A DNA stretch of 64,000 nt from positions 1,364,001-1,428,000 of the forward strand of contig NZ_LR746496.1 in the NCBI RefSeq assembly GCF_902729405.1. The letters run 5' to 3'. The DNA is from Acididesulfobacillus acetoxydans (GTDB taxonomy: Bacteria > Bacillota > Desulfitobacteriia > Desulfitobacteriales > Desulfitobacteriaceae). Both the position numbers and the translations under genes were made by a program. How positions within the stretch are numbered: position 1 is the stretch's first letter; the number at the start of each line of letters is the position of its first letter. The notes beneath the pieces are model-generated. The model was not told where the DNA came from. It did no database searches and worked only from the letters and a program-made list of their open reading frames with translations. Below are positions 1 to 64,000 of the stretch, piece after piece.

Positions 1-140
1 GGCCAAGCGGTTGTCAAGTGAGCTTATGCTAAGCCTTCTTGGACAAAATCATAAAACTATGAAATCACGAGAATAAGGGAGTAAGGCTCTAAAATTAGGG
101 GGTTGCCCCGCTGCTCATTAAATTCAGGGAGATGTTCAGA

Positions 141-443
141 ATGCCAAAGACCTTCCCTCCATCGAACTATGGGATATCGGCCCAGCCAGCTTTAGAAAAA
201 TACTTCATTCAGACCGGGTTCTATGATCTACTGCCTTTGGCCCTGCAATTAGCGGAAGAGCAAGGTTTTAACCAAGATGAAATAATTGAGGCTATTTGCA
301 AAGTGAACGATAAGTTTGACCAGTACCCGCCGACTAAGAACAGAACAGCGTGGTTTAAGACAGTCTTTCAGGAAAAATTGAAAGAAGCCAGAGGAGACAT
401 TCTGGCTTTCCAAGCCGCAAGGAAATTTCGGCAGTGCAACTAA
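141..443 (+). CDS. Small hypothetical protein
   Basis: An open frame of about 100 residues that I do not recognise. It is mostly helical and charged, with no signal peptide or membrane segment. The C-terminal half has a Trp-Phe-Lys helix (around TAWFKTVFQEKL) of the kind seen in DNA-binding or replication-associated accessory proteins, but this is only an impression. The frame also has an ATG at 132. I prefer 141 because an AGGGAG ribosome site at 126-131 lies 9 bases upstream. A hairpin terminator follows directly, so it is probably the last gene of its unit. Confidence 0.5.
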   Translation: MPKTFPPSNYGISAQPALEKYFIQTGFYDLLPLALQLAEEQGFNQDEIIEAICKVNDKFDQYPPTKNRTAWFKTVFQEKLKEARGDILAFQAARKFRQCN

Positions 444-456
444 CAAGGCCAACAAA

Positions 457-489
457 AGCCGGTCAGCAGCAAGCTCCCGGCTCTTTTTT
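457..489 (+). terminator. Rho-independent terminator after the small hypothetical gene
   Basis: A 6-bp stem AGCCGG/CCGGCT (457-462 with 477-482) closes a 14-nt loop and is followed by a run of six T from 484. It lies 14 bases after the stop at 443. Confidence 0.6.
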
Positions 490-664
490 ACCGAACATGC
501 GCAATGTAAACGACGGACGGACGGACGGATCCAGGAATTTCGGTCAGTCCATCCGTCAAATTACGGACAATTTACGCCATCAATCCACGGACACTATGCG
601 GCGGCAGTAACACCTCGGGACGGTGGCGGATTCGCAACGGCAAAAGTTAGTCCAATGAGTGGAG

Positions 665-707
665 GGGGGTATTATCGTATGGGGGAGGCCGAAAGGATAA
701 TACCCCC
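665..707. repeat. Perfect 12-bp inverted repeat in the gap before the amidohydrolase
   Basis: GGGGGTATTATC at 665-676 is matched exactly by its reverse complement at 696-707, with a 19-nt spacer. There is no T-run, so it does not look like an ordinary terminator. The gap 490-740 otherwise shows only a short CGGACGGA tandem near 513-530 and no gene. Confidence 0.6.
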
Positions 708-741
708 AATAAGCAGAGGGTCCTCTCTTCGTAGTCTTGGA

Positions 742-859
742 CATCGTTGCAAAGCGATTAAGAAAGCATCGGCGGATGCCGGGGTGTACAGGATTAACTT
801 AGAGCGCTGAAGAGGGGACAAGAAACCCCCGTGTGTAAAGATCCCTCTTGGGCAGCGCT
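742..859 (+). promoter_or_regulatory. Structured 5' leader of the amidohydrolase (candidate cis-regulatory RNA)
   Basis: Helices follow one another just upstream of the gene. GCATC/GATGC pairs at 766-770 with 775-779. A long closing helix then forms from AGCGCTG (803-809) with CAGCGCT (853-859), extended by AAGAGGG (810-816) with CCCTCTT (843-849). A GGGG/CCCC hairpin may sit inside. The helix ends about 22 bases before the start codon, so it could reach the ribosome-site region. It matches no riboswitch class I can name. Confidence 0.4.
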
Positions 860-881
860 ATTTTAGAAAGGGTGGGGAAAC

Positions 882-2462
882 ATGGATCTTGAATTTATAG
901 GCAAGATCTACACCTTGACCGGGACTGAGCCGGTCGACTCGATGATCGTCAGGGACAAGAAGATTGTTTATGCAGGTCCAAGGGTTCATGGAATACCAAG
1001 GCAAACAGTTGATTTGGCCGGAGCCATTGTACTGCCTGGATTCGTGGATTGCCATACCCACCCGCTACTGCTTGGCCTTTTACAAAAGCAAATCCGCACC
1101 AATCCGCCTTTACTGAATACTCTTGACGAATTTCTAAAGGCAATAGAGGACAGGGCGAGAGAGATTGAGAAGGGACAGTGGCTTTTGGGCGGTGGATTTG
1201 ACGAGTCCCAATGGAGTCTACCAAGACTACCACAGCGGGACGAGTTGGACCGCGTTTCCGGCGAACACCCTCTATTGATGGTGCGGGCGTGTGGACACAT
1301 CGCAGTCGCAAATTCATTAGCACTTAAATTAGCGGGCATTACGGAAGACTCCGTCGATCCTCAGGGAGGAAAAATAGTTCGCCATGAGGGTTTCTTAACC
1401 GGAGAACTGCAGGAGTCCGCAATCCCGTTAGTGGGCCGGTGTGTCCCAGAGCCAGACCCTTCGGTTACGGCGAGTGCCATTTCAGATGCGAGTAAGTACC
1501 TTGCCTCTCGTGGTGTAACAACCGTATGTGATATGGAAAGTGGAAGTGGCTCGTCTGAAGAATGGGATTTATACAGTGAAGGCTTACGTGAAGGAAATTG
1601 GAAGCAAAGGGTTGGCCTTTTCATAGTCTTTGAGTGGTTTAAGGTTCGTGGCAAGTTACCGCTCCTTGAACCGGGAGTTACGCAGGACTTGAAACTGCTC
1701 GGTCTGAAGGTGTTTGCCGATGGGAGCATTTCGGGACATACGGCGGCTCTACATGAACCCTACCTCCATGATTGGGGTAGGGGAATAATGCGGGTGAGTG
1801 AAAGGGAAATCGAGGAAGCGGCAAGCATGGCTTTAAGTCATGGGCTAAAACTCGCGGTTCATGCCATGGGCGATGCCGCGATTGACCTGGTCGTTACTGC
1901 TCTATCAAAATTTGGGGTCCATGGCGGCGACAGCTTCACGATAGAACACGCCGCACTGCCGACGACTTACGCGCAGGGAATGATGGCTAAGCACGGGATT
2001 GGGGTCGTAACACAACCCATATTCACGTACGCCGAAATTGAGTCCTATTTGAATGGTCTTGGATACGATCGTACGTTTAACTCCTACCCTATACGATCTT
2101 TAAAAGAGCAGGGTATAAAAGTTGCACTCTCATCAGATGCTCCCTCAACAGCTCACAGTGACCCGGCTAATCCATGGTTAGGGATTGCCATGGCAACAGG
2201 TCGGCGCACAGCAAGGGGTATGGCACTGTCCGGGGGTGAATGTATATCCTTGGGCGAGGCACTAAAGAGTTATACTGCGATCGGTGCGGCGGTTCGAGGC
2301 TTCGAGAATTGTGGATGCCTTTTACCGGGGTGTGATGCCGACTTTTCCCTATGGGACAAGGACCCTTTCAAGGAAGGTCCGGCCAGCATGCCAGGCGAGG
2401 CACTTGCCACGTATAGAAATGGAGAAGTCATTCATTCTGCTAAGACTTGGACATCGTACTAA
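882..2462 (+). CDS. Amidohydrolase family protein (YtcJ-like)
   Basis: Metal-dependent hydrolase of the amidohydrolase superfamily, closest in layout to the YtcJ-like group (526 residues, a usual length). Visible metal-site motifs are the DCHTHP box near residue 57 after a short N-terminal beta-sandwich, HAMGD in the middle, TIEHA further on, and the late SSDAP aspartate. The C-terminal strand pair ends in a typical 'TYRNGEVIHS' motif. No signal peptide is seen, so it is probably cytoplasmic. The start has a GGTGGGG ribosome site. The substrate cannot be read from sequence; members act on amides, carbamates and formamides. It stands alone behind a structured leader. Confidence 0.85.
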   Translation: MDLEFIGKIYTLTGTEPVDSMIVRDKKIVYAGPRVHGIPRQTVDLAGAIVLPGFVDCHTHPLLLGLLQKQIRTNPPLLNTLDEFLKAIEDRAREIEKGQWLLGGGFDESQWSLPRLPQRDELDRVSGEHPLLMVRACGHIAVANSLALKLAGITEDSVDPQGGKIVRHEGFLTGELQESAIPLVGRCVPEPDPSVTASAISDASKYLASRGVTTVCDMESGSGSSEEWDLYSEGLREGNWKQRVGLFIVFEWFKVRGKLPLLEPGVTQDLKLLGLKVFADGSISGHTAALHEPYLHDWGRGIMRVSEREIEEAASMALSHGLKLAVHAMGDAAIDLVVTALSKFGVHGGDSFTIEHAALPTTYAQGMMAKHGIGVVTQPIFTYAEIESYLNGLGYDRTFNSYPIRSLKEQGIKVALSSDAPSTAHSDPANPWLGIAMATGRRTARGMALSGGECISLGEALKSYTAIGAAVRGFENCGCLLPGCDADFSLWDKDPFKEGPASMPGEALATYRNGEVIHSAKTWTSY

Positions 2463-2469
2463 AGGGTTC

Positions 2470-2670
2470 ATGCGTTCGCGAATGCTGATAACCGAAATAG
2501 CATTTGCCGGTACATTCCTATTTGATCTTTCCAAGGAAAACATAGTACTGGAAGAGTTTGTATTAGAAGTTCCAACGGCACTGGGAGTGTCTGCCGTGGC
2601 ATTGGTCAAAGTTACGAATGGCAGAGCAACCACTACTGTAATTACTAATATTGCCCACTTAAAAGCCTAA
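2470..2670 (+). CDS. Possible small ORF of unknown function
   Basis: A 66-residue frame starting 8 bases after the amidohydrolase stop, with a weak AAAGGG upstream. It has no motif that I recognise. The sequence is mostly beta and hydrophobic (VPTALGVSAVALVKV). It may be the remnant of a larger protein or not a gene. The following 210 bases to the next gene hold nothing else recognisable. Confidence 0.25.
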   Translation: MRSRMLITEIAFAGTFLFDLSKENIVLEEFVLEVPTALGVSAVALVKVTNGRATTTVITNIAHLKA

Positions 2671-2882
2671 CCGGAATTTAAGCGCAAGAACCGGGATTCT
2701 CAAGTGCCGGAAATACTTGTCGTAAGATGCTTCTAGCCGTATAATTAGTTTGCGTGCTAAAGAGATAAGGCCCCGAAGTTTTCGGAGACTCTCGGCCGTA
2801 AAAGTTGCGGAACCTCTTGGGCTTAGCTTGGGTTTTGCCAAGGGGAGAGTCAGTTTATTGATTTAGGAAATGGGGGAAACAC

Positions 2883-4391
2883 GTGAGCTTTGAAGAACGG
2901 TTTGGCATCAAGGCCTTGACGATGGTCAGCGTTGTCTTGGGGGTTTTCATGGTAATTCTCGATACAAGTGTTGTCAATGTGGCGATCCCGAAGATGATGT
3001 CGGTGTTTGCTACGGATCAAACGACGATTGAGTGGGTGATCACAGGTTATACCCTTACTGTAGGAATGCTGACCCCGGCCAGCGGTTACTTGGCGGATCG
3101 CTTTGGAATGAAACGTATCTATATACTTGCCTTGTCCATCTTCGTCCTCGGTTCGGCCTTATCAGGCGCGGCTTGGAGTTCTTCATCGATTATCACATTC
3201 CGCATCGTTCAAGCTGTCGGCGGGGCGCTCCTTTTGCCAGTCAGTATGACTATCCTGTTCAGTCTCTCGAAACCGGAAAAGCGGGGCCTCATGATGGGAA
3301 TCTGGGGGATTGCCAGTATGTTTGCTCCGGCCTTTGGCCCGACGTTAAGCGGTTACATTGTTCAGAACTTGAATTTCCGACTCATTTTTTACATAAATGT
3401 GCCTGTTGGCATATTTAATATCCTGATAGCCCGAACTGCGATTCCTAAGTTCGAAGCCAGAGACGCCGGGAAGTTTGATTGGCCGGGTATGGTCACTTCG
3501 CTCATCGGTTTTTTCTGCCTCCTCTATGGATTTTCTGACGTACCGACGAGCGGCTGGCACTCTGCCGAGATTATTTCCCTTTTCCTGGCGGCCGGAATCT
3601 TCCTTTCTCTCTTTGTGGTGCTGGAGCTGACCACAGACAACCCCATGGTAGAACTTCGGCTCTTAAAGATTCGTCCTTTTTTGGTGGCGAACATTGCTGC
3701 CGGTATCCTGAGAATCGCGATGATGGGAACACTGTTTCTCTTACCGGTGTTTCTGCAAAACGGGCTTGGCCTGACGCCGCTCCAGACTGGGCTTTTGACA
3801 ATGCCGGGCGCTCTTCTTACGGCGGTCCTGCTGCCGATCAGCGGTGCCATGTTTGACAAGGTGGGAGCCAGGCCTTTAGCCATTTTGGGGTTGAGTATTA
3901 TGACGGTTGCTTCCTTTTTCTTGGTCAACCTAAACTACAATTGGAGCTTTATGTCGATTATGATGATCTATATGTTCCGCCAGTCGGGGATGGGGTTGAG
4001 CAATATGCCTTTGAGTACGGCCGGAATGAATGCCGTGCCCCGCCGCTATTATAACAAGGCTTCCGCCTTGCAGAATACCCTGCGCAATGTTGCCGGTTCC
4101 TTCGGCACGGCCATCTTGAGTACGGTCATGCAGAATCATGAGAATTATAGCTTGATCAGCTACCTGCAGAATACCAGTGCGCAGTCCCTCCAGGGTGTGA
4201 ATACCTATGGTATGCAACCTTCGGTCTTCGCTGCCAAGGCTCCTTCAGTGCTCTTGCGTTTCATGCTGGTATTGAAAGGGATTGCCTTCCAGAATGGGAT
4301 CAGGGAAGCTTTGACGGTAGCAACGATGTTCACGGCCGTCGCTCTGCTCTCGGCCTTCTTTGTCGGGAAGAAGCAGGTTCCGGTTGCTTAG
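2883..4391 (+). CDS. MFS drug exporter, DHA2 (EmrB/QacA) family
   Basis: A 502-residue major facilitator of the 14-helix DHA2 type, a proton-driven multidrug or metabolite exporter in the inner membrane. Family marks are the first-helix stretch ILDTSVVNVAIP, the helix 2-3 motif A region GYLADRFGMKRIY, and the motif C-like stretch 'GIASMFAPAFGPTLSGYI'. The start is GTG with a GGGG ribosome site. No EmrA partner or TetR-type regulator lies beside it, so it appears to be a single gene. The substrate is unknown. Confidence 0.9.
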   Translation: MSFEERFGIKALTMVSVVLGVFMVILDTSVVNVAIPKMMSVFATDQTTIEWVITGYTLTVGMLTPASGYLADRFGMKRIYILALSIFVLGSALSGAAWSSSSIITFRIVQAVGGALLLPVSMTILFSLSKPEKRGLMMGIWGIASMFAPAFGPTLSGYIVQNLNFRLIFYINVPVGIFNILIARTAIPKFEARDAGKFDWPGMVTSLIGFFCLLYGFSDVPTSGWHSAEIISLFLAAGIFLSLFVVLELTTDNPMVELRLLKIRPFLVANIAAGILRIAMMGTLFLLPVFLQNGLGLTPLQTGLLTMPGALLTAVLLPISGAMFDKVGARPLAILGLSIMTVASFFLVNLNYNWSFMSIMMIYMFRQSGMGLSNMPLSTAGMNAVPRRYYNKASALQNTLRNVAGSFGTAILSTVMQNHENYSLISYLQNTSAQSLQGVNTYGMQPSVFAAKAPSVLLRFMLVLKGIAFQNGIREALTVATMFTAVALLSAFFVGKKQVPVA

Positions 4392-4591
4392 ATCTAGCGC
4401 GGTTCCCAGTTCCGGAATGGCGGTTCCTAAATCTCACGGAAACAGCATGACCAGCTGAAACGGAGCTATGCCGTGAAATTCTTGCGGCGCTTGGTGGGAT
4501 GAGGGAAGTACTTGGCACGGTCCAAAGGACGTGATATGATGATACCACATGTTGGAAGCAGTAAAATAAGCTAAAGCAAAGCTGCCTCGCG

Positions 4592-4843
4592 GTGAGGGTC
4601 GTATTAAGGATGCTCGGTAGCTTTTCCTTGGGAACAAGTCACGCGGTTGTCAGAGAGGCTTCTTTGCGAAATCTGAGGAAAATAGTCCTTCTCGGCACGG
4701 TTTTGGGGTGTTCACGTTGCCGCAAGCCGTTGATTGAGCAGGAGTTGCTACGTTTAGCTAAAGGGATCCGTAGCCACGTGGAGATCGACGGATCCAGCGG
4801 GGGTTGGATGAAGCTCATGCGGCACGCAGGCACAATCCCGTGA
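4592..4843 (+). CDS. Hypothetical ORF, possibly the first part of a decayed gene
   Basis: An 83-residue frame without recognised motif. It contains a CSRCRKP segment and a basic helix. There is no good ribosome site. It is in the same reading frame as the next ORF fragment (from 4898) and only about 55 bases away, so both may derive from one older gene. Low confidence that it is expressed. The 200 bases before it (4392-4591) show nothing. Confidence 0.25.
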   Translation: MRVVLRMLGSFSLGTSHAVVREASLRNLRKIVLLGTVLGCSRCRKPLIEQELLRLAKGIRSHVEIDGSSGGWMKLMRHAGTIP

Positions 4844-4897
4844 AATGAACACGTTCCCAGGTAGATTATGGCAACCTGTATTTAGCTATCCGATTAT

Positions 4898-5630
4898 TTG
4901 CGACCAAGAACCCGTTCTCTTTGGCTGGCTACTGCGACTCCCATGCGGATCCATCCGGTGAAAGTTTGCGATTTGCTGGCTTTATCTAACCGCGTGGGTT
5001 CCTTTCGGTTCGATCCGAAGCTGACGCTGAAATACTATGGGGTATTGGGTAGATTAGTGCAGGGGCGAGAACTTGAGGAACTGGAATGGGATTTTCTGCG
5101 CCTGCGTTTTGCTTCCAGTCTCTTTGCTTTGCGTAAGATTTTGCAGCGCCGTCTGGTCCGGGTGGAGGCAACGTTAGGTCATCAGCAGATCGAACAGGCT
5201 AAAGAGGTCGGAGATGGCTATGCTCAGGCAGAATGGTTGGAAGCTCAATGCTTTCGCCCTGCCGGACTGCGTGAAACGGCTGGTGGTTCCTGTTCCGGGT
5301 TTAGACGGAGTGGAGATGGTGGGTTATGTCGTAGCTTGCCGGAGTGAGAGCGGTTCGCCTGAAATTAGATTGGTCTGCGCCTGGGAAGAACTTGAGGGCC
5401 TGGAGCCCGCTGAGACGGTTGAGCTGACAGATACTCTGGTTGAGCCCCTGCGGCGTAGACTGGAGGAGCGGGCTCAGCTGGAGTTTGCCTCAGTACGCAC
5501 TGTCCCTTCTATTGAGCGTGATAATGTGCGTGCTGCCTATGGCCAAGAACTCCTCAATTTCCTTGTGATGGATGATCTTATGGGCGTCAGAGCCCGTTCT
5601 GCCGGAGAGAATGCCTCCTTCCTGGTCTAG
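4898..5630 (+). pseudogene. Frameshifted hypothetical gene
   Basis: Two overlapping frames together look like one protein. Frame one (from 4898) runs through a charged helical segment (LEELEWDFLRLRF, then QQIEQAKEVGD) until about 5260, after which its composition becomes unnatural. Frame two (recognisable from about 5250 to 5630) then carries a normal-looking sequence (VKRLVVPVPGLDG, then LEGLEPAETVELTD). A single-base frameshift near 5230-5270 explains this. No family is recognised. A sequencing error is the alternative to decay. Confidence 0.4.
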
Positions 5631-5855
5631 GGAGTAAGGCGAAAGGTGCTCGACCTTGGGCCATTCGCCCTGATAGACGCAGCATTTTGCTAACGGTCAT
5701 CGAGCAAGGGCTTTAAACGTGGAGCGTTATCTGATAAGATTGAAATTACAAACTTAGGTGTTGCGTCAATCGTATGACGTGGGGTATACAAGGCCCTGGT
5801 CAGAGACATAGCCGCGGGCCGGTCATTGCGACGAAGGTGTTTAAGGGGGGACTGT

Positions 5856-7712
5856 GTGTTGAGCCGACAACATTTCTCTTCCTCAATGGCCTCAATGTCA
5901 TATTTCAAGGCCAATCAGTACTTTGTTCAACAAACAGCGGAGGCGATAGCTGCTGTGGTGGAATTTGAAGTGGCCATCATCGACAATAACCTTGAGGTTA
6001 TCGCCGGTACTGGGTGTTATAAGGACCAAATAGGGACAGTTTATGGTGAAGGATCCATCACCAGCCGGCTGCTGCGGATGGGTGGCTATTGCATTCTCGA
6101 AAATGCGCCGCTCGTAAGTGCGATATGCCGGAATTGCTCGTTTAGGCAAAAGTGTACCCTGACGGGAGGTTTAACCTTTTCCATTCCACTGGAGGAAAAG
6201 GTAATTGGAACCATTTCCCTTTATGCTTTCACGGAATCCCAAAGGCAAAATCTATTGCTCAACCAGGACAAACTATTGAGTTTTTTAAATAAAATTGCTC
6301 TCTTGATGAGCAGCAAGATCCACGAGTCGGAGATGAATGGCCTGCTCACTTTGATGACCAATCAACTGGGTGCCGTCATGGATTCCATTGTGGAAGGTAT
6401 CATCGCCGTAGACAAAGAAGGGATTGTGAACCAAATCAATAAAGCGGCGGAAAAGCTGCTTTTCGTCCGGGCCTCACAAATTCTCGGGGTGCCTTTAAAT
6501 GAACTTTTCCCAGGCTTAGCTATTCCTAAGGTACTTGAATTGGGTCAGCCTTATGTGGAACAGGAGATTTTGTATAAGAGCAGGGAACAGAATTTGCAGT
6601 TTATCGGCACGATGACGCCGATAAAGCTGGAAGGGAAGATTGCCGGAATGGTTATCTCCCTTCGCAGTGTCCGCGACGTGCGCAAGTTGGCAGGGCGGTT
6701 GATCCGCGAGGAACGCAAGTATACTTTGGACGGTATTCTTGGGACGAGTGAGTCTATTACGGAATTGAAACATAAAATGCAACTGGTCGCGGCTACCGAT
6801 TCGACGGTACTGATCACCGGAGAGAGCGGGACCGGCAAGGAGTTATTTGCGCGGGCGATCCATGGGGAAAGTTATCGCAAGAACGGACCGTTCATTGCTA
6901 TTAATTGCGGAGCTATTCCCGATGCGCTGTTAGAGAGCGAATTGTTCGGCTACGAAGAGGGGGCGTTTACCGGGGCGGTTCGTGGCGGTAAGCCCGGGAA
7001 ATTTGAACTGGCCGACAGAGGAACGCTTTTTCTCGATGAAATCGGCGATATGCCCTTGCCCCTGCAGGTTAAGCTGTTACGGGTTCTGCAGGAACTCAAG
7101 ATCGAAAGGATTGGAGGGGTAAAGCCGACTTGGGTTGATGTCAGAATTATTGCCGCAACCAACCGAAACTTAGAAGAAATGATTACCAGAGGCGAGTTTA
7201 GGAGTGATCTCTTTTACAGGTTAAGTGTTATCCCTTTTAACATTCCGCCCCTGCGTGAAAGAAAGGAAGACCTTACTTTGCTTCTATATCATTTTCTGGA
7301 TAAATACAATCTGATTTTGAATAAGCATGTTACAGGGTTGAGTCCAAGTGTTCAAGAAAAGATGTTGGCCTACCCTTGGCCCGGTAACGTTCGGGAACTG
7401 GAAAATGCCGTAGAATACGCGATTAACGTTGCTGCAGGAAACTACATTGAGGAATCCTGTATCCCTTTTCGTGTCAGGGAGTATTTCACTAAAAATACCG
7501 GTTCTTTTGCCGATGACGATATTTCTACCATTAACGAACTGGAGAAGAAAGCCATCATGGCGGCTTTAAGAAAGTTCGGAACGACAGGGCCCGCCAAAGA
7601 AAAGGCGGCTCAATCCCTGGGCATGAGTCGGTCCACATTCTATCGGAAGATTAAAGAATTGGGCTTAATGGAGGAATTTGAGAGTGTGATGACGCAGGAT
7701 AGCTGGCGGTAA
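5856..7712 (+). CDS. Sigma-54-dependent activator with Cys-rich sensor and PAS domain
   Basis: Enhancer-binding protein that would remodel sigma-54 RNA polymerase. Order: an N-terminal GAF-like sensor (about 1-165) with a cysteine group at roughly 79, 91, 94 and 100 (the ICRNC part and its flanks); a PAS-like domain (about 170-285); an AAA+ domain with Walker A GESGTGKE near 322, the sigma-54 contact loop GAFTGA near 369 and Walker B FLDEIGD; and a C-terminal Fis-type helix-turn-helix ([14 protein letters not shown]). The ribosome site AAGGGGGG at 5843-5850 supports GTG 5856 or TTG 5859. It lies just before a second activator and upstream of three sigma-54 promoters, so it probably controls methyltransferase or transporter operons here. 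Confidence 0.88.
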
Positions 7713-7777
7713 ACGGATGAATGCCGTGACTGCCGCGAATAGGACCCTAACATGATCGATTTGGAGGTGGTTCAAAA

Positions 7778-9220
7778 ATGGATCACTCAGTTTCCCAGAA
7801 GAGTTTCCCTACTCAAAAATTGCAGTTGGCTCAAGATCTCCTTTATAAAATACTGGAAAATTCCTATGATGAAATTTTTGTAATTGATGGCGCGGGTAGA
7901 ATTGTTTATGTCAATAATGCGTGTGTGGAAAATTACGGCTTACAGCCGTCCGAAATCATCGGCAGATCAATATGGTGGTTTTATGAACGTGGTTATTGTC
8001 TACCTACCACCCCGGTAGCTTTGCGGAAGAAAGAGAGAGTGACACTAGAAACAATCACCAGTATAGGCAAAAGATTGGTCGTTACGTCTACGCCAGTTTT
8101 GGACAGTCACGGGAATATCGAATTGGTGGTTGCTAATTCCAGGGATATAACGCAAATAGATCAAATAAAACAGGATTATGAGCAAACAAAGCTACTATTG
8201 CAGAAATATAGGAAAGAGGTGACCGAACTTAGAAAAAAGGAATTGTTGGCGACAGATTTTGTGGCTCATAGCAAACAGATGAGAAACATAGTGGAACTAG
8301 CGCAAAGAGTGGCTCCCACTGACTCAACGATCCTAATTACAGGAGAATCGGGAACGGGTAAAGGAGTCATGGCCAAATATATTCACAAAATGAGTAAACG
8401 TAAAGGCAACGCCTTCATCCATATTAATTGCGCAGCGATTCCTGATCAGCTTTTTGAGTCTGAATTATTTGGTTATGCACCGGGGGCTTTTACGGGAGCG
8501 GACAAGCATGGCAAAGTAGGGTTATTGGAACTTGCGCAGAACGGAACCGTTTTTCTGGACGAAATTGGCGAAATCCCTCTAAGACTTCAGGCGAAACTCT
8601 TAGAAGTTATGCAAGAACTCAGATTTATTGACGTGGGAGGAAGGAATAAGAAAGAAGTTAACGTCAGAATAATCGCAGCCACCAACCGCGATCTCAGAGG
8701 ACTTGTCAAGCAAGGTTTTTTTAGAGGAGACTTATATTATCGCTTGAACGTTATCGAAGTTGAAATGCCACCATTAAGAGAGCGGGTTGAAGATATCCTT
8801 CCTTTGGTTGTTTTTTACCTCAAAAAAATCAATCATATTTATGAGACGAAACATAGTTTTTCACAGGCAAGTTTAGAATTACTTTTGAGATATCATTGGC
8901 CGGGTAACGTCCGTGAACTTGAACATGTTATCGAACGACTAGCCATAACTGTGCCTGAGACAACAATTGAAGTCGAGCATTTGGCCTATTTATTTCGCCA
9001 AGTTGAGAATGAGGATTGCAGTGTTTCCTTGCCTGCCCTAATTCCGTTAGATGCGGCAGTCGAACGGGTCGAAAAATACTTAGTGATTAAAGCCTTTAGG
9101 CAATTGGGGAGTTCCTACAAAGTGGCTGAGGCATTAAAGATTAGTCAAACAAAAGCCAGTCGACTCATCAGAAAGTATTGTTCTGTTCAGGAGTTTGAAG
9201 CGTTAAGGGATCGAGGATGA
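7778..9220 (+). CDS. Sigma-54-dependent activator with PAS domain
   Basis: A second enhancer-binding protein of 480 residues. An N-terminal PAS domain (about 20-125, 'IFVIDGAGRIVYVNNA') is followed by a short coiled-coil linker, an AAA+ domain (Walker A GESGTGKG near 190, GAFTGA near 235, Walker B FLDEIGE, sensor WPGNVRELE) and a C-terminal helix-turn-helix around 'VAEALKISQTKASRLIRKY'. The ribosome site GGAGGTGG precedes ATG. It ends at a strong terminator and the first methyltransferase operon begins about 400 bases later, which makes that operon its likely target. The PAS ligand is not predictable; related regulators sense small metabolites. Confidence 0.88.
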   Translation: MDHSVSQKSFPTQKLQLAQDLLYKILENSYDEIFVIDGAGRIVYVNNACVENYGLQPSEIIGRSIWWFYERGYCLPTTPVALRKKERVTLETITSIGKRLVVTSTPVLDSHGNIELVVANSRDITQIDQIKQDYEQTKLLLQKYRKEVTELRKKELLATDFVAHSKQMRNIVELAQRVAPTDSTILITGESGTGKGVMAKYIHKMSKRKGNAFIHINCAAIPDQLFESELFGYAPGAFTGADKHGKVGLLELAQNGTVFLDEIGEIPLRLQAKLLEVMQELRFIDVGGRNKKEVNVRIIAATNRDLRGLVKQGFFRGDLYYRLNVIEVEMPPLRERVEDILPLVVFYLKKINHIYETKHSFSQASLELLLRYHWPGNVRELEHVIERLAITVPETTIEVEHLAYLFRQVENEDCSVSLPALIPLDAAVERVEKYLVIKAFRQLGSSYKVAEALKISQTKASRLIRKYCSVQEFEALRDRG

Positions 9221-9256
9221 AAGTGCTAAAAAATCATTAAGCTAGTTTGAGGGGCA

Positions 9257-9285
9257 AGCGTGCTTGAAACAAGCACGCTGTTTTC
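9257..9285 (+). terminator. Rho-independent terminator after the activator genes
   Basis: A perfect 10-bp stem (AGCGTGCTTG at 9257-9266 with CAAGCACGCT at 9270-9279), AAA loop, then a short T-run. It separates the activator genes from the corrinoid/methyltransferase operon. Confidence 0.8.
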
Positions 9286-9416
9286 TTAGGCTACCCAGAA
9301 TACTATAATGTTAGAATTTTAGTAGCGCACGAGCGCAACTTTCTTCTGGGTGCTTAAGGCTCGGCGCAGTTGAGTTCTAATGGGCATAAGGACGTGGCTC
9401 ATGCCGAGTTGAATAC

Positions 9417-9444
9417 GACTCATAATGAGTCAAATGCGACTCAT
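9417..9444. promoter_or_regulatory. Palindromic upstream activator site (GACTCAT type)
   Basis: GACTCAT-A-ATGAGTC at 9417-9431 is a perfect 7-1-7 palindrome, and a further GACTCAT half-site starts at 9438, 21 bp (two helical turns) after the first. It lies about 100 bp upstream of the sigma-54 promoter at 9528, the usual place for an enhancer-binding protein. The neighbouring activator is the likely binder (inference). Confidence 0.6.
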
Positions 9445-9527
9445 TGGGGGGTCAGAATACGATCAAATCAGGGGGAACATGAACGGTCTATAGCGAAATT
9501 AAAGCTTTCACCTAATGAAAAGCGTAT

Positions 9528-9543
9528 TGGCACAATAGTTGCA
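9528..9543 (+). promoter_or_regulatory. Sigma-54 promoter of the first corrinoid/MttB operon
   Basis: TGGCAC-N5-TTGCA, an exact match to the -24/-12 consensus with GG and GC 10 bp apart. It stands 74 bp before the corrinoid protein start. Confidence 0.85.
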
Positions 9544-9616
9544 ATATGGTTACCAAATGATTGCTTAAACTTGGTAAACCTATGAACCGATATCCATCTT
9601 ACGAGGAGGAAGGGAA

Positions 9617-10252
9617 ATGTCAAATTATTTAGAAGATCTTGCTCAAAGCGTGATTGTGGGTCAGGAGGATCGCGTCAAGCAGCTCACACAACAGGCTATC
9701 GACTCGGGAGCTGATCCGGTCGAGATCATCAACCAAGGTCTGATCCCTGGGATGAATGTTGTAGGGGCCCGGTTCAAGGTCGGTCAAATGTTTGTTCCCG
9801 AAGTGTTGATGTCGGCGCGGGCCATGAACGGGGGCATGGAACTCGTAAAACCCTTACTACTGGACGAAGAGCTACCTACCGCCGGCAAAGTGGTCCTTGG
9901 GACTGTAAAAGGAGACCTGCACGATATTGGAAAAAACCTGGTCGGCATGATGTTGGAGAGTGCAGGGTTTACGGTCGTTAACCTAGGGGTGGATGCCGGT
10001 CCAGATAAATTCTTGCAGGCCATTAAAGAGCATAAGCCGGGTATCATTGGCCTATCGGCCCTATTAACAACCACCATGCTGTCTATGAAGGATACGATCG
10101 AAGTCCTCAAGGAAGAAGGCCTGAGGGACAAAGTCAAAGTGATAATAGGCGGAGCCCCCATATCCCAGGACTTTGCCGATGAAATCGGGGCAGACGGGTT
10201 TGCTCCCGACGCCGCCTCAGCGACTGACCTTTGCAAGAAACTTCTGGCGTAA
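9617..10252 (+). CDS. Corrinoid methyl-carrier protein (MtbC/MttC-like), copy 1
   Basis: Small cytoplasmic cobalamin-binding protein that takes a methyl group from an MttB-type enzyme on Co(I) and gives it to a second methyltransferase. It has a helical cap domain (about 1-85) and a Rossmann B12 domain (about 90-211). The lower cobalt ligand motif DLHDIG is at about 99-104, followed by the GLSALLTTTM segment and the GGAPIS turn. At 211 residues it has the usual length. Its ribosome site is AGGAGGAAGGG. It is nearly identical to the two copies at 21732 and 24254 apart from scattered substitutions (VGQED, LDEELPTA). It serves two MttB-type partners immediately downstream. Confidence 0.93.
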   Translation: MSNYLEDLAQSVIVGQEDRVKQLTQQAIDSGADPVEIINQGLIPGMNVVGARFKVGQMFVPEVLMSARAMNGGMELVKPLLLDEELPTAGKVVLGTVKGDLHDIGKNLVGMMLESAGFTVVNLGVDAGPDKFLQAIKEHKPGIIGLSALLTTTMLSMKDTIEVLKEEGLRDKVKVIIGGAPISQDFADEIGADGFAPDAASATDLCKKLLA

Positions 10253-10379
10253 AGCAGAAAGGAGAAAGCGGACTTTAGTAAATATACGAGTTCGAAAGGT
10301 TGGTAAGCAAAAAATTGAAGAGAAAGCTCCAAGAGAAGTTTATTAATTTTTATTAGGGGGTTTGAAAGGAGCGAGTGTT

Positions 10380-11837
10380 TTGCGGGCAAATTATACGGTC
10401 AATGAGTCAGTTCAATTTAGGATCCTTTCTGAGGGGCAGATTTCCGAGATAGTCGGTGCCGCGATTGAAATATTGGAAACTACAGGTGCTGTTTTCTATA
10501 GTACAGAGGCCCTGGAAATGTTAAAACAAGCAGGAGCTCATATTAACGGCAACCGGGCACGAATACCCTCAGCTCTGACGAAACAGGCTCTGCAAAGTGC
10601 TCCTAATTCTGTGGGCCTGTACAATAGCCGGACCGGAAAAAAGGCCATGGCTTTGGCAGGATATAATTCTTATTATGGGACCGGATCGGACACACCTTAT
10701 TTTGTCGATCCTTTAAGAGGCGAAAGACTGAGAGCCAGGTATCAGGATGTGGCGAATGCCGCCAAAGTTATTGATGCTCTTCCCCATGTGGACTTCTGCA
10801 TGTCCTTAGGGCTGGTTCAGGATGTGCCGCGCTTAACCTCGGATCGCTATCAGTTTAAGGCAATGGTAACAAATACAGGCAAGCCAATGGTTATCACGGC
10901 CCACGACATTCAAGGATTCGCTGACATTGTGGCCATGTCTGAAGAAGTAGCCGGCGGGACCACTGAACTAAGGGCACGCCCGTTCTTAGTGCTGTACGCC
11001 GAGCCGATCTCGCCATTACAGCATCCTAAAGATTCGGTCGATAAACTTCTCTTTGCCGCTGAGCACGGGATTCCCGTCGTCTATACTCCAGCCCCAATGG
11101 CCGGAGCCACGGCGCCCTGTACATTGGCTGGGACTTTGGCCAGCGGCATATCCGAAAGCTTGGGAGGACTTGTCATTCACCAGCTAAAGCAGGCAGGGGC
11201 ACCCTTTATTATGGGCGGAGTATTTACCATTATGGATATGAGGACCACCATTTTCTCATATGCCGCTCCGGAGTTTAATCTTCTTCAGGCGGCACAGACG
11301 GACGTAGCCCACTACTTAGGCTTGCCGATCTTTTGTACGGCAGGCTGCAGTGACTCAAATGTTTTGGATCAGCAGGCTGCGGCCGAGGCCATGTTTTCGA
11401 TCTTGGTGACTGGACAGAGCGGGGCGAACCTAATTCACGATGTCGGTTACCTGGAATACGGTTCAACCGGTTCATTGGAGATGCTGGTCATGAGTAATGA
11501 ACTCATTGGGATGGCTAAGCGCTTTGTTCGTGGTATCCGGGTAAATAAAGAGACTTTAGCCACGGAAGTAGTGGACCAAGTCGGACCGGGCGGGCATTTC
11601 TTAGGTGAGCAACATACTTTGGATTACATGCGCTCAGAATTCTGGACTCCTTCGCTTATGAACAGGAAACGTTACGATGAGTGGAAAGATGCCGGCGCCA
11701 AAACGTTAGGGGATCGGGCTCACGAACAGGTTCTTAACATATTGGCCGAACATACACCGGTTCCTTTAACCAAACAGCAGTTAGATAGGTTTGATGAAAT
11801 CATTCGAAACGCTGACCAAAGACACGGGTACCAATAA
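10380..11837 (+). CDS. MttB-family corrinoid methyltransferase 1 (non-pyrrolysine, class GTGSDTP)
   Basis: Member of the trimethylamine methyltransferase superfamily, about 485 residues in one barrel, expected to demethylate a quaternary or tertiary amine and pass the methyl to the corrinoid protein. The frame has no internal amber codon, so it belongs with the non-pyrrolysine members known to act on betaines (for example MtgB on glycine betaine). The signature GTGSDTP is near residue 100 and the C-terminal VGPGGHFLGE segment is conserved with the other copies. I take TTG 10380 as the start (GAAAGGAG ribosome site; N-terminus MRANYTVN as in copy 3) rather than TTG 10362. The substrate cannot be read from sequence. 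Confidence 0.88.
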   Translation: MRANYTVNESVQFRILSEGQISEIVGAAIEILETTGAVFYSTEALEMLKQAGAHINGNRARIPSALTKQALQSAPNSVGLYNSRTGKKAMALAGYNSYYGTGSDTPYFVDPLRGERLRARYQDVANAAKVIDALPHVDFCMSLGLVQDVPRLTSDRYQFKAMVTNTGKPMVITAHDIQGFADIVAMSEEVAGGTTELRARPFLVLYAEPISPLQHPKDSVDKLLFAAEHGIPVVYTPAPMAGATAPCTLAGTLASGISESLGGLVIHQLKQAGAPFIMGGVFTIMDMRTTIFSYAAPEFNLLQAAQTDVAHYLGLPIFCTAGCSDSNVLDQQAAAEAMFSILVTGQSGANLIHDVGYLEYGSTGSLEMLVMSNELIGMAKRFVRGIRVNKETLATEVVDQVGPGGHFLGEQHTLDYMRSEFWTPSLMNRKRYDEWKDAGAKTLGDRAHEQVLNILAEHTPVPLTKQQLDRFDEIIRNADQRHGYQ

Positions 11838-11859
11838 AATAGGTGAAAGGGGTTTGACA

Positions 11860-13296
11860 ATGCCAAGGAGTAATTATGTAGCTAATTCGAGCCTTTGCTT
11901 TCAACTATTTACGCATCAGCAATGTGCGGAGATCCATTCAGCGGTTTTGGAAGTGCTGGAAAGAGTGGGTGTGAACATCCATCATCAGCGGGCTTTGGCG
12001 ATTGCCCGGAAGGCAGGGGCCTATGTGGATGGCCAGAGGGTACGATTTCCCGCGGCGTTGGTCGAAAAGAGCATTCGCAGTGCGCCTTCTCGGGTTGTTT
12101 TGAGTGATCGCAATAAACAACGGCGGATCTTTTTGGAGGGGCACAACTTCTATTTCGGCCCAGGACCAACGGCCATGAATACCATTGATCCTTTTACGGG
12201 GGAACGGAGAGTTCCGGTTCTGGAAGACACCTGCCGCGCCTCAAGAGTCATGGATGCTTTGCCAAACATTGATTTCCAAATGGATTTTGGCACACCTAGC
12301 GACGTGGATCGAAAGACTTCTGACGTTTATGCCTTTGAGGCTCTTCTGAACAATTCCACTAAACCCATTGTACATTGGAGTTATAATACCCGGAATCTTA
12401 AAGCCATGGTGGAAATGGCGGTGGCAGTCGCCGGCAGTTTACAAGAACTTCAGAATAATCCGTTGTGCGCGTTCTATTGCGAACCTATCAGCCCTTTGAC
12501 CCATGAATTCGATGCTCTCGATATTGCTATGGCAATGGCTGAATATAATCTCCCGGTAATTTACACACCGGCCCCCCAAGGCGGAGTCACTGCCCCGGCC
12601 ACCCTGGCCGGAAATATTGTGCAATCGTTGGCGGAAAGTTTAAGCGGGTTGGTTATCCATCAGCAGGTCCGGGAAGGGGCTCCCTTTATTATGGGAGGAG
12701 TCATCACTATCATGGACATGATTTCCACTCAAATTACCTATGCATCTCCGGAGTTTAATCTGATGGCTGCCGGGTTGATCAGGATGGCGCAATTTTACGA
12801 AATTCCCGGTTTCAGTACCGCGGGATGCTCCGATTCGAAGAGCGTTGACCAACAGGCGGGTATCGACATTGCGACCAATTGTCTAATGGCTGCGCTCAGC
12901 GGCGGTAACTTGATCCATGACGTTGGGTATATGGAATCGGGCATGAGTACCTCGCTGCAAAGTCTGGTTATTGGGGACGAGGTGATCGGTCAAGTTAAAC
13001 GACTTATCCGCGGAATCGAAGTCAATAAAGAAACTCTGGCACTGGATGCGATTGAGGCCGTTGGTCCGGGAGGAGATTTTATAGGGGAAGAGCATACTTA
13101 TAACAATTTCAAGAAGGAATGGTGGATGCCGACACTGTTTAACCGTGGCAGACATGACTCCTGGGCTGCGCAGGGTAAGCCCGATCTGGCCGAATTGGCC
13201 AGCAAAAGACTGCGAATTCTCTTGGAAGAACACCAACCCCAAGCTCTGAATGAGGACACAAAAAACCGGATCAGGCAAATCAGGCTTGCTCTCTAA
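11860..13296 (+). CDS. MttB-family corrinoid methyltransferase 2 (non-pyrrolysine, class GPGPT)
   Basis: A second trimethylamine-methyltransferase-superfamily protein of about 478 residues without an internal amber codon. Near residue 98 it has GPGPT followed by DPFTGERR, unlike copy 1 and like copy 3, so it forms a second class, perhaps with a different substrate. The C-terminal GPGGDFIGEEHT box is present. The frame opens at 11791, but ATG 11860 has a GAAAGGGG ribosome site and its N-terminus MPRSNYVAN matches copy 4. It follows copy 1 by 22 bases and shares its corrinoid partner. It is the last gene of the operon. Confidence 0.88.
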   Translation: MPRSNYVANSSLCFQLFTHQQCAEIHSAVLEVLERVGVNIHHQRALAIARKAGAYVDGQRVRFPAALVEKSIRSAPSRVVLSDRNKQRRIFLEGHNFYFGPGPTAMNTIDPFTGERRVPVLEDTCRASRVMDALPNIDFQMDFGTPSDVDRKTSDVYAFEALLNNSTKPIVHWSYNTRNLKAMVEMAVAVAGSLQELQNNPLCAFYCEPISPLTHEFDALDIAMAMAEYNLPVIYTPAPQGGVTAPATLAGNIVQSLAESLSGLVIHQQVREGAPFIMGGVITIMDMISTQITYASPEFNLMAAGLIRMAQFYEIPGFSTAGCSDSKSVDQQAGIDIATNCLMAALSGGNLIHDVGYMESGMSTSLQSLVIGDEVIGQVKRLIRGIEVNKETLALDAIEAVGPGGDFIGEEHTYNNFKKEWWMPTLFNRGRHDSWAAQGKPDLAELASKRLRILLEEHQPQALNEDTKNRIRQIRLAL

Positions 13297-13404
13297 AGAT
13301 GCAATTATTATAGATGGTCACTAGGCAGATGTGCGTCTAATCGCCGTTCAAAGAGAAGCCAGACGCCCGTCGACACACGGGAGATGTTAAAGAGAATGAA
13401 AAGG

Positions 13405-13440
13405 ATCCCAAAATAGGAATGTCTCGTCCCAATATGGGAC
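13405..13440. promoter_or_regulatory. Two ATCCCA-type palindromic upstream activator sites
   Basis: ATCCCA-AAA-TAGGAA at 13405-13419 and GTCCCA-ATA-TGGGAC at 13426-13440 are two 6-3-6 palindromes spaced 21 bp (two turns), about 145 bp before the sigma-54 promoter at 13581. The same palindrome occurs three times before the promoter at 21656. The 600-bp gap 13297-13896 holds these sites, the promoter and a long leader, and no gene I can support. Confidence 0.65.
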
Positions 13441-13580
13441 AGACGAGAGGGTTGGAGTTTGCCGAAAGACGGCAATCATTTCGCTTAGCGATCCTTGTTT
13501 AGGATTGGTCTTTTATCCAGGATGTGTTTTGAATATTTAGAATGTTGGACCGGGGACCCTTCCGGGCATTGGCAGCCGAG

Positions 13581-13596
13581 TGGCATAATATTTGCA
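13581..13596 (+). promoter_or_regulatory. Sigma-54 promoter of the betaine-type transporter operon
   Basis: TGGCAT-N5-TTGCA with the correct GG-N10-GC spacing. It precedes the ABC ATPase gene by about 300 bp, giving a long leader. Confidence 0.8.
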
Positions 13597-13896
13597 ATGC
13601 CTTAAAGGTTGATTTAACTAAGTCGCGGGGCATCAGTCTTGGCACCACGTATATCGGAAAGTTGCAATCCCTTATATTGCAATAGGAGGTGGAGGCGTCA
13701 CAAGGGCACGTGCCACATTAATGAGTCGCACTGGCAGCGTTTCAAGATGGGTCGGACGGCTCATTTGGCCCAGGCGAGGGAAACCGGGAAGTTCTGAAAA
13801 AGGCGATAACCTCACGTGAGCCGGAAGTTAAATCGGGAGGGAAGAGATGTTCTGCCTGGTTCTGTGCGGTTAATCGGTTTAGGAAGGGAGCCATCG

Positions 13897-14733
13897 ATGC
13901 CAGTAAAAATTGAGGTTAAGAATTTAACCAAGATTTTCGGCCTGCAACCGGACAGAGCGCTGAAACGGTTGGAACAAGGAATGAGCAAAAAACGGTTAGC
14001 GGAGACCGGCCATATCGTTGCAGTTCATAACGTTACATTTTCCGTGTCAGATGGTGAGATATTTGTGATTATGGGATTGTCCGGAAGTGGCAAGTCAACG
14101 TTGTTGAGGTGTTTGAACCGTTTGATTGAACCAACCGCTGGTACGGTGACAATTGATCAGCAAGACATTACAAAAATAATGCTTAGGGAATTAAGGCAAG
14201 TTCGGCAGAAGAAAACTGCCATGGTCTTTCAGCAGTTTGCCCTTATGCCGCACAGGACGGTCCTGCATAATACGGTATTTGGATTGGAGGTTCAAGGCGT
14301 TAAAAAAGAGGAAAGAGAAAGGAGGGCCCGAGAAAGTCTGGCCATGGTGGGGTTGGCAGGATGGGAAAACTCCTATCCTCATGAACTGAGTGGAGGTATG
14401 AAGCAACGTGTTGGCTTAGCAAGGGCCTTAACGAACGATCCGGATATTCTGTTTATGGACGAAGCCTTTAGTGCCTTAGATCCCCTGATCAGAGAGGGAA
14501 TGCAAGATGAGTTACTAAGTTTGCAGAAGCAGATGAGCAAGACTATCGTTTTTATCACGCATGACCTATTCGAGGCTCTTAAAATAGGTGATCGTATCGC
14601 TTTTGTCAGGGATGGCTCTCTGGTTCAGGTTGGTCCCCCTCAGGAAATAGTCGCGGTCCCCGCCGATGATTATGTTGCAAACTTTGTCAAAGGGATAGAA
14701 CGTCTGGGGAAGCTTTATAGTCAACGTAGTTAG
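13897..14733 (+). CDS. opuAA: Glycine betaine/proline-type ABC transporter, ATPase (no CBS domains)
   Basis: ATP-binding subunit of a quaternary-amine importer of the ProV/OpuAA type, peripheral on the inner face of the membrane. Walker A GLSGSGKST, signature LSGGMKQR and Walker B FMDEAFSALDPL are intact, with the family's N-terminal extension that includes a MSKKRL motif. ProV and OpuAA normally carry two CBS domains for osmotic/ionic sensing. Here the protein ends at about 278 residues just after the ABC domain, so gating by ionic strength is probably absent, fitting a nutritional rather than osmoprotective role. ATG 13897 has a GGAAGGGAG ribosome site; the frame opens earlier at 13816. Confidence 0.88.
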   Translation: MPVKIEVKNLTKIFGLQPDRALKRLEQGMSKKRLAETGHIVAVHNVTFSVSDGEIFVIMGLSGSGKSTLLRCLNRLIEPTAGTVTIDQQDITKIMLRELRQVRQKKTAMVFQQFALMPHRTVLHNTVFGLEVQGVKKEERERRARESLAMVGLAGWENSYPHELSGGMKQRVGLARALTNDPDILFMDEAFSALDPLIREGMQDELLSLQKQMSKTIVFITHDLFEALKIGDRIAFVRDGSLVQVGPPQEIVAVPADDYVANFVKGIERLGKLYSQRS

Positions 14734-14785
14734 GTTGTGCCAGAAGAAAGGATGTAACATGACCGATCGGGGCGAGAGGTGATAC

Positions 14786-15676
14786 ATGAAGATCTATCGT
14801 TTGCCGCTGGGGCAATGGGTCAATGTCGGCGTGGACTGGTTGTTAAAGAATTATGGTCACACCTTTGACCTCTTTTCGAATGGAGTCAAATCCTTTATTG
14901 ATCAATTCAAAACCGGTTTAACGGTTTTGCCGTGGTGGCTTATCCTGGCTGTTTTTGTTGTGATCGCGTGGAAAGTTAGCGGCTGGCGTTTAGCTGTTGG
15001 GACAGGACTGGGGTTAATTCTGATTTTTGATCTGGGCTTGTGGCCGGCTTTTCTGGACACGCTTGTCCTGGTCATATTCTCGGCTCTGGTTTCAATCTTT
15101 ATCGGAGTACCTTTGGGGATTTTGGCTGCCCGAAGCAACAACTTTCATCGCATTTTCACACCACTTTTAGATTTTATGCAAACTATGCCATCCTTCGTAT
15201 ATCTCATACCTGCTTTGATGTTTTTTGGATTGGGCACTGTCCCGGCAATTTTTGCAACTGTCATTTTTGCCATGCCGCCGGTGACAAGGTTGACTGACTT
15301 GGGCATCCGACAGGTTCCGGTTGAGTTGATTGAAGTAGGGGAGGCTTTTGGATCTACTCCAAGGCAAATGTTATGGAAAATACAGTTGCCGATAGCCTTG
15401 CCAACGATTATGGCAGGCATCAACCAAACTTTAATGTTGTCGCTGTCCATGGTGGTGATCTCGGCTATGATCGGGGCCGAAGGTTTTGGAGCCGGTGTTT
15501 TGCAAGGTATATCCCAAATGGACATAGGAAAAGGGTTTGAAAATGGCCTGGCAGTTGTCATTCTGGCCATGGTGCTGGACCGAATGAGCCAAGGAATTAT
15601 TAAGCGCGGCGCAGCAGGTGCGGGAAAAAGGCGACCCCGATCTTTGGCGAAGGATAGTGTAGATAGTGTAGATTGA
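14786..15676 (+). CDS. opuAB: Glycine betaine/proline-type ABC transporter, permease
   Basis: Inner-membrane permease of the ProW/OpuAB family, 296 residues. A soluble N-terminal part of about 45 residues is followed by about six to seven hydrophobic helices. The ABC-coupling EAA region is visible as 'ELIEVGEAFGSTPRQMLWKIQLPIALPTIMAG' split over residues about 180-210. It lies 52 bases after the ATPase and 25 bases before the binding protein, the standard OpuA order. It should pair with the 13897 ATPase for import of a betaine-like compound. Confidence 0.9.
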   Translation: MKIYRLPLGQWVNVGVDWLLKNYGHTFDLFSNGVKSFIDQFKTGLTVLPWWLILAVFVVIAWKVSGWRLAVGTGLGLILIFDLGLWPAFLDTLVLVIFSALVSIFIGVPLGILAARSNNFHRIFTPLLDFMQTMPSFVYLIPALMFFGLGTVPAIFATVIFAMPPVTRLTDLGIRQVPVELIEVGEAFGSTPRQMLWKIQLPIALPTIMAGINQTLMLSLSMVVISAMIGAEGFGAGVLQGISQMDIGKGFENGLAVVILAMVLDRMSQGIIKRGAAGAGKRRPRSLAKDSVDSVD

Positions 15677-15701
15677 CGAAAAATTGAGGGAGGGGCAATA
15701 A

Positions 15702-16622
15702 ATGGTCCCAAAGTCCGTGTTTAAGAAACCAGCTCTCGCTGTTTTGTGCCTTGTGGTTGTTCTTCTGTTGATAGCGTCGTTGAACGGTTGCGGCGGGCAG
15801 GCTGGTTCCACAGGAGCAAATCAACCACAGGCAAGTGCTACCAAGGCAAAAGGAACAATTAGAATCGGGTATGTAGACTGGGCCGAGGACATTGCGGTTA
15901 GTAACCTGTGGAAGGAAATTCTGGAAAAGCAAGGGTATACTGTGAACTTGCAGAGCGCGGATGTTGCGCCCCTGTTTGTCGGACTGAGTAAAGACGACTT
16001 GGATCTTTTTCTTGACGCGTGGTTGCCGGTTACTCACAAAGCTTATTGGGATAAATACAAAAAAGATTTGCAGGATTATGGTATCTGGTACCAGTCTCCG
16101 GCCAGGATTGGCTTGGTGGTGCCGAATTACGTTACGATTAACTCTATCGACCAAATGAACTCGGAAAGGTCGAAATTTAACGGTCAAGTCATTGGAATTG
16201 ACCCAGGGGCAGGAATCATGAAAGCTGCTGCCAAAGCCATAAAGGATTACGGCTTGAATTTCAAACTAATACAGGGCAGCGAGGCCGCCATGATGGCTGC
16301 TCTAGAAAAAGCCTATCGGGATAAAAATTGGATAGTGATAACCGGATGGAGCCCACATTGGATGTTTGCCAAATTCCAGCTCAAGTACTTAAGTGATCCG
16401 AAAAAGGATTTCGGAGAGGCCGAAGGCCTTCATACTTTGGCCAATAAAGATTTCAGCACGAAAATGCCTCAAGTAGCGGCAGAGTTAAAGCGCTTCAAAT
16501 TAACCGATCAGCAGATTGGTGGCTTGGAAGCTTTAATAAATCAGGGTATGACTCCCCAGGACGCAGCCAAGAAGTGGATTGACGAGAACCAGAACGTTGT
16601 GGACAGTTGGACCAAAGGGTAA
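15702..16622 (+). CDS. opuAC: Glycine betaine-type ABC transporter, substrate-binding lipoprotein
   Basis: Extracellular lipoprotein that captures a quaternary amine and delivers it to the permease. It has an N-terminal signal helix with a lipobox-like LNGC at about residue 26-29, then a Ser/Thr-rich linker. Tryptophans expected to form the cation-pi box are in the segments VDWAEDI, LDAWLPVTH and GWSPHWMF, the layout of OpuAC/ProX proteins. Length 306 is usual. This pattern supports a trimethylammonium ligand such as glycine betaine, proline betaine or carnitine, without deciding among them. Confidence 0.9.
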   Translation: MVPKSVFKKPALAVLCLVVVLLLIASLNGCGGQAGSTGANQPQASATKAKGTIRIGYVDWAEDIAVSNLWKEILEKQGYTVNLQSADVAPLFVGLSKDDLDLFLDAWLPVTHKAYWDKYKKDLQDYGIWYQSPARIGLVVPNYVTINSIDQMNSERSKFNGQVIGIDPGAGIMKAAAKAIKDYGLNFKLIQGSEAAMMAALEKAYRDKNWIVITGWSPHWMFAKFQLKYLSDPKKDFGEAEGLHTLANKDFSTKMPQVAAELKRFKLTDQQIGGLEALINQGMTPQDAAKKWIDENQNVVDSWTKG

Positions 16623-16781
16623 CGGGGCCGGAACGGACCTGTTGTCATCTACCCGAGGAGTTGTTGGAATCCATGCAATCATAGTGGATACCATCCTTTC
16701 GTTCATGGTTGGTTGTGAGAATAATTAGGTAAAGGGTGGTTCTTTAAGTTGGAGGAGATAACTTAGGGAGGCAGAAAGCTA

Positions 16782-17951
16782 ATGTTAAAAGTGCACACGA
16801 AAAGATCCGCCGCTACAGTGATTGCGGTGATAACCGCACTTGGTCTAATCTTAGGCGGTTGTGGTTCAGGCGGTAATTCCCCCGCGTCAAGTTCTTCGGC
16901 CGGTGGGAAGCTTGACATCGGTTGGGTCGCTCCCCTGACGGGAAGCAGTGCCAATGATGGGCAGCAGATGTTGAACGGGGCTAAACTGGCGGCCAAAGAG
17001 ATTAATGACGCTGGCGGAATAAACGGGAAAAAGATTAACATAGTGGCTCAGGATGATAAGGCAGACCCTAAAGAAGCGGCCAATATTGCGAATATGTTTG
17101 CCGGAAACAAACACTTGGTGGCCGTTCTGGGCAACTATAACAGTTCTTGCGGGTTAGCAGGAGCACCGGTTTATGATCAGGCTAAATTGCCTATGATTCA
17201 TGTGGGAACCTCACCGGTTTTCTCGCAACAGAACCATCCCTATGTTTTTCGAATTTCCGTTACGGATGCCTTTCAAGGAAGCTTTGTTACTCAGTGGATG
17301 TTTGATGAAGGACACAAAAATGTGGCTATTATTTACGAAAACGATGACTATGGTCGGGGCTTAAAAGACACTGTCAGCAGCGAAATCCAAAAGCTGGGCG
17401 GGAAAGTTGCCGGTACCTGGAGTTACATGTTGGGGCAGACAAGAGACTACACGGGTATTTTGACGGACGTGAAGAATTCTGGGGCAGATGCCATTTTCAT
17501 TGGCGGATTATACACGGAGGGCGCTCTAATCGGTAAACAGATGCAGGGGTTAGGCATTAAACTGCCCGTTTACGGCACGGATGGTTTATATGAAGAAAGC
17601 CTCATTAAATTGGGCGGCAGTGCTGTGAACGGATGGAAGGTATCCGGTCTGTTCCTGCCCACGGAAAATGATCCTAAGTTACAGAAATTCATCAAGAGTT
17701 ATCAGGAGGCTTACCATAGCACGCCCGGAACATATGCGGCCTTGGATTTTGATGCTATGAATCTTTTGGCTAAAGTGATCAAGACTGTAGGGACGGATCG
17801 TGAAAAGATCCAAGCCTATTTGGCTAAGATGCCCGAGCCGTTTGGGGGCGTGACAGGAAACATTGTCTTTAACGAGCATCATGATGCGGTGCGCAAGACC
17901 TTGAAGAAATTGGTCGTCAAGGACAGCAAGTGGCAGTTGTTCCAACAATGA
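16782..17951 (+). CDS. livK: Liv-type ABC transporter, substrate-binding lipoprotein
   Basis: Periplasmic-binding-protein type I receptor (389 residues) exported as a lipoprotein: signal helix, then LGGCGSGG with the lipid-anchored Cys near residue 27. The mature part starts DIGWVAPLTGSSANDGQQM, typical of the amino-acid/amide receptors, with further motifs GGINGKKI and IYENDDYGRGL. It opens a complete Liv operon (receptor, two permeases, two ATPases). The real ligand may not be an amino acid: the operon lies between methyltransferase blocks and seems to share the sigma-54 unit starting at 13581, since no terminator is seen in 16623-16781. Confidence 0.9.
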   Translation: MLKVHTKRSAATVIAVITALGLILGGCGSGGNSPASSSSAGGKLDIGWVAPLTGSSANDGQQMLNGAKLAAKEINDAGGINGKKINIVAQDDKADPKEAANIANMFAGNKHLVAVLGNYNSSCGLAGAPVYDQAKLPMIHVGTSPVFSQQNHPYVFRISVTDAFQGSFVTQWMFDEGHKNVAIIYENDDYGRGLKDTVSSEIQKLGGKVAGTWSYMLGQTRDYTGILTDVKNSGADAIFIGGLYTEGALIGKQMQGLGIKLPVYGTDGLYEESLIKLGGSAVNGWKVSGLFLPTENDPKLQKFIKSYQEAYHSTPGTYAALDFDAMNLLAKVIKTVGTDREKIQAYLAKMPEPFGGVTGNIVFNEHHDAVRKTLKKLVVKDSKWQLFQQ

Positions 17952-18040
17952 AAGTTTCAAGCAGTTCCGCGAATTTGTGGGACCGGGCAATTTATGGAAC
18001 CGGGGTTTGTGAGATCGGATAGTGTTTGGGGAAGTTCTTG

Positions 18041-18070
18041 GGCCGGACATGGGATTTTCCGTTTCCGGCC
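18041..18070 (+). other. Intercistronic hairpin between receptor and permease genes
   Basis: GGCCGGA (18041-18047) pairs with TCCGGCC (18064-18070) around a 16-nt loop. No T-run follows. Such hairpins often protect the upstream receptor mRNA or partly terminate transcription so that the receptor is made in excess (inference). Confidence 0.45.
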
Positions 18071-18111
18071 TAAACAAGTTTTAGCGCGGGGAGAGAAGGA
18101 GGCAAGGCACA

Positions 18112-18987
18112 ATGATTTTGCAACAGTTGATTAACGGTATCATGCTGGGAAGTGTTTATGCACTCATCGCCTTAGGCTATACCATGGTTTATGGGGTTAT
18201 GAAGTTCATCAATTTTGCCCATGGCGATGTTTATATGTGGGGTGCCTTTTTTGCTATGTTTCTGGCACACTTCCTTGGCGGGCAATTCTTACCAGTCCTG
18301 ATCTTGACTATGATCCTGACGGGGATTCTGGGAGTGCTGGTGGAGCGCGTGGCCTATAAACCCCTGCGCCGGGCGCCCCGATTGGTTGTGACAACAAGTG
18401 CTCTGGGCATGTCGATTGTCCTCTCTAATTTAGCTCGCCTGTTGATCGGATCAGCAACTTATCCCATGCCGAAGGTCTTAGCCGTGCACGATTTTAAACT
18501 GGGGCCGTCTGCAGTTATCAACAATATTCAAATTCTGGTTTTAGTCACGGCAGTGGTTTTGATGGTTCTTCTGAATTGGTTCGTCAATCGCAGCCGTTAT
18601 GGTAAAGCGATCCGGGCAGCATCGGAAGATCAGGAAACGGCGGGGCTGATGGGAGTCAATATGGACAACGTTGTCTCCGTGACCTTTTTCGTTGGGTCGT
18701 CCCTGGGGGGGGCAGCCGGTTTGCTGGTGGGCATGTATTATGATGCCGTTTACTCTACCATGGGCTACGCCGCCGGACTGAAAGCTTTTACGGCAGCCAT
18801 TCTTGGCGGCATCGGCAGTATTCCCGGTGCGATGTTCGGAGGGCTTTTGCTGGGAATCGTGGAAAACTTCGCAGGAGCTTTTCTCTCCAATTATCGGGAC
18901 GGTATCGCTTTCCTGGTTATGATTTTAGTGTTGCTTTTTAGACCGGGTGGGCTGTTTAATGCCAAGATCTATCAAAAACGCGTGTAA
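18112..18987 (+). CDS. livH: Liv-type ABC transporter permease 1
   Basis: Integral membrane permease of the LivH family, 291 residues with about eight hydrophobic segments. Conserved family features are the N-terminal 'IMLGSVYALIALGYTMVYGVMKFINFAHGD' region (residues about 8-37), the EDQETAGLMGVN cytoplasmic loop near residue 177 that contacts the ATPases, and GGIGSIPGAMFGG near the end. It starts at ATG with a GAAGGAGG ribosome site and lies 12 bases before the second permease. Confidence 0.93.
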   Translation: MILQQLINGIMLGSVYALIALGYTMVYGVMKFINFAHGDVYMWGAFFAMFLAHFLGGQFLPVLILTMILTGILGVLVERVAYKPLRRAPRLVVTTSALGMSIVLSNLARLLIGSATYPMPKVLAVHDFKLGPSAVINNIQILVLVTAVVLMVLLNWFVNRSRYGKAIRAASEDQETAGLMGVNMDNVVSVTFFVGSSLGGAAGLLVGMYYDAVYSTMGYAAGLKAFTAAILGGIGSIPGAMFGGLLLGIVENFAGAFLSNYRDGIAFLVMILVLLFRPGGLFNAKIYQKRV

Positions 18988-18999
18988 AGGGGGATAGAG

Positions 19000-19962
19000 A
19001 TGAGCAAAAAGAGATTGACGCAATATGTATTGCTCGCCGTTCTCCTGGTTTTAGTTCCCCAGTTTGTGAGAAGTGATTATGCGTTGCATTTGATGATTAT
19101 GGTGGCAATTTATGGCATTCTTGTTCTTGGCCTAGAGATTATCCTCGGGCAAACAGGTCTGTTTTCCCTCGGACACGCTGCTTTCTTCGGTATGGGTTCT
19201 TATACTTCAGCCCTTTTGGTTATGCGTTTGGGGATGCCAATATGGTTAGGGATAGTCTTGGCTGTTTTAGCCAGTGGTATACTGGGATTTCTTTTGGGTT
19301 TCCCGACTCTGCGTCTGCGGGGAGATTATTTAGCCATCGCCACCCTCGGCTTTGGGGAAATATTCGGGCTGATTCTGGTAAATTGGGACTCTTTGACACA
19401 TGGTCCGATGGGAATACCCGGCATCACACGTCCGGAGATATTTGGGGTTGTATTTGACAAAAGAATGTACCTCTATTTGATTGTTCTGTTATTTATCCTC
19501 GCCTTGGCAGCCGCTTTCCGGATCAGCAACTCTTTTTTGGGGCGAACTTTTCGGGCCATTCGGGATGATGAAGATGCCGCCGAGTTTCTTGGGATTCATA
19601 TTTCCAAGTATAAAATCCTTGCTTTTATTATCGGCGGCATGTTTGCCGGTCTTGCCGGAGGTTTTTATGCTCATTATGTTACGTTTATTAGTCCGGATAG
19701 TTTTACCTATGAAGATTCCGAGACCCTCTTGGCTATGGTGTTCCTGGGCGGAGCCGGAACCGTTATCGGCCCGGTCGTCGGGGCGGTTGTTCTGGTTCTT
19801 CTGCCTGAGCTCTTAAGCTTCATGGTTCAATGGCGCATGCTGGTCGTGGGGGTGATCATGGTGCTGGTGATGATTTTCCGCCCACAGGGTTTGATGGGCG
19901 GGGGAATGAAGTTTCTCAAGATAAAGAAGAAAGAAGTGGCCAGGATAGGAGAAAAGGAATAA
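19000..19962 (+). CDS. livM: Liv-type ABC transporter permease 2
   Basis: Second membrane permease, LivM family, 320 residues. Marks are GQTGLFSLGHAAFFGMGSY near residue 50, GDYLAIATLGFGEI near 110, and the coupling loop RAIRDDEDAAEFLGI near 186. It pairs with the preceding LivH protein to form the channel. The C-terminal tail is basic and cytoplasmic. AAAGGGGG precedes the ATG by a normal distance. Confidence 0.93.
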   Translation: MSKKRLTQYVLLAVLLVLVPQFVRSDYALHLMIMVAIYGILVLGLEIILGQTGLFSLGHAAFFGMGSYTSALLVMRLGMPIWLGIVLAVLASGILGFLLGFPTLRLRGDYLAIATLGFGEIFGLILVNWDSLTHGPMGIPGITRPEIFGVVFDKRMYLYLIVLLFILALAAAFRISNSFLGRTFRAIRDDEDAAEFLGIHISKYKILAFIIGGMFAGLAGGFYAHYVTFISPDSFTYEDSETLLAMVFLGGAGTVIGPVVGAVVLVLLPELLSFMVQWRMLVVGVIMVLVMIFRPQGLMGGGMKFLKIKKKEVARIGEKE

Positions 19963-19977
19963 AGGGGGTGGTGGTGC

Positions 19978-20763
19978 ATGGCGATCTTGGAATTTGAGAG
20001 GGCATCTGTTCATTTTGGCGGTGTGCGTGCCGTAGATCACGTAAGTTCGGAAATTGAACAGGGGAAGATAACCAGCATTATTGGACCGAACGGAGCCGGA
20101 AAAACCACCCTATTCAATTTGATCACAGGTGCTTATAAATTGACGCAGGGGGACATTAGATTTAGGGGACAGTCTGTGGCTCGTTTATCCCCACATATGG
20201 TCCACAGCCTGGGTATTGCGCGCACCTTTCAAAACATCCGTTTGTTTTCCAGTATGACAGTGTTGGAAAACATTATGATCAGCACGCATTCCAAGTTAAA
20301 ACCCAAGGTTCTGGGCATCTTCATTCCGGGTACCTTTAAACGTGTAGAGGAAAATATGAAAGGTATGGCGGAAAAGGTGCTTGTTCTATTGGACCTGTTG
20401 CCGAAAGCCGGTTACCACGCTTCAGCCTTATCCTATGGAGAACAACGGCGGGTGGAGATCGCCAGGGCCTTGGTCAGTGATCCCGAGATCGTCCTCCTCG
20501 ATGAACCGTCGGCTGGGATGAATGTACGAGAAGCTAAGGAATTAATCAAGTTCATTTCTCAGATCAATAAGGACTTGGGCAAAACCGTTGTTGTGATCGA
20601 ACACAATATGCGGGTGGTGCGGCATATTTCCGACAAAATTATCGTTCTTGACCATGGCTGCAAGATAGCGGACGGGGTATCAGAAGAAGTGCTGCGCAAT
20701 CCAAAGGTAGTTGAGGCTTACTTGGGGCATAGTAGGCTGACCACATACGCGCATGTCAGGTGA
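19978..20763 (+). CDS. livG: Liv-type ABC transporter ATPase 1
   Basis: Cytoplasmic ATPase of the LivG family, 261 residues. Walker A GPNGAGKTT is near residue 36 and Walker B VLLDEPSAGMN near 175. The signature loop is LSYGEQRRVEIARAL, with LSYGE as usual in LivG. The family's long insert after the Q-loop (KLKPKVLGIFIPGTF) is present. It overlaps the possible GTG of the next gene by four bases, so the two ATPases are translationally linked. Confidence 0.93.
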   Translation: MAILEFERASVHFGGVRAVDHVSSEIEQGKITSIIGPNGAGKTTLFNLITGAYKLTQGDIRFRGQSVARLSPHMVHSLGIARTFQNIRLFSSMTVLENIMISTHSKLKPKVLGIFIPGTFKRVEENMKGMAEKVLVLLDLLPKAGYHASALSYGEQRRVEIARALVSDPEIVLLDEPSAGMNVREAKELIKFISQINKDLGKTVVVIEHNMRVVRHISDKIIVLDHGCKIADGVSEEVLRNPKVVEAYLGHSRLTTYAHVR

Positions 20764-20777
20764 AGGGGATTGGTGAA

Positions 20778-21500
20778 ATGCTTAATGTCGAGAACATGGT
20801 TGTCAGTTACGGAAATATTAGGGCGGTACGCGAGGTTTCTCTGACGGTTGGCGACGGCGAGTTCGTCGTTTTGATAGGTAACAACGGGGCCGGAAAGACC
20901 TCGACTCTCAAGGCTATTTGTGGGGTGAATTCTCCCAGCGGCGGGACTGTGAACCTGAATGGAGAAAACATTACGGGAAAGCCCTCGCATAAGATAGCCG
21001 CCAAGAGAGTGGCTATGGTACCCGAAGGGAGGCGTGTTTTTGCCGGAATGACGGTTAGGGAGAACCTGGACATGGGTGCTTTTTTACGCCGGGACAAAAA
21101 GAGTATAGAGAATGACAGAGAAACGGTTTATGAACTTTTCCCTGTTCTGCGAGAGCGGTTTCGCCAGCCGGCCGGTACGCTGTCGGGAGGAGAACAGCAA
21201 ATGCTGGCGATTGGGCGCGCCCTCATGGCCCAACCCCAATACCTGTTGCTGGATGAACCTTCTTTGGGTTTGGCTCCGATTATGGTGGAAAGTATCTTTG
21301 AAAAGATCGTCCAGATCAATCGCCAGGGCATTTCTCTGCTAATGGTCGAGCAAAATGCCTTTTTAGCTTTGTCAGTGGCTAACCGCGGCTATGTTATGGA
21401 TTCGGGTGAGATTGTTTTGGCGGGGACGGCCGAAGAACTCTTGGAAAATGACATGGTCAAAAGAGTTTACTTGGGAATGGAGGAAGCGGAAGAATCTTAA
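20778..21500 (+). CDS. livF: Liv-type ABC transporter ATPase 2
   Basis: Second cytoplasmic ATPase, LivF family, about 240 residues. Walker A GNNGAGKTS, signature LSGGEQQML, Walker B LLLDEPSLGLAP, and the LivF-typical VPEGRRVFAGMTVREN segment. I use ATG 20778 (AAGGGG at 20763-20768 lies 9 bases before it) rather than GTG 20760, which overlaps the LivG stop. The gene end overlaps the first of the ATCCCA-type activator sites of the next promoter. Confidence 0.92.
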   Translation: MLNVENMVVSYGNIRAVREVSLTVGDGEFVVLIGNNGAGKTSTLKAICGVNSPSGGTVNLNGENITGKPSHKIAAKRVAMVPEGRRVFAGMTVRENLDMGAFLRRDKKSIENDRETVYELFPVLRERFRQPAGTLSGGEQQMLAIGRALMAQPQYLLLDEPSLGLAPIMVESIFEKIVQINRQGISLLMVEQNAFLALSVANRGYVMDSGEIVLAGTAEELLENDMVKRVYLGMEEAEES

Positions 21501-21592
21501 AATGGGATAAATGATCCCAAACTGGGATGGAGTCAAATGAGGAAAGTCCGAAACCCTTACCACCTAGCCGTCACACAATCCTAAAATGGGAT
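21494..21592. promoter_or_regulatory. Three ATCCCA-type palindromic upstream activator sites
   Basis: Three 6-3-6 palindromes: ATCTTA-AAA-TGGGAT (21494-21508), ATCCCA-AAC-TGGGAT (21514-21528, perfect) and ATCCTA-AAA-TGGGAT (21578-21592). They are 20 and 64 bp apart and lie 64-162 bp upstream of the sigma-54 promoter. They match the pair at 13405-13440, which points to one activator for both operons. Confidence 0.72.
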
Positions 21593-21655
21593 GTTTTTCA
21601 GAAGGGGCCAAGCACATTTTGCCCGAAAAGGTGGATTTCAACGAATCGTCCATAA

Positions 21656-21671
21656 TGGCACGAATTTTGCA
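21656..21671 (+). promoter_or_regulatory. Sigma-54 promoter of the second corrinoid/MttB operon
   Basis: TGGCAC-N5-TTGCA, an exact -24/-12 match, 61 bp before the corrinoid protein start. Confidence 0.85.
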
Positions 21672-21731
21672 AATTTGTCAAGGCAGTGCTTCTAGTGAAG
21701 TCGACTTAGTCTTATACGAGGAGGCCGAGAG

Positions 21732-22367
21732 ATGTCGAAGTATTTTGAAGATCTTGCTCAAAGTGTGATTGCCGGTCAACAGGAGCGGGTAAAGGAACTG
21801 ACCCGGCAGGCTCTTGATGCGGGAACGGATCCGGTTGAGATTATTAACCAAGGATTGATTTCCGGGATGAATGTGGTCGGGGCCCGCTTTAAGGTGGGAC
21901 AGATGTTTGTTCCGGAAGTTCTGATGTCTGCCCGGGCCATGAACGGGGGTATGGAACTGGTTAAGCCTTTGTTGGTGGGCCAGGAGTTGCCTTCAGCTGG
22001 CAAAGTGGTGCTGGGTACGGTTAAAGGGGACCTTCACGACATTGGCAAGAATCTGGTGGGCATGATGCTGGAGAGTGCGGGGTTTACGGTTGTCAATCTG
22101 GGGGTGGACGCGGGCCCGGAGAAATTCCTGCAGGCCATTAAGGAGCACAAGCCCGGTGTCATCGGCCTGTCGGCCCTACTGACGACAACCATGCTGTCCA
22201 TGAAGGACACGATCGAAGTGTTGAAGGAGGAAGGTTTGAGAACCGAAGTCAAAGTTATCGTGGGTGGGGCCCCCATATCCCAGGATTTTGCCGAAGAAAT
22301 CGGGGCGGACGGGTTTGCGCCCGATGCTGCCTCAGCTACAGATCTCTGCAAGAAACTGCTGGCCTGA
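21732..22367 (+). CDS. Corrinoid methyl-carrier protein (MtbC/MttC-like), copy 2
   Basis: A 211-residue B12-binding methyl carrier with helical cap, DLHDIG cobalt-ligand motif near 99-104 and GGAPIS near the end. It differs from copies 1 and 3 at few positions (for example VKELTRQALDAGTD and LRTEVKVI). It heads the block with methyltransferase copy 3, from which a 124-base gap separates it. Ribosome site GAGGAGGCCGAGAG. The near identity of the three copies suggests recent duplication or gene conversion and also allows them to serve interchangeably with the several methyltransferases. Confidence 0.93.
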   Translation: MSKYFEDLAQSVIAGQQERVKELTRQALDAGTDPVEIINQGLISGMNVVGARFKVGQMFVPEVLMSARAMNGGMELVKPLLVGQELPSAGKVVLGTVKGDLHDIGKNLVGMMLESAGFTVVNLGVDAGPEKFLQAIKEHKPGVIGLSALLTTTMLSMKDTIEVLKEEGLRTEVKVIVGGAPISQDFAEEIGADGFAPDAASATDLCKKLLA

Positions 22368-22491
22368 AAAAACGCGGCCCGAAAAACGAATGACCAGAGA
22401 AAAGCTCAGACAGAAAATGGAATGACCAGAAGAAATGAACGGTCAAAGACCAATGGTCAGAGAAAACGAATAGGGAAGGAGAGAACGAATT

Positions 22492-23973
22492 TTGACGAAA
22501 AGTCAGTACGTACGGGCAAATTACCAAGTCAATGCCACTCCGCAATTTCATGTCTTAAGTGAACACCAATGTGAGAATATTTATTACGGCGCTCTTGAGG
22601 CTTTGGAACGAACCGGGGCGGAGGTACACAGCCGGACGGCTTTGGAGATTTTTCGGCAGGGAGGCTGCCGAGTAGACGGGAACAGGGTGCGTTTTCCCAC
22701 TCGTTTGGTGGAACGCGCTGTAAGTAGCACGCCTTCGCGCGTGGTCATCTCGGACCGTCATGGCCACAGATCCATGTTCTTAGAAGGAAGTAATGTGTAT
22801 TACGGGCCGGGGCCAACCAACACTTACACCTTGGATCCTTTTACAGGGGAAAGGCGGCGGCCGAAAAAGTCTGATACGGTTCGGGCGGGAATTGTCTGTG
22901 ATGCCCTGCCCAATATAGCCTACGCCATGGATAATGGCACGCCTATGGATGTTACCCCCACTTTGGCGGACGTGCACGCCTTTCAGGCACTTCTGGAGAA
23001 TACGGTGAAGCCCATTATCCATTGGGGCTTTGGGATTGAGCAATATCAGGACATCGTTGAGATGGCGGCGGCAGTGGCGGGTGGTTTGGCGGAACTCCAG
23101 CGGAATCCTTTTATTGTTCTTTATTCGGAATCCAGTCCGCCCCTGCGCCATTCAGAGGAGGCGATCGACAAGGCCATATTTGCCGCGAAAACGGACATTC
23201 CGGTAATCTACACTCCATGCACGTTTGCGGGTGGAGTGGCTCCGGCAACGATGGCCGGCAGCTTGGTTATTTCGGTAGCCGACTTCTTGGTTGGGCTCGT
23301 GGCCGGTCAGTTGGTGCGCGAGGGCGCTTCTTTCATCATGGGTGGATTGATTTCAACCATGGATATGTCGAGTTCCATCCTCTCCTACGGTGCCACGGAA
23401 TTGAGTTTGCTTTCAGCAGGGCTGACCGATGTGGCGCGCCATATGAAAATCCCCATGTTCAGCACGGGAGGCTGCTCAGACTCCAAGGTTATCGACGTTC
23501 AGACGGGTATTGAAGCGGCGTTTTCCATCCTGATTGCCGGATTGAGCGGTGCCAGCATTGTGCATGACTGCAATTACATGGAGTATGGGGCAACAGGGTC
23601 CCTTGAGCTCATGGTAATGGACGACGAAATTATCGGCATGGTGAAAAGAATTCTGGAAGGCATTGAAGTGGACGACGAGCACTTGGCAGTGGATGTCATC
23701 GATGCGGTGGGACCGGGCGGCCACTTTCTTGGGGAAATGCACACGATGGCCCACTTCCGTGACTTTTGGGCCCCGACCCTGATCAACCGCCTCAGGTATG
23801 ACGGCTGGAAAGCCGAGGGGTCAAAGACCATGGGGCAGCGGATCCGGGAAAAAACGCAAAACATTATCAACACGCACAAACCCGAAAAATTGCCCGACGA
23901 GGTCCTGCGGCAAATCCAAACCGTCGTGGACCGGGCGGAAGCGCGCGAAGCGGCCAAGAAGATTTCCAAATAA
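22492..23973 (+). CDS. MttB-family corrinoid methyltransferase 3 (non-pyrrolysine, class GPGPT)
   Basis: Trimethylamine-methyltransferase-superfamily protein, 493 residues, no internal amber codon. GPGPT with DPFTGERR near residue 103 places it with copy 2 in the second class; GPGGHFLGEMHT is near the C-terminus. TTG start at 22492 with GGGAAGGAGAG upstream. It would transfer a methyl from an amine to corrinoid copy 2. Relative to copy 2 it has SESSPP where the other copies have AEPISP or CEPISP, and CTFAG where they have APQGG or similar, so the pockets may differ in detail. Confidence 0.88.
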   Translation: MTKSQYVRANYQVNATPQFHVLSEHQCENIYYGALEALERTGAEVHSRTALEIFRQGGCRVDGNRVRFPTRLVERAVSSTPSRVVISDRHGHRSMFLEGSNVYYGPGPTNTYTLDPFTGERRRPKKSDTVRAGIVCDALPNIAYAMDNGTPMDVTPTLADVHAFQALLENTVKPIIHWGFGIEQYQDIVEMAAAVAGGLAELQRNPFIVLYSESSPPLRHSEEAIDKAIFAAKTDIPVIYTPCTFAGGVAPATMAGSLVISVADFLVGLVAGQLVREGASFIMGGLISTMDMSSSILSYGATELSLLSAGLTDVARHMKIPMFSTGGCSDSKVIDVQTGIEAAFSILIAGLSGASIVHDCNYMEYGATGSLELMVMDDEIIGMVKRILEGIEVDDEHLAVDVIDAVGPGGHFLGEMHTMAHFRDFWAPTLINRLRYDGWKAEGSKTMGQRIREKTQNIINTHKPEKLPDEVLRQIQTVVDRAEAREAAKKISK

Positions 23974-24103
23974 CAGCCATAACGCTGACGCGGTGGAACG
24001 GTTTATTTTCAAAGTGGGTGGTTATGCCGCCGGCATAGTGGTCAAAGAGTGCGTCTGAAGAGGTCTTTGAGCGTGAGTTTAGTGCGCGCTTGTACAGTTT
24101 ATG

Positions 24104-24180
24104 CCGGAGATCGAGACTCCGGGATGAAGTCCATCCCTACTGAAGTAGGGCATACAGGACCCACACCTATTTGTAGGGGT
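24104..24180 (+). promoter_or_regulatory. Consecutive, partly exclusive stem-loops before corrinoid copy 3
   Basis: CCGGAG/CTCCGG (24104-24109 with 24117-24122), GGGATG/CATCCC (24121-24126 with 24132-24137) and CCCTAC/GTAGGG (24135-24140 with 24145-24150) follow one another, each sharing 2-3 bases with the next, so neighbours cannot fully coexist. A weaker CACCTA/TAGGGG hairpin follows. No sigma-54 promoter is visible before this block. The region may hold a terminator or attenuator between methyltransferase copy 3 and corrinoid copy 3. Confidence 0.4.
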
Positions 24181-24253
24181 TTGCAGATGCCAAAGTCTCA
24201 CGGTTGGATGTAAACACTTAAACTACGTATTCTTTGAGATAGGAGGTTGAGAG

Positions 24254-24889
24254 ATGTCGAATTACTTTGAAGATCTTGCCCACAGCGTAATCGCCGGTCA
24301 GCAAGATCGCGTGAAGCAGCTGACTCAACAGGCTCTCGACGCGGGAACAGATCCGGTCGAGATTATTAACCAGGGGTTGATTTCAGGGATGAATGTTGTG
24401 GGGGCTCGTTTTAAGGTTGGGCAGATGTTTGTTCCGGAAGTCCTGATGTCGGCCCGGGCGATGAACGGGGGTATGGAACTCGTCAAGCCTTTGCTGGTGG
24501 GGCAGGAGTTGCCTTCGGCCGGCAAAGTGGTGCTGGGGACGGTTAAAGGAGACCTGCACGATATCGGCAAAAACCTGGTGGGCATGATGCTGGAGAGTGC
24601 GGGATTTACGGTTGTCAATCTGGGGGTGGATGCGGGGCCGCAGAAATTCCTGCAAGCCATTAAGGAGCACAAACCGGGCGTCATTGGAATGTCGGCACTG
24701 TTAACAACGACCATGCTCTCCATGAAAGACACGATCGAAGTGCTGAAAGAGGAGGGTTTAAGAAACAAAGTCAAAGTGATCGTTGGTGGGGCCCCCATAT
24801 CCCAGGATTTTGCCGATGAGATCGGAGCGGACGGATTTGCGCCCGATGCAGCCTCGGCTACCGACCTCTGCAAGAAACTGCTGGCCTGA
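24254..24889 (+). CDS. Corrinoid methyl-carrier protein (MtbC/MttC-like), copy 3
   Basis: A 211-residue corrinoid methyl carrier with the DLHDIG lower-ligand motif and full cap and Rossmann domains. It is very close to copy 2 over most of its length and close to copy 1 at both ends, as expected after gene conversion. It lies 27 bases before methyltransferase copy 4. Ribosome site AGGAGG. It reads into the longest catabolic operon of the region (methyltransferase, ATPase, DUF1638 protein, MtgA). Confidence 0.93.
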   Translation: MSNYFEDLAHSVIAGQQDRVKQLTQQALDAGTDPVEIINQGLISGMNVVGARFKVGQMFVPEVLMSARAMNGGMELVKPLLVGQELPSAGKVVLGTVKGDLHDIGKNLVGMMLESAGFTVVNLGVDAGPQKFLQAIKEHKPGVIGMSALLTTTMLSMKDTIEVLKEEGLRNKVKVIVGGAPISQDFADEIGADGFAPDAASATDLCKKLLA

Positions 24890-24916
24890 GAGACGAAGAC
24901 GGAAAGGAGGAGGACA

Positions 24917-26374
24917 ATGCCTGCCAAAAGTAATTATGTGGCTAACGCCACCCCCCTGTTTAGTATCCTGTCCCCGGCTCAATGTGAAGAAATCTTCCTA
25001 GCAGCCGAGGAGGTTCTCGAACGTACCGGCGTAACGGTCCATGATGAGGAGGCTCGCGATATTCTGAAAAAAGCAGGTTGTTGGCTTGACGGGATCCGGG
25101 TGCGCATTCCTTCGGCCGTGGTCAACCAGGCCTTGAATTCTGTGCCGAAAAGGGTAACCCTTTGCAATAGCCGCACCGGTTCCCGGGATGTGCTGTTGGA
25201 AGGAAACAACGCTTACTTTGGCACGGGGTCTGACACCCCTTTTACCATTGATCCGTATACGGGCCGGCGCCGGCGTTCGACCAAGCAGTCCGTGGGTTGG
25301 GCCTGCAAAGTAATTGATGCCTTGCCCAACTTGGACTTTGTCATGTCCCTGGGAATCGTGCAGGATGTTCCCCTGCTCATATCGGACCGCCACCAATTTG
25401 AGGCTCAGGTTCTCAACACAAGCAAACCGATTGTGACGACCGCCCATGACATCTATGGTTTCGCTGACATTATTGAGATGTGCGAGATCATTGCCGGAGG
25501 AGAGGAAGAGTTGCGGCGCAATCCTTTTATGACGCTTTATGCCGAGCCGATCTCTCCCCTGCAGCATGCCTGGGAGGCGGCGTCCAAGTTGGTGCTGGCC
25601 GCCCGGAAAGGGCTTCCGGTTGTCTATACGCCTTGTGTTATGGCGGGTGGGACGGTTCCGGCGACGATGGCTGGGGTGCTCACCAATGGCCTGGCCGAGT
25701 CCCTCAGCGGATTGGTGATTAACCAAGCGACCAGAGAAGGTTCCCCGTTTATTATGGGCGGCGTCTTTACCATTATGGATATGTCGAGTACAATTTTCAG
25801 TTATGGCTCTCCGGAGTTTAATCTATTGATGTCGGCATTGGCGGATATGGCTCATTACCTGAAGCTGCCGATGTTTGGCACAGCCGGGTGCAGCGATGCC
25901 TGTGTCGTCGACGAACAGGCAGGCATTGAAGCCGCCCTGTCGATCGCCATGACAGCCTTGTCCGGACCTAATCTAAATCACGATGTAGGCTATATTGAAT
26001 ACGGATCGACATCCTCCCTGGAGTATCTTACGATCAATAACGACGTGATCGGCATGGCCCGTCGTCTCGTGCGTGGCATCAAGGTCAATGACGAGACGTT
26101 GGCGCTGGATCTGATTGACAAGGTGGGTCCGGGGGGACATTTCTTAGCCGAGGATCACACGATGAAATACTTCAAGACAGAGACGTATTATCCGGAACTG
26201 ATTAACCGGCAGCGGTATGATGCCTGGAAGGAAAACGGGAGCAAGACCCTGTTCCAGCGTGCCAATGAAAAAGTCAAAGACATCATCGAGAATTATCAGC
26301 CCGAGCCGTTGCCCCAAGACGTTCAGAAAAGGATCCGAGCCATCGTCGAACGGGCGGAACAAAAAGTCCATTAA
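24917..26374 (+). CDS. MttB-family corrinoid methyltransferase 4 (non-pyrrolysine, class GTGSDTP)
   Basis: Trimethylamine-methyltransferase-superfamily protein, 485 residues, no internal amber codon. It has GTGSDTP near residue 100 and the LGIVQDVP segment that copy 1 shares (LGLVQDVP), so it is of the first class. GPGGHFLAEDHT is near the end. ATG with GGAAAGGAGGAGG. Its block contains the only MtgA-like enzyme of the window, so a complete methyl path (substrate to corrinoid copy 3 to tetrahydrofolate) could be encoded from 24254 to 29952. Confidence 0.88.
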   Translation: MPAKSNYVANATPLFSILSPAQCEEIFLAAEEVLERTGVTVHDEEARDILKKAGCWLDGIRVRIPSAVVNQALNSVPKRVTLCNSRTGSRDVLLEGNNAYFGTGSDTPFTIDPYTGRRRRSTKQSVGWACKVIDALPNLDFVMSLGIVQDVPLLISDRHQFEAQVLNTSKPIVTTAHDIYGFADIIEMCEIIAGGEEELRRNPFMTLYAEPISPLQHAWEAASKLVLAARKGLPVVYTPCVMAGGTVPATMAGVLTNGLAESLSGLVINQATREGSPFIMGGVFTIMDMSSTIFSYGSPEFNLLMSALADMAHYLKLPMFGTAGCSDACVVDEQAGIEAALSIAMTALSGPNLNHDVGYIEYGSTSSLEYLTINNDVIGMARRLVRGIKVNDETLALDLIDKVGPGGHFLAEDHTMKYFKTETYYPELINRQRYDAWKENGSKTLFQRANEKVKDIIENYQPEPLPQDVQKRIRAIVERAEQKVH

Positions 26375-26407
26375 GTTTAGGATGGGTGGGGAATGGAGTG
26401 ACTGACA

Positions 26408-28372
26408 ATGCCTTTGGTGTTGGGAATTGACACAGGCGGAACGTTTACGGACGGTGTGCTGCTCGACGTCAACACTAAAGAGGTTAAGAGAAAGGCCAAG
26501 GCATTCACGACGCGCGAAGATTTATCCATTGGCATCCGCAACTGTATTGACAATATCCGCGATTTGGATCCTCGCCAGGTTCATCTCGTTTCTCTTTCCA
26601 CCACCCTGGCTACGAATGCCATTGTAGAAGGACGGGGTTGCCGGGTCGGGCTGATCCTCATCGGACATGAGCCAACGGGCGACCTCCCCGCCCAACGGAC
26701 TTTCGTAGTCGCGGGCGGGCATGACATTAAAGGTGCGCCGGTTGCGGAACTTGACCTCGAAGCTGTTCGCCGGGCCGTGGTGGACATGCGGGGGCAGGTC
26801 GATACCGTAGCTATTTCCGGTTATCTGAGCATTCGCAATCCTGAACATGAACAGAGCGTTGGCCGAATGGTCCGGGAGCTATGGGATGTGCCGGTCATTT
26901 GTGCGCACCAGCTCACAACCACTTTGGGCTTTCATGAGAGGACGGTAACCGCCTGTTTGAATGCCAGGCTGTTGCCGATTATCGCCGAACTCCTGATAGC
27001 GGTCAAAGAGGTCCTGAAAGAGAAAGGCATACGGGCTCCTCTCATGGTCGTGAAAGGGGACGGGTCCTTAATGAGCGAGGAGATAACGCGGGAAAAGCCC
27101 ATAGAGACCTTATTGTCGGGGCCGGCGGCCAGTATAGTGGGGGCAACCTTTTTGACCGGAAGTGAATCCGCCTTGGCTTTGGATATGGGCGGTACGACCA
27201 CAGATATTGCGATTCTGGAAAGAGGCCGCCCCCGCATGAACAGGGAAGGAGCCACGGTGGGCGGATGGAAAACCCGGGCTGAGGCGGCGGAAATCAGCAC
27301 GTTCGGTCTGGGTGGAGACAGTTATGTACAAGTATCCCCTGACCGGAAGCTGACTATTGGCCCTAAAAGGGTTTGGCCCCTGGCGGTCGTCGCGCAGAGG
27401 TTTCCTCATTTGGTTGAAGAGCTGGCCCGATCTGACCCCGATAGGAGTATCATCGACGCTCAACCGGCTGATTGTTGGATGCTGCTTAAGAAACCGGCTG
27501 GAAAAGATAGGTGGAGTAATTCGGAACGGCAAGTTGTAGAGGCCCTGGAGGACGGTGCCCACAACATTTTCACCCTGGCGGAGCGATTGGGGCGGGACCC
27601 AAATTTGTTGCCGCTGAAAGGATTGGAACAGGCCCAGGTGTTGGGGAGAATTTCCTTTACCCCTACGGATCTGCTGCACGGTCTGGGGATTTTCACCAAC
27701 TATAATGTGGCGGCGGCTACCGGGGGCGCACGGATTCTTGCCCGCCGCCTGCGCCTGGATACGGATCGCTTTGCTGAAAGGGTTTGGCGAGAAATCGAAG
27801 CCGGCCTGTGCCTGAACGTCCTGCAAAGTTTGGCTGATCGGGAGGGTTTGCAGGCCAAATTGGGAAGCGAACCGGGTGCTGCGTTCGTCTTGAGTTCCAT
27901 GCTGGCCGGGAAAGACAGTTACGGGTTCAAAACGGAGGTCCACTTGGGATACCCGATTGTGGCTCTGGGTGCGCCTGTCTCCGCTTACCTGCCGCCTGTC
28001 GGCAAGATTCTGCACACTCAGGTGTTAATTCCGCCTCATGCCGAGGTCGCCAATGCCGTTGGGGCCGCCTCCGGTCAGGTGGTGGAGACACTCCGCGTCC
28101 TGATCAAGCCCAACAGCGGAGGAGGTTTTGTGGTGCATGCGCCTTGGGGACGGGAAGCTTTTTTAAACTTGTCAGAGGCCGAAAGTTATGCCCTGGAAAC
28201 GGCTGAAGCGGTTGCTTTGCAAAATGCCAAACGGGCGGGGGCTGTTAATCCCGAAGTTTTGGTCGAAAAACAGGAGGTGGTGAGTCATACGGCCGGAGCG
28301 AATGACGATGTCGTGTTTCTCGAAATGCGCATTATGGCTACGGCTGTTGGGCATCCCCGTTGGGAGGAGTGA
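26408..28372 (+). CDS. Hydantoinase/oxoprolinase-family protein (ASKHA-type ATPase)
   Basis: A 654-residue protein with the hydantoinase A N-terminal domain (GIDTGGTFTDGVLLD at 6-20, STTLATNAIVEG near 63) and the main domain (LSGPAASIVGA, then ALDMGGTTTDIAIL near 255). These are phosphate-binding loops of an actin/Hsp70-like ATPase. No HyuB partner is present, so ATP-dependent hydrolysis of hydantoin or oxoproline is doubtful. Family members are frequent next to MttB-type genes. Because reductive activation of corrinoid proteins is done by another ASKHA-containing protein (RamA/RACE) that is not seen here, a corrinoid-related ATPase role is possible, but this is inference. Confidence 0.82.
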   Translation: MPLVLGIDTGGTFTDGVLLDVNTKEVKRKAKAFTTREDLSIGIRNCIDNIRDLDPRQVHLVSLSTTLATNAIVEGRGCRVGLILIGHEPTGDLPAQRTFVVAGGHDIKGAPVAELDLEAVRRAVVDMRGQVDTVAISGYLSIRNPEHEQSVGRMVRELWDVPVICAHQLTTTLGFHERTVTACLNARLLPIIAELLIAVKEVLKEKGIRAPLMVVKGDGSLMSEEITREKPIETLLSGPAASIVGATFLTGSESALALDMGGTTTDIAILERGRPRMNREGATVGGWKTRAEAAEISTFGLGGDSYVQVSPDRKLTIGPKRVWPLAVVAQRFPHLVEELARSDPDRSIIDAQPADCWMLLKKPAGKDRWSNSERQVVEALEDGAHNIFTLAERLGRDPNLLPLKGLEQAQVLGRISFTPTDLLHGLGIFTNYNVAAATGGARILARRLRLDTDRFAERVWREIEAGLCLNVLQSLADREGLQAKLGSEPGAAFVLSSMLAGKDSYGFKTEVHLGYPIVALGAPVSAYLPPVGKILHTQVLIPPHAEVANAVGAASGQVVETLRVLIKPNSGGGFVVHAPWGREAFLNLSEAESYALETAEAVALQNAKRAGAVNPEVLVEKQEVVSHTAGANDDVVFLEMRIMATAVGHPRWEE

Positions 28373-28382
28373 AAGTGAAAAC

Positions 28383-29030
28383 ATGAAAGGGAAAGTCCTG
28401 GCGTGTCAGACTATGGCGGACGAAGTTCAAAAGGTCCTCCCGCCCGATCTAGATCTGGAACTGCTGCCATATGCCTTGCATCGTGTGCCGCAGCGGCTGC
28501 AGTCCGAACTTCAGAAACGCATTGATGCCGATACCGACCATGATACTCTGCTCTTTGGTTACGGCCTGTGTTCCTATGGTGTGGTCAATCTCTGCTCTGA
28601 ACGCCACACTCTGGTCATTCCGAGGGTGCATGACTGCATTAGTCTCCTGATGGGTGCACGCGAAATTTACGACCGCGAGTTCGCGAAACATCCGGCCACG
28701 ATATATTTGAGTAAAGGCTGGATCGATCAGGGGGCCGAACCTTTGGCCGAGTTTAAGAATTATGCTGAAACGTATGGCAACGAGGATGCGCAATGGATGA
28801 TTGATACGCAATACAAGCATTATCAGCGGGTCGTTTTGATCGATACCGGGGTCGGCTGCCGAGAGGAACTTGCGCTGTACACAAGAAGCGTAGCACGGTT
28901 TCTCAACGTTGCTTATGATGAGCATCCTGGTTCCGTGAGACTTTTGACCAAACTCTTCCGGGGGGACTGGGATCGGGAATTTGTGGTCATACCCCCCGGC
29001 AGGATGGTTATGCAACGCAGTTTTCTTTGA
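28383..29030 (+). CDS. DUF1638 domain protein
   Basis: About 215 residues, soluble. The DUF1638 features are an LFGYGLCSYGVVNL segment near residue 58, VHDCISLLMGA near 85, and the later VLIDTGVGC. Biochemical function is unknown; the family occurs in methylamine and MttB-type gene clusters of bacteria and archaea. It starts 10 bases after the ATPase gene, inside the same operon. The frame opens further upstream, but ATG 28383 avoids a long overlap and lies at a usable distance from GGAGGAG. Confidence 0.8.
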   Translation: MKGKVLACQTMADEVQKVLPPDLDLELLPYALHRVPQRLQSELQKRIDADTDHDTLLFGYGLCSYGVVNLCSERHTLVIPRVHDCISLLMGAREIYDREFAKHPATIYLSKGWIDQGAEPLAEFKNYAETYGNEDAQWMIDTQYKHYQRVVLIDTGVGCREELALYTRSVARFLNVAYDEHPGSVRLLTKLFRGDWDREFVVIPPGRMVMQRSFL

Positions 29031-29033
29031 CAT

Positions 29034-29060
29034 TCCTCCACCCCCGAAGAGGTGGGGTTC
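29034..29060 (+). other. Short hairpin in the gap between DUF1638 and MtgA genes
   Basis: CCACC (29038-29042) pairs with GGTGG (29051-29055), framed by ATTCCT before and GGTTCC after. This resembles the end hairpins of IS200/IS605 elements, but no transposase or second end is present. It may be a remnant or a processing hairpin. Confidence 0.25.
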
Positions 29061-29154
29061 CCGGCAGAGGATAAGGTCTTCAGCGGCTGCCAGGGGAACT
29101 AGATTAAATAATTTGTCTGAACGTCCCTTGTTCCCGTTGAGAGGAGGTTAGTAC

Positions 29155-29952
29155 ATGTTGATAATCGGCGAACTAATCAACACCAGTCGGAAAGCTATTA
29201 GGCCCGCCGTCGAGCGGAAGGATACGGCCTTTATCCAAGACTTGGCCCAAAGACAGGTGGAGGCAGGCGCACATTACGTCGATGTGAATTGCGGCACTTT
29301 GGTGCATGATGAGGTCCAGACGATGGAATGGCTCGTGGATACGGTTCAGGAAGCGGTGTCTCAGCCTCTTTGTATCGACACGCCTCGGGCGGAAGCGATG
29401 GAAGCCGGGCTGGCCGGGGTCAAAAACGGCCAACCGATGGTAAACTCTATCACCGCCGAGAAGGAGCGCTATGCAAGAATTCTGCCTCTGGTTCTAAAAT
29501 ACAAGGCGAAAGTTGTGGCTTTGTGCATGGATGACAAAGGTGTGCCGGCTTCAGCGGAAGAGCGTATCACCATTATTCGCCGTCTGGTGACGGATCTGAC
29601 GGCGGACGGCGTCCCGGAGGATGATATCTACCTGGATCCCCTGATTACGCCTATCAGCACCGGGGATCACTATGGTCAGGCAGTTCTGGAGACCGTCCGT
29701 TTTATCCGGAGGGAATATCCACGGGTTCACGCCGTCTGTGGCTTGAGCAACATTTCCTACGGGTTGCCCAACCGTAAGATTTTGAACCGGGCGTTCATGA
29801 TTCAGACCATGGCGGCAGGTATGGATGCCTACATTCTTGATCCATTGGACAAAGCGATGATGGGTTTCGTCTATGCCTCCCAGGCGCTTTTGGGCCAGGA
29901 TAGTTACTGTGGGCAGTATCTAAGTGCCCACAGAAGCGGACTTTTCGAGTAA
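29155..29952 (+). CDS. mtgA: Methylcorrinoid:tetrahydrofolate methyltransferase (MtgA-like)
   Basis: A 265-residue pterin-binding TIM barrel, cytoplasmic. It begins LIIGELINTSRKAI, then has HYVDVNCGT near 42, CIDTPRAEAMEAGL near 75 and YLDPLITPIST near 163, all typical of the MtgA and MetH/AcsE-type pterin barrels. MtgA of Desulfitobacterium hafniense moves the methyl group from the glycine-betaine corrinoid protein to tetrahydrofolate; the same role is expected here. It closes the block of corrinoid copy 3 and methyltransferase copy 4. Start ATG with GAGAGGAGG. Confidence 0.9.
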   Translation: MLIIGELINTSRKAIRPAVERKDTAFIQDLAQRQVEAGAHYVDVNCGTLVHDEVQTMEWLVDTVQEAVSQPLCIDTPRAEAMEAGLAGVKNGQPMVNSITAEKERYARILPLVLKYKAKVVALCMDDKGVPASAEERITIIRRLVTDLTADGVPEDDIYLDPLITPISTGDHYGQAVLETVRFIRREYPRVHAVCGLSNISYGLPNRKILNRAFMIQTMAAGMDAYILDPLDKAMMGFVYASQALLGQDSYCGQYLSAHRSGLFE

Positions 29953-30179
29953 TTTCATCCGGACGAAAGTCGGAGGATTGACTGAAGCACAGCTAGTCCG
30001 GTTAGTCGGCCCTGGCAAAGGGTTTTGCCGGTAAAACTCTGCCTGAGGTTCGGTCCAGGCGTAACGCGACGTGTGTAGACCCGATTTTAAGCCTTATTCG
30101 TTGGAAGAGATAAAACGGCATTTCACCATGAAAATCAGACTGTTGGGCGCTGATGTCTGTTCAGCTGGGGCGGCCGTGT

Positions 30180-30206
30180 TATAATTAAAATTGTAGACGG
30201 TGTACA
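30180..30206 (+). promoter_or_regulatory. Promoter -10 box and GbsR-type operator before gbsR
   Basis: TATAAT at 30180-30185 is followed 12 bp from its start by the palindrome TGTAG-ACGGT-GTACA (30192-30206), which would cover the transcription start. The downstream sequence AGAAAAAACTGAAT is also shared with the site at 41051. The gap 29953-30179 otherwise shows no gene. Confidence 0.6.
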
Positions 30207-30240
30207 GAAAAAACTGAATAAACTATATGGATGAAATAAG

Positions 30241-30825
30241 GTGAAGAATCTGGATGATACACATGTTGCTAAGAGAAACCCGGAGACAGAAGATATCGAA
30301 GAGATGCGTGAACTTGTGATCGAGGCGATGTCCCAGACCATGTCTTTGTACGGGTTCAATGCCACGGTCGGGCGCCTTTGCGGGATCTTGTTTTTTGCCA
30401 AGGAGCCTATGAGTCTGGACGACATGAGTCAGGCCATGGGCATGAGTAAAACAAGTGTCTGCACAACCATCAAGACCCTGGTGGGTGCTAAGGCGGCAAA
30501 ACAGGTGTGGCTGCGCGGAACCCGCAAGGACATGTATGTGGCGGAGAAGAACTTTTTTCAGTATTTCAGCGATTTCTTTTGCAATAACTTACGAACGGAG
30601 GTTGCCCTTAATTTTGCCGTTCTCGATAAGGTATTGCCGTTGTATGAAAAAATCTTGGCCGGTGAAAGTCGTTCGCCAACGAGAGCAGAGGCTGAGGAGG
30701 ATTTCAGCAAATTATTAGAGGTTAAGCGATATTACACCTGGCTGGATTCTTTCGTCAAACAATATTTGGAGGACCTGAAAATACTTCAGCTTCCCAATCC
30801 TGCCGAGTCCCCGGACGAACCATGA
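30241..30825 (+). CDS. gbsR: GbsR/MarR-family choline-betaine repressor
   Basis: A 194-residue winged-helix regulator of the GbsR group. The DNA-binding part spans about 40-100: LCGILFFAKEPMSLDDMSQ, then MSKTSVCTTIKTL as recognition helix. The C-terminal half is helical, for dimerisation and ligand binding. In Bacillus, GbsR represses choline import and oxidation genes and is relieved by choline. Here it stands directly before choline-oxidation genes and behind a palindrome that it probably binds itself. GTG start, weak ribosome site. Confidence 0.88.
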   Translation: MKNLDDTHVAKRNPETEDIEEMRELVIEAMSQTMSLYGFNATVGRLCGILFFAKEPMSLDDMSQAMGMSKTSVCTTIKTLVGAKAAKQVWLRGTRKDMYVAEKNFFQYFSDFFCNNLRTEVALNFAVLDKVLPLYEKILAGESRSPTRAEAEEDFSKLLEVKRYYTWLDSFVKQYLEDLKILQLPNPAESPDEP

Positions 30826-31000
30826 CCACGCTCACAGATGAAGTGTAAACCGTGCTCGAACTAAAAACGAAATAAAATCTGCCGGGTGGATTCGGGATGA
30901 GATGGGTGAAGGATAGGATGAACATTTTGAGAGCATGGTGTCTTTTGTGATCCCAAGATTCACAGACTAGGTCAAATAATGTAAAGGGGTGCTGAAAAGA

Positions 31001-32179
31001 ATGCGTTTGGAAAGAGCTTTTAAAGTCAAAACCTTCGAAATGCCAACTGCTATCAAACATGGTTTGGGTGCACTCGGACAACTGGCAGATGAACTTGCGC
31101 TGCTTGGAGTCAAGAAACCGTTACTTGTCACAGACCAGGGAGTAGTTAAGGCAGGGTTACTGGGAAAGATGGTTGATGTTTTGGACAGCAACCATTCCCG
31201 ATACGCCGTTTTTGACCAGGTTAAATCGGATCCGCCCGTTGAGCTGGTGGGACAAGGAACAGAAATCTATCGCAGCAAGGGCTGTGACGGCTTGATTGCT
31301 ATGGGCGGAGGCAGCCCCATGGATACGGCCAAAGCCATTGGGGTGGAAGTGGCCCACGGAGGGAGCATCTTAGACTACGAAGCGGCGGACGGGAAACTGC
31401 CGTTGACCAAGCGCATTCCTCCTTTGATTGCCATACCGACGACGGCGGGCACGGGCAGCGAAGTGAGCCAGTGGGCGGTCATCACGGATCCGAAGCGGCA
31501 GTTTAAGTTTAACGTGGGTGGTCCGCTGATTGCGGCACACGTCGCTTTGATTGATCCCATGCTCCATGTCTCACTGCCGGCAAACGTGACGGCCGCGACT
31601 GGAATGGACGCCTTGTGTCACGCCATTGAATGCTATACTTCGCACTATGCCCAGTCCCCTACGGATGCCGTGGCTTTGCTGGCCGTTGATTACGCGGCCC
31701 GGTACCTGCGGCGGGCCTACGCCTACGGCAACGACTTGGAGGCGCGTTATGGCATGGCGATGTCGGCCATGCTGGCAGGCATTTCTTACGGCAGTGAGAG
31801 CGCGGGTGCGGTTCACGCCATGGCCCAAACGCTGGGTGGTATCGTTTCTATTCCTCATGGGGTCGCGGTGGGCGCTTTGTTGGCTCCGGTTATGGAATAC
31901 AATTGGATGGGTTGGCCGGATAAATATAAGAGAATTGCTCAGATGATGGGGGTCGATACGAACGGAATGGATGAGAGGGGGGCAGCTTTGTCCGCCGTGA
32001 AGGCTGTGGCAGACCTCGCTCAAGACGTCGGGATTCCTTCTTTGAGGGACTATGGGATTACGGAGCAAGACATCCCCCGCTTAGCTAAGGAAGCAGCGCA
32101 TGACCCTCAAACCGTAGAAAATACGCGGGACATAGATGAACGGGGATACGAGGCCATTTACCGCAAAGCGTTGACCTAA
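31001..32179 (+). CDS. gbsB: Iron-containing alcohol dehydrogenase, probable choline dehydrogenase (GbsB-like)
   Basis: A type III (iron-dependent) NAD(P)-linked alcohol dehydrogenase, 393 residues. It has the GGGSPMDTAK nucleotide motif near 98 and the metal-ligand His motifs MDALCHAIE near 195 and GAVHAMAQTLGGIVSIPHG near 263-281. With gbsR before and a betaine aldehyde dehydrogenase downstream, choline to betaine aldehyde is the likely reaction, as for GbsB of Bacillus. Start ATG 31001 is preceded by AAAGGGG; GTG 30989 is an alternative. Confidence 0.85.
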   Translation: MRLERAFKVKTFEMPTAIKHGLGALGQLADELALLGVKKPLLVTDQGVVKAGLLGKMVDVLDSNHSRYAVFDQVKSDPPVELVGQGTEIYRSKGCDGLIAMGGGSPMDTAKAIGVEVAHGGSILDYEAADGKLPLTKRIPPLIAIPTTAGTGSEVSQWAVITDPKRQFKFNVGGPLIAAHVALIDPMLHVSLPANVTAATGMDALCHAIECYTSHYAQSPTDAVALLAVDYAARYLRRAYAYGNDLEARYGMAMSAMLAGISYGSESAGAVHAMAQTLGGIVSIPHGVAVGALLAPVMEYNWMGWPDKYKRIAQMMGVDTNGMDERGAALSAVKAVADLAQDVGIPSLRDYGITEQDIPRLAKEAAHDPQTVENTRDIDERGYEAIYRKALT

Positions 32180-32224
32180 CCGGCGAGCGCTGTGGTCGAC
32201 GGAATACACGAAGGAGGGGCCCGA

Positions 32225-32983
32225 ATGAATAAGGAAGAGGGGATCAAGACCGACATCATGGAGGAGGCTGAGCGCGTTTGGAGGGCCGCCGACAACTTCG
32301 GTATTCTGTTGCGGTTGATTGGCGGGTTGGCTGTGCGGGTGCACTCTGAGTCATCGTTGTTGCCGGCTCTGGCAAGAAACTATAAAGACCTTGATTTTGC
32401 CACGCAAGCGGGGAACGTTCCCCGCCTAACCAATTTGCTAAAAGAACTGGGCTATGTGCCGGATAAAGCCTTCAACGCCCTGAATATGGGAAGGAGGCAG
32501 CTGTTTTACGAAACAGAAAGCAACAGGCAGCTGGATCTTTTTGTGGACACTTTTGAGATGTGCCATACGATACCCTTGCATGACCGATTGAAGGTGGAAA
32601 AGATGACGATCCCCCTGGCTGAACTCTTTTTATCGAAAATCCAAATTATCCAGCTTAATGAAAAGGACGTGAAGGACCTGTTTGCCTTGCTGCTGGATCA
32701 TAAGATTGCCGCCGGAGATAAGGAGGTGATTAACAGGGATATTATCGCAGAGAGGACGGCCAAGGACTGGGGGTTTTTTCACACGATCGAGTTGAATTTG
32801 GCCAAACTGCGCCTTTTGATCAATAACTATGAGCTTGGGGAAAAGGATGGGGAGAAAATACTGCTGGCTATTGAGGCAATTTTGGAGGTCATGAACCGCA
32901 GCAAAAAGGGTCTTAATTGGCAGATGCGAAGTAAGATTGGCGAAAAACTAATGTGGTATAAGCTCCCGGAAGAGGTGGGTTAA
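32225..32983 (+). CDS. Nucleotidyltransferase-fold protein of unknown role
   Basis: A 252-residue soluble protein. The LIGGLAVRVH segment near 30 and YKDLDFAT near 55 form the GG-[x]n-DxD arrangement of the nucleotidyltransferase fold (AbiEii-like or related), and RQLDLFVDTFEMCH near 98 may supply the third acidic residue. No toxin-antitoxin partner is beside it. It sits between the choline dehydrogenase and the permease, apparently co-transcribed, so a link with choline uptake or regulation is possible but unproven. ATG 32225 has GGAGGGG upstream. Confidence 0.6.
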   Translation: MNKEEGIKTDIMEEAERVWRAADNFGILLRLIGGLAVRVHSESSLLPALARNYKDLDFATQAGNVPRLTNLLKELGYVPDKAFNALNMGRRQLFYETESNRQLDLFVDTFEMCHTIPLHDRLKVEKMTIPLAELFLSKIQIIQLNEKDVKDLFALLLDHKIAAGDKEVINRDIIAERTAKDWGFFHTIELNLAKLRLLINNYELGEKDGEKILLAIEAILEVMNRSKKGLNWQMRSKIGEKLMWYKLPEEVG

Positions 32984-33023
32984 TCAGATATTGTTAAATT
33001 AGATATTAGGGAGGGTTAGACCA

Positions 33024-34655
33024 ATGGCAAACGACGTAAACGTTAATTTGTTTGCCCGGCAGGCCACGGGCTTGGTCAGGCATTGGTCGGTTTTCGACGC
33101 CTTTATTTACTCGTTTTTCTCCATCAATCTAATTACCCTGGGATTTTACATCTTTTCTTCTGCTCCCAATGTTCCGAATGGACAGTTGATCCCTGCCCTG
33201 GTTGTCAGCGCGCTGTTTATTCTGTTTGAAGTCGGCGTTTACGCCATGATGATTTCAGTGATGCCCAGGGCCGGAGGAGATTACGTCTGGCAGAGTCGCA
33301 TTTTGGGCGGAGGTTTAGGCTTTGTCTTAGCCATGACCGGATGGGTATTGATCCTGTGGATGTGGATACCGGTGTATGGCTCTTTGCTTTCCTACGACGT
33401 CCTGACCCCGATTTTGGCGATACTCAGTTCAATCGGAAACAGCGCGGGTTTGGCCGCTGCCGCGGTGTGGTTCACGAGTCAGACCGGGCTTTTCCTATCC
33501 TCGTTGCTTGTCATTCTGTTCGCCTTTGTTGTGATTGGTATTGGCATGAAATGGTATGCCAGAATCCAAAAGATATCGTTTTTTGTGGGGGTTCTGGGGC
33601 TTTTTACAGTATTTGTCATGCTGGCCGCCAGCACCCCAGCGCATTTTGCCGCGGAATTTAACCGATTCAGTCAGACCGTATTTGGAGTCAAAGACAGCAA
33701 TACTTATCAGAGTATCATAGCGCTGGCAGCCAAGGGGGGATATAAAGCTCTGCCTTTTGGACATATGCCGCTTATGGCCAGCCTTCCGCTAATTCCTTTG
33801 CTGCTTTTCTTTAATCTCTGGCCAAACTGGGGCTCCACTTTATATGGTGAGGTTCGTGGAGCGAGCGAATTCCGTAAGAATTTCTGGGGGATGGCGGCCG
33901 CCGTCATCATTACAACCGTTTTGGCGATTGTTCTCGTCGCCCTTTTAGCGAAAGGCATCGGTTGGGATTTTTACAACACGGCGAATTTTGCCTTTTGGAG
34001 TGGTAAATCCCCCTTGCCGGTTTTTCCGTTCCTCAGCTTGTATGTTTCGTTTTTGACCCAAAATCCCTTGCTTCAGCTTTGGTTGGTTCTGTCCATGAGC
34101 GCTTGGTTTTTTGGTTGGGCCGGTACCGTTTTCCTGTCTTCAACCCGGGTTCTCTTTGCGGCTGCTTTCGACCGGGTGCTGCCCGACTGGATCGCGGAAG
34201 TGTCACCAAAGCATGGCACTCCCTTCCGGGCACTTCTGGTCATGGTGGTTCCCTCAGTCGTGCTGAGCGCTTTGTATGCCTATTCGCCGACCTTTGCCAA
34301 GATGACTCTTGATACAACGGTGGTAATTGCCATCACCTATCTGGGGACGACAATTGCCGCCATGAGGCTGCCTGTCAAGGATCCCGAACTCTTCCGCGCC
34401 TCTCCTATTGCCAAGTACAAAATTGGCAATATTCCGGTGATAACAATCATTTCCGTCGTCTTCGGCTTGTTCTTATTGTGGAACATTTATATGTGGCTGG
34501 CTAAAGCGGTGTATGGTGTGAATGATCCGTTGTCCGCAGTCTTCATGTTGCTCCTTTACGTAATTGCCCTCGTCTATTTTCTCATATCGAAGAATTACCG
34601 AAAAAAACAGGGTATTGATCTTTCTTTGGTGCAAAAAACCATTCCTATTGAATGA
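33024..34655 (+). CDS. APC-family amino acid/amine permease
   Basis: A 543-residue integral membrane transporter with about 12 helices, of the amino acid-polyamine-organocation superfamily. The first helix region carries 'SFFSINLITLGFYIF' and later parts read MPRAGGDYVWQSRILGGGLGF, a usual APC helix 2-3 signature. The position between choline dehydrogenase and betaine aldehyde dehydrogenase suggests choline or a related amine as substrate, but APC members usually carry amino acids. Ribosome site AGGGAGGG before ATG. Confidence 0.85.
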   Translation: MANDVNVNLFARQATGLVRHWSVFDAFIYSFFSINLITLGFYIFSSAPNVPNGQLIPALVVSALFILFEVGVYAMMISVMPRAGGDYVWQSRILGGGLGFVLAMTGWVLILWMWIPVYGSLLSYDVLTPILAILSSIGNSAGLAAAAVWFTSQTGLFLSSLLVILFAFVVIGIGMKWYARIQKISFFVGVLGLFTVFVMLAASTPAHFAAEFNRFSQTVFGVKDSNTYQSIIALAAKGGYKALPFGHMPLMASLPLIPLLLFFNLWPNWGSTLYGEVRGASEFRKNFWGMAAAVIITTVLAIVLVALLAKGIGWDFYNTANFAFWSGKSPLPVFPFLSLYVSFLTQNPLLQLWLVLSMSAWFFGWAGTVFLSSTRVLFAAAFDRVLPDWIAEVSPKHGTPFRALLVMVVPSVVLSALYAYSPTFAKMTLDTTVVIAITYLGTTIAAMRLPVKDPELFRASPIAKYKIGNIPVITIISVVFGLFLLWNIYMWLAKAVYGVNDPLSAVFMLLLYVIALVYFLISKNYRKKQGIDLSLVQKTIPIE

Positions 34656-34807
34656 GCTCTTAGGTTCTGTAACAAAGGATTCCAAGGGGTAGTGACCCGT
34701 GGTGAGCCAAAGGAGCGCCGGGAGCGGGGCGTGAAAAAAAGAGAAGAGAACGAGAAGAACAAGAGAAGAGAAAGCGAAGGAGACTACGAAAGGAGTTATG
34801 GAGCAAG

Positions 34808-36274
34808 TTGGAAGTTAAGAAAATGTGGATCGGCGGCGAATGGATGCTGTCCGAATCCGGGACAACCCGAGATCTAATCAACCCGGCGAATGAAGAGGTC
34901 TACGCCCGGGTTGCGGAGGGCGACGTTGCAGACACCCGGAAAGCGATTGCTGCGGCCAGAGAAGCTTTTGACCATGGACCCTGGCCGAACATGCAGGTTA
35001 CAGAACGGGCGGCAAAGTTGGCGAAAATTGCCGATCTGATTGAAAAGGACGGAGAGGATCTGGCTGTTCTGGAGACCACCGGCACCGGAAAAGGTCTGCG
35101 CGAAAGCCGCTTTGACGTAGCGGATGTTGTCTCAGCCTTCCGTTACTTTGCCGGACTTGCCGATAAACCCGGCGGGCAAACCTTCGATGTCCCCGCACCG
35201 GCCATGAGCATGGTCTTGCGTGAGCCGCTGGGAGTCTGCGGACAGATTGTTCCCTGGAACTATCCCATGCTGCAAATCTCCTGGAAACTTGCGCCTGCCT
35301 TGGCAGCGGGAAACACATGTGTTGTTAAGCCGAGTGAACTGACCCCTTTGAGCACCATCAGAATGATGGAGCTGATTGAGGAGGTGGGATTTCCTCCCGG
35401 CGTCATAAATCTGGTTTTGGGTCCGGGACCGACGGTCGGTAATGAGCTGGCAGCCAGTCAAGAGGTTGACTTTATTTCCTTCACCGGAGGACCGATTGCA
35501 GGTCGCAGCATTATGCAGGCGGCTGCTTCCAACTTTAAGAGGGTCGCTCTGGAATTGGGAGGTAAATCACCCAATATTATCTTCGCTGATGTCGACCTGG
35601 ATCTTGCCGTTGACTATGCACTGTTCGGTATTTTTGTTCATGCCGGACAGGTTTGCTCAGCCGGTTCCCGTCTGCTGGTGGAGGAATCCATTCACGATGA
35701 ATTGGTAAGTCATCTTGTTGAGCGGGCTCAGAAAATTAGGTTGGGCAACGGAATGGATCCCGAGAGTGAAATGGGACCGTTGATTTCGGCGCCTCATCGG
35801 GAAAGAGTTGAAAATTATATCCGCATTGGGATCGAGGAAGGGGCAAAATTGGTCTGTGGCGGAAAACGCCCGGCGGGTTTGACCAGGGGCTATTTTCTGG
35901 AGCCGACCGTTTTTACCGATACTCATCCACAGATGAGAATTGTCCAGGAAGAGATCTTTGGCCCTGTGTTGGTGACCCAGAAATTCAGTTCGGAAGAAGA
36001 AGCGGTAAAGTTGGCTAATGCTACAAAGTATGGCCTGGCGGGGGCTGTTTGGACGAATGATGTGACCCGGGCTCATAGAGTTGCGCGTCAATTGCGCGAC
36101 GGTATCGTCTGGATCAACAATTATCATCCGTATTATGTGGAAGGACCCTGGGGTGGCTACAAACAAAGCGGTTTTGGGCGGGAGCTGGGAACTTTCGGCT
36201 TGGATGAATACACTCAAATTAAACAATTAGTCATCAATCTAGATGTTGCCCCCGTACGTTGGTTTAAGAATTGA
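34808..36274 (+). CDS. gbsA: Betaine aldehyde dehydrogenase-like aldehyde dehydrogenase
   Basis: NAD(P)-dependent aldehyde dehydrogenase, 488 residues. PWNYPM near 150, catalytic-base motif ELGGKSPN near 250 and the catalytic Cys in GQVCSAGS near 284 are present. The most likely reaction is betaine aldehyde to glycine betaine. A TTG at 34808 is the start I use (AGGAG at 34791-34795, 12 bases before); the remnant copy at 41292 begins with an ATG one codon before the equivalent TTG. ATG 34823 is an alternative. The 120 bases before the gene are strikingly purine-rich on this strand (GAGAAGAGAA and similar). Confidence 0.88.
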   Translation: MEVKKMWIGGEWMLSESGTTRDLINPANEEVYARVAEGDVADTRKAIAAAREAFDHGPWPNMQVTERAAKLAKIADLIEKDGEDLAVLETTGTGKGLRESRFDVADVVSAFRYFAGLADKPGGQTFDVPAPAMSMVLREPLGVCGQIVPWNYPMLQISWKLAPALAAGNTCVVKPSELTPLSTIRMMELIEEVGFPPGVINLVLGPGPTVGNELAASQEVDFISFTGGPIAGRSIMQAAASNFKRVALELGGKSPNIIFADVDLDLAVDYALFGIFVHAGQVCSAGSRLLVEESIHDELVSHLVERAQKIRLGNGMDPESEMGPLISAPHRERVENYIRIGIEEGAKLVCGGKRPAGLTRGYFLEPTVFTDTHPQMRIVQEEIFGPVLVTQKFSSEEEAVKLANATKYGLAGAVWTNDVTRAHRVARQLRDGIVWINNYHPYYVEGPWGGYKQSGFGRELGTFGLDEYTQIKQLVINLDVAPVRWFKN

Positions 36275-36347
36275 GAGGGAACTCTAAGGTGTGTTGCCGG
36301 CTGCAAAGGGACCCGTATCGCCGTCAATCGGTGTTTGGAGGGTAATG

Positions 36348-37286
36348 ATGACAAGATTATTCTTTGCGACAGATGTTCATGGTTCCGAAAAATGCTGGAA
36401 AAAGTTCATTTCAGCCGGGAAATTTTATAAAGCGGAAATCCTTATTTTAGGAGGGGATATGACCGGTAAGGCTATTGTGCCTGTGCTGGAAACTAAGGAG
36501 GGATTCAAGACGACTTTTCTGGAACAGGATTACACGATGCACAGCAGTGAGGAAACGGCACAAATGGAGGAGTTGATCCGCAACCGGGGCTACTACCCGA
36601 TTCGGATGGACTCAGACAGAATAGCGGAACTGGAAGCCAATCCTGAAAACGTCAATAAGTTATTTGTCGACGTTGCCAAGTCCACTGTGGAAAAATGGAT
36701 GGACTATGCTGAGGACAAACTAAATAATTCCGGGATCAAGTGCTACGTCTGCCCGGGTAATGACGACATGTTTGAAATAGATGAGGTCATCCGTAAAAGC
36801 GGAGCCGTGGAATTGACAGAGGGCAAAGTGGTCAGGCTAAGCCAGTATCATGAGATGATCAGCACAGGCTGGTCCAATCCCACCCCTTGGAACACTCATC
36901 GGGAATGCTCTGAAGATGAGCTGAAGCGGAAACTTGATCGGATGGCGGAGCAGGTGGAAAACCTAAGTCAATGTGTTTTTAATTTTCATTGCCCGCCTTA
37001 TAATTCCGGGCTGGATGAAGCTCCGGAACTAGATAAAGATCTGCGTCCGAGGTACGCAGGGCGGTCTTTGATCCCGGTCGGAAGCCTGGCCGTAAAAGAG
37101 ACGATCGAGACTTACAGGCCGCTGTTGGGATTATTCGGACATATCCACGAAGGAAAAGGGGTTAAGAAATTAAAAAAGTCAACCTGTATTAACCCTGGTA
37201 GTTCCTATGAACAGGGAGTTCTCATGGGGGCCTTAGTAGAACTGGACAAGAAGGGGGTCCGGAGTTACCTCTTAACTTCCGGTTGA
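36348..37286 (+). CDS. Metallophosphoesterase
   Basis: A 312-residue calcineurin-type phosphoesterase. Metal ligands are visible as ATDVHG (D-x-H) at 7-12, GGDMTG near 37, PGNDD near 137, FHCPPYN near 210 and GHIHEG near 264. The insert after GGDMTG is long (about 95 residues), with two helices that could form a cap. Substrate unknown; it may hydrolyse a phosphoester or cyclic nucleotide. It lies between betaine aldehyde dehydrogenase and MttB-like protein 5. I take ATG 36348 because GGAGGG is at 36337-36342; the frame opens earlier at 36291. Confidence 0.8.
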   Translation: MTRLFFATDVHGSEKCWKKFISAGKFYKAEILILGGDMTGKAIVPVLETKEGFKTTFLEQDYTMHSSEETAQMEELIRNRGYYPIRMDSDRIAELEANPENVNKLFVDVAKSTVEKWMDYAEDKLNNSGIKCYVCPGNDDMFEIDEVIRKSGAVELTEGKVVRLSQYHEMISTGWSNPTPWNTHRECSEDELKRKLDRMAEQVENLSQCVFNFHCPPYNSGLDEAPELDKDLRPRYAGRSLIPVGSLAVKETIETYRPLLGLFGHIHEGKGVKKLKKSTCINPGSSYEQGVLMGALVELDKKGVRSYLLTSG

Positions 37287-37314
37287 TTTGGAGTGAACGG
37301 AGGGAGGGTTGGGT

Positions 37315-38727
37315 TTGGCAGCGCCGAGTCTGAGTGTTCTAAACGCGAAAGAAATTGAACAGATAAAAGACGCCAGCATGGATATCTTGCAACACACCGG
37401 CGTCAAGATGGATTATGCTTCGGCCAGGGATGTTCTGCGGGCGCGAGGAGCCAAGGTTGAGGGAGAGATTGTCTTTTTCCCACCCCGGCTGGTGCAGGAA
37501 GCCGTTATGTCAGCGCCGCGCGGGTTCAGGCTGTATGCCCGTAATCCGGCCAAGAACGTGAGCATCGGCGACGGGAATCCGGTATTTGTGCCGGGTTATG
37601 GCGCACCTTTTATCACTTCTGTAGATGGGGCTAAGCGCAAGGCTGTGTATGAGGATTTTGTCCAATTGGTCCGTTTGGCGGGGGCCAGTTCCAATATGGA
37701 TATTACCGGCGGCGTTTTGGTCGAGCCCAATGATATTCCCGAGAAGCACAGGCATCAACAGATGCTCTATGCCTGCCTGGCTAATTCAGACAAACCGTTT
37801 ATGGGCAGTGCGACCGGGGCTGAGCACGCCCGGGATTCTTTGGCTATGGCGGCGACTCTGTTTGAAGATGATGGCGACAGGCCCTCCCAGCCTGTGATGA
37901 TCACCTTGATCAATTCTCTCTCGCCCTTGATGTATGACGCCAGGATGGCAGGGGCTTTGATGGAATATGCCGCGGCTGGTCAGCCCCTGATCATTGCATC
38001 CCTGGGCATGGCCGGGTCGACCATGCCGGCGACTCTGGCATCTGTCTTGTCCGTGCAAAATGCGGAGGTTTTGGCCGGGATCACCTTGGCTCAGGTTGTG
38101 CGCGAGGGGACGCCGGTTGTCTATGGGTCAGCTTCGTCAATCACGGAGATGCGTTACGGTTCGTTGAGCATTGGAGCGCCGGAGGGTGCCTGGATTATTG
38201 CGGCGGCGGCACAAATCGCTCACTCCTACGGGTTGCCTTGCCGGGCCGGGGGGTCTCTGACCGACAGCAAATTGCCCGACGCCCAAGCGGCGTCGGAGAG
38301 CATGATGAATATGCTGACTGCCGGTTTGGCCGGAGTGGATGTGATCCTTCACGCGGCAGGCATCCTGGAATCCTATGTATCCATGTCCTTGGAGAAGTTT
38401 GTCCTTGATGATGAGGCTTGCAGCGCCGTTAAACGAATCTTACGAGGGGGCGATGTAAATAAGGATACTTTGGCAGTAGGGTTAATCCACGATATCGGGC
38501 CGGGTGGAGAGTTTCTCTCAGCGGAACATACGTATGGGCATTTTCGTTCGGAGTTTTGGCAATCACCTTTGGCAGAGCGGGGCAGTTATGATCAATGGAG
38601 GCTGGAAGGAACCCGCACGGCATTGGTTAGGGCCCAAATACGTTTGCAACAAATATTGGAAAGTTACCAGGCACCGCCCTTGCCTAAGAAGGTGGAAAAG
38701 CGCCTGCGCGAGAGTGCCGCTAGGTAA
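37315..38727 (+). CDS. MttB-family corrinoid methyltransferase 5 (non-pyrrolysine, divergent)
   Basis: Trimethylamine-methyltransferase-superfamily protein of about 470 residues without amber codon, clearly divergent from copies 1-4. The residue-100 region reads VPGYGAP instead of GTGSDTP or GPGPT. The family C-terminus IGPGGEFLSAEHT is kept. It has no corrinoid gene beside it and would have to use one of the three upstream. Its neighbours (betaine aldehyde dehydrogenase, aldehyde oxidoreductase) make glycine betaine the best guess as substrate. Start TTG 37315 suits the GGAGGGAGG site; TTG 37309 is the alternative. Confidence 0.85.
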   Translation: MAAPSLSVLNAKEIEQIKDASMDILQHTGVKMDYASARDVLRARGAKVEGEIVFFPPRLVQEAVMSAPRGFRLYARNPAKNVSIGDGNPVFVPGYGAPFITSVDGAKRKAVYEDFVQLVRLAGASSNMDITGGVLVEPNDIPEKHRHQQMLYACLANSDKPFMGSATGAEHARDSLAMAATLFEDDGDRPSQPVMITLINSLSPLMYDARMAGALMEYAAAGQPLIIASLGMAGSTMPATLASVLSVQNAEVLAGITLAQVVREGTPVVYGSASSITEMRYGSLSIGAPEGAWIIAAAAQIAHSYGLPCRAGGSLTDSKLPDAQAASESMMNMLTAGLAGVDVILHAAGILESYVSMSLEKFVLDDEACSAVKRILRGGDVNKDTLAVGLIHDIGPGGEFLSAEHTYGHFRSEFWQSPLAERGSYDQWRLEGTRTALVRAQIRLQQILESYQAPPLPKKVEKRLRESAAR

Positions 38728-38747
38728 AGTTACGAGGAGGTAACTGC

Positions 38748-40547
38748 ATGAAGGGCTACAGCGGGAAAATTATAAGGGTGGATTTGGGCACACGCGAAGT
38801 GCGGATCGAAGAACCGCTCCGCCTGTGGTACGAAAAATACTTAGGCGGGAAGGGATTGGGCTATCGCTATCTTTTACAGGACGTTGACGCGAAGGTCGAT
38901 CCTCTAGGACCGGACAACGAGATCATATTCATGAACGGTCCGTTTGCCGGCACGATTGTTCCCACGTCTTCACGCCTGGCGGTTTTGACGAAATCCCCTG
39001 CGACCGGAACGATCCTGGTAAGCCTGGTCGGCGGGGGGGTTGCCGCGGAGCTGAAGTATGCCGGATATGATGGAATCATCATTTGTGGTCGGGCCGCGAG
39101 CCCTGTCTATTTGTACGTCTCCAATCACAAGGTTGCCATTGAAAAGGCCGATGCTCTGTGGGGAAAGGGAATCCACGAAACGGAAGGCTGGCTGCGAGAG
39201 AAATATAAACCAGAAGTCAAGTCTTTGACGATTGGTCCGGGAGGAGAAAACGAAGTTCTTTATGCCTGTATTACAGTCGATTCTTATCATCAGGCCGGTC
39301 GCGGAGGGGCAGGGGCGGTGATGGGCAGCAAAAACCTGAAAGCCATCGTTGTGCAGGGTTCGACAGGGGTGCAGATCGGTAGTGATATGAAAAGTTTTTT
39401 GGACTATATCCTGGATATACGCAAGCGTGACGTTTTAACGGAAGCACACCTTTGGACCGATCTGACCGGAACTCCCGGCACGGTGGATGCCTCACAAGAA
39501 ATTGGCGTTTTACCGACCCGGAATTATCAGGACGGCCAGTACGAAAAAGTGGCCGGAATTAACAGTGATGCAGTCAAAATGAAGTTGAAGAGAACAAGAG
39601 CCTGTGCCACCTGTCCTTTGGGATGCGGCCGGTTTACACAAGCCAAGGATGGGAGTTTGGTCGAAGGGCCGGAGTACGAGACCCTTGGTTTAGCCGGGTC
39701 GAACTGTGATGTCGACGATATGGACACATTGATCCGCTTCAACAAGTTGTGCGATGATTTAGGGCTGGACACCATCTCCACCGGTGGAGTACTGGCTTTT
39801 GCCATGGAAGCGACAGAAAAAGGGATTTATGATTTTGGGATCCGTTTTGGCGAAGGCGAAAAAATGCTGGACTATGTAAAAAGAATCGCCGGGCGCCAGG
39901 ATGTGGGAAACCTTTTGGCCGCTGGGGTCAAGCGGGCGGCAGCCGCCGTGGGTGGGCAAGACATTGCCATGGAAGTGAAAGGACTGGAATTCCCGGCGTT
40001 TGATCCCCGGGGGAGTTATGGCATGGCTTTGGCTTATGCCACTTCGGACCGGGGAGCATGCCATCAGCGGGCTTTTGCCATTGAAGAGGACGCTTTTGGC
40101 TCGATGGATCCTTTTACTTTTGTCAATAAAGCGGAGGTCGTAAAGCGGCAGCAGGATTACAACAGTGCTAAAGATTCATTGATCATCTGCGATTTCTGGC
40201 GTCCGTCTCCCGAAACCTTGGCGGAAATTTACACCAAAGTCACCGGTTGGCCCATGACGGCAAAAGAGTTGAAAATCTGTGGCGAGCGAATATGGAACAT
40301 GGGGCAAATGTTTAACCAGGGTGCGGGATTCAGTAGGAAAGACGACTATCTGCCTCCAAGGGTTTTACATGATCCACTTTTAAATGGGCCGGCTGCTCAT
40401 AAGACATTTAAGGTTGATGAATTCACCGCAAGTTTGTCTGAATTATACGGGATGCGCGGCTGGGATGAAAGTGGAAAAGTACAAACAGAAAAGCTCAAGC
40501 AACTGGGGATGGATGATGGGATAGCAGGGGGGGAATCTGAACTATGA
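38748..40547 (+). CDS. aor: Tungsten-dependent aldehyde:ferredoxin oxidoreductase
   Basis: A 599-residue AOR-family enzyme that oxidises aldehydes to acids with a tungstopterin and one [4Fe-4S] cluster, passing electrons to ferredoxin. The cluster ligands appear as CATCPLGC (C-x2-C-x3-C) near 285 and the late Cys in IICDFW near 483. The N-terminal start YSGKIIRVDLGTREV is typical. It sits between MttB-like protein 5 and its own small ferredoxin, whose start codon overlaps its stop (ATGA). Betaine aldehyde is a possible substrate given the operon (inference). ATG with GAGGAGG. Confidence 0.92.
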   Translation: MKGYSGKIIRVDLGTREVRIEEPLRLWYEKYLGGKGLGYRYLLQDVDAKVDPLGPDNEIIFMNGPFAGTIVPTSSRLAVLTKSPATGTILVSLVGGGVAAELKYAGYDGIIICGRAASPVYLYVSNHKVAIEKADALWGKGIHETEGWLREKYKPEVKSLTIGPGGENEVLYACITVDSYHQAGRGGAGAVMGSKNLKAIVVQGSTGVQIGSDMKSFLDYILDIRKRDVLTEAHLWTDLTGTPGTVDASQEIGVLPTRNYQDGQYEKVAGINSDAVKMKLKRTRACATCPLGCGRFTQAKDGSLVEGPEYETLGLAGSNCDVDDMDTLIRFNKLCDDLGLDTISTGGVLAFAMEATEKGIYDFGIRFGEGEKMLDYVKRIAGRQDVGNLLAAGVKRAAAAVGGQDIAMEVKGLEFPAFDPRGSYGMALAYATSDRGACHQRAFAIEEDAFGSMDPFTFVNKAEVVKRQQDYNSAKDSLIICDFWRPSPETLAEIYTKVTGWPMTAKELKICGERIWNMGQMFNQGAGFSRKDDYLPPRVLHDPLLNGPAAHKTFKVDEFTASLSELYGMRGWDESGKVQTEKLKQLGMDDGIAGGESEL

Positions 40548-40942
40548 AACTTATCTTGGATTCCTCGCGCTGCACCGGTTGCAAGAGTTGTGAGTTGGCA
40601 TGTGCCGGTTTTCATGCCAATGCATTCGATCCGGGGAGATCCAGGATTCGAATTGTCAATGATCCTTACCAGGGAGAGAGTCTAATCAATGTTTGCCGAA
40701 ATTGTCCGGATCATCCCTGTGTAAGCACTTGTCAGTTTGACGCCTGTACTTATAATGAAAGGACTGGCTTTGTAGAGGTTCACGATGAAGTCTGCACACG
40801 TTGCAATGCCTGTGTTGCTGCTTGTTCTTATGATGCCGTTTTTCTTGATCCGATGACAGAACTGCCACTGATTTGTGACGGTTGTTCAGGAATACCGCGA
40901 TGTGTGCCATTTTGCTATAAGGAGGCGATCCGGCTGGAGTAG
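40544..40942 (+). CDS. Four-cluster ferredoxin partner of the aldehyde oxidoreductase
   Basis: A 132-residue iron-sulfur protein. Four Cys groups are visible (CTGCKSC...C, CRNCPDHPC...C, CTRCNAC...C, CDGCSGIPRC...C), the arrangement of AorB/HycB-type electron-transfer subunits with up to four [4Fe-4S] clusters. It would take electrons from the aldehyde oxidoreductase. The start overlaps the oxidoreductase stop by ATGA, giving translational coupling and 1:1 synthesis. Confidence 0.92.
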   Translation: MKLILDSSRCTGCKSCELACAGFHANAFDPGRSRIRIVNDPYQGESLINVCRNCPDHPCVSTCQFDACTYNERTGFVEVHDEVCTRCNACVAACSYDAVFLDPMTELPLICDGCSGIPRCVPFCYKEAIRLE

Positions 40943-41038
40943 ACGCATGAGAAAATCCGCTTAAAAGGAAAAAGTGGTTTTTCGCCATTGAAACCTGGCT
41001 ATTCATCACCTACGTCTTCTCCGGAGAGATGATGGTGC

Positions 41039-41065
41039 TATAATGATATTTGTACGCCACGTACA
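41039..41065 (+). promoter_or_regulatory. Promoter -10 box and GbsR-type operator, second copy
   Basis: TATAAT at 41039-41044 is followed by the palindrome TGTAC-GCCAC-GTACA (41051-41065) at exactly the same distance as before gbsR, and then AGAAGAAACTGAAT. The two regions are near copies, so the same repressor should control both. Confidence 0.65.
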
Positions 41066-41148
41066 GAAGAAACTGAATGAACATTCTTTAGTTCACTACG
41101 GACAGTCAAAGACTTTACAACCTGATAGTTAAGGCCGGAGTTTTAGAG

Positions 41149-41207
41149 ACAGCCGCAAGCCCATCTGTATGGTTTACCAGACAGAAGTGTTTTGCGGTTG
41201 TTTTTTT
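41149..41207 (+). terminator. Leader terminator between the operator and the deleted gbsA copy
   Basis: ACAGCCGCAA (41149-41158) pairs over 10 bp with TTGCGGTTGT (41192-41201), with an inner CTGT-A-TGGT/ACCA-G-ACAG hairpin, and seven T follow from 41201. It lies about 100 nt after the expected transcription start. ACAACC near 41118 could pair with GGTTGT and open the terminator, so attenuation is possible. The rest of 40943-41291 shows no gene. Confidence 0.6.
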
Positions 41208-41291
41208 GGGGAGGGGTGATTTTACGCTCCGCGTATTTTGAGGAAGGCGCGGGATTTGTTGTTTAACCAAAGATGAAAGGAAGATGAGACC

Positions 41292-41693
41292 ATGTTGGAT
41301 GTTAAAAGGATGTGGATCAACGGGGAATCGATACCGGCGTAATCGGTAAAAATTCGTGATCTTTCAATCCTGCGAAAGAAGAGGTCTAGGTCCACGTCAC
41401 AGAAAGGGTGTCGTAGATACCCGGAAGGCGATTGCCGTGGCCAGAAAGGCTTTTGACCATGGCCTTTGGCCGGAGACGCATGTTACAGAACGAGCGGCAA
41501 TCGCCCGCAACTGCGGGGCGGCATCGTGTGGATCAATAATTATCACGCCTACTATGTGGAAGGACCTTGGGGTGGCTACAAACAAAGCGGTTTCGGGCGG
41601 GAATTGGGAACCTTTGGCTTGGACGAATACACCCAAATCAAACAGCTGGCCATTAATTTAGAGGTCGCTCCTGTGCGCTGGTTTAAGAATTGA
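41292..41693 (+). pseudogene. Remnant of a second betaine aldehyde dehydrogenase gene (large internal deletion)
   Basis: The first about 200 bases match the N-terminal part of the 34808 gene (MLDVKRMWINGES; DTRKAIAVARKAFDHG; VTERAA), but with in-frame stops and frame changes. At about 41505 the match jumps to the last about 190 bases of that gene (GIVWINNY through RWFKN). About 1.06 kb of the coding sequence, including the catalytic Cys, is missing. It follows the GbsR-type operator and leader terminator, so an older operon of gbsA plus betaine importer has lost its first gene. Confidence 0.88.
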
Positions 41694-41897
41694 AGCTCTG
41701 CCACAGTCCGCCGAATGGTGAAGGAGGTGATGAGTCTCGAAGGGCAGTGATTCGGTACTCTATTGTTAATCGGTTATAGCTGTTGTAGCTGAGGAAAGAG
41801 ACAATGCGACCGAGTTGGACTCCGTGTGTAAGGGGGTTGAAGGAAAATTTTATCTTTAAGAAATGTAACCAAGATATTTTGCAATGGCACTGTTGCA

Positions 41898-43046
41898 GTG
41901 AATGACTTTTCCTTGGATATTCAGCGGGGAGAATTTGTCGTGCTGATTGGTCCATCGGGATGTGGCAAGTCAACAACGCTGCGCATGATCAACCGTCTTG
42001 TGGAGCCTTCGTCCGGTACAATTGAGATTGACGGACAGGACTATGAAAAATATCACCCGGTTGAACTCAGACGCCGTCTGGGATATGTGATTCAGCAGGT
42101 GGGGCTCATCCCCCACTTGACCATCGGGGAGAATATCTCCTTCGTTCTCAGACTAAAAGGGGTGAAGGAAAACGGGCGTCGAGCGCGGGCGAGGGAATTA
42201 CTTGAGCTGGTTGAAATGAAGCCAGACTTGTTTATGGACCGTTATCCCTCTGAATTGAGCGGTGGCCAGCAACAGCGGATTGGGGTTTTGCGCGCTCTGG
42301 CGCATGATCCAGACATTATTTTGATGGACGAACCGTTCGGTTCCCTGGATCCTATCATGCGCGAACAGTTGCAGGATGAATTAAAACGTCTGCAGCTCAA
42401 TGTGCAGAAGACGATCATTTTTGTGACGCACGATATGGATGAGGCCATCCGAATGGCTGACCGAATAGTGATCATGAAGGAGGGCCGGATCGTTCAAGTG
42501 GCGAGTCCCCATGTGATTTTACAGGCTCCCTCTGACGATTTTGTCGCTAACTTTTTTGTTCGGCAGCGCTTGGCATGGCAAACGATCAAGATACCGGTGA
42601 GAGAGATCATGAGTAGGTCTATGGCGACAATTCCGCATCAAAGTAGCCTGGCACATTGTCTTGAGGAGATGCTCAGGCAGGGTAGCGACCAAATGGTCAT
42701 CCTCAACGAACATGACAAGTTTGAAGGATTTATTTGCCTGGAAGATCTGAAGGGAGTATCGGAACAAGGCCTGGAGATGCCGGTAAACGTTTTTCCCAAA
42801 GTGTACAAGGAAGCGATTCCACCTGAGTTCACTTTGCTGAACGGTATACAGGCGATGATTATCCATAAAATTAACGCGATTCCGGTCACAGAAAGCGACG
42901 GTACTGTCGTAGGCAGTGTCAGCTTGAGTCGTGTAATGGAGCTTCTGAGGGGTGCGGCTGGTACAAGTGTGGTGGCCCCTGCAACCGGCGGCGGGGAAAA
43001 CGGCGACCCTGCCCTAGAGAAGGAGGTGAAAGGACCCGAATGCTGA
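41898..43046 (+). CDS. opuCA: OpuC-type glycine betaine/choline ABC transporter, ATPase with CBS domains
   Basis: ATPase of a quaternary-amine importer, ABC domain followed by two CBS motifs (about 235-360). Walker A GPSGCGKST, signature LSGGQQQR and Walker B LMDEPFGSLDP are intact. Standard starts give only GTG 41898, which cuts the first strand of the fold. In the same frame the upstream bases 41847-41897 encode a perfect family N-terminus (LSLRNVTKIFCNGTVAV), but no ATG, GTG or TTG precedes it; ATT 41847 is the only candidate. Either a rare start is used or the start codon is mutated. It follows the deleted gbsA copy. Confidence 0.85.
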   Translation: MNDFSLDIQRGEFVVLIGPSGCGKSTTLRMINRLVEPSSGTIEIDGQDYEKYHPVELRRRLGYVIQQVGLIPHLTIGENISFVLRLKGVKENGRRARARELLELVEMKPDLFMDRYPSELSGGQQQRIGVLRALAHDPDIILMDEPFGSLDPIMREQLQDELKRLQLNVQKTIIFVTHDMDEAIRMADRIVIMKEGRIVQVASPHVILQAPSDDFVANFFVRQRLAWQTIKIPVREIMSRSMATIPHQSSLAHCLEEMLRQGSDQMVILNEHDKFEGFICLEDLKGVSEQGLEMPVNVFPKVYKEAIPPEFTLLNGIQAMIIHKINAIPVTESDGTVVGSVSLSRVMELLRGAAGTSVVAPATGGGENGDPALEKEVKGPEC

Positions 43047-43696
43047 TCACGGAAACAATCCGGTTCTTTGTACTTCATCATGATCAAGTTCTAAAGGCTA
43101 CAGTACAACACCTGTACTTGGTAGCTATCCCGATGGTTTTGTGCATCTTAATTGCTGTGCCCCTGACTATCTTGGCCACCAGGATACAGAAGCTGTACCC
43201 TTGGCTCATTGGGTTTAGCAATGCTATGCAGACTATTCCAAGCCTTGCTCTACTTGCGTTGTTAATCGCAATTGGCAGCGGCATTGGACTTGTTCCTACC
43301 GTGGTGGCTCTTTTCCTTTACGCTTTGATGCCTATCATCAGAAACACTTTTGTCGGCATCAACGGCGTGTCACCAGAAATCAAAGACGCGGCAATGGGTA
43401 TGGGTGTAACAAATTGGCAACTACTCTGGATGATCGAATTGCCGTTGGCCCTAAAGGTGATTATCGCCGGCATTCGTTCTGCCTTAGTGGGAACAATTGG
43501 ATTTGCGACCCTGGGAGCATTAATAGGAGCCGGTGGACTGGGGTCGCTAATTTTGCGCGGTTTGAGCATGGCCAGCAACGACATTGTGTTAGCAGGTACC
43601 TTACCTGCCATGCTAATGGCGTTCTTGGCCGAATTCCTGATGAGTCGGCTGGAAATTTTACTGACGCCACGAGGTTTACGAACGCGGAAAGGTTGA
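43040..43696 (+). CDS. opuCB: OpuC-type ABC transporter permease
   Basis: A 218-residue membrane permease, about six helices, of the OpuCB/ProW group. The coupling segment GVSPEIKDAAMGMGVTN with PLALKVIIAGI (residues about 113-145) is typical. Its ATG overlaps the end of the ATPase gene by 7 bases. OpuC systems usually have two permeases flanking the binding protein; only one is present here, so it probably works as a homodimer. Confidence 0.9.
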   Translation: MLITETIRFFVLHHDQVLKATVQHLYLVAIPMVLCILIAVPLTILATRIQKLYPWLIGFSNAMQTIPSLALLALLIAIGSGIGLVPTVVALFLYALMPIIRNTFVGINGVSPEIKDAAMGMGVTNWQLLWMIELPLALKVIIAGIRSALVGTIGFATLGALIGAGGLGSLILRGLSMASNDIVLAGTLPAMLMAFLAEFLMSRLEILLTPRGLRTRKG

Positions 43697-43757
43697 GGCG
43701 GTTCCTGTTTTTTCGCATTACTTGGCAGTAGTGTCATTTGAAAGGGGTTGGCTAATC

Positions 43758-44708
43758 GTGTCGATCGGTCGTTTCCTTAAGCTAACGGGAGTTGGGTTAA
43801 TTGCAGCGCTAACGCTGCTGGGGTGTGGTACATCGACCAGCAATCAGTCCGCTGCTAATGGCTCAACGGGGCCTGAACAATACCCAATCAAGGAAATTAA
43901 TATTGCATCCCAAGCTCAGAGTGAGGCCATCATCGTCGACAATATGTTAAAAGAGATTATTGAAAGCAAGACGCCAATTAAGGTCAAGTTGCAAGAAACC
44001 AGTGGCGGGTCGGCACTCACCCATTCACTTATGGAAAAGAATAATATTCAAGTGTACTTTGGATATGATGGCACAGAGCTCGACAAAGTGTTTCATCTAA
44101 AGTATACCGCGGGGGAATTTGTGGGGCACCCCGATGCCGTTAGCAAGTATGTGAAGGATAATGAATTAAAAAGGTTCGGCATCTGGGTCTCGCCTTCTCT
44201 GGGCTTCCAGGATACGTATGCGATAGCGGTCAAAGAGGATGTGGCCACGAAAGACCACCTGAAAACCTTTTCGGATTGCGCTCCCTATGCAAAGAACTGG
44301 ATTTTTGCTACAGATCCTGATGTCATAAGTGATGTGATGCCCGGATTTGAGAAGGCCTATCCCAATCTCAAGTTCAAAAGGGTGATCTCTATGGATTACA
44401 ACCTAATGTACCAAGCTCTCGCCGATAACTCAGTTCAGGCCATTATGGCATTTTCTACGGACGGGCGCCTAACGAAGCTCAAGGAGGTGCCCTTAACCGA
44501 TAATAAGAATTATTTTCCTCCGTACAACGGTATTGTTCTGATCAAGAATGACGTTGTCCAAAAAGATCACCTTGATGCGGTGCTGGCGAAATTATGGGGT
44601 TCTATCTCAACTTCTGAAATGACTCATATGAACGAACTGGTGGATGTGGAGAAGGCGGATCCGGCAAAAGTGGCGCATGACTTCCTTACCCGCAAGGGAA
44701 TCATCTAA
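43758..44708 (+). CDS. opuCC: OpuC-type ABC transporter, substrate-binding lipoprotein
   Basis: Extracellular lipoprotein (about 316 residues) with signal helix and lipobox LLGC near residue 22. The mature domain begins EINIASQAQSEAIIVDNML and continues with LQETSGGSALTHSLM and VYFGYDGTELDKVF, the layout of osmoprotectant-binding OpuCC/OsmF proteins. GTG 43758 has GAAAGGGG upstream; the frame opens at 43722. It is the third gene of the importer. Confidence 0.9.
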   Translation: MSIGRFLKLTGVGLIAALTLLGCGTSTSNQSAANGSTGPEQYPIKEINIASQAQSEAIIVDNMLKEIIESKTPIKVKLQETSGGSALTHSLMEKNNIQVYFGYDGTELDKVFHLKYTAGEFVGHPDAVSKYVKDNELKRFGIWVSPSLGFQDTYAIAVKEDVATKDHLKTFSDCAPYAKNWIFATDPDVISDVMPGFEKAYPNLKFKRVISMDYNLMYQALADNSVQAIMAFSTDGRLTKLKEVPLTDNKNYFPPYNGIVLIKNDVVQKDHLDAVLAKLWGSISTSEMTHMNELVDVEKADPAKVAHDFLTRKGII

Positions 44709-44816
44709 AGGAAAGGTAATCGACAGGTGCGATTTTTACCTTCTGCTCCACGGTTTACCCAAGAACTGGGAATGATCTTGAGACACGTTGAGCGAGTGCG
44801 GGATCACAGTGAATAG

Positions 44817-44860
44817 CTTGGTCTTTCCACGGCCCACCAGCGAGGAGTGGAAAGGCCAAG
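44817..44860 (+). terminator. Long hairpin after the OpuC-type operon
   Basis: A 14-bp stem with one G-T pair (CTTGGTCTTTCCAC at 44817-44830, GTGGAAAGGCCAAG at 44847-44860) closes a 16-nt loop. The following bases are CGCTTGTTTC, so the T-run is poor. It probably ends the importer operon or protects its mRNA. Confidence 0.55.
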
Positions 44861-44905
44861 CGCTTGTTTCGAGATTAGGCTCAAAATGAAAAGGGGAACT
44901 CCGTG

Positions 44906-46264
44906 ATGAAGTTTATCAAAGAACCTGCAAAAGAAGTGCCGGTGTTTGCTGAGGTCGACGTCCTGGTAGTTGGAGGTGGGCCTGCGGGTTTAGCCGCTGC
45001 CGTTTCGTCAGCGAGGGAAGGCGTCAGCACAATGTTAATTGAACGTTACGGTTGTTTTGGTGGTGTCATAAGTCAGGTTGGAGTCGAAGGCTTTGCTTGG
45101 TACAGGCATAAAGAAACGGTAGAAGCCGGTGGTTTAGCCTTCGAATTTGAGGATGTGGCAAGGGATCTCGGGGCAAGCACCCCAAGAAGTGAGTCGGATA
45201 GCGAAGCTCTTGATGCGGAAATGTTTAAGTACGTTGCCGACAGCGTTGTCCGGGGTGCCGGAATAAGGCCACTCCTTCACTGCTATGCCGCTGGAGTAAT
45301 CGTTGAAAATGATATCATACAGGGGGTGATAACCGAGAGCAAATCCGGACGCTTAGCGATATTGGCCCGACGTGTCATAGACTGCACGGGAGACGGAGAT
45401 ATTGCAGCTCTTGCGGGTGTCCCGTTTACAAAGAGAGAAAAACTGGCTTGGGTGACGCCGATGTTTCACTGCAGAGGGGTGGATGGCAAAAAGTTCTTAC
45501 AGTTCATAAAACAGGACCTTAAACCTACGTTCGCTGACTGGAGCGGAGAGTGGTCCGTGGAGACGGGTGGCAAAGAGAATAAGATGTTCAGTCCCTATCT
45601 CAGTAAACCGTTTAACGACGCGATTAGGGACGGAATTTTGAGGAAAACCGATGGTATTGAGTATGGAGGTTCCTACGGCACGGTTTCTCCCGAGGGTGAT
45701 GTCACACAGCTGAACGTAGTATTCATCAGTGGGATTGACAGTACAAATGTCAAGCATCTGACGGACGCCGAGCTCAAAGGCAGAGAAGCTGTCCTTAACG
45801 CTATCCGAGTCCTTAAGAAATATGTGCCAGGTTTTGAGAAGGCGCGCCTGAGAAATTTTGGCATGACCGTAGGCACTAGGGAGTCCCGCCAGATCGAAGG
45901 ATATTACCGGATAACCGGTGAAGATGTTTTGAACCAAGCCAGATTTGAAGATTCCATTGGAATCTTTCCAGAGTTTGTTGACGGAAATGGGGTCTTGCGC
46001 CTACCAACGACCGGACGTTACTTCCAGATTCCTTACCGGGCGATTCTTCCACAGAAGGTAGATAACCTACTTGTGGCAGGAAGGTGTATCTCCGGCGATA
46101 TTTTGGCTCAGAGTGCATTTAGAAGTATGAGTTGCTGTGTCTTAACGGGTCAAGGGGCGGGCGTCGCTGCCGCGATATCACTCAAAGAAAGCGCGACCAC
46201 ATCAATCGTAGATATAAAGAAGGTGCAAAAAGCCTTGGAAAAGCAAGGCGTTAGGCTTTTCTGA
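44906..46264 (+). CDS. FAD-dependent oxidoreductase (FAD_oxidored family)
   Basis: A 452-residue flavoprotein. The N-terminal dinucleotide fold has VLVVGGGPAGLAAAVSSAREG (residues about 22-42, split), followed by the Cys-containing YGCFGGVISQ loop typical of the PF12831 group, and the late FAD contact DNLLVAGRCISGD. Substrate unknown. It could oxidise an amine or sugar-derived compound; location after the betaine importer suggests, without proving, a role with dimethylglycine-type products. Start ATG 44906 (AAGGGGA upstream) or GTG 44903. It is followed directly by a foreign gene fragment. Confidence 0.82.
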   Translation: MKFIKEPAKEVPVFAEVDVLVVGGGPAGLAAAVSSAREGVSTMLIERYGCFGGVISQVGVEGFAWYRHKETVEAGGLAFEFEDVARDLGASTPRSESDSEALDAEMFKYVADSVVRGAGIRPLLHCYAAGVIVENDIIQGVITESKSGRLAILARRVIDCTGDGDIAALAGVPFTKREKLAWVTPMFHCRGVDGKKFLQFIKQDLKPTFADWSGEWSVETGGKENKMFSPYLSKPFNDAIRDGILRKTDGIEYGGSYGTVSPEGDVTQLNVVFISGIDSTNVKHLTDAELKGREAVLNAIRVLKKYVPGFEKARLRNFGMTVGTRESRQIEGYYRITGEDVLNQARFEDSIGIFPEFVDGNGVLRLPTTGRYFQIPYRAILPQKVDNLLVAGRCISGDILAQSAFRSMSCCVLTGQGAGVAAAISLKESATTSIVDIKKVQKALEKQGVRLF

Positions 46265-46641
46265 GCTCCCAAGCGTTGGCGATTCCGGTCATCACTTCTC
46301 CGCAGCAGCAAGAAGCGGCTTTCCAATGGATCAAGTTCTTTACCGGCACGGACACGACGTCCGATTGGCCCGTAAAGACAGGTTGTATCGCAGTGCGCAA
46401 ATCCGCCACGGAGTCCAAAACCTACAAGGAATTTGCGGCGAGTCATCCCCTCGCTTTGGTGCCTTTCCAGCAGGCGATGATCGCATCTCCGCAGTTCATT
46501 GACACAACGGGCGGAAAAATTATCGATGCTTTGCACAAAGTGGCAGATCAATTGGGAATAGAAAATATCACGAGGGCTACAGCCTAGGCGCAAGCGGAAA
46601 AAACCGCCCAAGCGGCAGTGGACAGTGTTTCCAAGAAATGA
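46264..46641 (+). pseudogene. C-terminal fragment of a sugar/glycerol-phosphate ABC binding protein
   Basis: Encodes only the last about 120 residues of a UgpB-type extracellular solute-binding protein (LAIPVITSPQQQEAAFQWIKF, then TGCIAVRKSA). An in-frame TAG at 46585-46587 interrupts the C-terminal helix, whose continuation QAEKTAQAAVDSVSKK is readable to a TGA at 46639. The N-terminal three quarters are missing; the break point coincides with the stop of the FAD oxidoreductase gene. Confidence 0.8.
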
Positions 46642-46684
46642 TGGACGGACAAAGGCCATGACCTTGGTTTTTTACGATCAGAAA

Positions 46685-46710
46685 GAGGAGTTCGGATGAA
46701 CTCCCTTTTC
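46685..46710 (+). terminator. Rho-independent terminator
   Basis: GGAGTTC/GAACTCC stem (46687-46693 with 46698-46704), loop GGAT, followed by CTTTTC. It follows the binding-protein fragment. Confidence 0.55.
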
Positions 46711-46835
46711 TATTATAGGTGTGGTTACTGATGAAAGGGGTGGGCATTCCCAACGGTATTATTCGAAAACATCTCCCAAATCGATATTCAATTCAGGAAA
46801 GAGGACTGAGCGCAAAACGTCCTTGGCGCTAAAAT

Positions 46836-47060
46836 TCAGCGGTTCTCTCCATAGGCATCTCCGTTCAAGACAAAAACCTGAACGCTTCTGTTTCTGGGGG
46901 ATGCAATCCAGTATTCTTTGACCCCGGACTGCATGTATAAATTCATCTTCACAATATAGTCCTTGGCCGTGGTGGAGGGGGATAATACTTCGACGAGCAG
47001 ATCGGGAGTCCCCAGATAATTGTTTTTGGTTAACCTCTGCTTATCGCAGATGATCGGCAA
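46836..47060 (-). pseudogene. Uma2-family (DUF820) nuclease-like fragment
   Basis: About 74 residues matching the second half of Uma2-family proteins: LGTPDLLVEVLSPSTTAKDY near 17, then MNLYMQSGVKEYWIASP. The N-terminal half, with the first catalytic acidic residues, is missing. It abuts the truncated Fic gene on the same strand, as if a deletion fused the two. Confidence 0.7.
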
Positions 47061-47511
47061 TCAGTTCCGCCAGATCGCTTTCCACAGTTTCTGCGGCGGA
47101 ACCCACTTCATGAATGCCGGTGACATAATCATGCTTTTTGAACTCCCCTGGGCGTTCCCCGTCGGCGATATACCGGCGATCATCGTATGTTCCGCCGGTG
47201 AGTATCCTGTGAATTTCTTTCACAAGAAAGATACTCAGCGGCTCCTTGCTTATGATTCTTTCTTTTAAAAACTCATGGCAGAGTTTTTGATTTTGCTGCT
47301 CAAAGAGAGCACGGGGATTTCCCGTATAATTCAGAACCCGGCTGTTTTCAAAGATTCCTCGTGTATCTTGATAGGTAATGCTTTCGTTCTCGATTCTCCC
47401 GGAATGAAACGCAAAGAGGACCCGAAAGCTATCCAGGTATTTGTCCAAATCTGACGCGGATATGATCTTGTACCTTTTCCACAACGAAACGGCTTGGTCG
47501 TATTTTTCCAC
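47041..47511 (-). pseudogene. Truncated Fic-family protein
   Basis: The N-terminal about 155 residues of a Fic-domain protein: LFAFHSGRIENESITY (a motif of the family's N-terminal inhibitory region), then LVKEIHRILTGGTYDDR. The active-site HPF-x-DGNGR loop is absent because the frame stops where the Uma2 fragment begins, so it cannot AMPylate. Start taken as GTG 47511. Confidence 0.7.
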
Positions 47512-47823
47512 GCGTGCCCACCTTCTTTTTACTTTTTGCGAATTATACCATATATCCAAGCGAAAAGGGACGCGCTTACCATCCCGTTGCTTGGGAGACA
47601 AAAATAGTATAATATTGGGACATGGGGTGCACGGGGTGGCGAGCGTGGGTAGCCACGGAATCATCTGAGGGGTGTTTTCGGAGAGCAAGGGATTTTAAGG
47701 ATATGGCTATGAAACCATACTATGAATTTGCGAAAGGTACCGCTGGGGAAGAGAAAAACACAGTGGTTCGTTTTGATAATGGCCTTATGGTTGCCATACT
47801 TGAAAGAAGGTATAAAGCAGCGT

Positions 47824-49644
47824 ATGGATATCTCACAGGCTTTGGCCATGCTGCAAAGGTATTTTGGTTATTCTTCCTTCCGGCCGGGTCAGCAAAAAGC
47901 GCTTGAATCCCTCCTGCAAGGACGGGATACACTCGCCGTCATGCCCACCGGCGCGGGCAAGTCGCTGGCTTATCAGATACCTGCACTTATGCAGGAGGGT
48001 CTGACGCTGGTCATTTCTCCTTTGATCTCCTTGATGAAGGACCAAGTGGACGCTCTCAGCCAGATGGGCGTACCGGCTGCGTTTGTCAACAGCACCCTGT
48101 CACCGCGGGAAGTCCATGAGCGTTTCGACCGGGTGAGGCGGGGGGAATGCAGGCTGCTCTACCTGGCGCCGGAGAGATTGGAAAATGAGAGCCTGCTGGG
48201 GCTTCTGACACAAGTGAAGATCTCCTTTCTGGCGGTGGATGAGGCGCACTGCGTCTCCCAGTGGGGACATGATTTCCGGCCGAGCTATCTTCAGATCAGT
48301 CCCTTTGTGCAAGCGCTGCCCCGGCGCCCGGTCTTGGGTGCCTTTACCGCAACCGCCACAGAGGAAGTGAAGCAGGATATCGTTCGCCTCTTGGGGTTGC
48401 GGGATCCGCAGATTCTGGTAACCGGTTTTGATCGGCCCAATCTCAAATTCATGGTTCTGCGCGGTGAGAACAAGCGGGAATTTGTCTTGTCCTATGTAAC
48501 CGCAAAGCGCGAGGCGCCGGGGATTATCTATGCCGCCACCCGCAAGGAAACGGATAAAATCACGGATGTTCTCCGAGTCAAGGGCCTGGCCGCGGCAAAA
48601 TATCACGCCGGCCTCAGTGACGCGGAGAGAGCGGAGAGCCAGGATGATTTTCTCTTTGACCGCAAACAGATCATGGTGGCGACCAATGCTTTTGGCATGG
48701 GTATTGATAAATCCAACGTGCGCTACGTGATCCACTACAATATGCCCAAGAATATGGAGAGCTACTATCAGGAAGCGGGGCGTGCCGGACGGGATGGGGA
48801 GCCGGCTGAGTGCATTTTACTCTTTGGGCCGGAGGATGTTCAGACCCAGCGCTACTTGATTGAGCAGAACTCGGATGGCCGGCGCCAAAATCACGAACTG
48901 CAAAAACTGCAGTTTATGGTGGACTATTGCCATACCGGGCGCTGCTTGCGACGGTGGATAGTGCGCTATTTTGGGGAAGAAGACTTTCCGGAGCGCTGCG
49001 GCAACTGTAGCAACTGTGATGATCGCCGGGAAGCAGTGGACATCACCGTGGAAGCCCAAAAAATACTTTCCTGCGTCTATCGGCTGCACGGGCGTTTTGG
49101 GGTTGCGCTTGTGGCCGATGTCCTCAAAGGCGCGGCGACCAAAAAGATCCGCGAGCTGAACTTGGACAAGCTGTCGACCTATCGGCTTATGCCCAAAGCT
49201 TCGGCTCGGGAGATCAAAGATCAAATCAGTTTTCTAATCGCGGAGAACTATCTTAAGCTCACCGGCGGCCAATATCCTGTTGTGCAACTGGCTCCCAAGG
49301 CTTGGCCTGTCCTTAAAGGGCAGGAGCAGGTCTGGCAGCGGAAACTCCCTGAGCCCGACCGACTCGTAACCGGTTCAACAGATCTCTTCGAACTCCTGCG
49401 CAGATTAAGGCTGGAACTGGCCCGGCAGGAAAACGTGCCGCCCTATTTGGTTTTCGCCGACAGTACTCTCAGAGAAATGGCAGAACGAGGGCCCTTGGAG
49501 CGCGGTCAGCTGCTTCGAATCAACGGTGTGGGAGAAAAGAAACTGGCCAAGTACGGCGATGCTTTTATTCGGGAAATCCGCCGCTTCCGTGAACGGGGAG
49601 TCGGAGATGACGATTTGGGCGACAGGCTGGCCGACAGGAATTAA
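47824..49644 (+). CDS. recQ: ATP-dependent DNA helicase RecQ
   Basis: A 607-residue 3'-5' DNA helicase for recombination and replication repair, cytoplasmic. Walker A PTGAGKSLAYQIP near 40, DEAH box with VDEAHCVSQWGHDF near 136, motif VI QEAGRAGRDG near 322, the zinc-binding Cys set (CHTGRCLRRW...CGNCSNCD, about 370-400), RQC winged helix and a C-terminal HRDC domain near 515-590. All family parts are present at normal length. ATG 47824 matches the family N-terminus; the frame opens earlier. Confidence 0.95.
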   Translation: MDISQALAMLQRYFGYSSFRPGQQKALESLLQGRDTLAVMPTGAGKSLAYQIPALMQEGLTLVISPLISLMKDQVDALSQMGVPAAFVNSTLSPREVHERFDRVRRGECRLLYLAPERLENESLLGLLTQVKISFLAVDEAHCVSQWGHDFRPSYLQISPFVQALPRRPVLGAFTATATEEVKQDIVRLLGLRDPQILVTGFDRPNLKFMVLRGENKREFVLSYVTAKREAPGIIYAATRKETDKITDVLRVKGLAAAKYHAGLSDAERAESQDDFLFDRKQIMVATNAFGMGIDKSNVRYVIHYNMPKNMESYYQEAGRAGRDGEPAECILLFGPEDVQTQRYLIEQNSDGRRQNHELQKLQFMVDYCHTGRCLRRWIVRYFGEEDFPERCGNCSNCDDRREAVDITVEAQKILSCVYRLHGRFGVALVADVLKGAATKKIRELNLDKLSTYRLMPKASAREIKDQISFLIAENYLKLTGGQYPVVQLAPKAWPVLKGQEQVWQRKLPEPDRLVTGSTDLFELLRRLRLELARQENVPPYLVFADSTLREMAERGPLERGQLLRINGVGEKKLAKYGDAFIREIRRFRERGVGDDDLGDRLADRN

Positions 49645-49925
49645 GGCTGACTAAGGAGGACCGGGCGGAAAATGTCAGCTGCTTGCGGCCTCGGAGATTT
49701 ATGAAGAGATTTCACGGCAGGATGTCCTCTGACTGAGGAGATCTGTTTTTTTGCGTATTTTAAAGACTTATGAGTTTTTTCCCACGAGGAAGGGGTACCC
49801 GGTTATCGTCTGCAGACAGGATGTCAGGGCCAGCCGGTCTATTGGTTAGAAATTGTTCTATAATGTATAATTATGCCGGTGTGCAAGAGATACTATTTGA
49901 GCATACCGGAAAGGAGAAGTACATA

Positions 49926-51847
49926 GTGGAAAAAAGAGGACTGGACCATTCCGCCTATGGCGGGATTGACGGCAAGGATTATGTGCCGTTTATTCCCGCA
50001 GACAAAGCCATGCCTGAGATTACGATCGTGTCGATGGTCATGGGGATTATCTTTGCCATGCTGTTTGCAGCCGCCAATACTTACTTAGGCCTGAAAGTGG
50101 GGATGACGATTGCGGCGGGTATTCCGGCTTCGGTCTTGGCCACCGGAATCCTGAAAGGGCTGTTTAAACGCAACAATGTTTTGGAAGCCAATATGATTCA
50201 AGCCATCGCGGCCATGGGCGAAGCTTTAGCGGGCGGAATAATTTTCACCCTGCCTGCCATTATTATCTGGGGTCAGCAGCTCAAGTTGTCGACCATCGTG
50301 GTGGCTACGCTCCTGGGCGGTCTGATTGGTATCTTCTTCGTTGTGCCTTTGCGCAGATATTTGACGGTGGAAGAACACGGTAAGCTCATGTTTCCCGAAA
50401 GTATGGCGGCCGCGGAAATTCTGGCGACTGGGAGTTCAGGCGGCACAGGATTGAAGACCGTGCTGCTCGGGTTGTCGACCGGAGGTCTCTATAAGCTGCT
50501 TTCCGGTGGTCTGGCGTTTTGGCTGGAAGATCCGGAATGGACGATCAAGCCGATTCAAAGCACTATTTTCGGTGTCAACGTCTTAGCGTCTCTGGCGGGG
50601 ATCGGCTTTATTATCGGGATCGAAGGCGCCCTGTACATGTTTGCCGGAGCGGTGGTGGCCTGGTTTGGCTTCATTCCTCTGATCAAATATGTGGGTACGG
50701 GGCTTACCAGTCCCTTGTTTCCGTCTACGACCTTGATTTCGCAAATGAGCGCCGGCGCCATCTGGAGCAGCTACATTCGTTATGTGGGAGCCGGGGCCGT
50801 GGCTGCGGGCGGATTTATCAGTCTTGGTAAATCCTTGCCCACGATTATCCGTCCTTCCGCTCGGCCATGGGGGGGTTCGGCTCGGCAACCACCACTAAGC
50901 GTACAGATTTAGACGTACCCATTTACTGGGTGATTGCCGCCGGGGTCTTTGTTTTTCTGCTGGCCTGGCTTTTGCCGATGGTTTCCATAGGGCCGATAGG
51001 CTCCATCCTTGTCGTTCTTTTCGCCTTCTTCTTTGCCGTGGTTTCGGCGCAGATGTGTGGAATTATCGGTGCTTCCAATAATCCGGTATCGGGGATGACG
51101 ATTGCCTCGTTATTATTTATCACGGCCATTTTAAGAGCGACGGGCTTTACGGCTCAACGAGGAATGACCGCTTCCATTCTGGCGGGCGCGATCGTCTGTA
51201 TTGCCATTGCGGTATCCGGGGATGCGGCTCAGGCTCTGAAGGTCACTCACATTATCGGGGGCACCCCGAAACGGGTGGAATTCAGTATGTACGCCGGGGT
51301 TATTTTTGGTTCGGTTGTTTCCGGCCTGGTCCTGTTGATGCTTAATCATACCTACGGCATGGGTTCCCAGGCAGTGCCGGCACCGCAGGCGACTTTGATG
51401 TCCATGGTTGTCAAAGGTGTGATGACGGCTCAACTCCCCTGGATCCTGGTTATCATCGGGGTCGCTTTCGGGGTGATGTGCGCATTAATGGGACTGCCGG
51501 TCTTGCCGGTGGCCTTGGGTCTCTACCTGCCGATTGACCTTAGCGCCGGCATTCTCGTCGGAGGTTTGGTCAGATTGCTGGTTGAGCGGAAGTTCCGCAA
51601 GACTCCCGAAGAGATGAAGCTCAAGGTGGAAAAAGGGGTTCTTTTGGCTTCGGGCCTGGTGGCCGGAGACGCGATTATGGGGATCGTGATTGCGATATTG
51701 GCCTCCCTGAGTATCAATATTGCCTTTGGCAGTAAGATCTTGCCGGGTCTGACCGGTAACCCCTATACGGCCATGATTCTTTACCTCCTGCTGGCTTTCT
51801 GGATGTATCGGTTTACGGTTAAGAGGGAGAAGAAAGAAAACGGTTAA
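49926..51847 (+). pseudogene. OPT-family oligopeptide transporter, frameshifted
   Basis: Two frames together encode one OPT transporter of about 640 residues with some 14-16 hydrophobic helices: frame one from GTG 49926 (GGAAAGGAG upstream) to about 50850, frame two from there to 51847. At about 50850 the first frame reads an unnatural IIRPSARPWGG tail while the second reads FRSAMGGFGSATTTKRTDLD. One base is missing in the segment CCGTCCTTCC. This is either a real inactivating mutation or a sequencing error. The family moves oligopeptides or metal chelates. Confidence 0.82.
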
Positions 51848-51888
51848 CGAATGATCCCTGCGCTCTGCGGCTATCTGGAGAATGGGGA

Positions 51889-51923
51889 GGGCGCCACTGA
51901 TTCAGCAGTGGCGCCCTTTCTTT
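51889..51923 (+). terminator. Rho-independent terminator after the OPT gene
   Basis: A perfect 11-bp stem (GGGCGCCACTG with CAGTGGCGCCC at 51906-51916), 6-nt loop, then TTTCTTTT. Confidence 0.85.
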
Positions 51924-52017
51924 TGCGCCGGAGGCGCGGAGTGATTGCCTGTGCAATGTCGAAGAAAAAATGCTATATTGAGGAAAAGAGTAATTTTTAA
52001 GGAAGGGAGTGGTTTTG

Positions 52018-53319
52018 ATGAGAATGGTGGATATGATTCAGAAGAAAAAACAGGGAGAAGCGTTAAGTACGGATGAAATTGCGGCGATCGTTGAAGACTA
52101 TGTCAAGGACAAGATCCCGGATTATCAGATGTCCGCTTTTCTGATGGCGGTCTTCTTTAAGGGCATGAACAAAAAGGAGATTGCCGATTTGACCTTAGCT
52201 TTTGTCAATTCCGGGGACAAGAATGATCTCTCAAGCATTCACGGAATAAAAGTTGACAAGCATTCTTCGGGAGGAGTCGGAGACAAACTCAGCTTGGTGA
52301 TCATTCCCCTGGTTGCTTCGACAGGGGTGCCTGTGGCCAAAATGTCCGGCCGGGGTCTGGGCCATACCGGCGGTACCATTGACAAATTGGAATCGATCGA
52401 AGGCTTTAGGACCGTACTGAGCAGGGAAGAGTTTATCGGTAACGTCAATGTCCATAAGATGGCTATCGTCGGGCAGAGCGCCAACTTAACCCCGGCGGAC
52501 AAAAAAATCTATGCCCTCAGAGATGTAACGGCGACCGTCGATAGTATACCTTTGATAGCCAGCAGTATCATGAGTAAAAAGATAGCTTCGGGGGCTGACT
52601 GCATCGTCCTTGATGTCAAAGTCGGTTCAGGTGCTTTTATGAAGTCAACGGCCGAGGCCGTGGAATTGGCTGGGACCATGGTGGATATCGGGAAATCTCT
52701 GCACCGGGAGACAATCGCGGTCGTCACCGACATGAGTCAACCACTCGGACACGAAGTGGGAAATGCCAATGAGGTCAAAGAAGCTATAGAAATCCTGAAG
52801 GGAAAAGGAGCTGAGGATGAGACAACGATAGCTTTGACCCTGGCATCCCACATGACAGTGCTGGGGGGGGCTTTTAAAGATTTTGACACGGCCTACTCTG
52901 AGCTCGCTCAGAGGATCCGATCCGGGGCGGCTATTGAGAAGTTTAAGGAGTTAGTTCGCATCCAAGGAGGCGACGCGCGGGTGGTCGATAACCCAGGTCT
53001 GTTGCCGCAGAGCAAATATCATTTAGAGATCAAAGCTCGGGAGAGTGGTTATGTCTCAGCCATCGACGCGGAGAAGGTAGGGGTTGCCGCCATGCTGCTT
53101 GGGGCCGGCAGAAAGAAGAAAGACGATACGATTGACTTTGCGGCGGGGGTCAGTATGGAAAAAAAGGTCGGAGACGTGGTCAAGGCCGGGGACATTCTCT
53201 GCATTCTGCACTCGAACCTTGAGAACACGTTGCAAGCAGGCCAATTGATCAAAGATGCCTACTCTTTCAGTGACTTGAAGCCCGCACCCATTAAATATAT
53301 TCACCAAGTCGTACGCTAG
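52018..53319 (+). CDS. pdp: Pyrimidine-nucleoside phosphorylase
   Basis: A 433-residue salvage enzyme that splits thymidine, uridine or deoxyuridine with phosphate. The family marks are the N-terminal helical domain, the KHSSGGVGDK phosphate-binding motif near 82, MSGRGLGHTGGTIDKLES near 110 and KVGSGAFMKS near 203. Length and C-terminal domain are complete. ATG 52018 lies 8 bases after AAGGAAGGGAG. It is preceded by a strong terminator and so has its own promoter. Confidence 0.93.
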   Translation: MRMVDMIQKKKQGEALSTDEIAAIVEDYVKDKIPDYQMSAFLMAVFFKGMNKKEIADLTLAFVNSGDKNDLSSIHGIKVDKHSSGGVGDKLSLVIIPLVASTGVPVAKMSGRGLGHTGGTIDKLESIEGFRTVLSREEFIGNVNVHKMAIVGQSANLTPADKKIYALRDVTATVDSIPLIASSIMSKKIASGADCIVLDVKVGSGAFMKSTAEAVELAGTMVDIGKSLHRETIAVVTDMSQPLGHEVGNANEVKEAIEILKGKGAEDETTIALTLASHMTVLGGAFKDFDTAYSELAQRIRSGAAIEKFKELVRIQGGDARVVDNPGLLPQSKYHLEIKARESGYVSAIDAEKVGVAAMLLGAGRKKKDDTIDFAAGVSMEKKVGDVVKAGDILCILHSNLENTLQAGQLIKDAYSFSDLKPAPIKYIHQVVR

Positions 53320-53460
53320 GACGGAAGTATGGGGGTTTCCGGAGGCGTGAACTTTGGAGATCTGACAACTTGGCAATATCGAAATTGACGAGTGCAGGAA
53401 CAAAGCGGTACCGATGGAAGGGAAAATTAAGTCCGTCGAGGACAAGTTGAAAGGAACGAA

Positions 53461-54732
53461 GTGAAGGCTGTGAGTTTAGTTTACAGTGCGTTTGTTCCCC
53501 ACCCACCGATCGTGGTTCCGGAAATCGGGCGGGGTCAAGAGGAAATCTGCGGGTCGACGCTCGAGGCCTACCGGGAAGTGGCGGCCCGGGTGGCACAGGC
53601 GAAACCGGAAACGGTCATTCTCGTTTCTCCCCACGCCCCGCTTCTGGAGGAAGGAATATCGGTCTTGGTCAACGGGGAAGTGAGAGGGAGTTTTGCCGAT
53701 TTCGGCGTGCCTGACCTAAGCCTGGCTTTCCCCAACGACGGTCGCCTGGTCGAGAGCTTGAGCAGGGGATTACCCCGGGTGCTGCGCCGGCAGGGTGAGT
53801 TGGACCACGGAGCTTTGGTTCCCCTCTACTTTTTGGAACGGGCGGGCTGGAGGGGTAAGGTCGTCCTCCTGAGCATGCCTTGGCGGGAGCCGGAACGCTA
53901 CGGTGCGGAGATCGGCCGCATTCTCAGGGCCGGTACTGAGAAGACGGCTCTGGTGGCCAGCGGGGATTTGTCACACCGTTTGCGCGAGGAGGGACCGTAC
54001 GGTTTTGACCCGACCGGACCGCAATTTGATCAGGCAATTGTCTCCGGGCTAAAAGGTAATCCCGCTCAGATTGGGCAAATACCGGCTGAGACGGTGGAGC
54101 AAGCGGGTGAATGCGGCTACCGCAGCTTGCGTTTAGCCTTGGCAGCGCAAGAGGGAATGCGGGAAGTCCTTTCTTATGAGGGGCCGTTTGGGGTAGGATA
54201 TTTGGTGGCAGAACTCTATCATTCCTCACCTCTGCCCCGCTGGGCCAGGCTTTGTTTAACGGAATATGTGAAGGGCGGCGATCCCACGGCTTTGCCTGAG
54301 CCGGAGGAGGCGGAATTTCAGCAACGCCGGGGTTGTTTTGTCACCCTGAAAAAAGACGGGGAGCTGCGGGGTTGTATAGGCACAACTCAACCTTACCGGC
54401 AAAACTTAGCGTCCGAGATACTTTACAATGCCCTGGCGGCGGGGACGGAGGATCCCCGTTTCTGGCCGGTGAAAAAAGAGGAAGTGGCAGAACTTACATT
54501 TTCGGTAGATGTCCTGGGGGAACTGGAAAAAGTGACGGGTCTGGGGCAACTTGATCCCTGGCACTATGGGATCGTGGTTAGCCGGGGTGGCCGCACGGGA
54601 CTCCTTCTGCCACACTTGGAAGGTGTGGATACGGTTGAGGACCAACTCCGCATCGCCAAGCAGAAAGCGGGTATAAGCCCGGAGAGCCCCGTGGAGATGT
54701 GGCGGTTTGAAGTGGTGAGGCATTTCGAGTAG
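53461..54732 (+). CDS. AmmeMemoRadiSam system protein: Memo-like plus AMMECR1 fusion
   Basis: A 423-residue protein of two domains. The N-terminal half (about 1-255) is a Memo/class III extradiol dioxygenase-like fold (HPPIVVPEIG, then ILVSPHAP, SGDLSHRL). The C-terminal half (about 265-423) is AMMECR1 (GCFVTLKKDGELRGCIG, then FSVDVLGELE). The system is conserved with a radical SAM enzyme in many anaerobes, and its reaction is unknown. The radical SAM gene follows after 45 bases. GTG start with GAAAGGAA. Confidence 0.9.
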   Translation: MKAVSLVYSAFVPHPPIVVPEIGRGQEEICGSTLEAYREVAARVAQAKPETVILVSPHAPLLEEGISVLVNGEVRGSFADFGVPDLSLAFPNDGRLVESLSRGLPRVLRRQGELDHGALVPLYFLERAGWRGKVVLLSMPWREPERYGAEIGRILRAGTEKTALVASGDLSHRLREEGPYGFDPTGPQFDQAIVSGLKGNPAQIGQIPAETVEQAGECGYRSLRLALAAQEGMREVLSYEGPFGVGYLVAELYHSSPLPRWARLCLTEYVKGGDPTALPEPEEAEFQQRRGCFVTLKKDGELRGCIGTTQPYRQNLASEILYNALAAGTEDPRFWPVKKEEVAELTFSVDVLGELEKVTGLGQLDPWHYGIVVSRGGRTGLLLPHLEGVDTVEDQLRIAKQKAGISPESPVEMWRFEVVRHFE

Positions 54733-54777
54733 GCTGGGTCAAAGGTCCGCACGGCAGTGAAAAAAGGGGAGAGTACA

Positions 54778-55779
54778 ATGTCAGAAGGGCTGTCCTCAGA
54801 AGGATTGTCTTCAGGGGAGTTCTCTCAAAAAGAGTTTTCGACAGGAACGGCCGTCTGCCTCTTGTGTCCGCAGCATTGTCAGCTGCGTCCGGGGCAGAGC
54901 GGGCGCTGCCGGGCCAGAGGAAATAAAGAGGGAGCGGTTGTTTCCTTCACCTACGGGGAAGTGGCCGCTATGCAGCTGGATCCTATCGAGAAGAAGCCTC
55001 TCTACCACTTTTACCCCGGGAGGGATATCTTGTCCGTGGCAGGTTATGGCTGTAATCTGAGTTGCTCCTTTTGCCAAAACTATGGGATTTCCCAGACCCG
55101 CCTGCCGGGGGATAGGGTCAGTCCGGGTGAATTGGCGGGCTTGGCCGGAAACTCTCTGGGATTGTGTTTTACTTATTCTGAGCCCGGCGTTTGGTACGAA
55201 ATGATCCGGGAAACGGCTCCCCTCGTTAAGGCACAGGGCGGCAAGGTCGTTTTGGTCAGTAACGGTATCCTGACAGGGGCATACCTGGCGGATTTGATTC
55301 CTTGGATCGACGCGGCCAATATCGACATCAAAGGTTTCAACGAGGCCTTTTACCGAAGATACTGCGGCGGCAGTCTGAGCTGGGTTCTGGAAAATGTGGA
55401 GCGACTGGCTGGTCGGGTGCATCTGGAAGTGACCACCCTAATCATACCCGGCGCCAATGACGACACCGGGGAGATCCGGGCCTTGGCCCGCTGGTTGGAG
55501 GGGCTGCGGGTACCCGTGCCCTGGCACCTGAGCCGGTATTTCCCCGCTTACCGCTCGAATATTCCTCCCACAGAGCCCGAGGCTTTGCAAGCGCTTTGGC
55601 AGGTGGCCCGGGAACGTTTGCCCTATGTCTACCTGGGCAATGTTTCGGGCGGCAGTGACACGTTTTGTCCGCATTGCGGGGGAAAAGTGATTGAGCGGGA
55701 AGGTTATGTTGTCACAAATAGGCTCTGGAATGGACATTGTTCAAAGTGCGGGACGGCTGTCTTTGGGGTCGGGGTCTGA
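54778..55779 (+). CDS. AmmeMemoRadiSam system radical SAM enzyme
   Basis: A 333-residue radical SAM protein. CNLSCSFC (C-x3-C-x2-C) near residue 93 binds the [4Fe-4S] cluster for SAM cleavage. An N-terminal Cys group (CLLCPQHC, then GRCRARG) and a C-terminal pair of CxxC (CPHCG, CSKCG) may bind more metal. It is co-transcribed with the Memo-AMMECR1 fusion. ATG 54778 follows AAGGGGAGAG; the first 20 residues carry a short Ser-Glu-Gly-Leu repeat. The end overlaps the convergent histidine kinase gene by 39 bases. Confidence 0.9.
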   Translation: MSEGLSSEGLSSGEFSQKEFSTGTAVCLLCPQHCQLRPGQSGRCRARGNKEGAVVSFTYGEVAAMQLDPIEKKPLYHFYPGRDILSVAGYGCNLSCSFCQNYGISQTRLPGDRVSPGELAGLAGNSLGLCFTYSEPGVWYEMIRETAPLVKAQGGKVVLVSNGILTGAYLADLIPWIDAANIDIKGFNEAFYRRYCGGSLSWVLENVERLAGRVHLEVTTLIIPGANDDTGEIRALARWLEGLRVPVPWHLSRYFPAYRSNIPPTEPEALQALWQVARERLPYVYLGNVSGGSDTFCPHCGGKVIEREGYVVTNRLWNGHCSKCGTAVFGVGV

Positions 55780-57201
55780 CTGCGGCAATGGTAAGCGTTG
55801 TTTTTTGGTTCCTTGCCTTTCCAGCGGTAAACGCACGGTAAAAGTGCTCCCTTGACCGAGCTTGCTTTCCGCCGCGACACTGCCTTGATGAAGGGTGGCG
55901 ATCTGCTTGACCAAGGCCAATCCGATGCCTGTGCCGCCGGTCTCCCTGGAACGGGACTTGTCCGCCCGGTAAAAGCGTTCGAAAATGTTGGGCAAATCCG
56001 CGTCCGGTATGCCGATGCCACAATCCCGGATTTGGACCTGAACAAAGTCTGGACTCTTTTGGAGCCGGATGGCAATCGAGCCCCCGGCTTCACTGTATTT
56101 ATAAGCGTTCTGGATGAGGTTGTAAAACAGGCGGGTCAAAAGCCGGGAATCCCCGTTTAGGGTGACTTCATGCCCAGGCTCCGGTGGTTCCCATGTCACA
56201 GTGATTTCCTTCTCTTGTAGGAGAGGGGAGAGATTACGCACCACTTTGCTCAGGATAGCGTCAAGGGCGACCGGTTCGGAATTGATGGTCAGCGCTCCTA
56301 TCTCGGCCACATTAAGGTCTTTGAGGTCGCTGGCCAAATCGACCAGCCTGTCGATCTCCTCATTCAAGGCGGCAAGATTCTCTGCATCCGGCGGAAGTAC
56401 GCCGTCTTGAAAAGCCTCGACAAAGCTGCGCATAGAGGTAAGAGGGGTACGGAGCTCATGGGCAATATCGGCCGTCATTTGCTTGCGCAAGCGTTCCTGC
56501 CCTTTAAGGTTATCGGCCATGGCGTTAAAAGCGGTGGCCAACCTTCCGATTTCGTCATCGGTTGCGAAAGAAACGCGTTCTTCCAAATGTCCCTGACCGA
56601 TGCGGTAGGCGGCTTGCGTCAGGCGCAGTAGCGGGGAGGAGACCTTCCGGCTCATCCAGTAGCTGAGCAGGACGCCGAGCAGGAGAGCGAGGCCGCCGGC
56701 TAAGAGCAGGGAGCGAAAGACCGCTGAGGTAAAAGAGCGGTCGCGAGGGTTTAGCGCAGGGGAAGCCGAAGGATAGCGGATCACGGCTGTTCCTATGGGA
56801 CCGTGGGCGTCGGCAAGGTTAAACGTCTTTGTTTTCCAGGTCGGGGCGGAGTAGCCTCCCATCCCCATGCCCATTCCCATCATACCCTGGGACGTATCAG
56901 ACATCATGGTGTTCATCGGATTAGCGATCGTCTCGATCAACCGGTCCCGGGGGTCAAGCAGCGTGAGTTCCCCACCCAGGGGTAATAATTGACCAAGGTT
57001 AGTGAGCTGGGTTTTATCCCAATGCCCATTTCCTTGATAGGCGGCTTCCAGGCGACCGGGCAACTCATTCAGTGTGGCTTCCGCGGTCTGAGTGAGGTAA
57101 TTGGAAAACTGCTGCCTAAAGACGAGTTCCACGGCCAGAATGCTGAGGGCCAGTGTGAGGAGGACGATGGCCAGTGTGGAAAGAAAAAGTTTTTTGCGCA
57201 T
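55741..57201 (-). CDS. Sensor histidine kinase with Met-rich extracellular domain
   Basis: A 486-residue membrane kinase. Two helices (about 6-28 and 160-182) bracket an extracellular domain that includes eight Met between residues 96 and 114 (the GMMGMGMGMGG run). A HAMP domain follows (about 183-235), then the H-box AHELRTPLTSM, N-box NLIQNAYKY and G-boxes GIGIPD and GTGIGLAL. It partners the response regulator encoded 2 bases upstream. The Met-rich loop might bind copper(I) or respond to Met oxidation (inference). The 3' end overlaps the radical SAM gene. Confidence 0.92.
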   Translation of the reverse strand: MRKKLFLSTLAIVLLTLALSILAVELVFRQQFSNYLTQTAEATLNELPGRLEAAYQGNGHWDKTQLTNLGQLLPLGGELTLLDPRDRLIETIANPMNTMMSDTSQGMMGMGMGMGGYSAPTWKTKTFNLADAHGPIGTAVIRYPSASPALNPRDRSFTSAVFRSLLLAGGLALLLGVLLSYWMSRKVSSPLLRLTQAAYRIGQGHLEERVSFATDDEIGRLATAFNAMADNLKGQERLRKQMTADIAHELRTPLTSMRSFVEAFQDGVLPPDAENLAALNEEIDRLVDLASDLKDLNVAEIGALTINSEPVALDAILSKVVRNLSPLLQEKEITVTWEPPEPGHEVTLNGDSRLLTRLFYNLIQNAYKYSEAGGSIAIRLQKSPDFVQVQIRDCGIGIPDADLPNIFERFYRADKSRSRETGGTGIGLALVKQIATLHQGSVAAESKLGQGSTFTVRLPLERQGTKKQRLPLPQSDPDPKDSRPAL

Positions 57202-57203
57202 GG

Positions 57204-57896
57204 TTATTCCTCTTCTTTGGGGTTGAACTTATAGCCGACTCCGTAGACTGTGAGAATGATCTTCGGTTCTGCTGCCAGTCTTTCAATCTTCTGCCTGAGT
57301 TTTTTAATATGAGCGTCAATCACCCGATCATCCCCGGCGAAATCGCGGCCTTGGACGATTTCCACCAGCTGCTCGCGCGAATATACCCTGCCCGGGTACT
57401 TGGCTAAAGCGCCAAGAAGCTTAAATTCAGTGGGGGTGAGCAAAACCTCGGAGCCGTTAAGGTGCACCTCATGGCGTACGTTGTCAATGGTAAGGCCGTT
57501 GTCGTAGCTGACCGAATCTGCCAAAGGTTCCGTTTCGCTCGCCGTGCGCCGCAGGATGGCGCGCACACGGGCCACAACCTCGCGCGGGCTGAAGGGTTTG
57601 GTGACGTAGTCATCAGCGCCCAGTCCGAGCCCGCGAATTCGTTCTTCCTCTTCTACCTTGGCTGTCAGCATGATGACCGGTACGCTCGACAATTTGCGTA
57701 TTTCCTTGCATATCTCTTCACCGGGCATTCCGGGGAGCATAAGGTCGAGCAAAACCAAATCAAAGTGATTTTCTTTAAATAAGGTTAAAGCCACTAGGCC
57801 GTTAAAAGCGGTTGTCACATGGTAGCCTTCTTGCTGCAGATAAGCTTTCAGCACCGAGGCTATTTTCTTTTCATCGTCGACCAGCAAAATATTCAT
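57204..57896 (-). CDS. OmpR-family response regulator
   Basis: A 230-residue two-domain regulator. Receiver domain about 1-118 with phosphate acceptor in LVLLDLMLPGMPG near 50, the acidic pair DDEKK near 7 and Lys in YVTKPFSP near 101. The C-terminal winged helix (about 130-228) ends VYGVGYKF. ATG 57896 fits the family start; the frame runs on upstream. It is transcribed with the kinase. The 290-bp gap 57897-58186 to the divergent Mn-catalase gene must hold both promoters; I see no clear boxes. Confidence 0.93.
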   Translation of the reverse strand: MNILLVDDEKKIASVLKAYLQQEGYHVTTAFNGLVALTLFKENHFDLVLLDLMLPGMPGEEICKEIRKLSSVPVIMLTAKVEEEERIRGLGLGADDYVTKPFSPREVVARVRAILRRTASETEPLADSVSYDNGLTIDNVRHEVHLNGSEVLLTPTEFKLLGALAKYPGRVYSREQLVEIVQGRDFAGDDRVIDAHIKKLRQKIERLAAEPKIILTVYGVGYKFNPKEEE

Positions 57897-58186
57897 TCTT
57901 CTTTTCCTCCCCAGAAAACTTCCCAAGCATTTCCGGCGGTCAGAATCCAGCCCTATCTTCTCGCGGAGATCAGTATTGCCAAGTGCCAAAACTTCGTTTA
58001 GGGGGTGCCGAAGCCTTTGGGCAGACCATGTGCCAGACAACCCTGAGGCAGCTTAGAATTAAGTTTGCCCATGTGGGCAGAAATTTCATCGGAATTCCCG
58101 CGGCGTGTTTTTCCGGTGGCTCCGTTGGATAAATTCCCAAAGACCGCAGATAATAAACAGGGATCTACCGGAAGGAGGATAAAATC

Positions 58187-58987
58187 GTGTTTAAACATGT
58201 CAAAGATATGGAGTATACCGTTCATGTCGATCGGCCCGATCCTCGTTTTGCCGTGCTGCTGTTGGAGCAATTCGGCGGAGGAAACGGAGAGTTGAAAGCG
58301 GCCATGCAGTATTTTTCGCAGAGCTTGGGCTGCAATGACCCCAAAATCCGGGATTTGCTGCAAGATATCGCGGCCGAGGAACTCAGCCATTTGGAGATGG
58401 TGGGAGAAGCTTTGGCTATGTTGATCGGTGGCGTGGACACAGTTCCGAGAGATTTCGCCGCCAATCATATGGCGCTTCTGGGAGGAGGCCCGCTCCTAAT
58501 CAACTCCGGCGGAGAACCTTGGACCGCCAACTATGTCAACTCCAACGGAGATATTTATACGGACCTCTCTTCGAACGCGGGGGCGGAACTGCGGGCTAAA
58601 CTGATCTACGAGCGCTTACTGCAGCAAACCGATGACGCGGGAGTCAAAGACATGATTCGTTTTTTGCTCAGCCGGGAAGAATCACATAATTTCTCCTTTA
58701 TGCAGGCGATTAAAACTCTGAAAGGGACTGGGGTCAACAAGGATTTTCGCGATTCCGATTTCTCCAAGAAATACATGAACATGTCCACCGGGCAAGGGGA
58801 CAGCCGGGGTCCCTGGAATCAGGGCAGCGGGACCTCATATGAGAGCGATCCCAATCTCCGGTACGGCGGACCGGCACAATACGGAAAAGAGCCCCCGCCG
58901 GCGGGCGCTCGCGAGGTGGCACCCGGCTACAACGATCACACCCGCAACAATCCGGGCTACAACCAGCCCCAGCCTCCGCAGCAGTAG
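58187..58987 (+). CDS. Manganese catalase family protein (CotJC-like)
   Basis: A 266-residue four-helix-bundle di-manganese protein. Metal ligands can be seen as the Glu in LLLEQFGG, the Glu and His in AAEELSHLEM near 67, and the later REESHNF. It would decompose hydrogen peroxide, or act in the spore coat as CotJC does. The last 60 residues are Gly/Pro/Gln-rich, without fold. GTG start with GGAAGGAGG. The neighbouring two-component system, divergently encoded, may control it. Confidence 0.88.
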   Translation: MFKHVKDMEYTVHVDRPDPRFAVLLLEQFGGGNGELKAAMQYFSQSLGCNDPKIRDLLQDIAAEELSHLEMVGEALAMLIGGVDTVPRDFAANHMALLGGGPLLINSGGEPWTANYVNSNGDIYTDLSSNAGAELRAKLIYERLLQQTDDAGVKDMIRFLLSREESHNFSFMQAIKTLKGTGVNKDFRDSDFSKKYMNMSTGQGDSRGPWNQGSGTSYESDPNLRYGGPAQYGKEPPPAGAREVAPGYNDHTRNNPGYNQPQPPQQ

Positions 58988-59152
58988 GGAAATGCCGGCA
59001 AAGGGGATTCGGGAGCCTGAGCTGGAAACAAAGTTGTCTTAGCAATGAGCGGGAAGCAAGTTTCACTTAGGAAGTGTGAGAGTCTGCAAGTATCAGAGGC
59101 CTAAAAAGGTCAGAGATTGGTAGCGGAAACTGCACGGGAAGAAGGTTCGGTC

Positions 59153-59179
59153 ACAATAAGACGTCTAACAATAAGACGT
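59153..59179. repeat. Two-unit tandem repeat before the DoxX gene
   Basis: ACAATAAGACGT occurs at 59153-59164 and again at 59168-59179, a 15-bp period, immediately before the ribosome site. It could be a binding site or a chance duplication. Confidence 0.5.
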
Positions 59180-59196
59180 TTAAAGGAGGAAATACC

Positions 59197-59703
59197 ATGG
59201 CTTGGCGGGAATCACGTTGGCTGCAGGTCGTTTGGACGATTCTGAGGGTGTATCTCGGATGGGAATGGTTATCTTCGGGGCTGTCTAAAGTCTTTGGGCC
59301 GGGTTCTGCGGCTTGGGTCGGTCCCCAGGCCGGGAGTGCGGTGAGCAAGTTCCTCAAGGCGGCCCTGGTCAAATCCACGGGGGCTCACCCGGATGTTCAA
59401 CGGTGGTATGCCAGTTTTATCAACGGCGTTGCTTTGCCGAATGCGACTGCATTCAGTTACTTGGTCGCTTGGGGAGAACTCCTAATCGGGATTGCCCTGA
59501 TTATCGGCTTCCTAACAACAATAGCCCTATTGCTGGCTGTCTTTCTCAACCTCAATTACCTGCTGGCCGGCACGGTCAGCACGAATCCAATGGATTTGCT
59601 GTGGGCAGCACTCCTCTTGTGGGCAGGCTCCGCCGCTTATTACTGGGGTGTAGATAGGATATTCATTCCCCGCTGGAAAAAGTTCAGGTTAAATAAAGCG
59701 TGA
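59197..59703 (+). CDS. DoxX-family membrane protein
   Basis: A 168-residue protein with four hydrophobic helices. The start ILRVYLGWEWLSSGLSKVFG and later FSYLVAWGELLIGIALIIG are typical of the DoxX/TQO-small-subunit family, whose members are linked with thiosulfate:quinone reduction or oxidative stress. The 40-residue loop between helices 1 and 2 is probably outside. AAAGGAGG precedes ATG. Confidence 0.82.
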   Translation: MAWRESRWLQVVWTILRVYLGWEWLSSGLSKVFGPGSAAWVGPQAGSAVSKFLKAALVKSTGAHPDVQRWYASFINGVALPNATAFSYLVAWGELLIGIALIIGFLTTIALLLAVFLNLNYLLAGTVSTNPMDLLWAALLLWAGSAAYYWGVDRIFIPRWKKFRLNKA

Positions 59704-59824
59704 TGACGTCGGAGATTTCATTTTCATGCTCTGTCGTCAACACTTTGGCGGCAAGGGGATCAGCGCCTGACCAGTGTCGTTGAAGCTTGGCAGCCGGCGC
59801 GGCAGTGGAGCCGAGTACAGCGGT

Positions 59825-60577
59825 CTAGCGGTCACGATCGCGGGCGGGAGGCTGGGAAGGTGTTTTAAGCTTGAGTTTATGAGTGGCATCAGTGTGACCG
59901 GCCAAGTTGGGCCGGCGGGCGACCGGCGCCTGTAGCCCGCGCTGCGTCTGAGGATGTTCGTGGTCATGAGGATGTCCGTGATCGTGGGGATGTGCGTGAT
60001 CGTTGGGGTGTTCGTGATCATGAGGATGATCGTGAGGATGATCGTGATCATGAGGATGTGCGTGATCGTGGGGATGTTCGTGGTCATGGGAATGTTCATG
60101 CTCCAAACCCAAAAGATGGGCTAACAAATGGTCTTTGTCCGCCAGGTCGTCAAGCCAGCCGTCGTTGGCGTCTTCTTTGCAATCCAAAGCATGGATATAG
60201 GGTTTGATGTCCAACAAGGGAGTGCCGTTGAAAACATCGATGCCGCTGATGACGATTTCATTGCCGCTGATTTCTTTTACCTCCACTATGCTTAAGCCGA
60301 TGGGGTTAGGGCGGTGGGGTGAACGGCTGGCGAAGAGACCGACTTCGACTCCGGGTGCCCAGGGAGGATCCGCTGTTAAGTTCGGTTTTGCGGCTTTATC
60401 CATGTAAAAAAGCACGTAGATGTGGGTGTAGGATTCTAAACGTTCCAGGGCCGGCACATATTCCTCATCCAAAGAAAGCCAGAATTCCCCGGAGGCGTTT
60501 TTGTTAGGCTGAGGGGGCGCGTTTAAAGAGAAATACGGGGTATGAATGGTGCCGATAGGGTGAAGTTCAAATCCCAT
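59825..60577 (-). CDS. trmO: TrmO (TsaA)-family tRNA methyltransferase with His-rich tail
   Basis: A 250-residue protein. The N-terminal 160 residues are a TsaA/TrmO domain, known to N6-methylate t6A37 in threonine tRNA using SAM: GTIHTPY near 10, SPHRPNPIGLS near 86-96 and GTPLLDIKPYI near 118-128. After it, residues about 160-209 are a tandem of HPHDH/HEHP units with about 24 histidines, then a short tail. This region should bind nickel, zinc or cobalt. ATG 60577 has AAGGAGG; the frame opens upstream. Confidence 0.85.
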   Translation of the reverse strand: MGFELHPIGTIHTPYFSLNAPPQPNKNASGEFWLSLDEEYVPALERLESYTHIYVLFYMDKAAKPNLTADPPWAPGVEVGLFASRSPHRPNPIGLSIVEVKEISGNEIVISGIDVFNGTPLLDIKPYIHALDCKEDANDGWLDDLADKDHLLAHLLGLEHEHSHDHEHPHDHAHPHDHDHPHDHPHDHEHPNDHAHPHDHGHPHDHEHPQTQRGLQAPVARRPNLAGHTDATHKLKLKTPSQPPARDRDR

Positions 60578-61045
60578 GTCATTTTCCTCCTTGTAAGGTG
60601 CCTGTGTGTATTGCGCTCTGACCGGATGTTGACCTTGTCTCCGGTCAAGGTACGGTTTCGCACGCGGTTTCTTCTGCAAAGGCTAGCAGCGCTTTACCGG
60701 TAGGTTAACGCTCCTTTATCAGTATGTTAACCCTATTTGTGTCATTCCGCAAGCGAAGTAAATCATGCTATTGTCCATTTGCTGAACGTATGGATGAGCG
60801 AGCGCATAGCGGGCGAATGGAACATCCCGTAGAGGACGGGGGCCTGTTGCGCAGGTCATTCTAAAGCGATTTGGATGATTTCGCCAAACCAGGGCAGGCG
60901 AGGGTTATGGCTCTTGCCGGAACATGCGCGCATAAAAATCTCATAGGTTGGAATTGGAGGGCAAACGGTAGAATCGGCTCGTTCAACTGCCTTGCTCTTT
61001 CCCTCTCCTATCATATAATAGAAGCAAGAGAAAGGAGGGCTTTCC
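60578..61045. other. Intergenic stretch without recognised gene
   Basis: Divergent gap between trmO (minus) and the AbrB-RelE fusion (plus). Both promoters should lie here. I see a short repeated GTTAAC motif (near 60702 and 60730) but no clear -35/-10 pair, RNA gene or mobile element. Confidence 0.4.
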
Positions 61046-61726
61046 ATGGAAACCTATAGAGTGAAAGTCGGTACGACCGGAGAGGTTGCTTTGCCGTTGG
61101 AACTGCAGGACGTGCTTGGCTTAGTTCCAAACGATACCTTGGAACTGAGGGTTGATACCCAGGGAGTCCTCCTGGTGCGGGCGGAAGGCCACTCAGTGGG
61201 CCCGTTGGTGGACTTTTTTGAAGATCTGATTTTGCAGGATTTGCGTTGTGACGGGTGTGCGGGTGACGTGTTGAAAAACCGGATTCTAGAACAGAAGATC
61301 CAGCTGAGTCACAGCATGGATCGCCTGGCTCAAGAAGGGCACCGCGCCCAAAGGCACAGGCAAACAGTGCCTTGGCGGGAATCCCCGGAATTGCGGCGAT
61401 TCGCAGTGGCGGAGGAGGAGAACGGCGCCTATCAGGTGATGATGACGGCCAGAGTCGAGCGGGAGATGCGGGGACTTTCGGCGCAAACATTGAAAGCGGT
61501 CGCCGCCGTGCTCGAAAGTTTGGAATGGGACCCGACCGTGTTCAAACGCCTGAGAGGACCTTATTATGAGACATACCGGGTAGCTTTTCCGGACCGGGGA
61601 CGGGATGATTATCGGGTGATTTATACCGTCTTCGGGGGAGAGAATTTGGTGACCGTGCTGAATATCGGGAAACGGTCCAAACTGTATGAACAATTGAAAA
61701 CCCTGGCCCGAATGGCGCAGCATTAA
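61046..61726 (+). CDS. AbrB-type DNA-binding domain fused to a RelE/ParE-type domain
   Basis: A 226-residue protein. Residues 1-48 are a SpoVT/AbrB (MazE-like) swapped-hairpin domain (YRVKVGTTGEVALPLE). Residues 49-125 are a linker with CDGC and a charged helix. Residues about 130-220 are a RelE/ParE-like fold (RVEREMRGLS, LRGPYYETYRVAF, YRVIYTVFGGENLVTVLNIGKR). Antitoxin-type and toxin-type domains are normally separate genes; here they form one frame with one strong ribosome site (AAAGGAGG). It may be a self-neutralised toxin or an autoregulated repressor. Confidence 0.75.
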   Translation: METYRVKVGTTGEVALPLELQDVLGLVPNDTLELRVDTQGVLLVRAEGHSVGPLVDFFEDLILQDLRCDGCAGDVLKNRILEQKIQLSHSMDRLAQEGHRAQRHRQTVPWRESPELRRFAVAEEENGAYQVMMTARVEREMRGLSAQTLKAVAAVLESLEWDPTVFKRLRGPYYETYRVAFPDRGRDDYRVIYTVFGGENLVTVLNIGKRSKLYEQLKTLARMAQH

Positions 61727-61920
61727 AGCAGACGGCGAGACTCCGGCTCCCTAAACCGGAATAGGTGTCACGTCAGGTGTCGGGTGTGAATGTTTTGTCG
61801 ACCGAACGCAGCGGCACGGGTTCCCGGGTAGCTTCTTGTTCAAAGCCGGCTGTTCTTCTCGATGGCCACAAGGGTATCGTGCCAAAGGTATCGTGTCAAC
61901 GGTGGTATAGCGTCACAGTA

Positions 61921-61950
61921 GGGAGGCCCTATCGAAAGGGCTTCCTTTTC
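61921..61950 (+). terminator. Rho-independent terminator
   Basis: GGAGGCCCT pairs with AGGGCTTCC (61922-61930 with 61937-61945; one G-T pair), 6-nt loop, then TTTTC. It ends the AbrB-RelE unit. The rest of 61727-62165 shows no supported gene. Confidence 0.6.
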
Positions 61951-62165
61951 TTACGCACTGGAAGAGAGATGCACACATCTTATTTTGCCAAGAATAGTGA
62001 GAGCATAGCATAATCCGCAGGAGGTGTGCAGATGGCTATAGAAGCCATTGAGAAGAGTAGGAGGCCCTGAGATCCGGGCGGCTATACAAACATCTGGCTA
62101 TGCTGCCAAGCCCATGCTATAATGCCTATGGCGACAGAAGCAGGCGGTGACGGGGGGCAAGGACA

Positions 62166-62747
62166 GTGCACAGGACTTTCAAGGGGGTTTTGGCGGATAG
62201 TCGGATTGTTCCCGCAGTGAAACATTTGCAGGATTTAGCGGAAGTCCTCAAGATCCCCTGGGTATCCGTGATCTTTCTTCTCGGCGGGGAAATCGGCGGC
62301 CTGGATGAGGCTTTGCGCATGTCGCGGAAGCATCCCGAGAAATTTATTTTTGTTCATCTGGATTTGCTGGAGGGTATCGGCAAGGACGCGGCAGGGATTC
62401 GTTTTCTCAAACACTTGGGATTGCAAGGTGTGGTCTCGGTAAAGTGGCAGCTGCTGAAGTATGCCAAAGAACAGCACATGCTTACCGTGCAGCGGCTGTT
62501 TCTGGTGGATTCGGAAGCCATACACACCGGATTGCGGGTGATAAGCAAAGTCACCCCGGATGCCCTCGAAGTCCTTCCTGCCACAGTGCCGAAATTTGCG
62601 ATTGAACAATTTCGCCAGGCGACTGACCTCAGTATCCTCGGAGGCGGGCTCTTGCGGGATGAGGCGGATGTCCGTCTGGCTCTCTTAAATGGGCTCACGG
62701 CCGTGACGGCCAGTCGCCGGGATATTTGGAACCTGCATTTGACGTAA
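62166..62747 (+). CDS. glpP: Glycerol-3-phosphate-responsive antiterminator GlpP
   Basis: A 193-residue TIM-barrel-like RNA-binding regulator. Family marks are VSVIFLLGGEIGGL near 35, KFIFVHLDLLEGIGKD near 58-73, GVVSVKWQLLKYAK near 88 and SILGGGLLRDEADV near 158. With glycerol-3-phosphate bound, GlpP lets polymerase pass leader terminators of glp genes. The next gene is a glycerol-3-phosphate dehydrogenase with such a terminator in front, so it is the direct target. GTG start with a GGGGCAAGGA-like ribosome site. Confidence 0.92.
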   Translation: MHRTFKGVLADSRIVPAVKHLQDLAEVLKIPWVSVIFLLGGEIGGLDEALRMSRKHPEKFIFVHLDLLEGIGKDAAGIRFLKHLGLQGVVSVKWQLLKYAKEQHMLTVQRLFLVDSEAIHTGLRVISKVTPDALEVLPATVPKFAIEQFRQATDLSILGGGLLRDEADVRLALLNGLTAVTASRRDIWNLHLT

Positions 62748-62894
62748 AAGCTAATGAGGCGTAAAATAACATTGACCAGAAAAAGTGCTGTGGACTCAGT
62801 AGATAAGCAGGGTCATGCCGACCCGGTAAAGTTGGGTGCCGGAAAAGTCAAGACGGATAAAATTTGATGAAAGCTTGGCTGAGAGAGCGGGAGA

Positions 62895-62945
62895 AGCCAC
62901 CGGAGAAAGCGTCTGAGGGACGGTTTCTGCGGTGGCTATTTGTTT
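62895..62945 (+). terminator. GlpP-type leader terminator before glycerol-3-phosphate dehydrogenase
   Basis: AGCCACCG (62895-62902) pairs with CGGTGGCT (62930-62937), extended inside by GAAAGCGTC/GACGGTTTC, then ATTTGTTT. It lies about 20 bases upstream of the dehydrogenase start and is the expected place of GlpP antitermination. Confidence 0.75.
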
Positions 62946-62966
62946 GGTAAGGGCGGGGAAGAAGAC

Positions 62967-64000
62967 ATGGTGCGTTATTCGGCGCAAGTGGTTATCATCG
63001 GCGGGGGGGCGACAGGTGTCGGTATATTGCGGGACCTGAGCCTGAGAGGCATATCTTCCATCCTGGTGGAGCAGGGGGACTTGGCGCACGGTACCAGTTC
63101 ACGGTTCCACGGCCTTTTGCACAGCGGGGCCCGTTATGCGGTCAAAGATCCGGTTTCGGCGGCCGAATGCATTCGGGAAAATAACATCCTCAAGCAGATC
63201 GCACCCGAATGTGTGGCAGCTACGGGAGGATGGTTTGTCCAATTACCGGGGGATGAGGTTGACTACGCACAAGCCTGGCTCAAGGGGTGTGAGAGAACGG
63301 GGATTCCGGTGCACGAAGTTCCCCTGGAGGAAGCCCTGAAAAGGGAACCTCTGTTGGCGAAAGAAGCCCTGCGCGTGTTTGAAGTGCCGGACGCCGCGGT
63401 GGACGGCTTTAAACTGGTCTGGGAGAACGCGAAGTCCGCCCGCCGCTGCGGAGGACGCTATCTGACTTACCACAGGGTGGAGGCGATTCTGCGCGAAGGG
63501 GAGGGAGTGGCCGGAGTTCGGGGAGAAAATCTTCTCACAGGGGAAAGTTTCACGGTTGAGGCCGGAATGGTTGTGAATGCGACCGGAGCCTGGGCCGATC
63601 GGCTGGCGGCTTCGGCGGGCGCTTCCTTGGAAGTAGTGCGCGATAAGGGAATACTTCTGGCTTTCAACCACAGACTCTTTCAGCGCGTGATCAACCGTCT
63701 GCGCCCTCCCGGAGACGGGGATATTTTCGTACCTCACGAAACCATAACGATTCTTGGGACCACATCTGAGTGGGTTGATACTCCTTCGGATAATCAACCC
63801 AGCGACCGGGAGGTGGAGCGAATGATGACTCTGGGTAAGGCACTCCTCCCGGGAATCGCCGAGAAAAGGGTGATCCGCGCTTTTGCCGGAGTCAGGCCGC
63901 TGCACCGGAGCGACAGCGAATGGGCGGAGGGGTCTGAAGGGGGAAGGGTGGAAGAAGGAAGGGGGCGTGCGGTCAGCCGGACTTTTGCCTTGATCGACCA
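62967..64000 (+). CDS. glpA: FAD-dependent glycerol-3-phosphate dehydrogenase (cut by window end)
   Basis: The first 344 residues of a flavoprotein that oxidises glycerol-3-phosphate to dihydroxyacetone phosphate at the membrane. The FAD fold begins VVIIGGGATGVGILRDLSLRG, followed by HGTSSRFHGLLHSGARYAVKD, the family's substrate-loop motif. The frame runs off the window, so length and a possible GlpA-type C-terminal [2Fe-2S] domain cannot be judged. ATG 62967 has GGGCGGGGAAG upstream. Confidence 0.9.
   Translation, partial: MVRYSAQVVIIGGGATGVGILRDLSLRGISSILVEQGDLAHGTSSRFHGLLHSGARYAVKDPVSAAECIRENNILKQIAPECVAATGGWFVQLPGDEVDYAQAWLKGCERTGIPVHEVPLEEALKREPLLAKEALRVFEVPDAAVDGFKLVWENAKSARRCGGRYLTYHRVEAILREGEGVAGVRGENLLTGESFTVEAGMVVNATGAWADRLAASAGASLEVVRDKGILLAFNHRLFQRVINRLRPPGDGDIFVPHETITILGTTSEWVDTPSDNQPSDREVERMMTLGKALLPGIAEKRVIRAFAGVRPLHRSDSEWAEGSEGGRVEEGRGRAVSRTFALID

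Follow-up and report, generated by a model that had tools for sequence, protein, structure and literature searches.

The window analysed here, a stretch of 64,000 nucleotides (positions 1364001-1428000 of the 4.52 Mb single-contig genome of Acididesulfobacillus acetoxydans), contains a set of genes for choline oxidation and glycine betaine demethylation, together with an aldehyde:ferredoxin oxidoreductase (AOR) and its ferredoxin (Table 1). From GbsB to the ferredoxin, the genes form a packed run on the + strand with intergenic gaps of 12 to 152 bp, in which AOR lies 6.6 kb from GbsB and its reading frame overlaps by 4 bp that of the adjoining ferredoxin gene. This run is preceded by a CudC/GbsR-like regulator and followed by the betaine-type ABC transporter. 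Twelve other GbsB loci were read, and in nine of them a homologue of the regulator is found close to GbsB. Scans for promoters and terminators gave signals not above chance. The AOR with its own four-cluster ferredoxin that the sequence-only reading had placed after MttB-like protein 5 is real (38748-40942), although that reading left the metallophosphoesterase in the same span unmentioned. We know of no role in choline use for this metallophosphoesterase or for the ORF at 32192; both recur, jointly with the permease, in two GbsB-AOR loci from other families (L102:11082-14555 and L104:10396-13697). Except for the position of BADH, the order from GbsB to ferredoxin is conserved at 87-97% protein identity in Peptococcaceae bacterium CEB3 (G001), the sole other genome of the genus in the comparison, and an AOR placed in the choline operon as in the window was found in two genomes only. 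AOR and ferredoxin are clearly under purifying selection (dN/dS against CEB3 of 0.13 and 0.18, respectively), with values above those of GbsB, permease and BADH (0.04-0.05).

Table 1. Features of the choline and glycine betaine locus, in window coordinates.
Feature	Position	Strand	Basis or remark
Glycine betaine demethylation cluster	21732-29952	+	gene content like the DCMF cluster (PMC9768040)
GbsR/CudC-like choline regulator	30241-30825	+	NF047500, 152 bits (cut-off 218)
GbsB-type iron choline dehydrogenase	30989-32179	+	NF053866, 680 bits (cut-off 550)
ORF with weak nucleotidyltransferase match	32192-32983	+	recurs in choline loci L102, L104
APC-type permease	33024-34655	+	PF13520; relatives 56% identical in choline loci L102, L104
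BADH, NAD-type betaine aldehyde dehydrogenase	34808-36274	+	TIGR01804, 643 bits, slightly below the cut-off of 668.6
Segment with the metallophosphoesterase, MttB-family, AOR and ferredoxin ORFs	36348-40942	+	
Calcineurin-like metallophosphoesterase	36345/36348-37286	+	58-59% relatives in L102, L104
MtgB-like glycine betaine:corrinoid methyltransferase, non-pyrrolysine	37309-38727	+	PF06253, 491 bits
Aldehyde:ferredoxin oxidoreductase (AOR)	38748-40547	+	PF02730, 255 bits; PF01314, 403 bits
Ferredoxin subunit, four [4Fe-4S] motifs	40544-40942	+	motif reading, structure matches
Decayed BADH remnant, internal deletion	41292-41693	+	site of intact BADH in CEB3
Betaine/choline-type ABC transporter (ATPase with CBS, permease, OpuAC binding protein)	41898-44708	+	PF04069; TIGR01186, 369 bits

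The NAD-type BADH mentioned in the sequence-only reading is also present, being 59-60% identical to the ALDH that adjoins GbsB in two other genomes (G385 and G217). Its history differs between the two genomes of the genus, both of which carry an intact copy: in CEB3 it sits downstream of the ferredoxin gene, at the site where the window holds a remnant with an early stop and a large internal deletion, and in the window it is upstream of the phosphoesterase. The dS between these intact copies is 0.96, against 0.23-0.74 for neighbouring genes, which makes simple orthology improbable. AOR and ALDH also share a locus elsewhere in this genome (L045, G000:C1:4407000-4426900), where another AOR is accompanied by a BADH-like ALDH, 61% identical to the window BADH, and by a pair of class-III aminotransferases.

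AOR passes the gathering scores of both AFOR domains (PF02730 and PF01314) and matches the structures 9mqx, 1aor and 8c0z. As in Pyrococcus furiosus AOR (1aor; 9mqx), the catalytic and cluster residues are kept: it has equivalents of T243, C288/C291/C295/C494, E311, Y312, E313 and H448, that is, including the [4Fe-4S] cysteines and the second-shell Glu313 and His448 (P. furiosus numbering; roles of the residues taken from a review, PMC12096430). In contrast to 1aor, 9mqx and 8c0z, Tyr427 is replaced by Phe (F418), Tyr452 also by Phe, and the equivalents of Asn93 and Ala183 in the Mg site are Leu and Gln. The second-shell Tyr427 is commonly conserved, with natural exceptions known among AORs (PMC12096430); since the other features are retained and published members vary too, its loss is taken as a departure within the AOR family. 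The ferredoxin contains 17 Cys in which four cluster motifs are recognized (CTGCKSCELAC, CRNCPDHPCVSTC, CTRCNACVAAC and CDGCSGIPRCVPFC), resembling the four-cluster small subunit (polyferredoxin) of Aromatoleum aromaticum AorAB (8c0z), although no AorC-like FAD subunit was seen beside the window AOR. Its closest solved structure is the small subunit of WOR5/ASOR from P. furiosus (6x1o_B), followed by AorA (8c0z_C), whereas the catalytic subunit is nearer to AOR than to WOR5 (446 vs 217 bits), and sulfonate chemistry is not implied. When WOR5 acts on taurine, the aldehyde that is chemically expected is aminoacetaldehyde. For this reason, little weight was given to a tungsten-enzyme review in which the aldehyde intermediate of this reaction is called betaine aldehyde. 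A MoaA homologue is encoded in the genome. A single-sequence structure prediction reached a mean pLDDT of 33 and was kept out of the argument.

The methyltransferase preceding AOR (MttB-like protein 5) had been labelled divergent, a description that has to be withdrawn, because it is the top scorer of the window for the Pfam MTTB family, its closest solved structures are 9yce (a glycine betaine methyltransferase) and 2qne, with 480 bits to 9yce/2qne, and it is about 49% identical to the Desulfitobacterium-type MtgB protein. It is, judging from these matches, MtgB-like, with an identity of 49% that leaves space for a related substrate, and its uninterrupted ORF does not need a pyrrolysine codon. 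The upstream cluster encodes corrinoid proteins, MttB3, MttB4, a hydantoinase-like ATPase, a DUF1638 protein and an MtgA-like pterin methyltransferase, similar to the kinds of genes, including MtgA and MtgB, of the glycine-betaine-induced cluster of DCMF (PMC9768040). The MttB-family, corrinoid, HydA-like, MtgA and MtgB proteins are shared with 'Ca. Formimonas warabiya' DCMF and, through MtgB, with Desulfitobacterium hafniense, but the window unites choline oxidation genes and AOR/ferredoxin in one locus, whereas the locus tags of choline dehydrogenase and BADH are distant in DCMF. Relatives of MttB-like protein 5 (63-65% identity, same bacterial family) are located in or near demethylation genes or beside BCCT-like transporters, with no AOR near them in the stretches read, and AOR was rejected as the usual partner of MtgB. 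No canonical corrinoid activator is found within the window: the hydantoinase-like ATPase (26408-28372) has no Fe-S motif, unlike RACE activators, and RACE-like activators are located elsewhere in the genome, unlinked.

In a survey of 398 genomes of the phylum, true GbsB (scores over the NCBIfam cut-off) was found in 13. Two of these have GbsB adjoining BADH (L093 and L094), and the surrounding sequence that was read contains no AOR; one is the window genome, with both BADH and AOR; and the remaining ten have an AOR at 0-5 kb from GbsB, in each case with a ferredoxin gene. A BADH-like ALDH is absent from these ten genomes, in which the best ALDH reaches 32% identity, as compared with 59-60% in the two BADH carriers. 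Their AORs form one branch of the tree, and a model of them (A1) gives 1008-1076 bits to these ten, 805 bits to the AOR of genome G226 and at most 655 bits to the others listed; the high scores of the branch are not independent, because eight of the ten sequences were in the model, but the near-absence of others is. Fisher's test (10/11 vs 1/387) gives 5e-18, a value that carries no correction for kinship and comes from a table set up after the data were seen. The scan of genome contigs yielded three loci only, and class-level searches around other genomes returned no further case. An AOR also lies within 1.5 kb of other high-scoring Fe-ADHs in 6 of 17 control cases, where the AOR is closest to generic enzymes of the 1aor type. 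Adjacency of Fe-ADH and AOR is thus too common to serve as proof on its own, and the case is built on two other features, the lack of a BADH and the distinctness of the AOR branch. This comparative genomics lends good support to a route composed of GbsB and AOR/ferredoxin, with AOR in place of BADH, in organisms that are presumably anaerobes, to judge by their gene content and the possession of AORs. The GbsAB system of the Bacillus subtilis type likewise comprises GbsB, a GbsR/CudC-like regulator, BADH and a betaine/choline transporter, but the window adds AOR/ferredoxin to this set and the ten other genomes have AOR/ferredoxin in BADH's stead.

The window AOR scores 561 bits with model A1, and its membership of the GbsB-linked branch, or orthology to it, was rejected by the tree and by an AU test (p = 1.3e-8). 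Its relatives are, instead, a 68% identical AOR in a locus with creatininase, MFS and flavin reductase genes, where there are no choline genes, and a group of 48% identical AORs beside a putrescine aminotransferase. On these phylogenetic grounds, the choline-operon AOR of this genus is best described as a separate recruitment from a different AOR lineage. Ferredoxin-AOR pairs at L042, L043 and L044 are accompanied by genes of the putrescine aminotransferase and/or N-carbamoylputrescine amidase type, and an AOR route for 4-aminobutanal is possible there. The position of Tyr427 is occupied by Phe in the window and in CEB3, and by Trp (ten) or Phe (one) in the choline branch; it is Tyr in 31 of 33 other AORs compared (the exceptions being one His and one Lys), and another 12 AORs likewise have Tyr. 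The two sister groups of the window AOR retain Tyr427, and within this group it is lost only in the choline-associated members. The change shared with the choline branch is convergent, amounting to two independent events only, and the AOR of G226 has Trp without GbsB. Close to the metal site, a hydroxyl-free aromatic residue could be favourable for an aldehyde that carries a trimethylammonium group. The G226 gene with the Trp427 signature (L138:726-2741) shares its locus with genes for an ATC hydrolase and a protein resembling serine dehydratase.

In the pathway that we propose, GbsB would convert choline to betaine aldehyde, which AOR would oxidize to glycine betaine with transfer of electrons to ferredoxin, in parallel to the NAD+-dependent conversion by BADH; glycine betaine would then give methyl-tetrahydrofolate through MtgB, a corrinoid protein and MtgA, and the electrons from AOR would enter the general ferredoxin pool. 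Gene content and order, the intact catalytic residues and purifying selection are read from the sequence itself, and the AOR/ferredoxin pairs in the ten GbsB loci that lack BADH come from comparison; what we infer is the substrate of this AOR, the direction in which it works, its metal and the fate of its electrons. With moderate confidence, we favour AOR and the polyferredoxin as performing the second oxidation of the anaerobic choline pathway alongside BADH. Betaine aldehyde is, from gene context and the shared change at Tyr427, the likeliest, although unproven, substrate of the window AOR. The oxidation of betaine aldehyde by AOR, which the sequence-only reading had advanced, gains support from the ten GbsB loci with ferredoxin-AOR in genomes lacking a BADH-like gene, but the window AOR lies outside that branch, in another lineage, and transfer of the substrate to it rests on gene context and one convergent active-site change. 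The putrescine aminotransferase adjoining the 48% relatives is another amino-aldehyde context and speaks in its favour. Against this reading, AORs are frequently broad in substrate range, and AOR is dispensable for the aldehyde step because BADH is present too. The 68% relative in a locus without choline genes, the MttB relatives without a neighbouring AOR and the restriction of this arrangement to two genomes also count against it. The two electron routes that had been suggested are both encoded.

A different role for AOR and ferredoxin, unlikely in our opinion but the strongest of the alternatives, is that of a broad-range scavenger that clears excess betaine aldehyde or other reactive aldehydes while BADH carries the main flux, the place in the operon reflecting co-expression. 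The intact BADH of both genomes agrees with this, as do the detoxification and wide substrate range that are credited to many AORs (PMC12096430), yet the ten GbsB loci with AOR but without BADH argue for a role in the main path, and the Tyr427 change is common to the window AOR and the GbsB-linked ones. It is still less probable that AOR acts on some other amino- or guanidino-aldehyde, the AOR-ferredoxin cassette coming from a polyamine or creatinine-type locus as the contexts of its relatives could indicate (creatininase at 68% identity; putrescine aminotransferase and N-carbamoylputrescine amidase at 48%): polyamine or creatinine genes were not found near the window AOR, both genomes have retained this AOR in their choline operon, and within its group Tyr427 is missing only from the choline-associated members. 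It is very improbable that AOR and ferredoxin are dedicated to supplying electrons with which the neighbouring corrinoid proteins are reductively activated, since, even though low-potential ferredoxin is the right type of donor and AOR/ferredoxin adjoins the MtgB-like gene, AOR/ferredoxin pairs occur in GbsB loci (L096-L103) without methyltransferases nearby, other MtgB loci have no AOR, and neither the window ATPase nor the unlinked RACE-like proteins provide a connection. Reduced ferredoxin could serve corrinoid activation, as the sequence-only reading supposed, but the locus offers no link between them.

In anoxic environments, methylamines and acetate are formed from choline and glycine betaine. 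A broader form of the second oxidation by AOR, which we put forward tentatively, is that a dedicated tungsten betaine aldehyde:ferredoxin oxidoreductase replaces BADH in anaerobic Bacillota and that a second AOR lineage was recruited in this genus, losing the Tyr427 hydroxyl convergently and delivering low-potential electrons to betaine demethylation. No report of an AOR in choline loci or choline oxidation was found among the open-access papers searched. If true, choline oxidation through AOR would yield reduced ferredoxin and not NADH, altering the energy balance and making choline a source of strongly reducing electrons; the pathway would be tungsten-dependent, one AOR branch would gain a physiological substrate, and the completion of betaine synthesis by GbsB genomes without BADH would be explained. 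A further AOR (L046, G000:C1:3606000-3625900) is encoded directly 3' of a probable activase and a PFL-like glycyl radical enzyme of 1035 aa.
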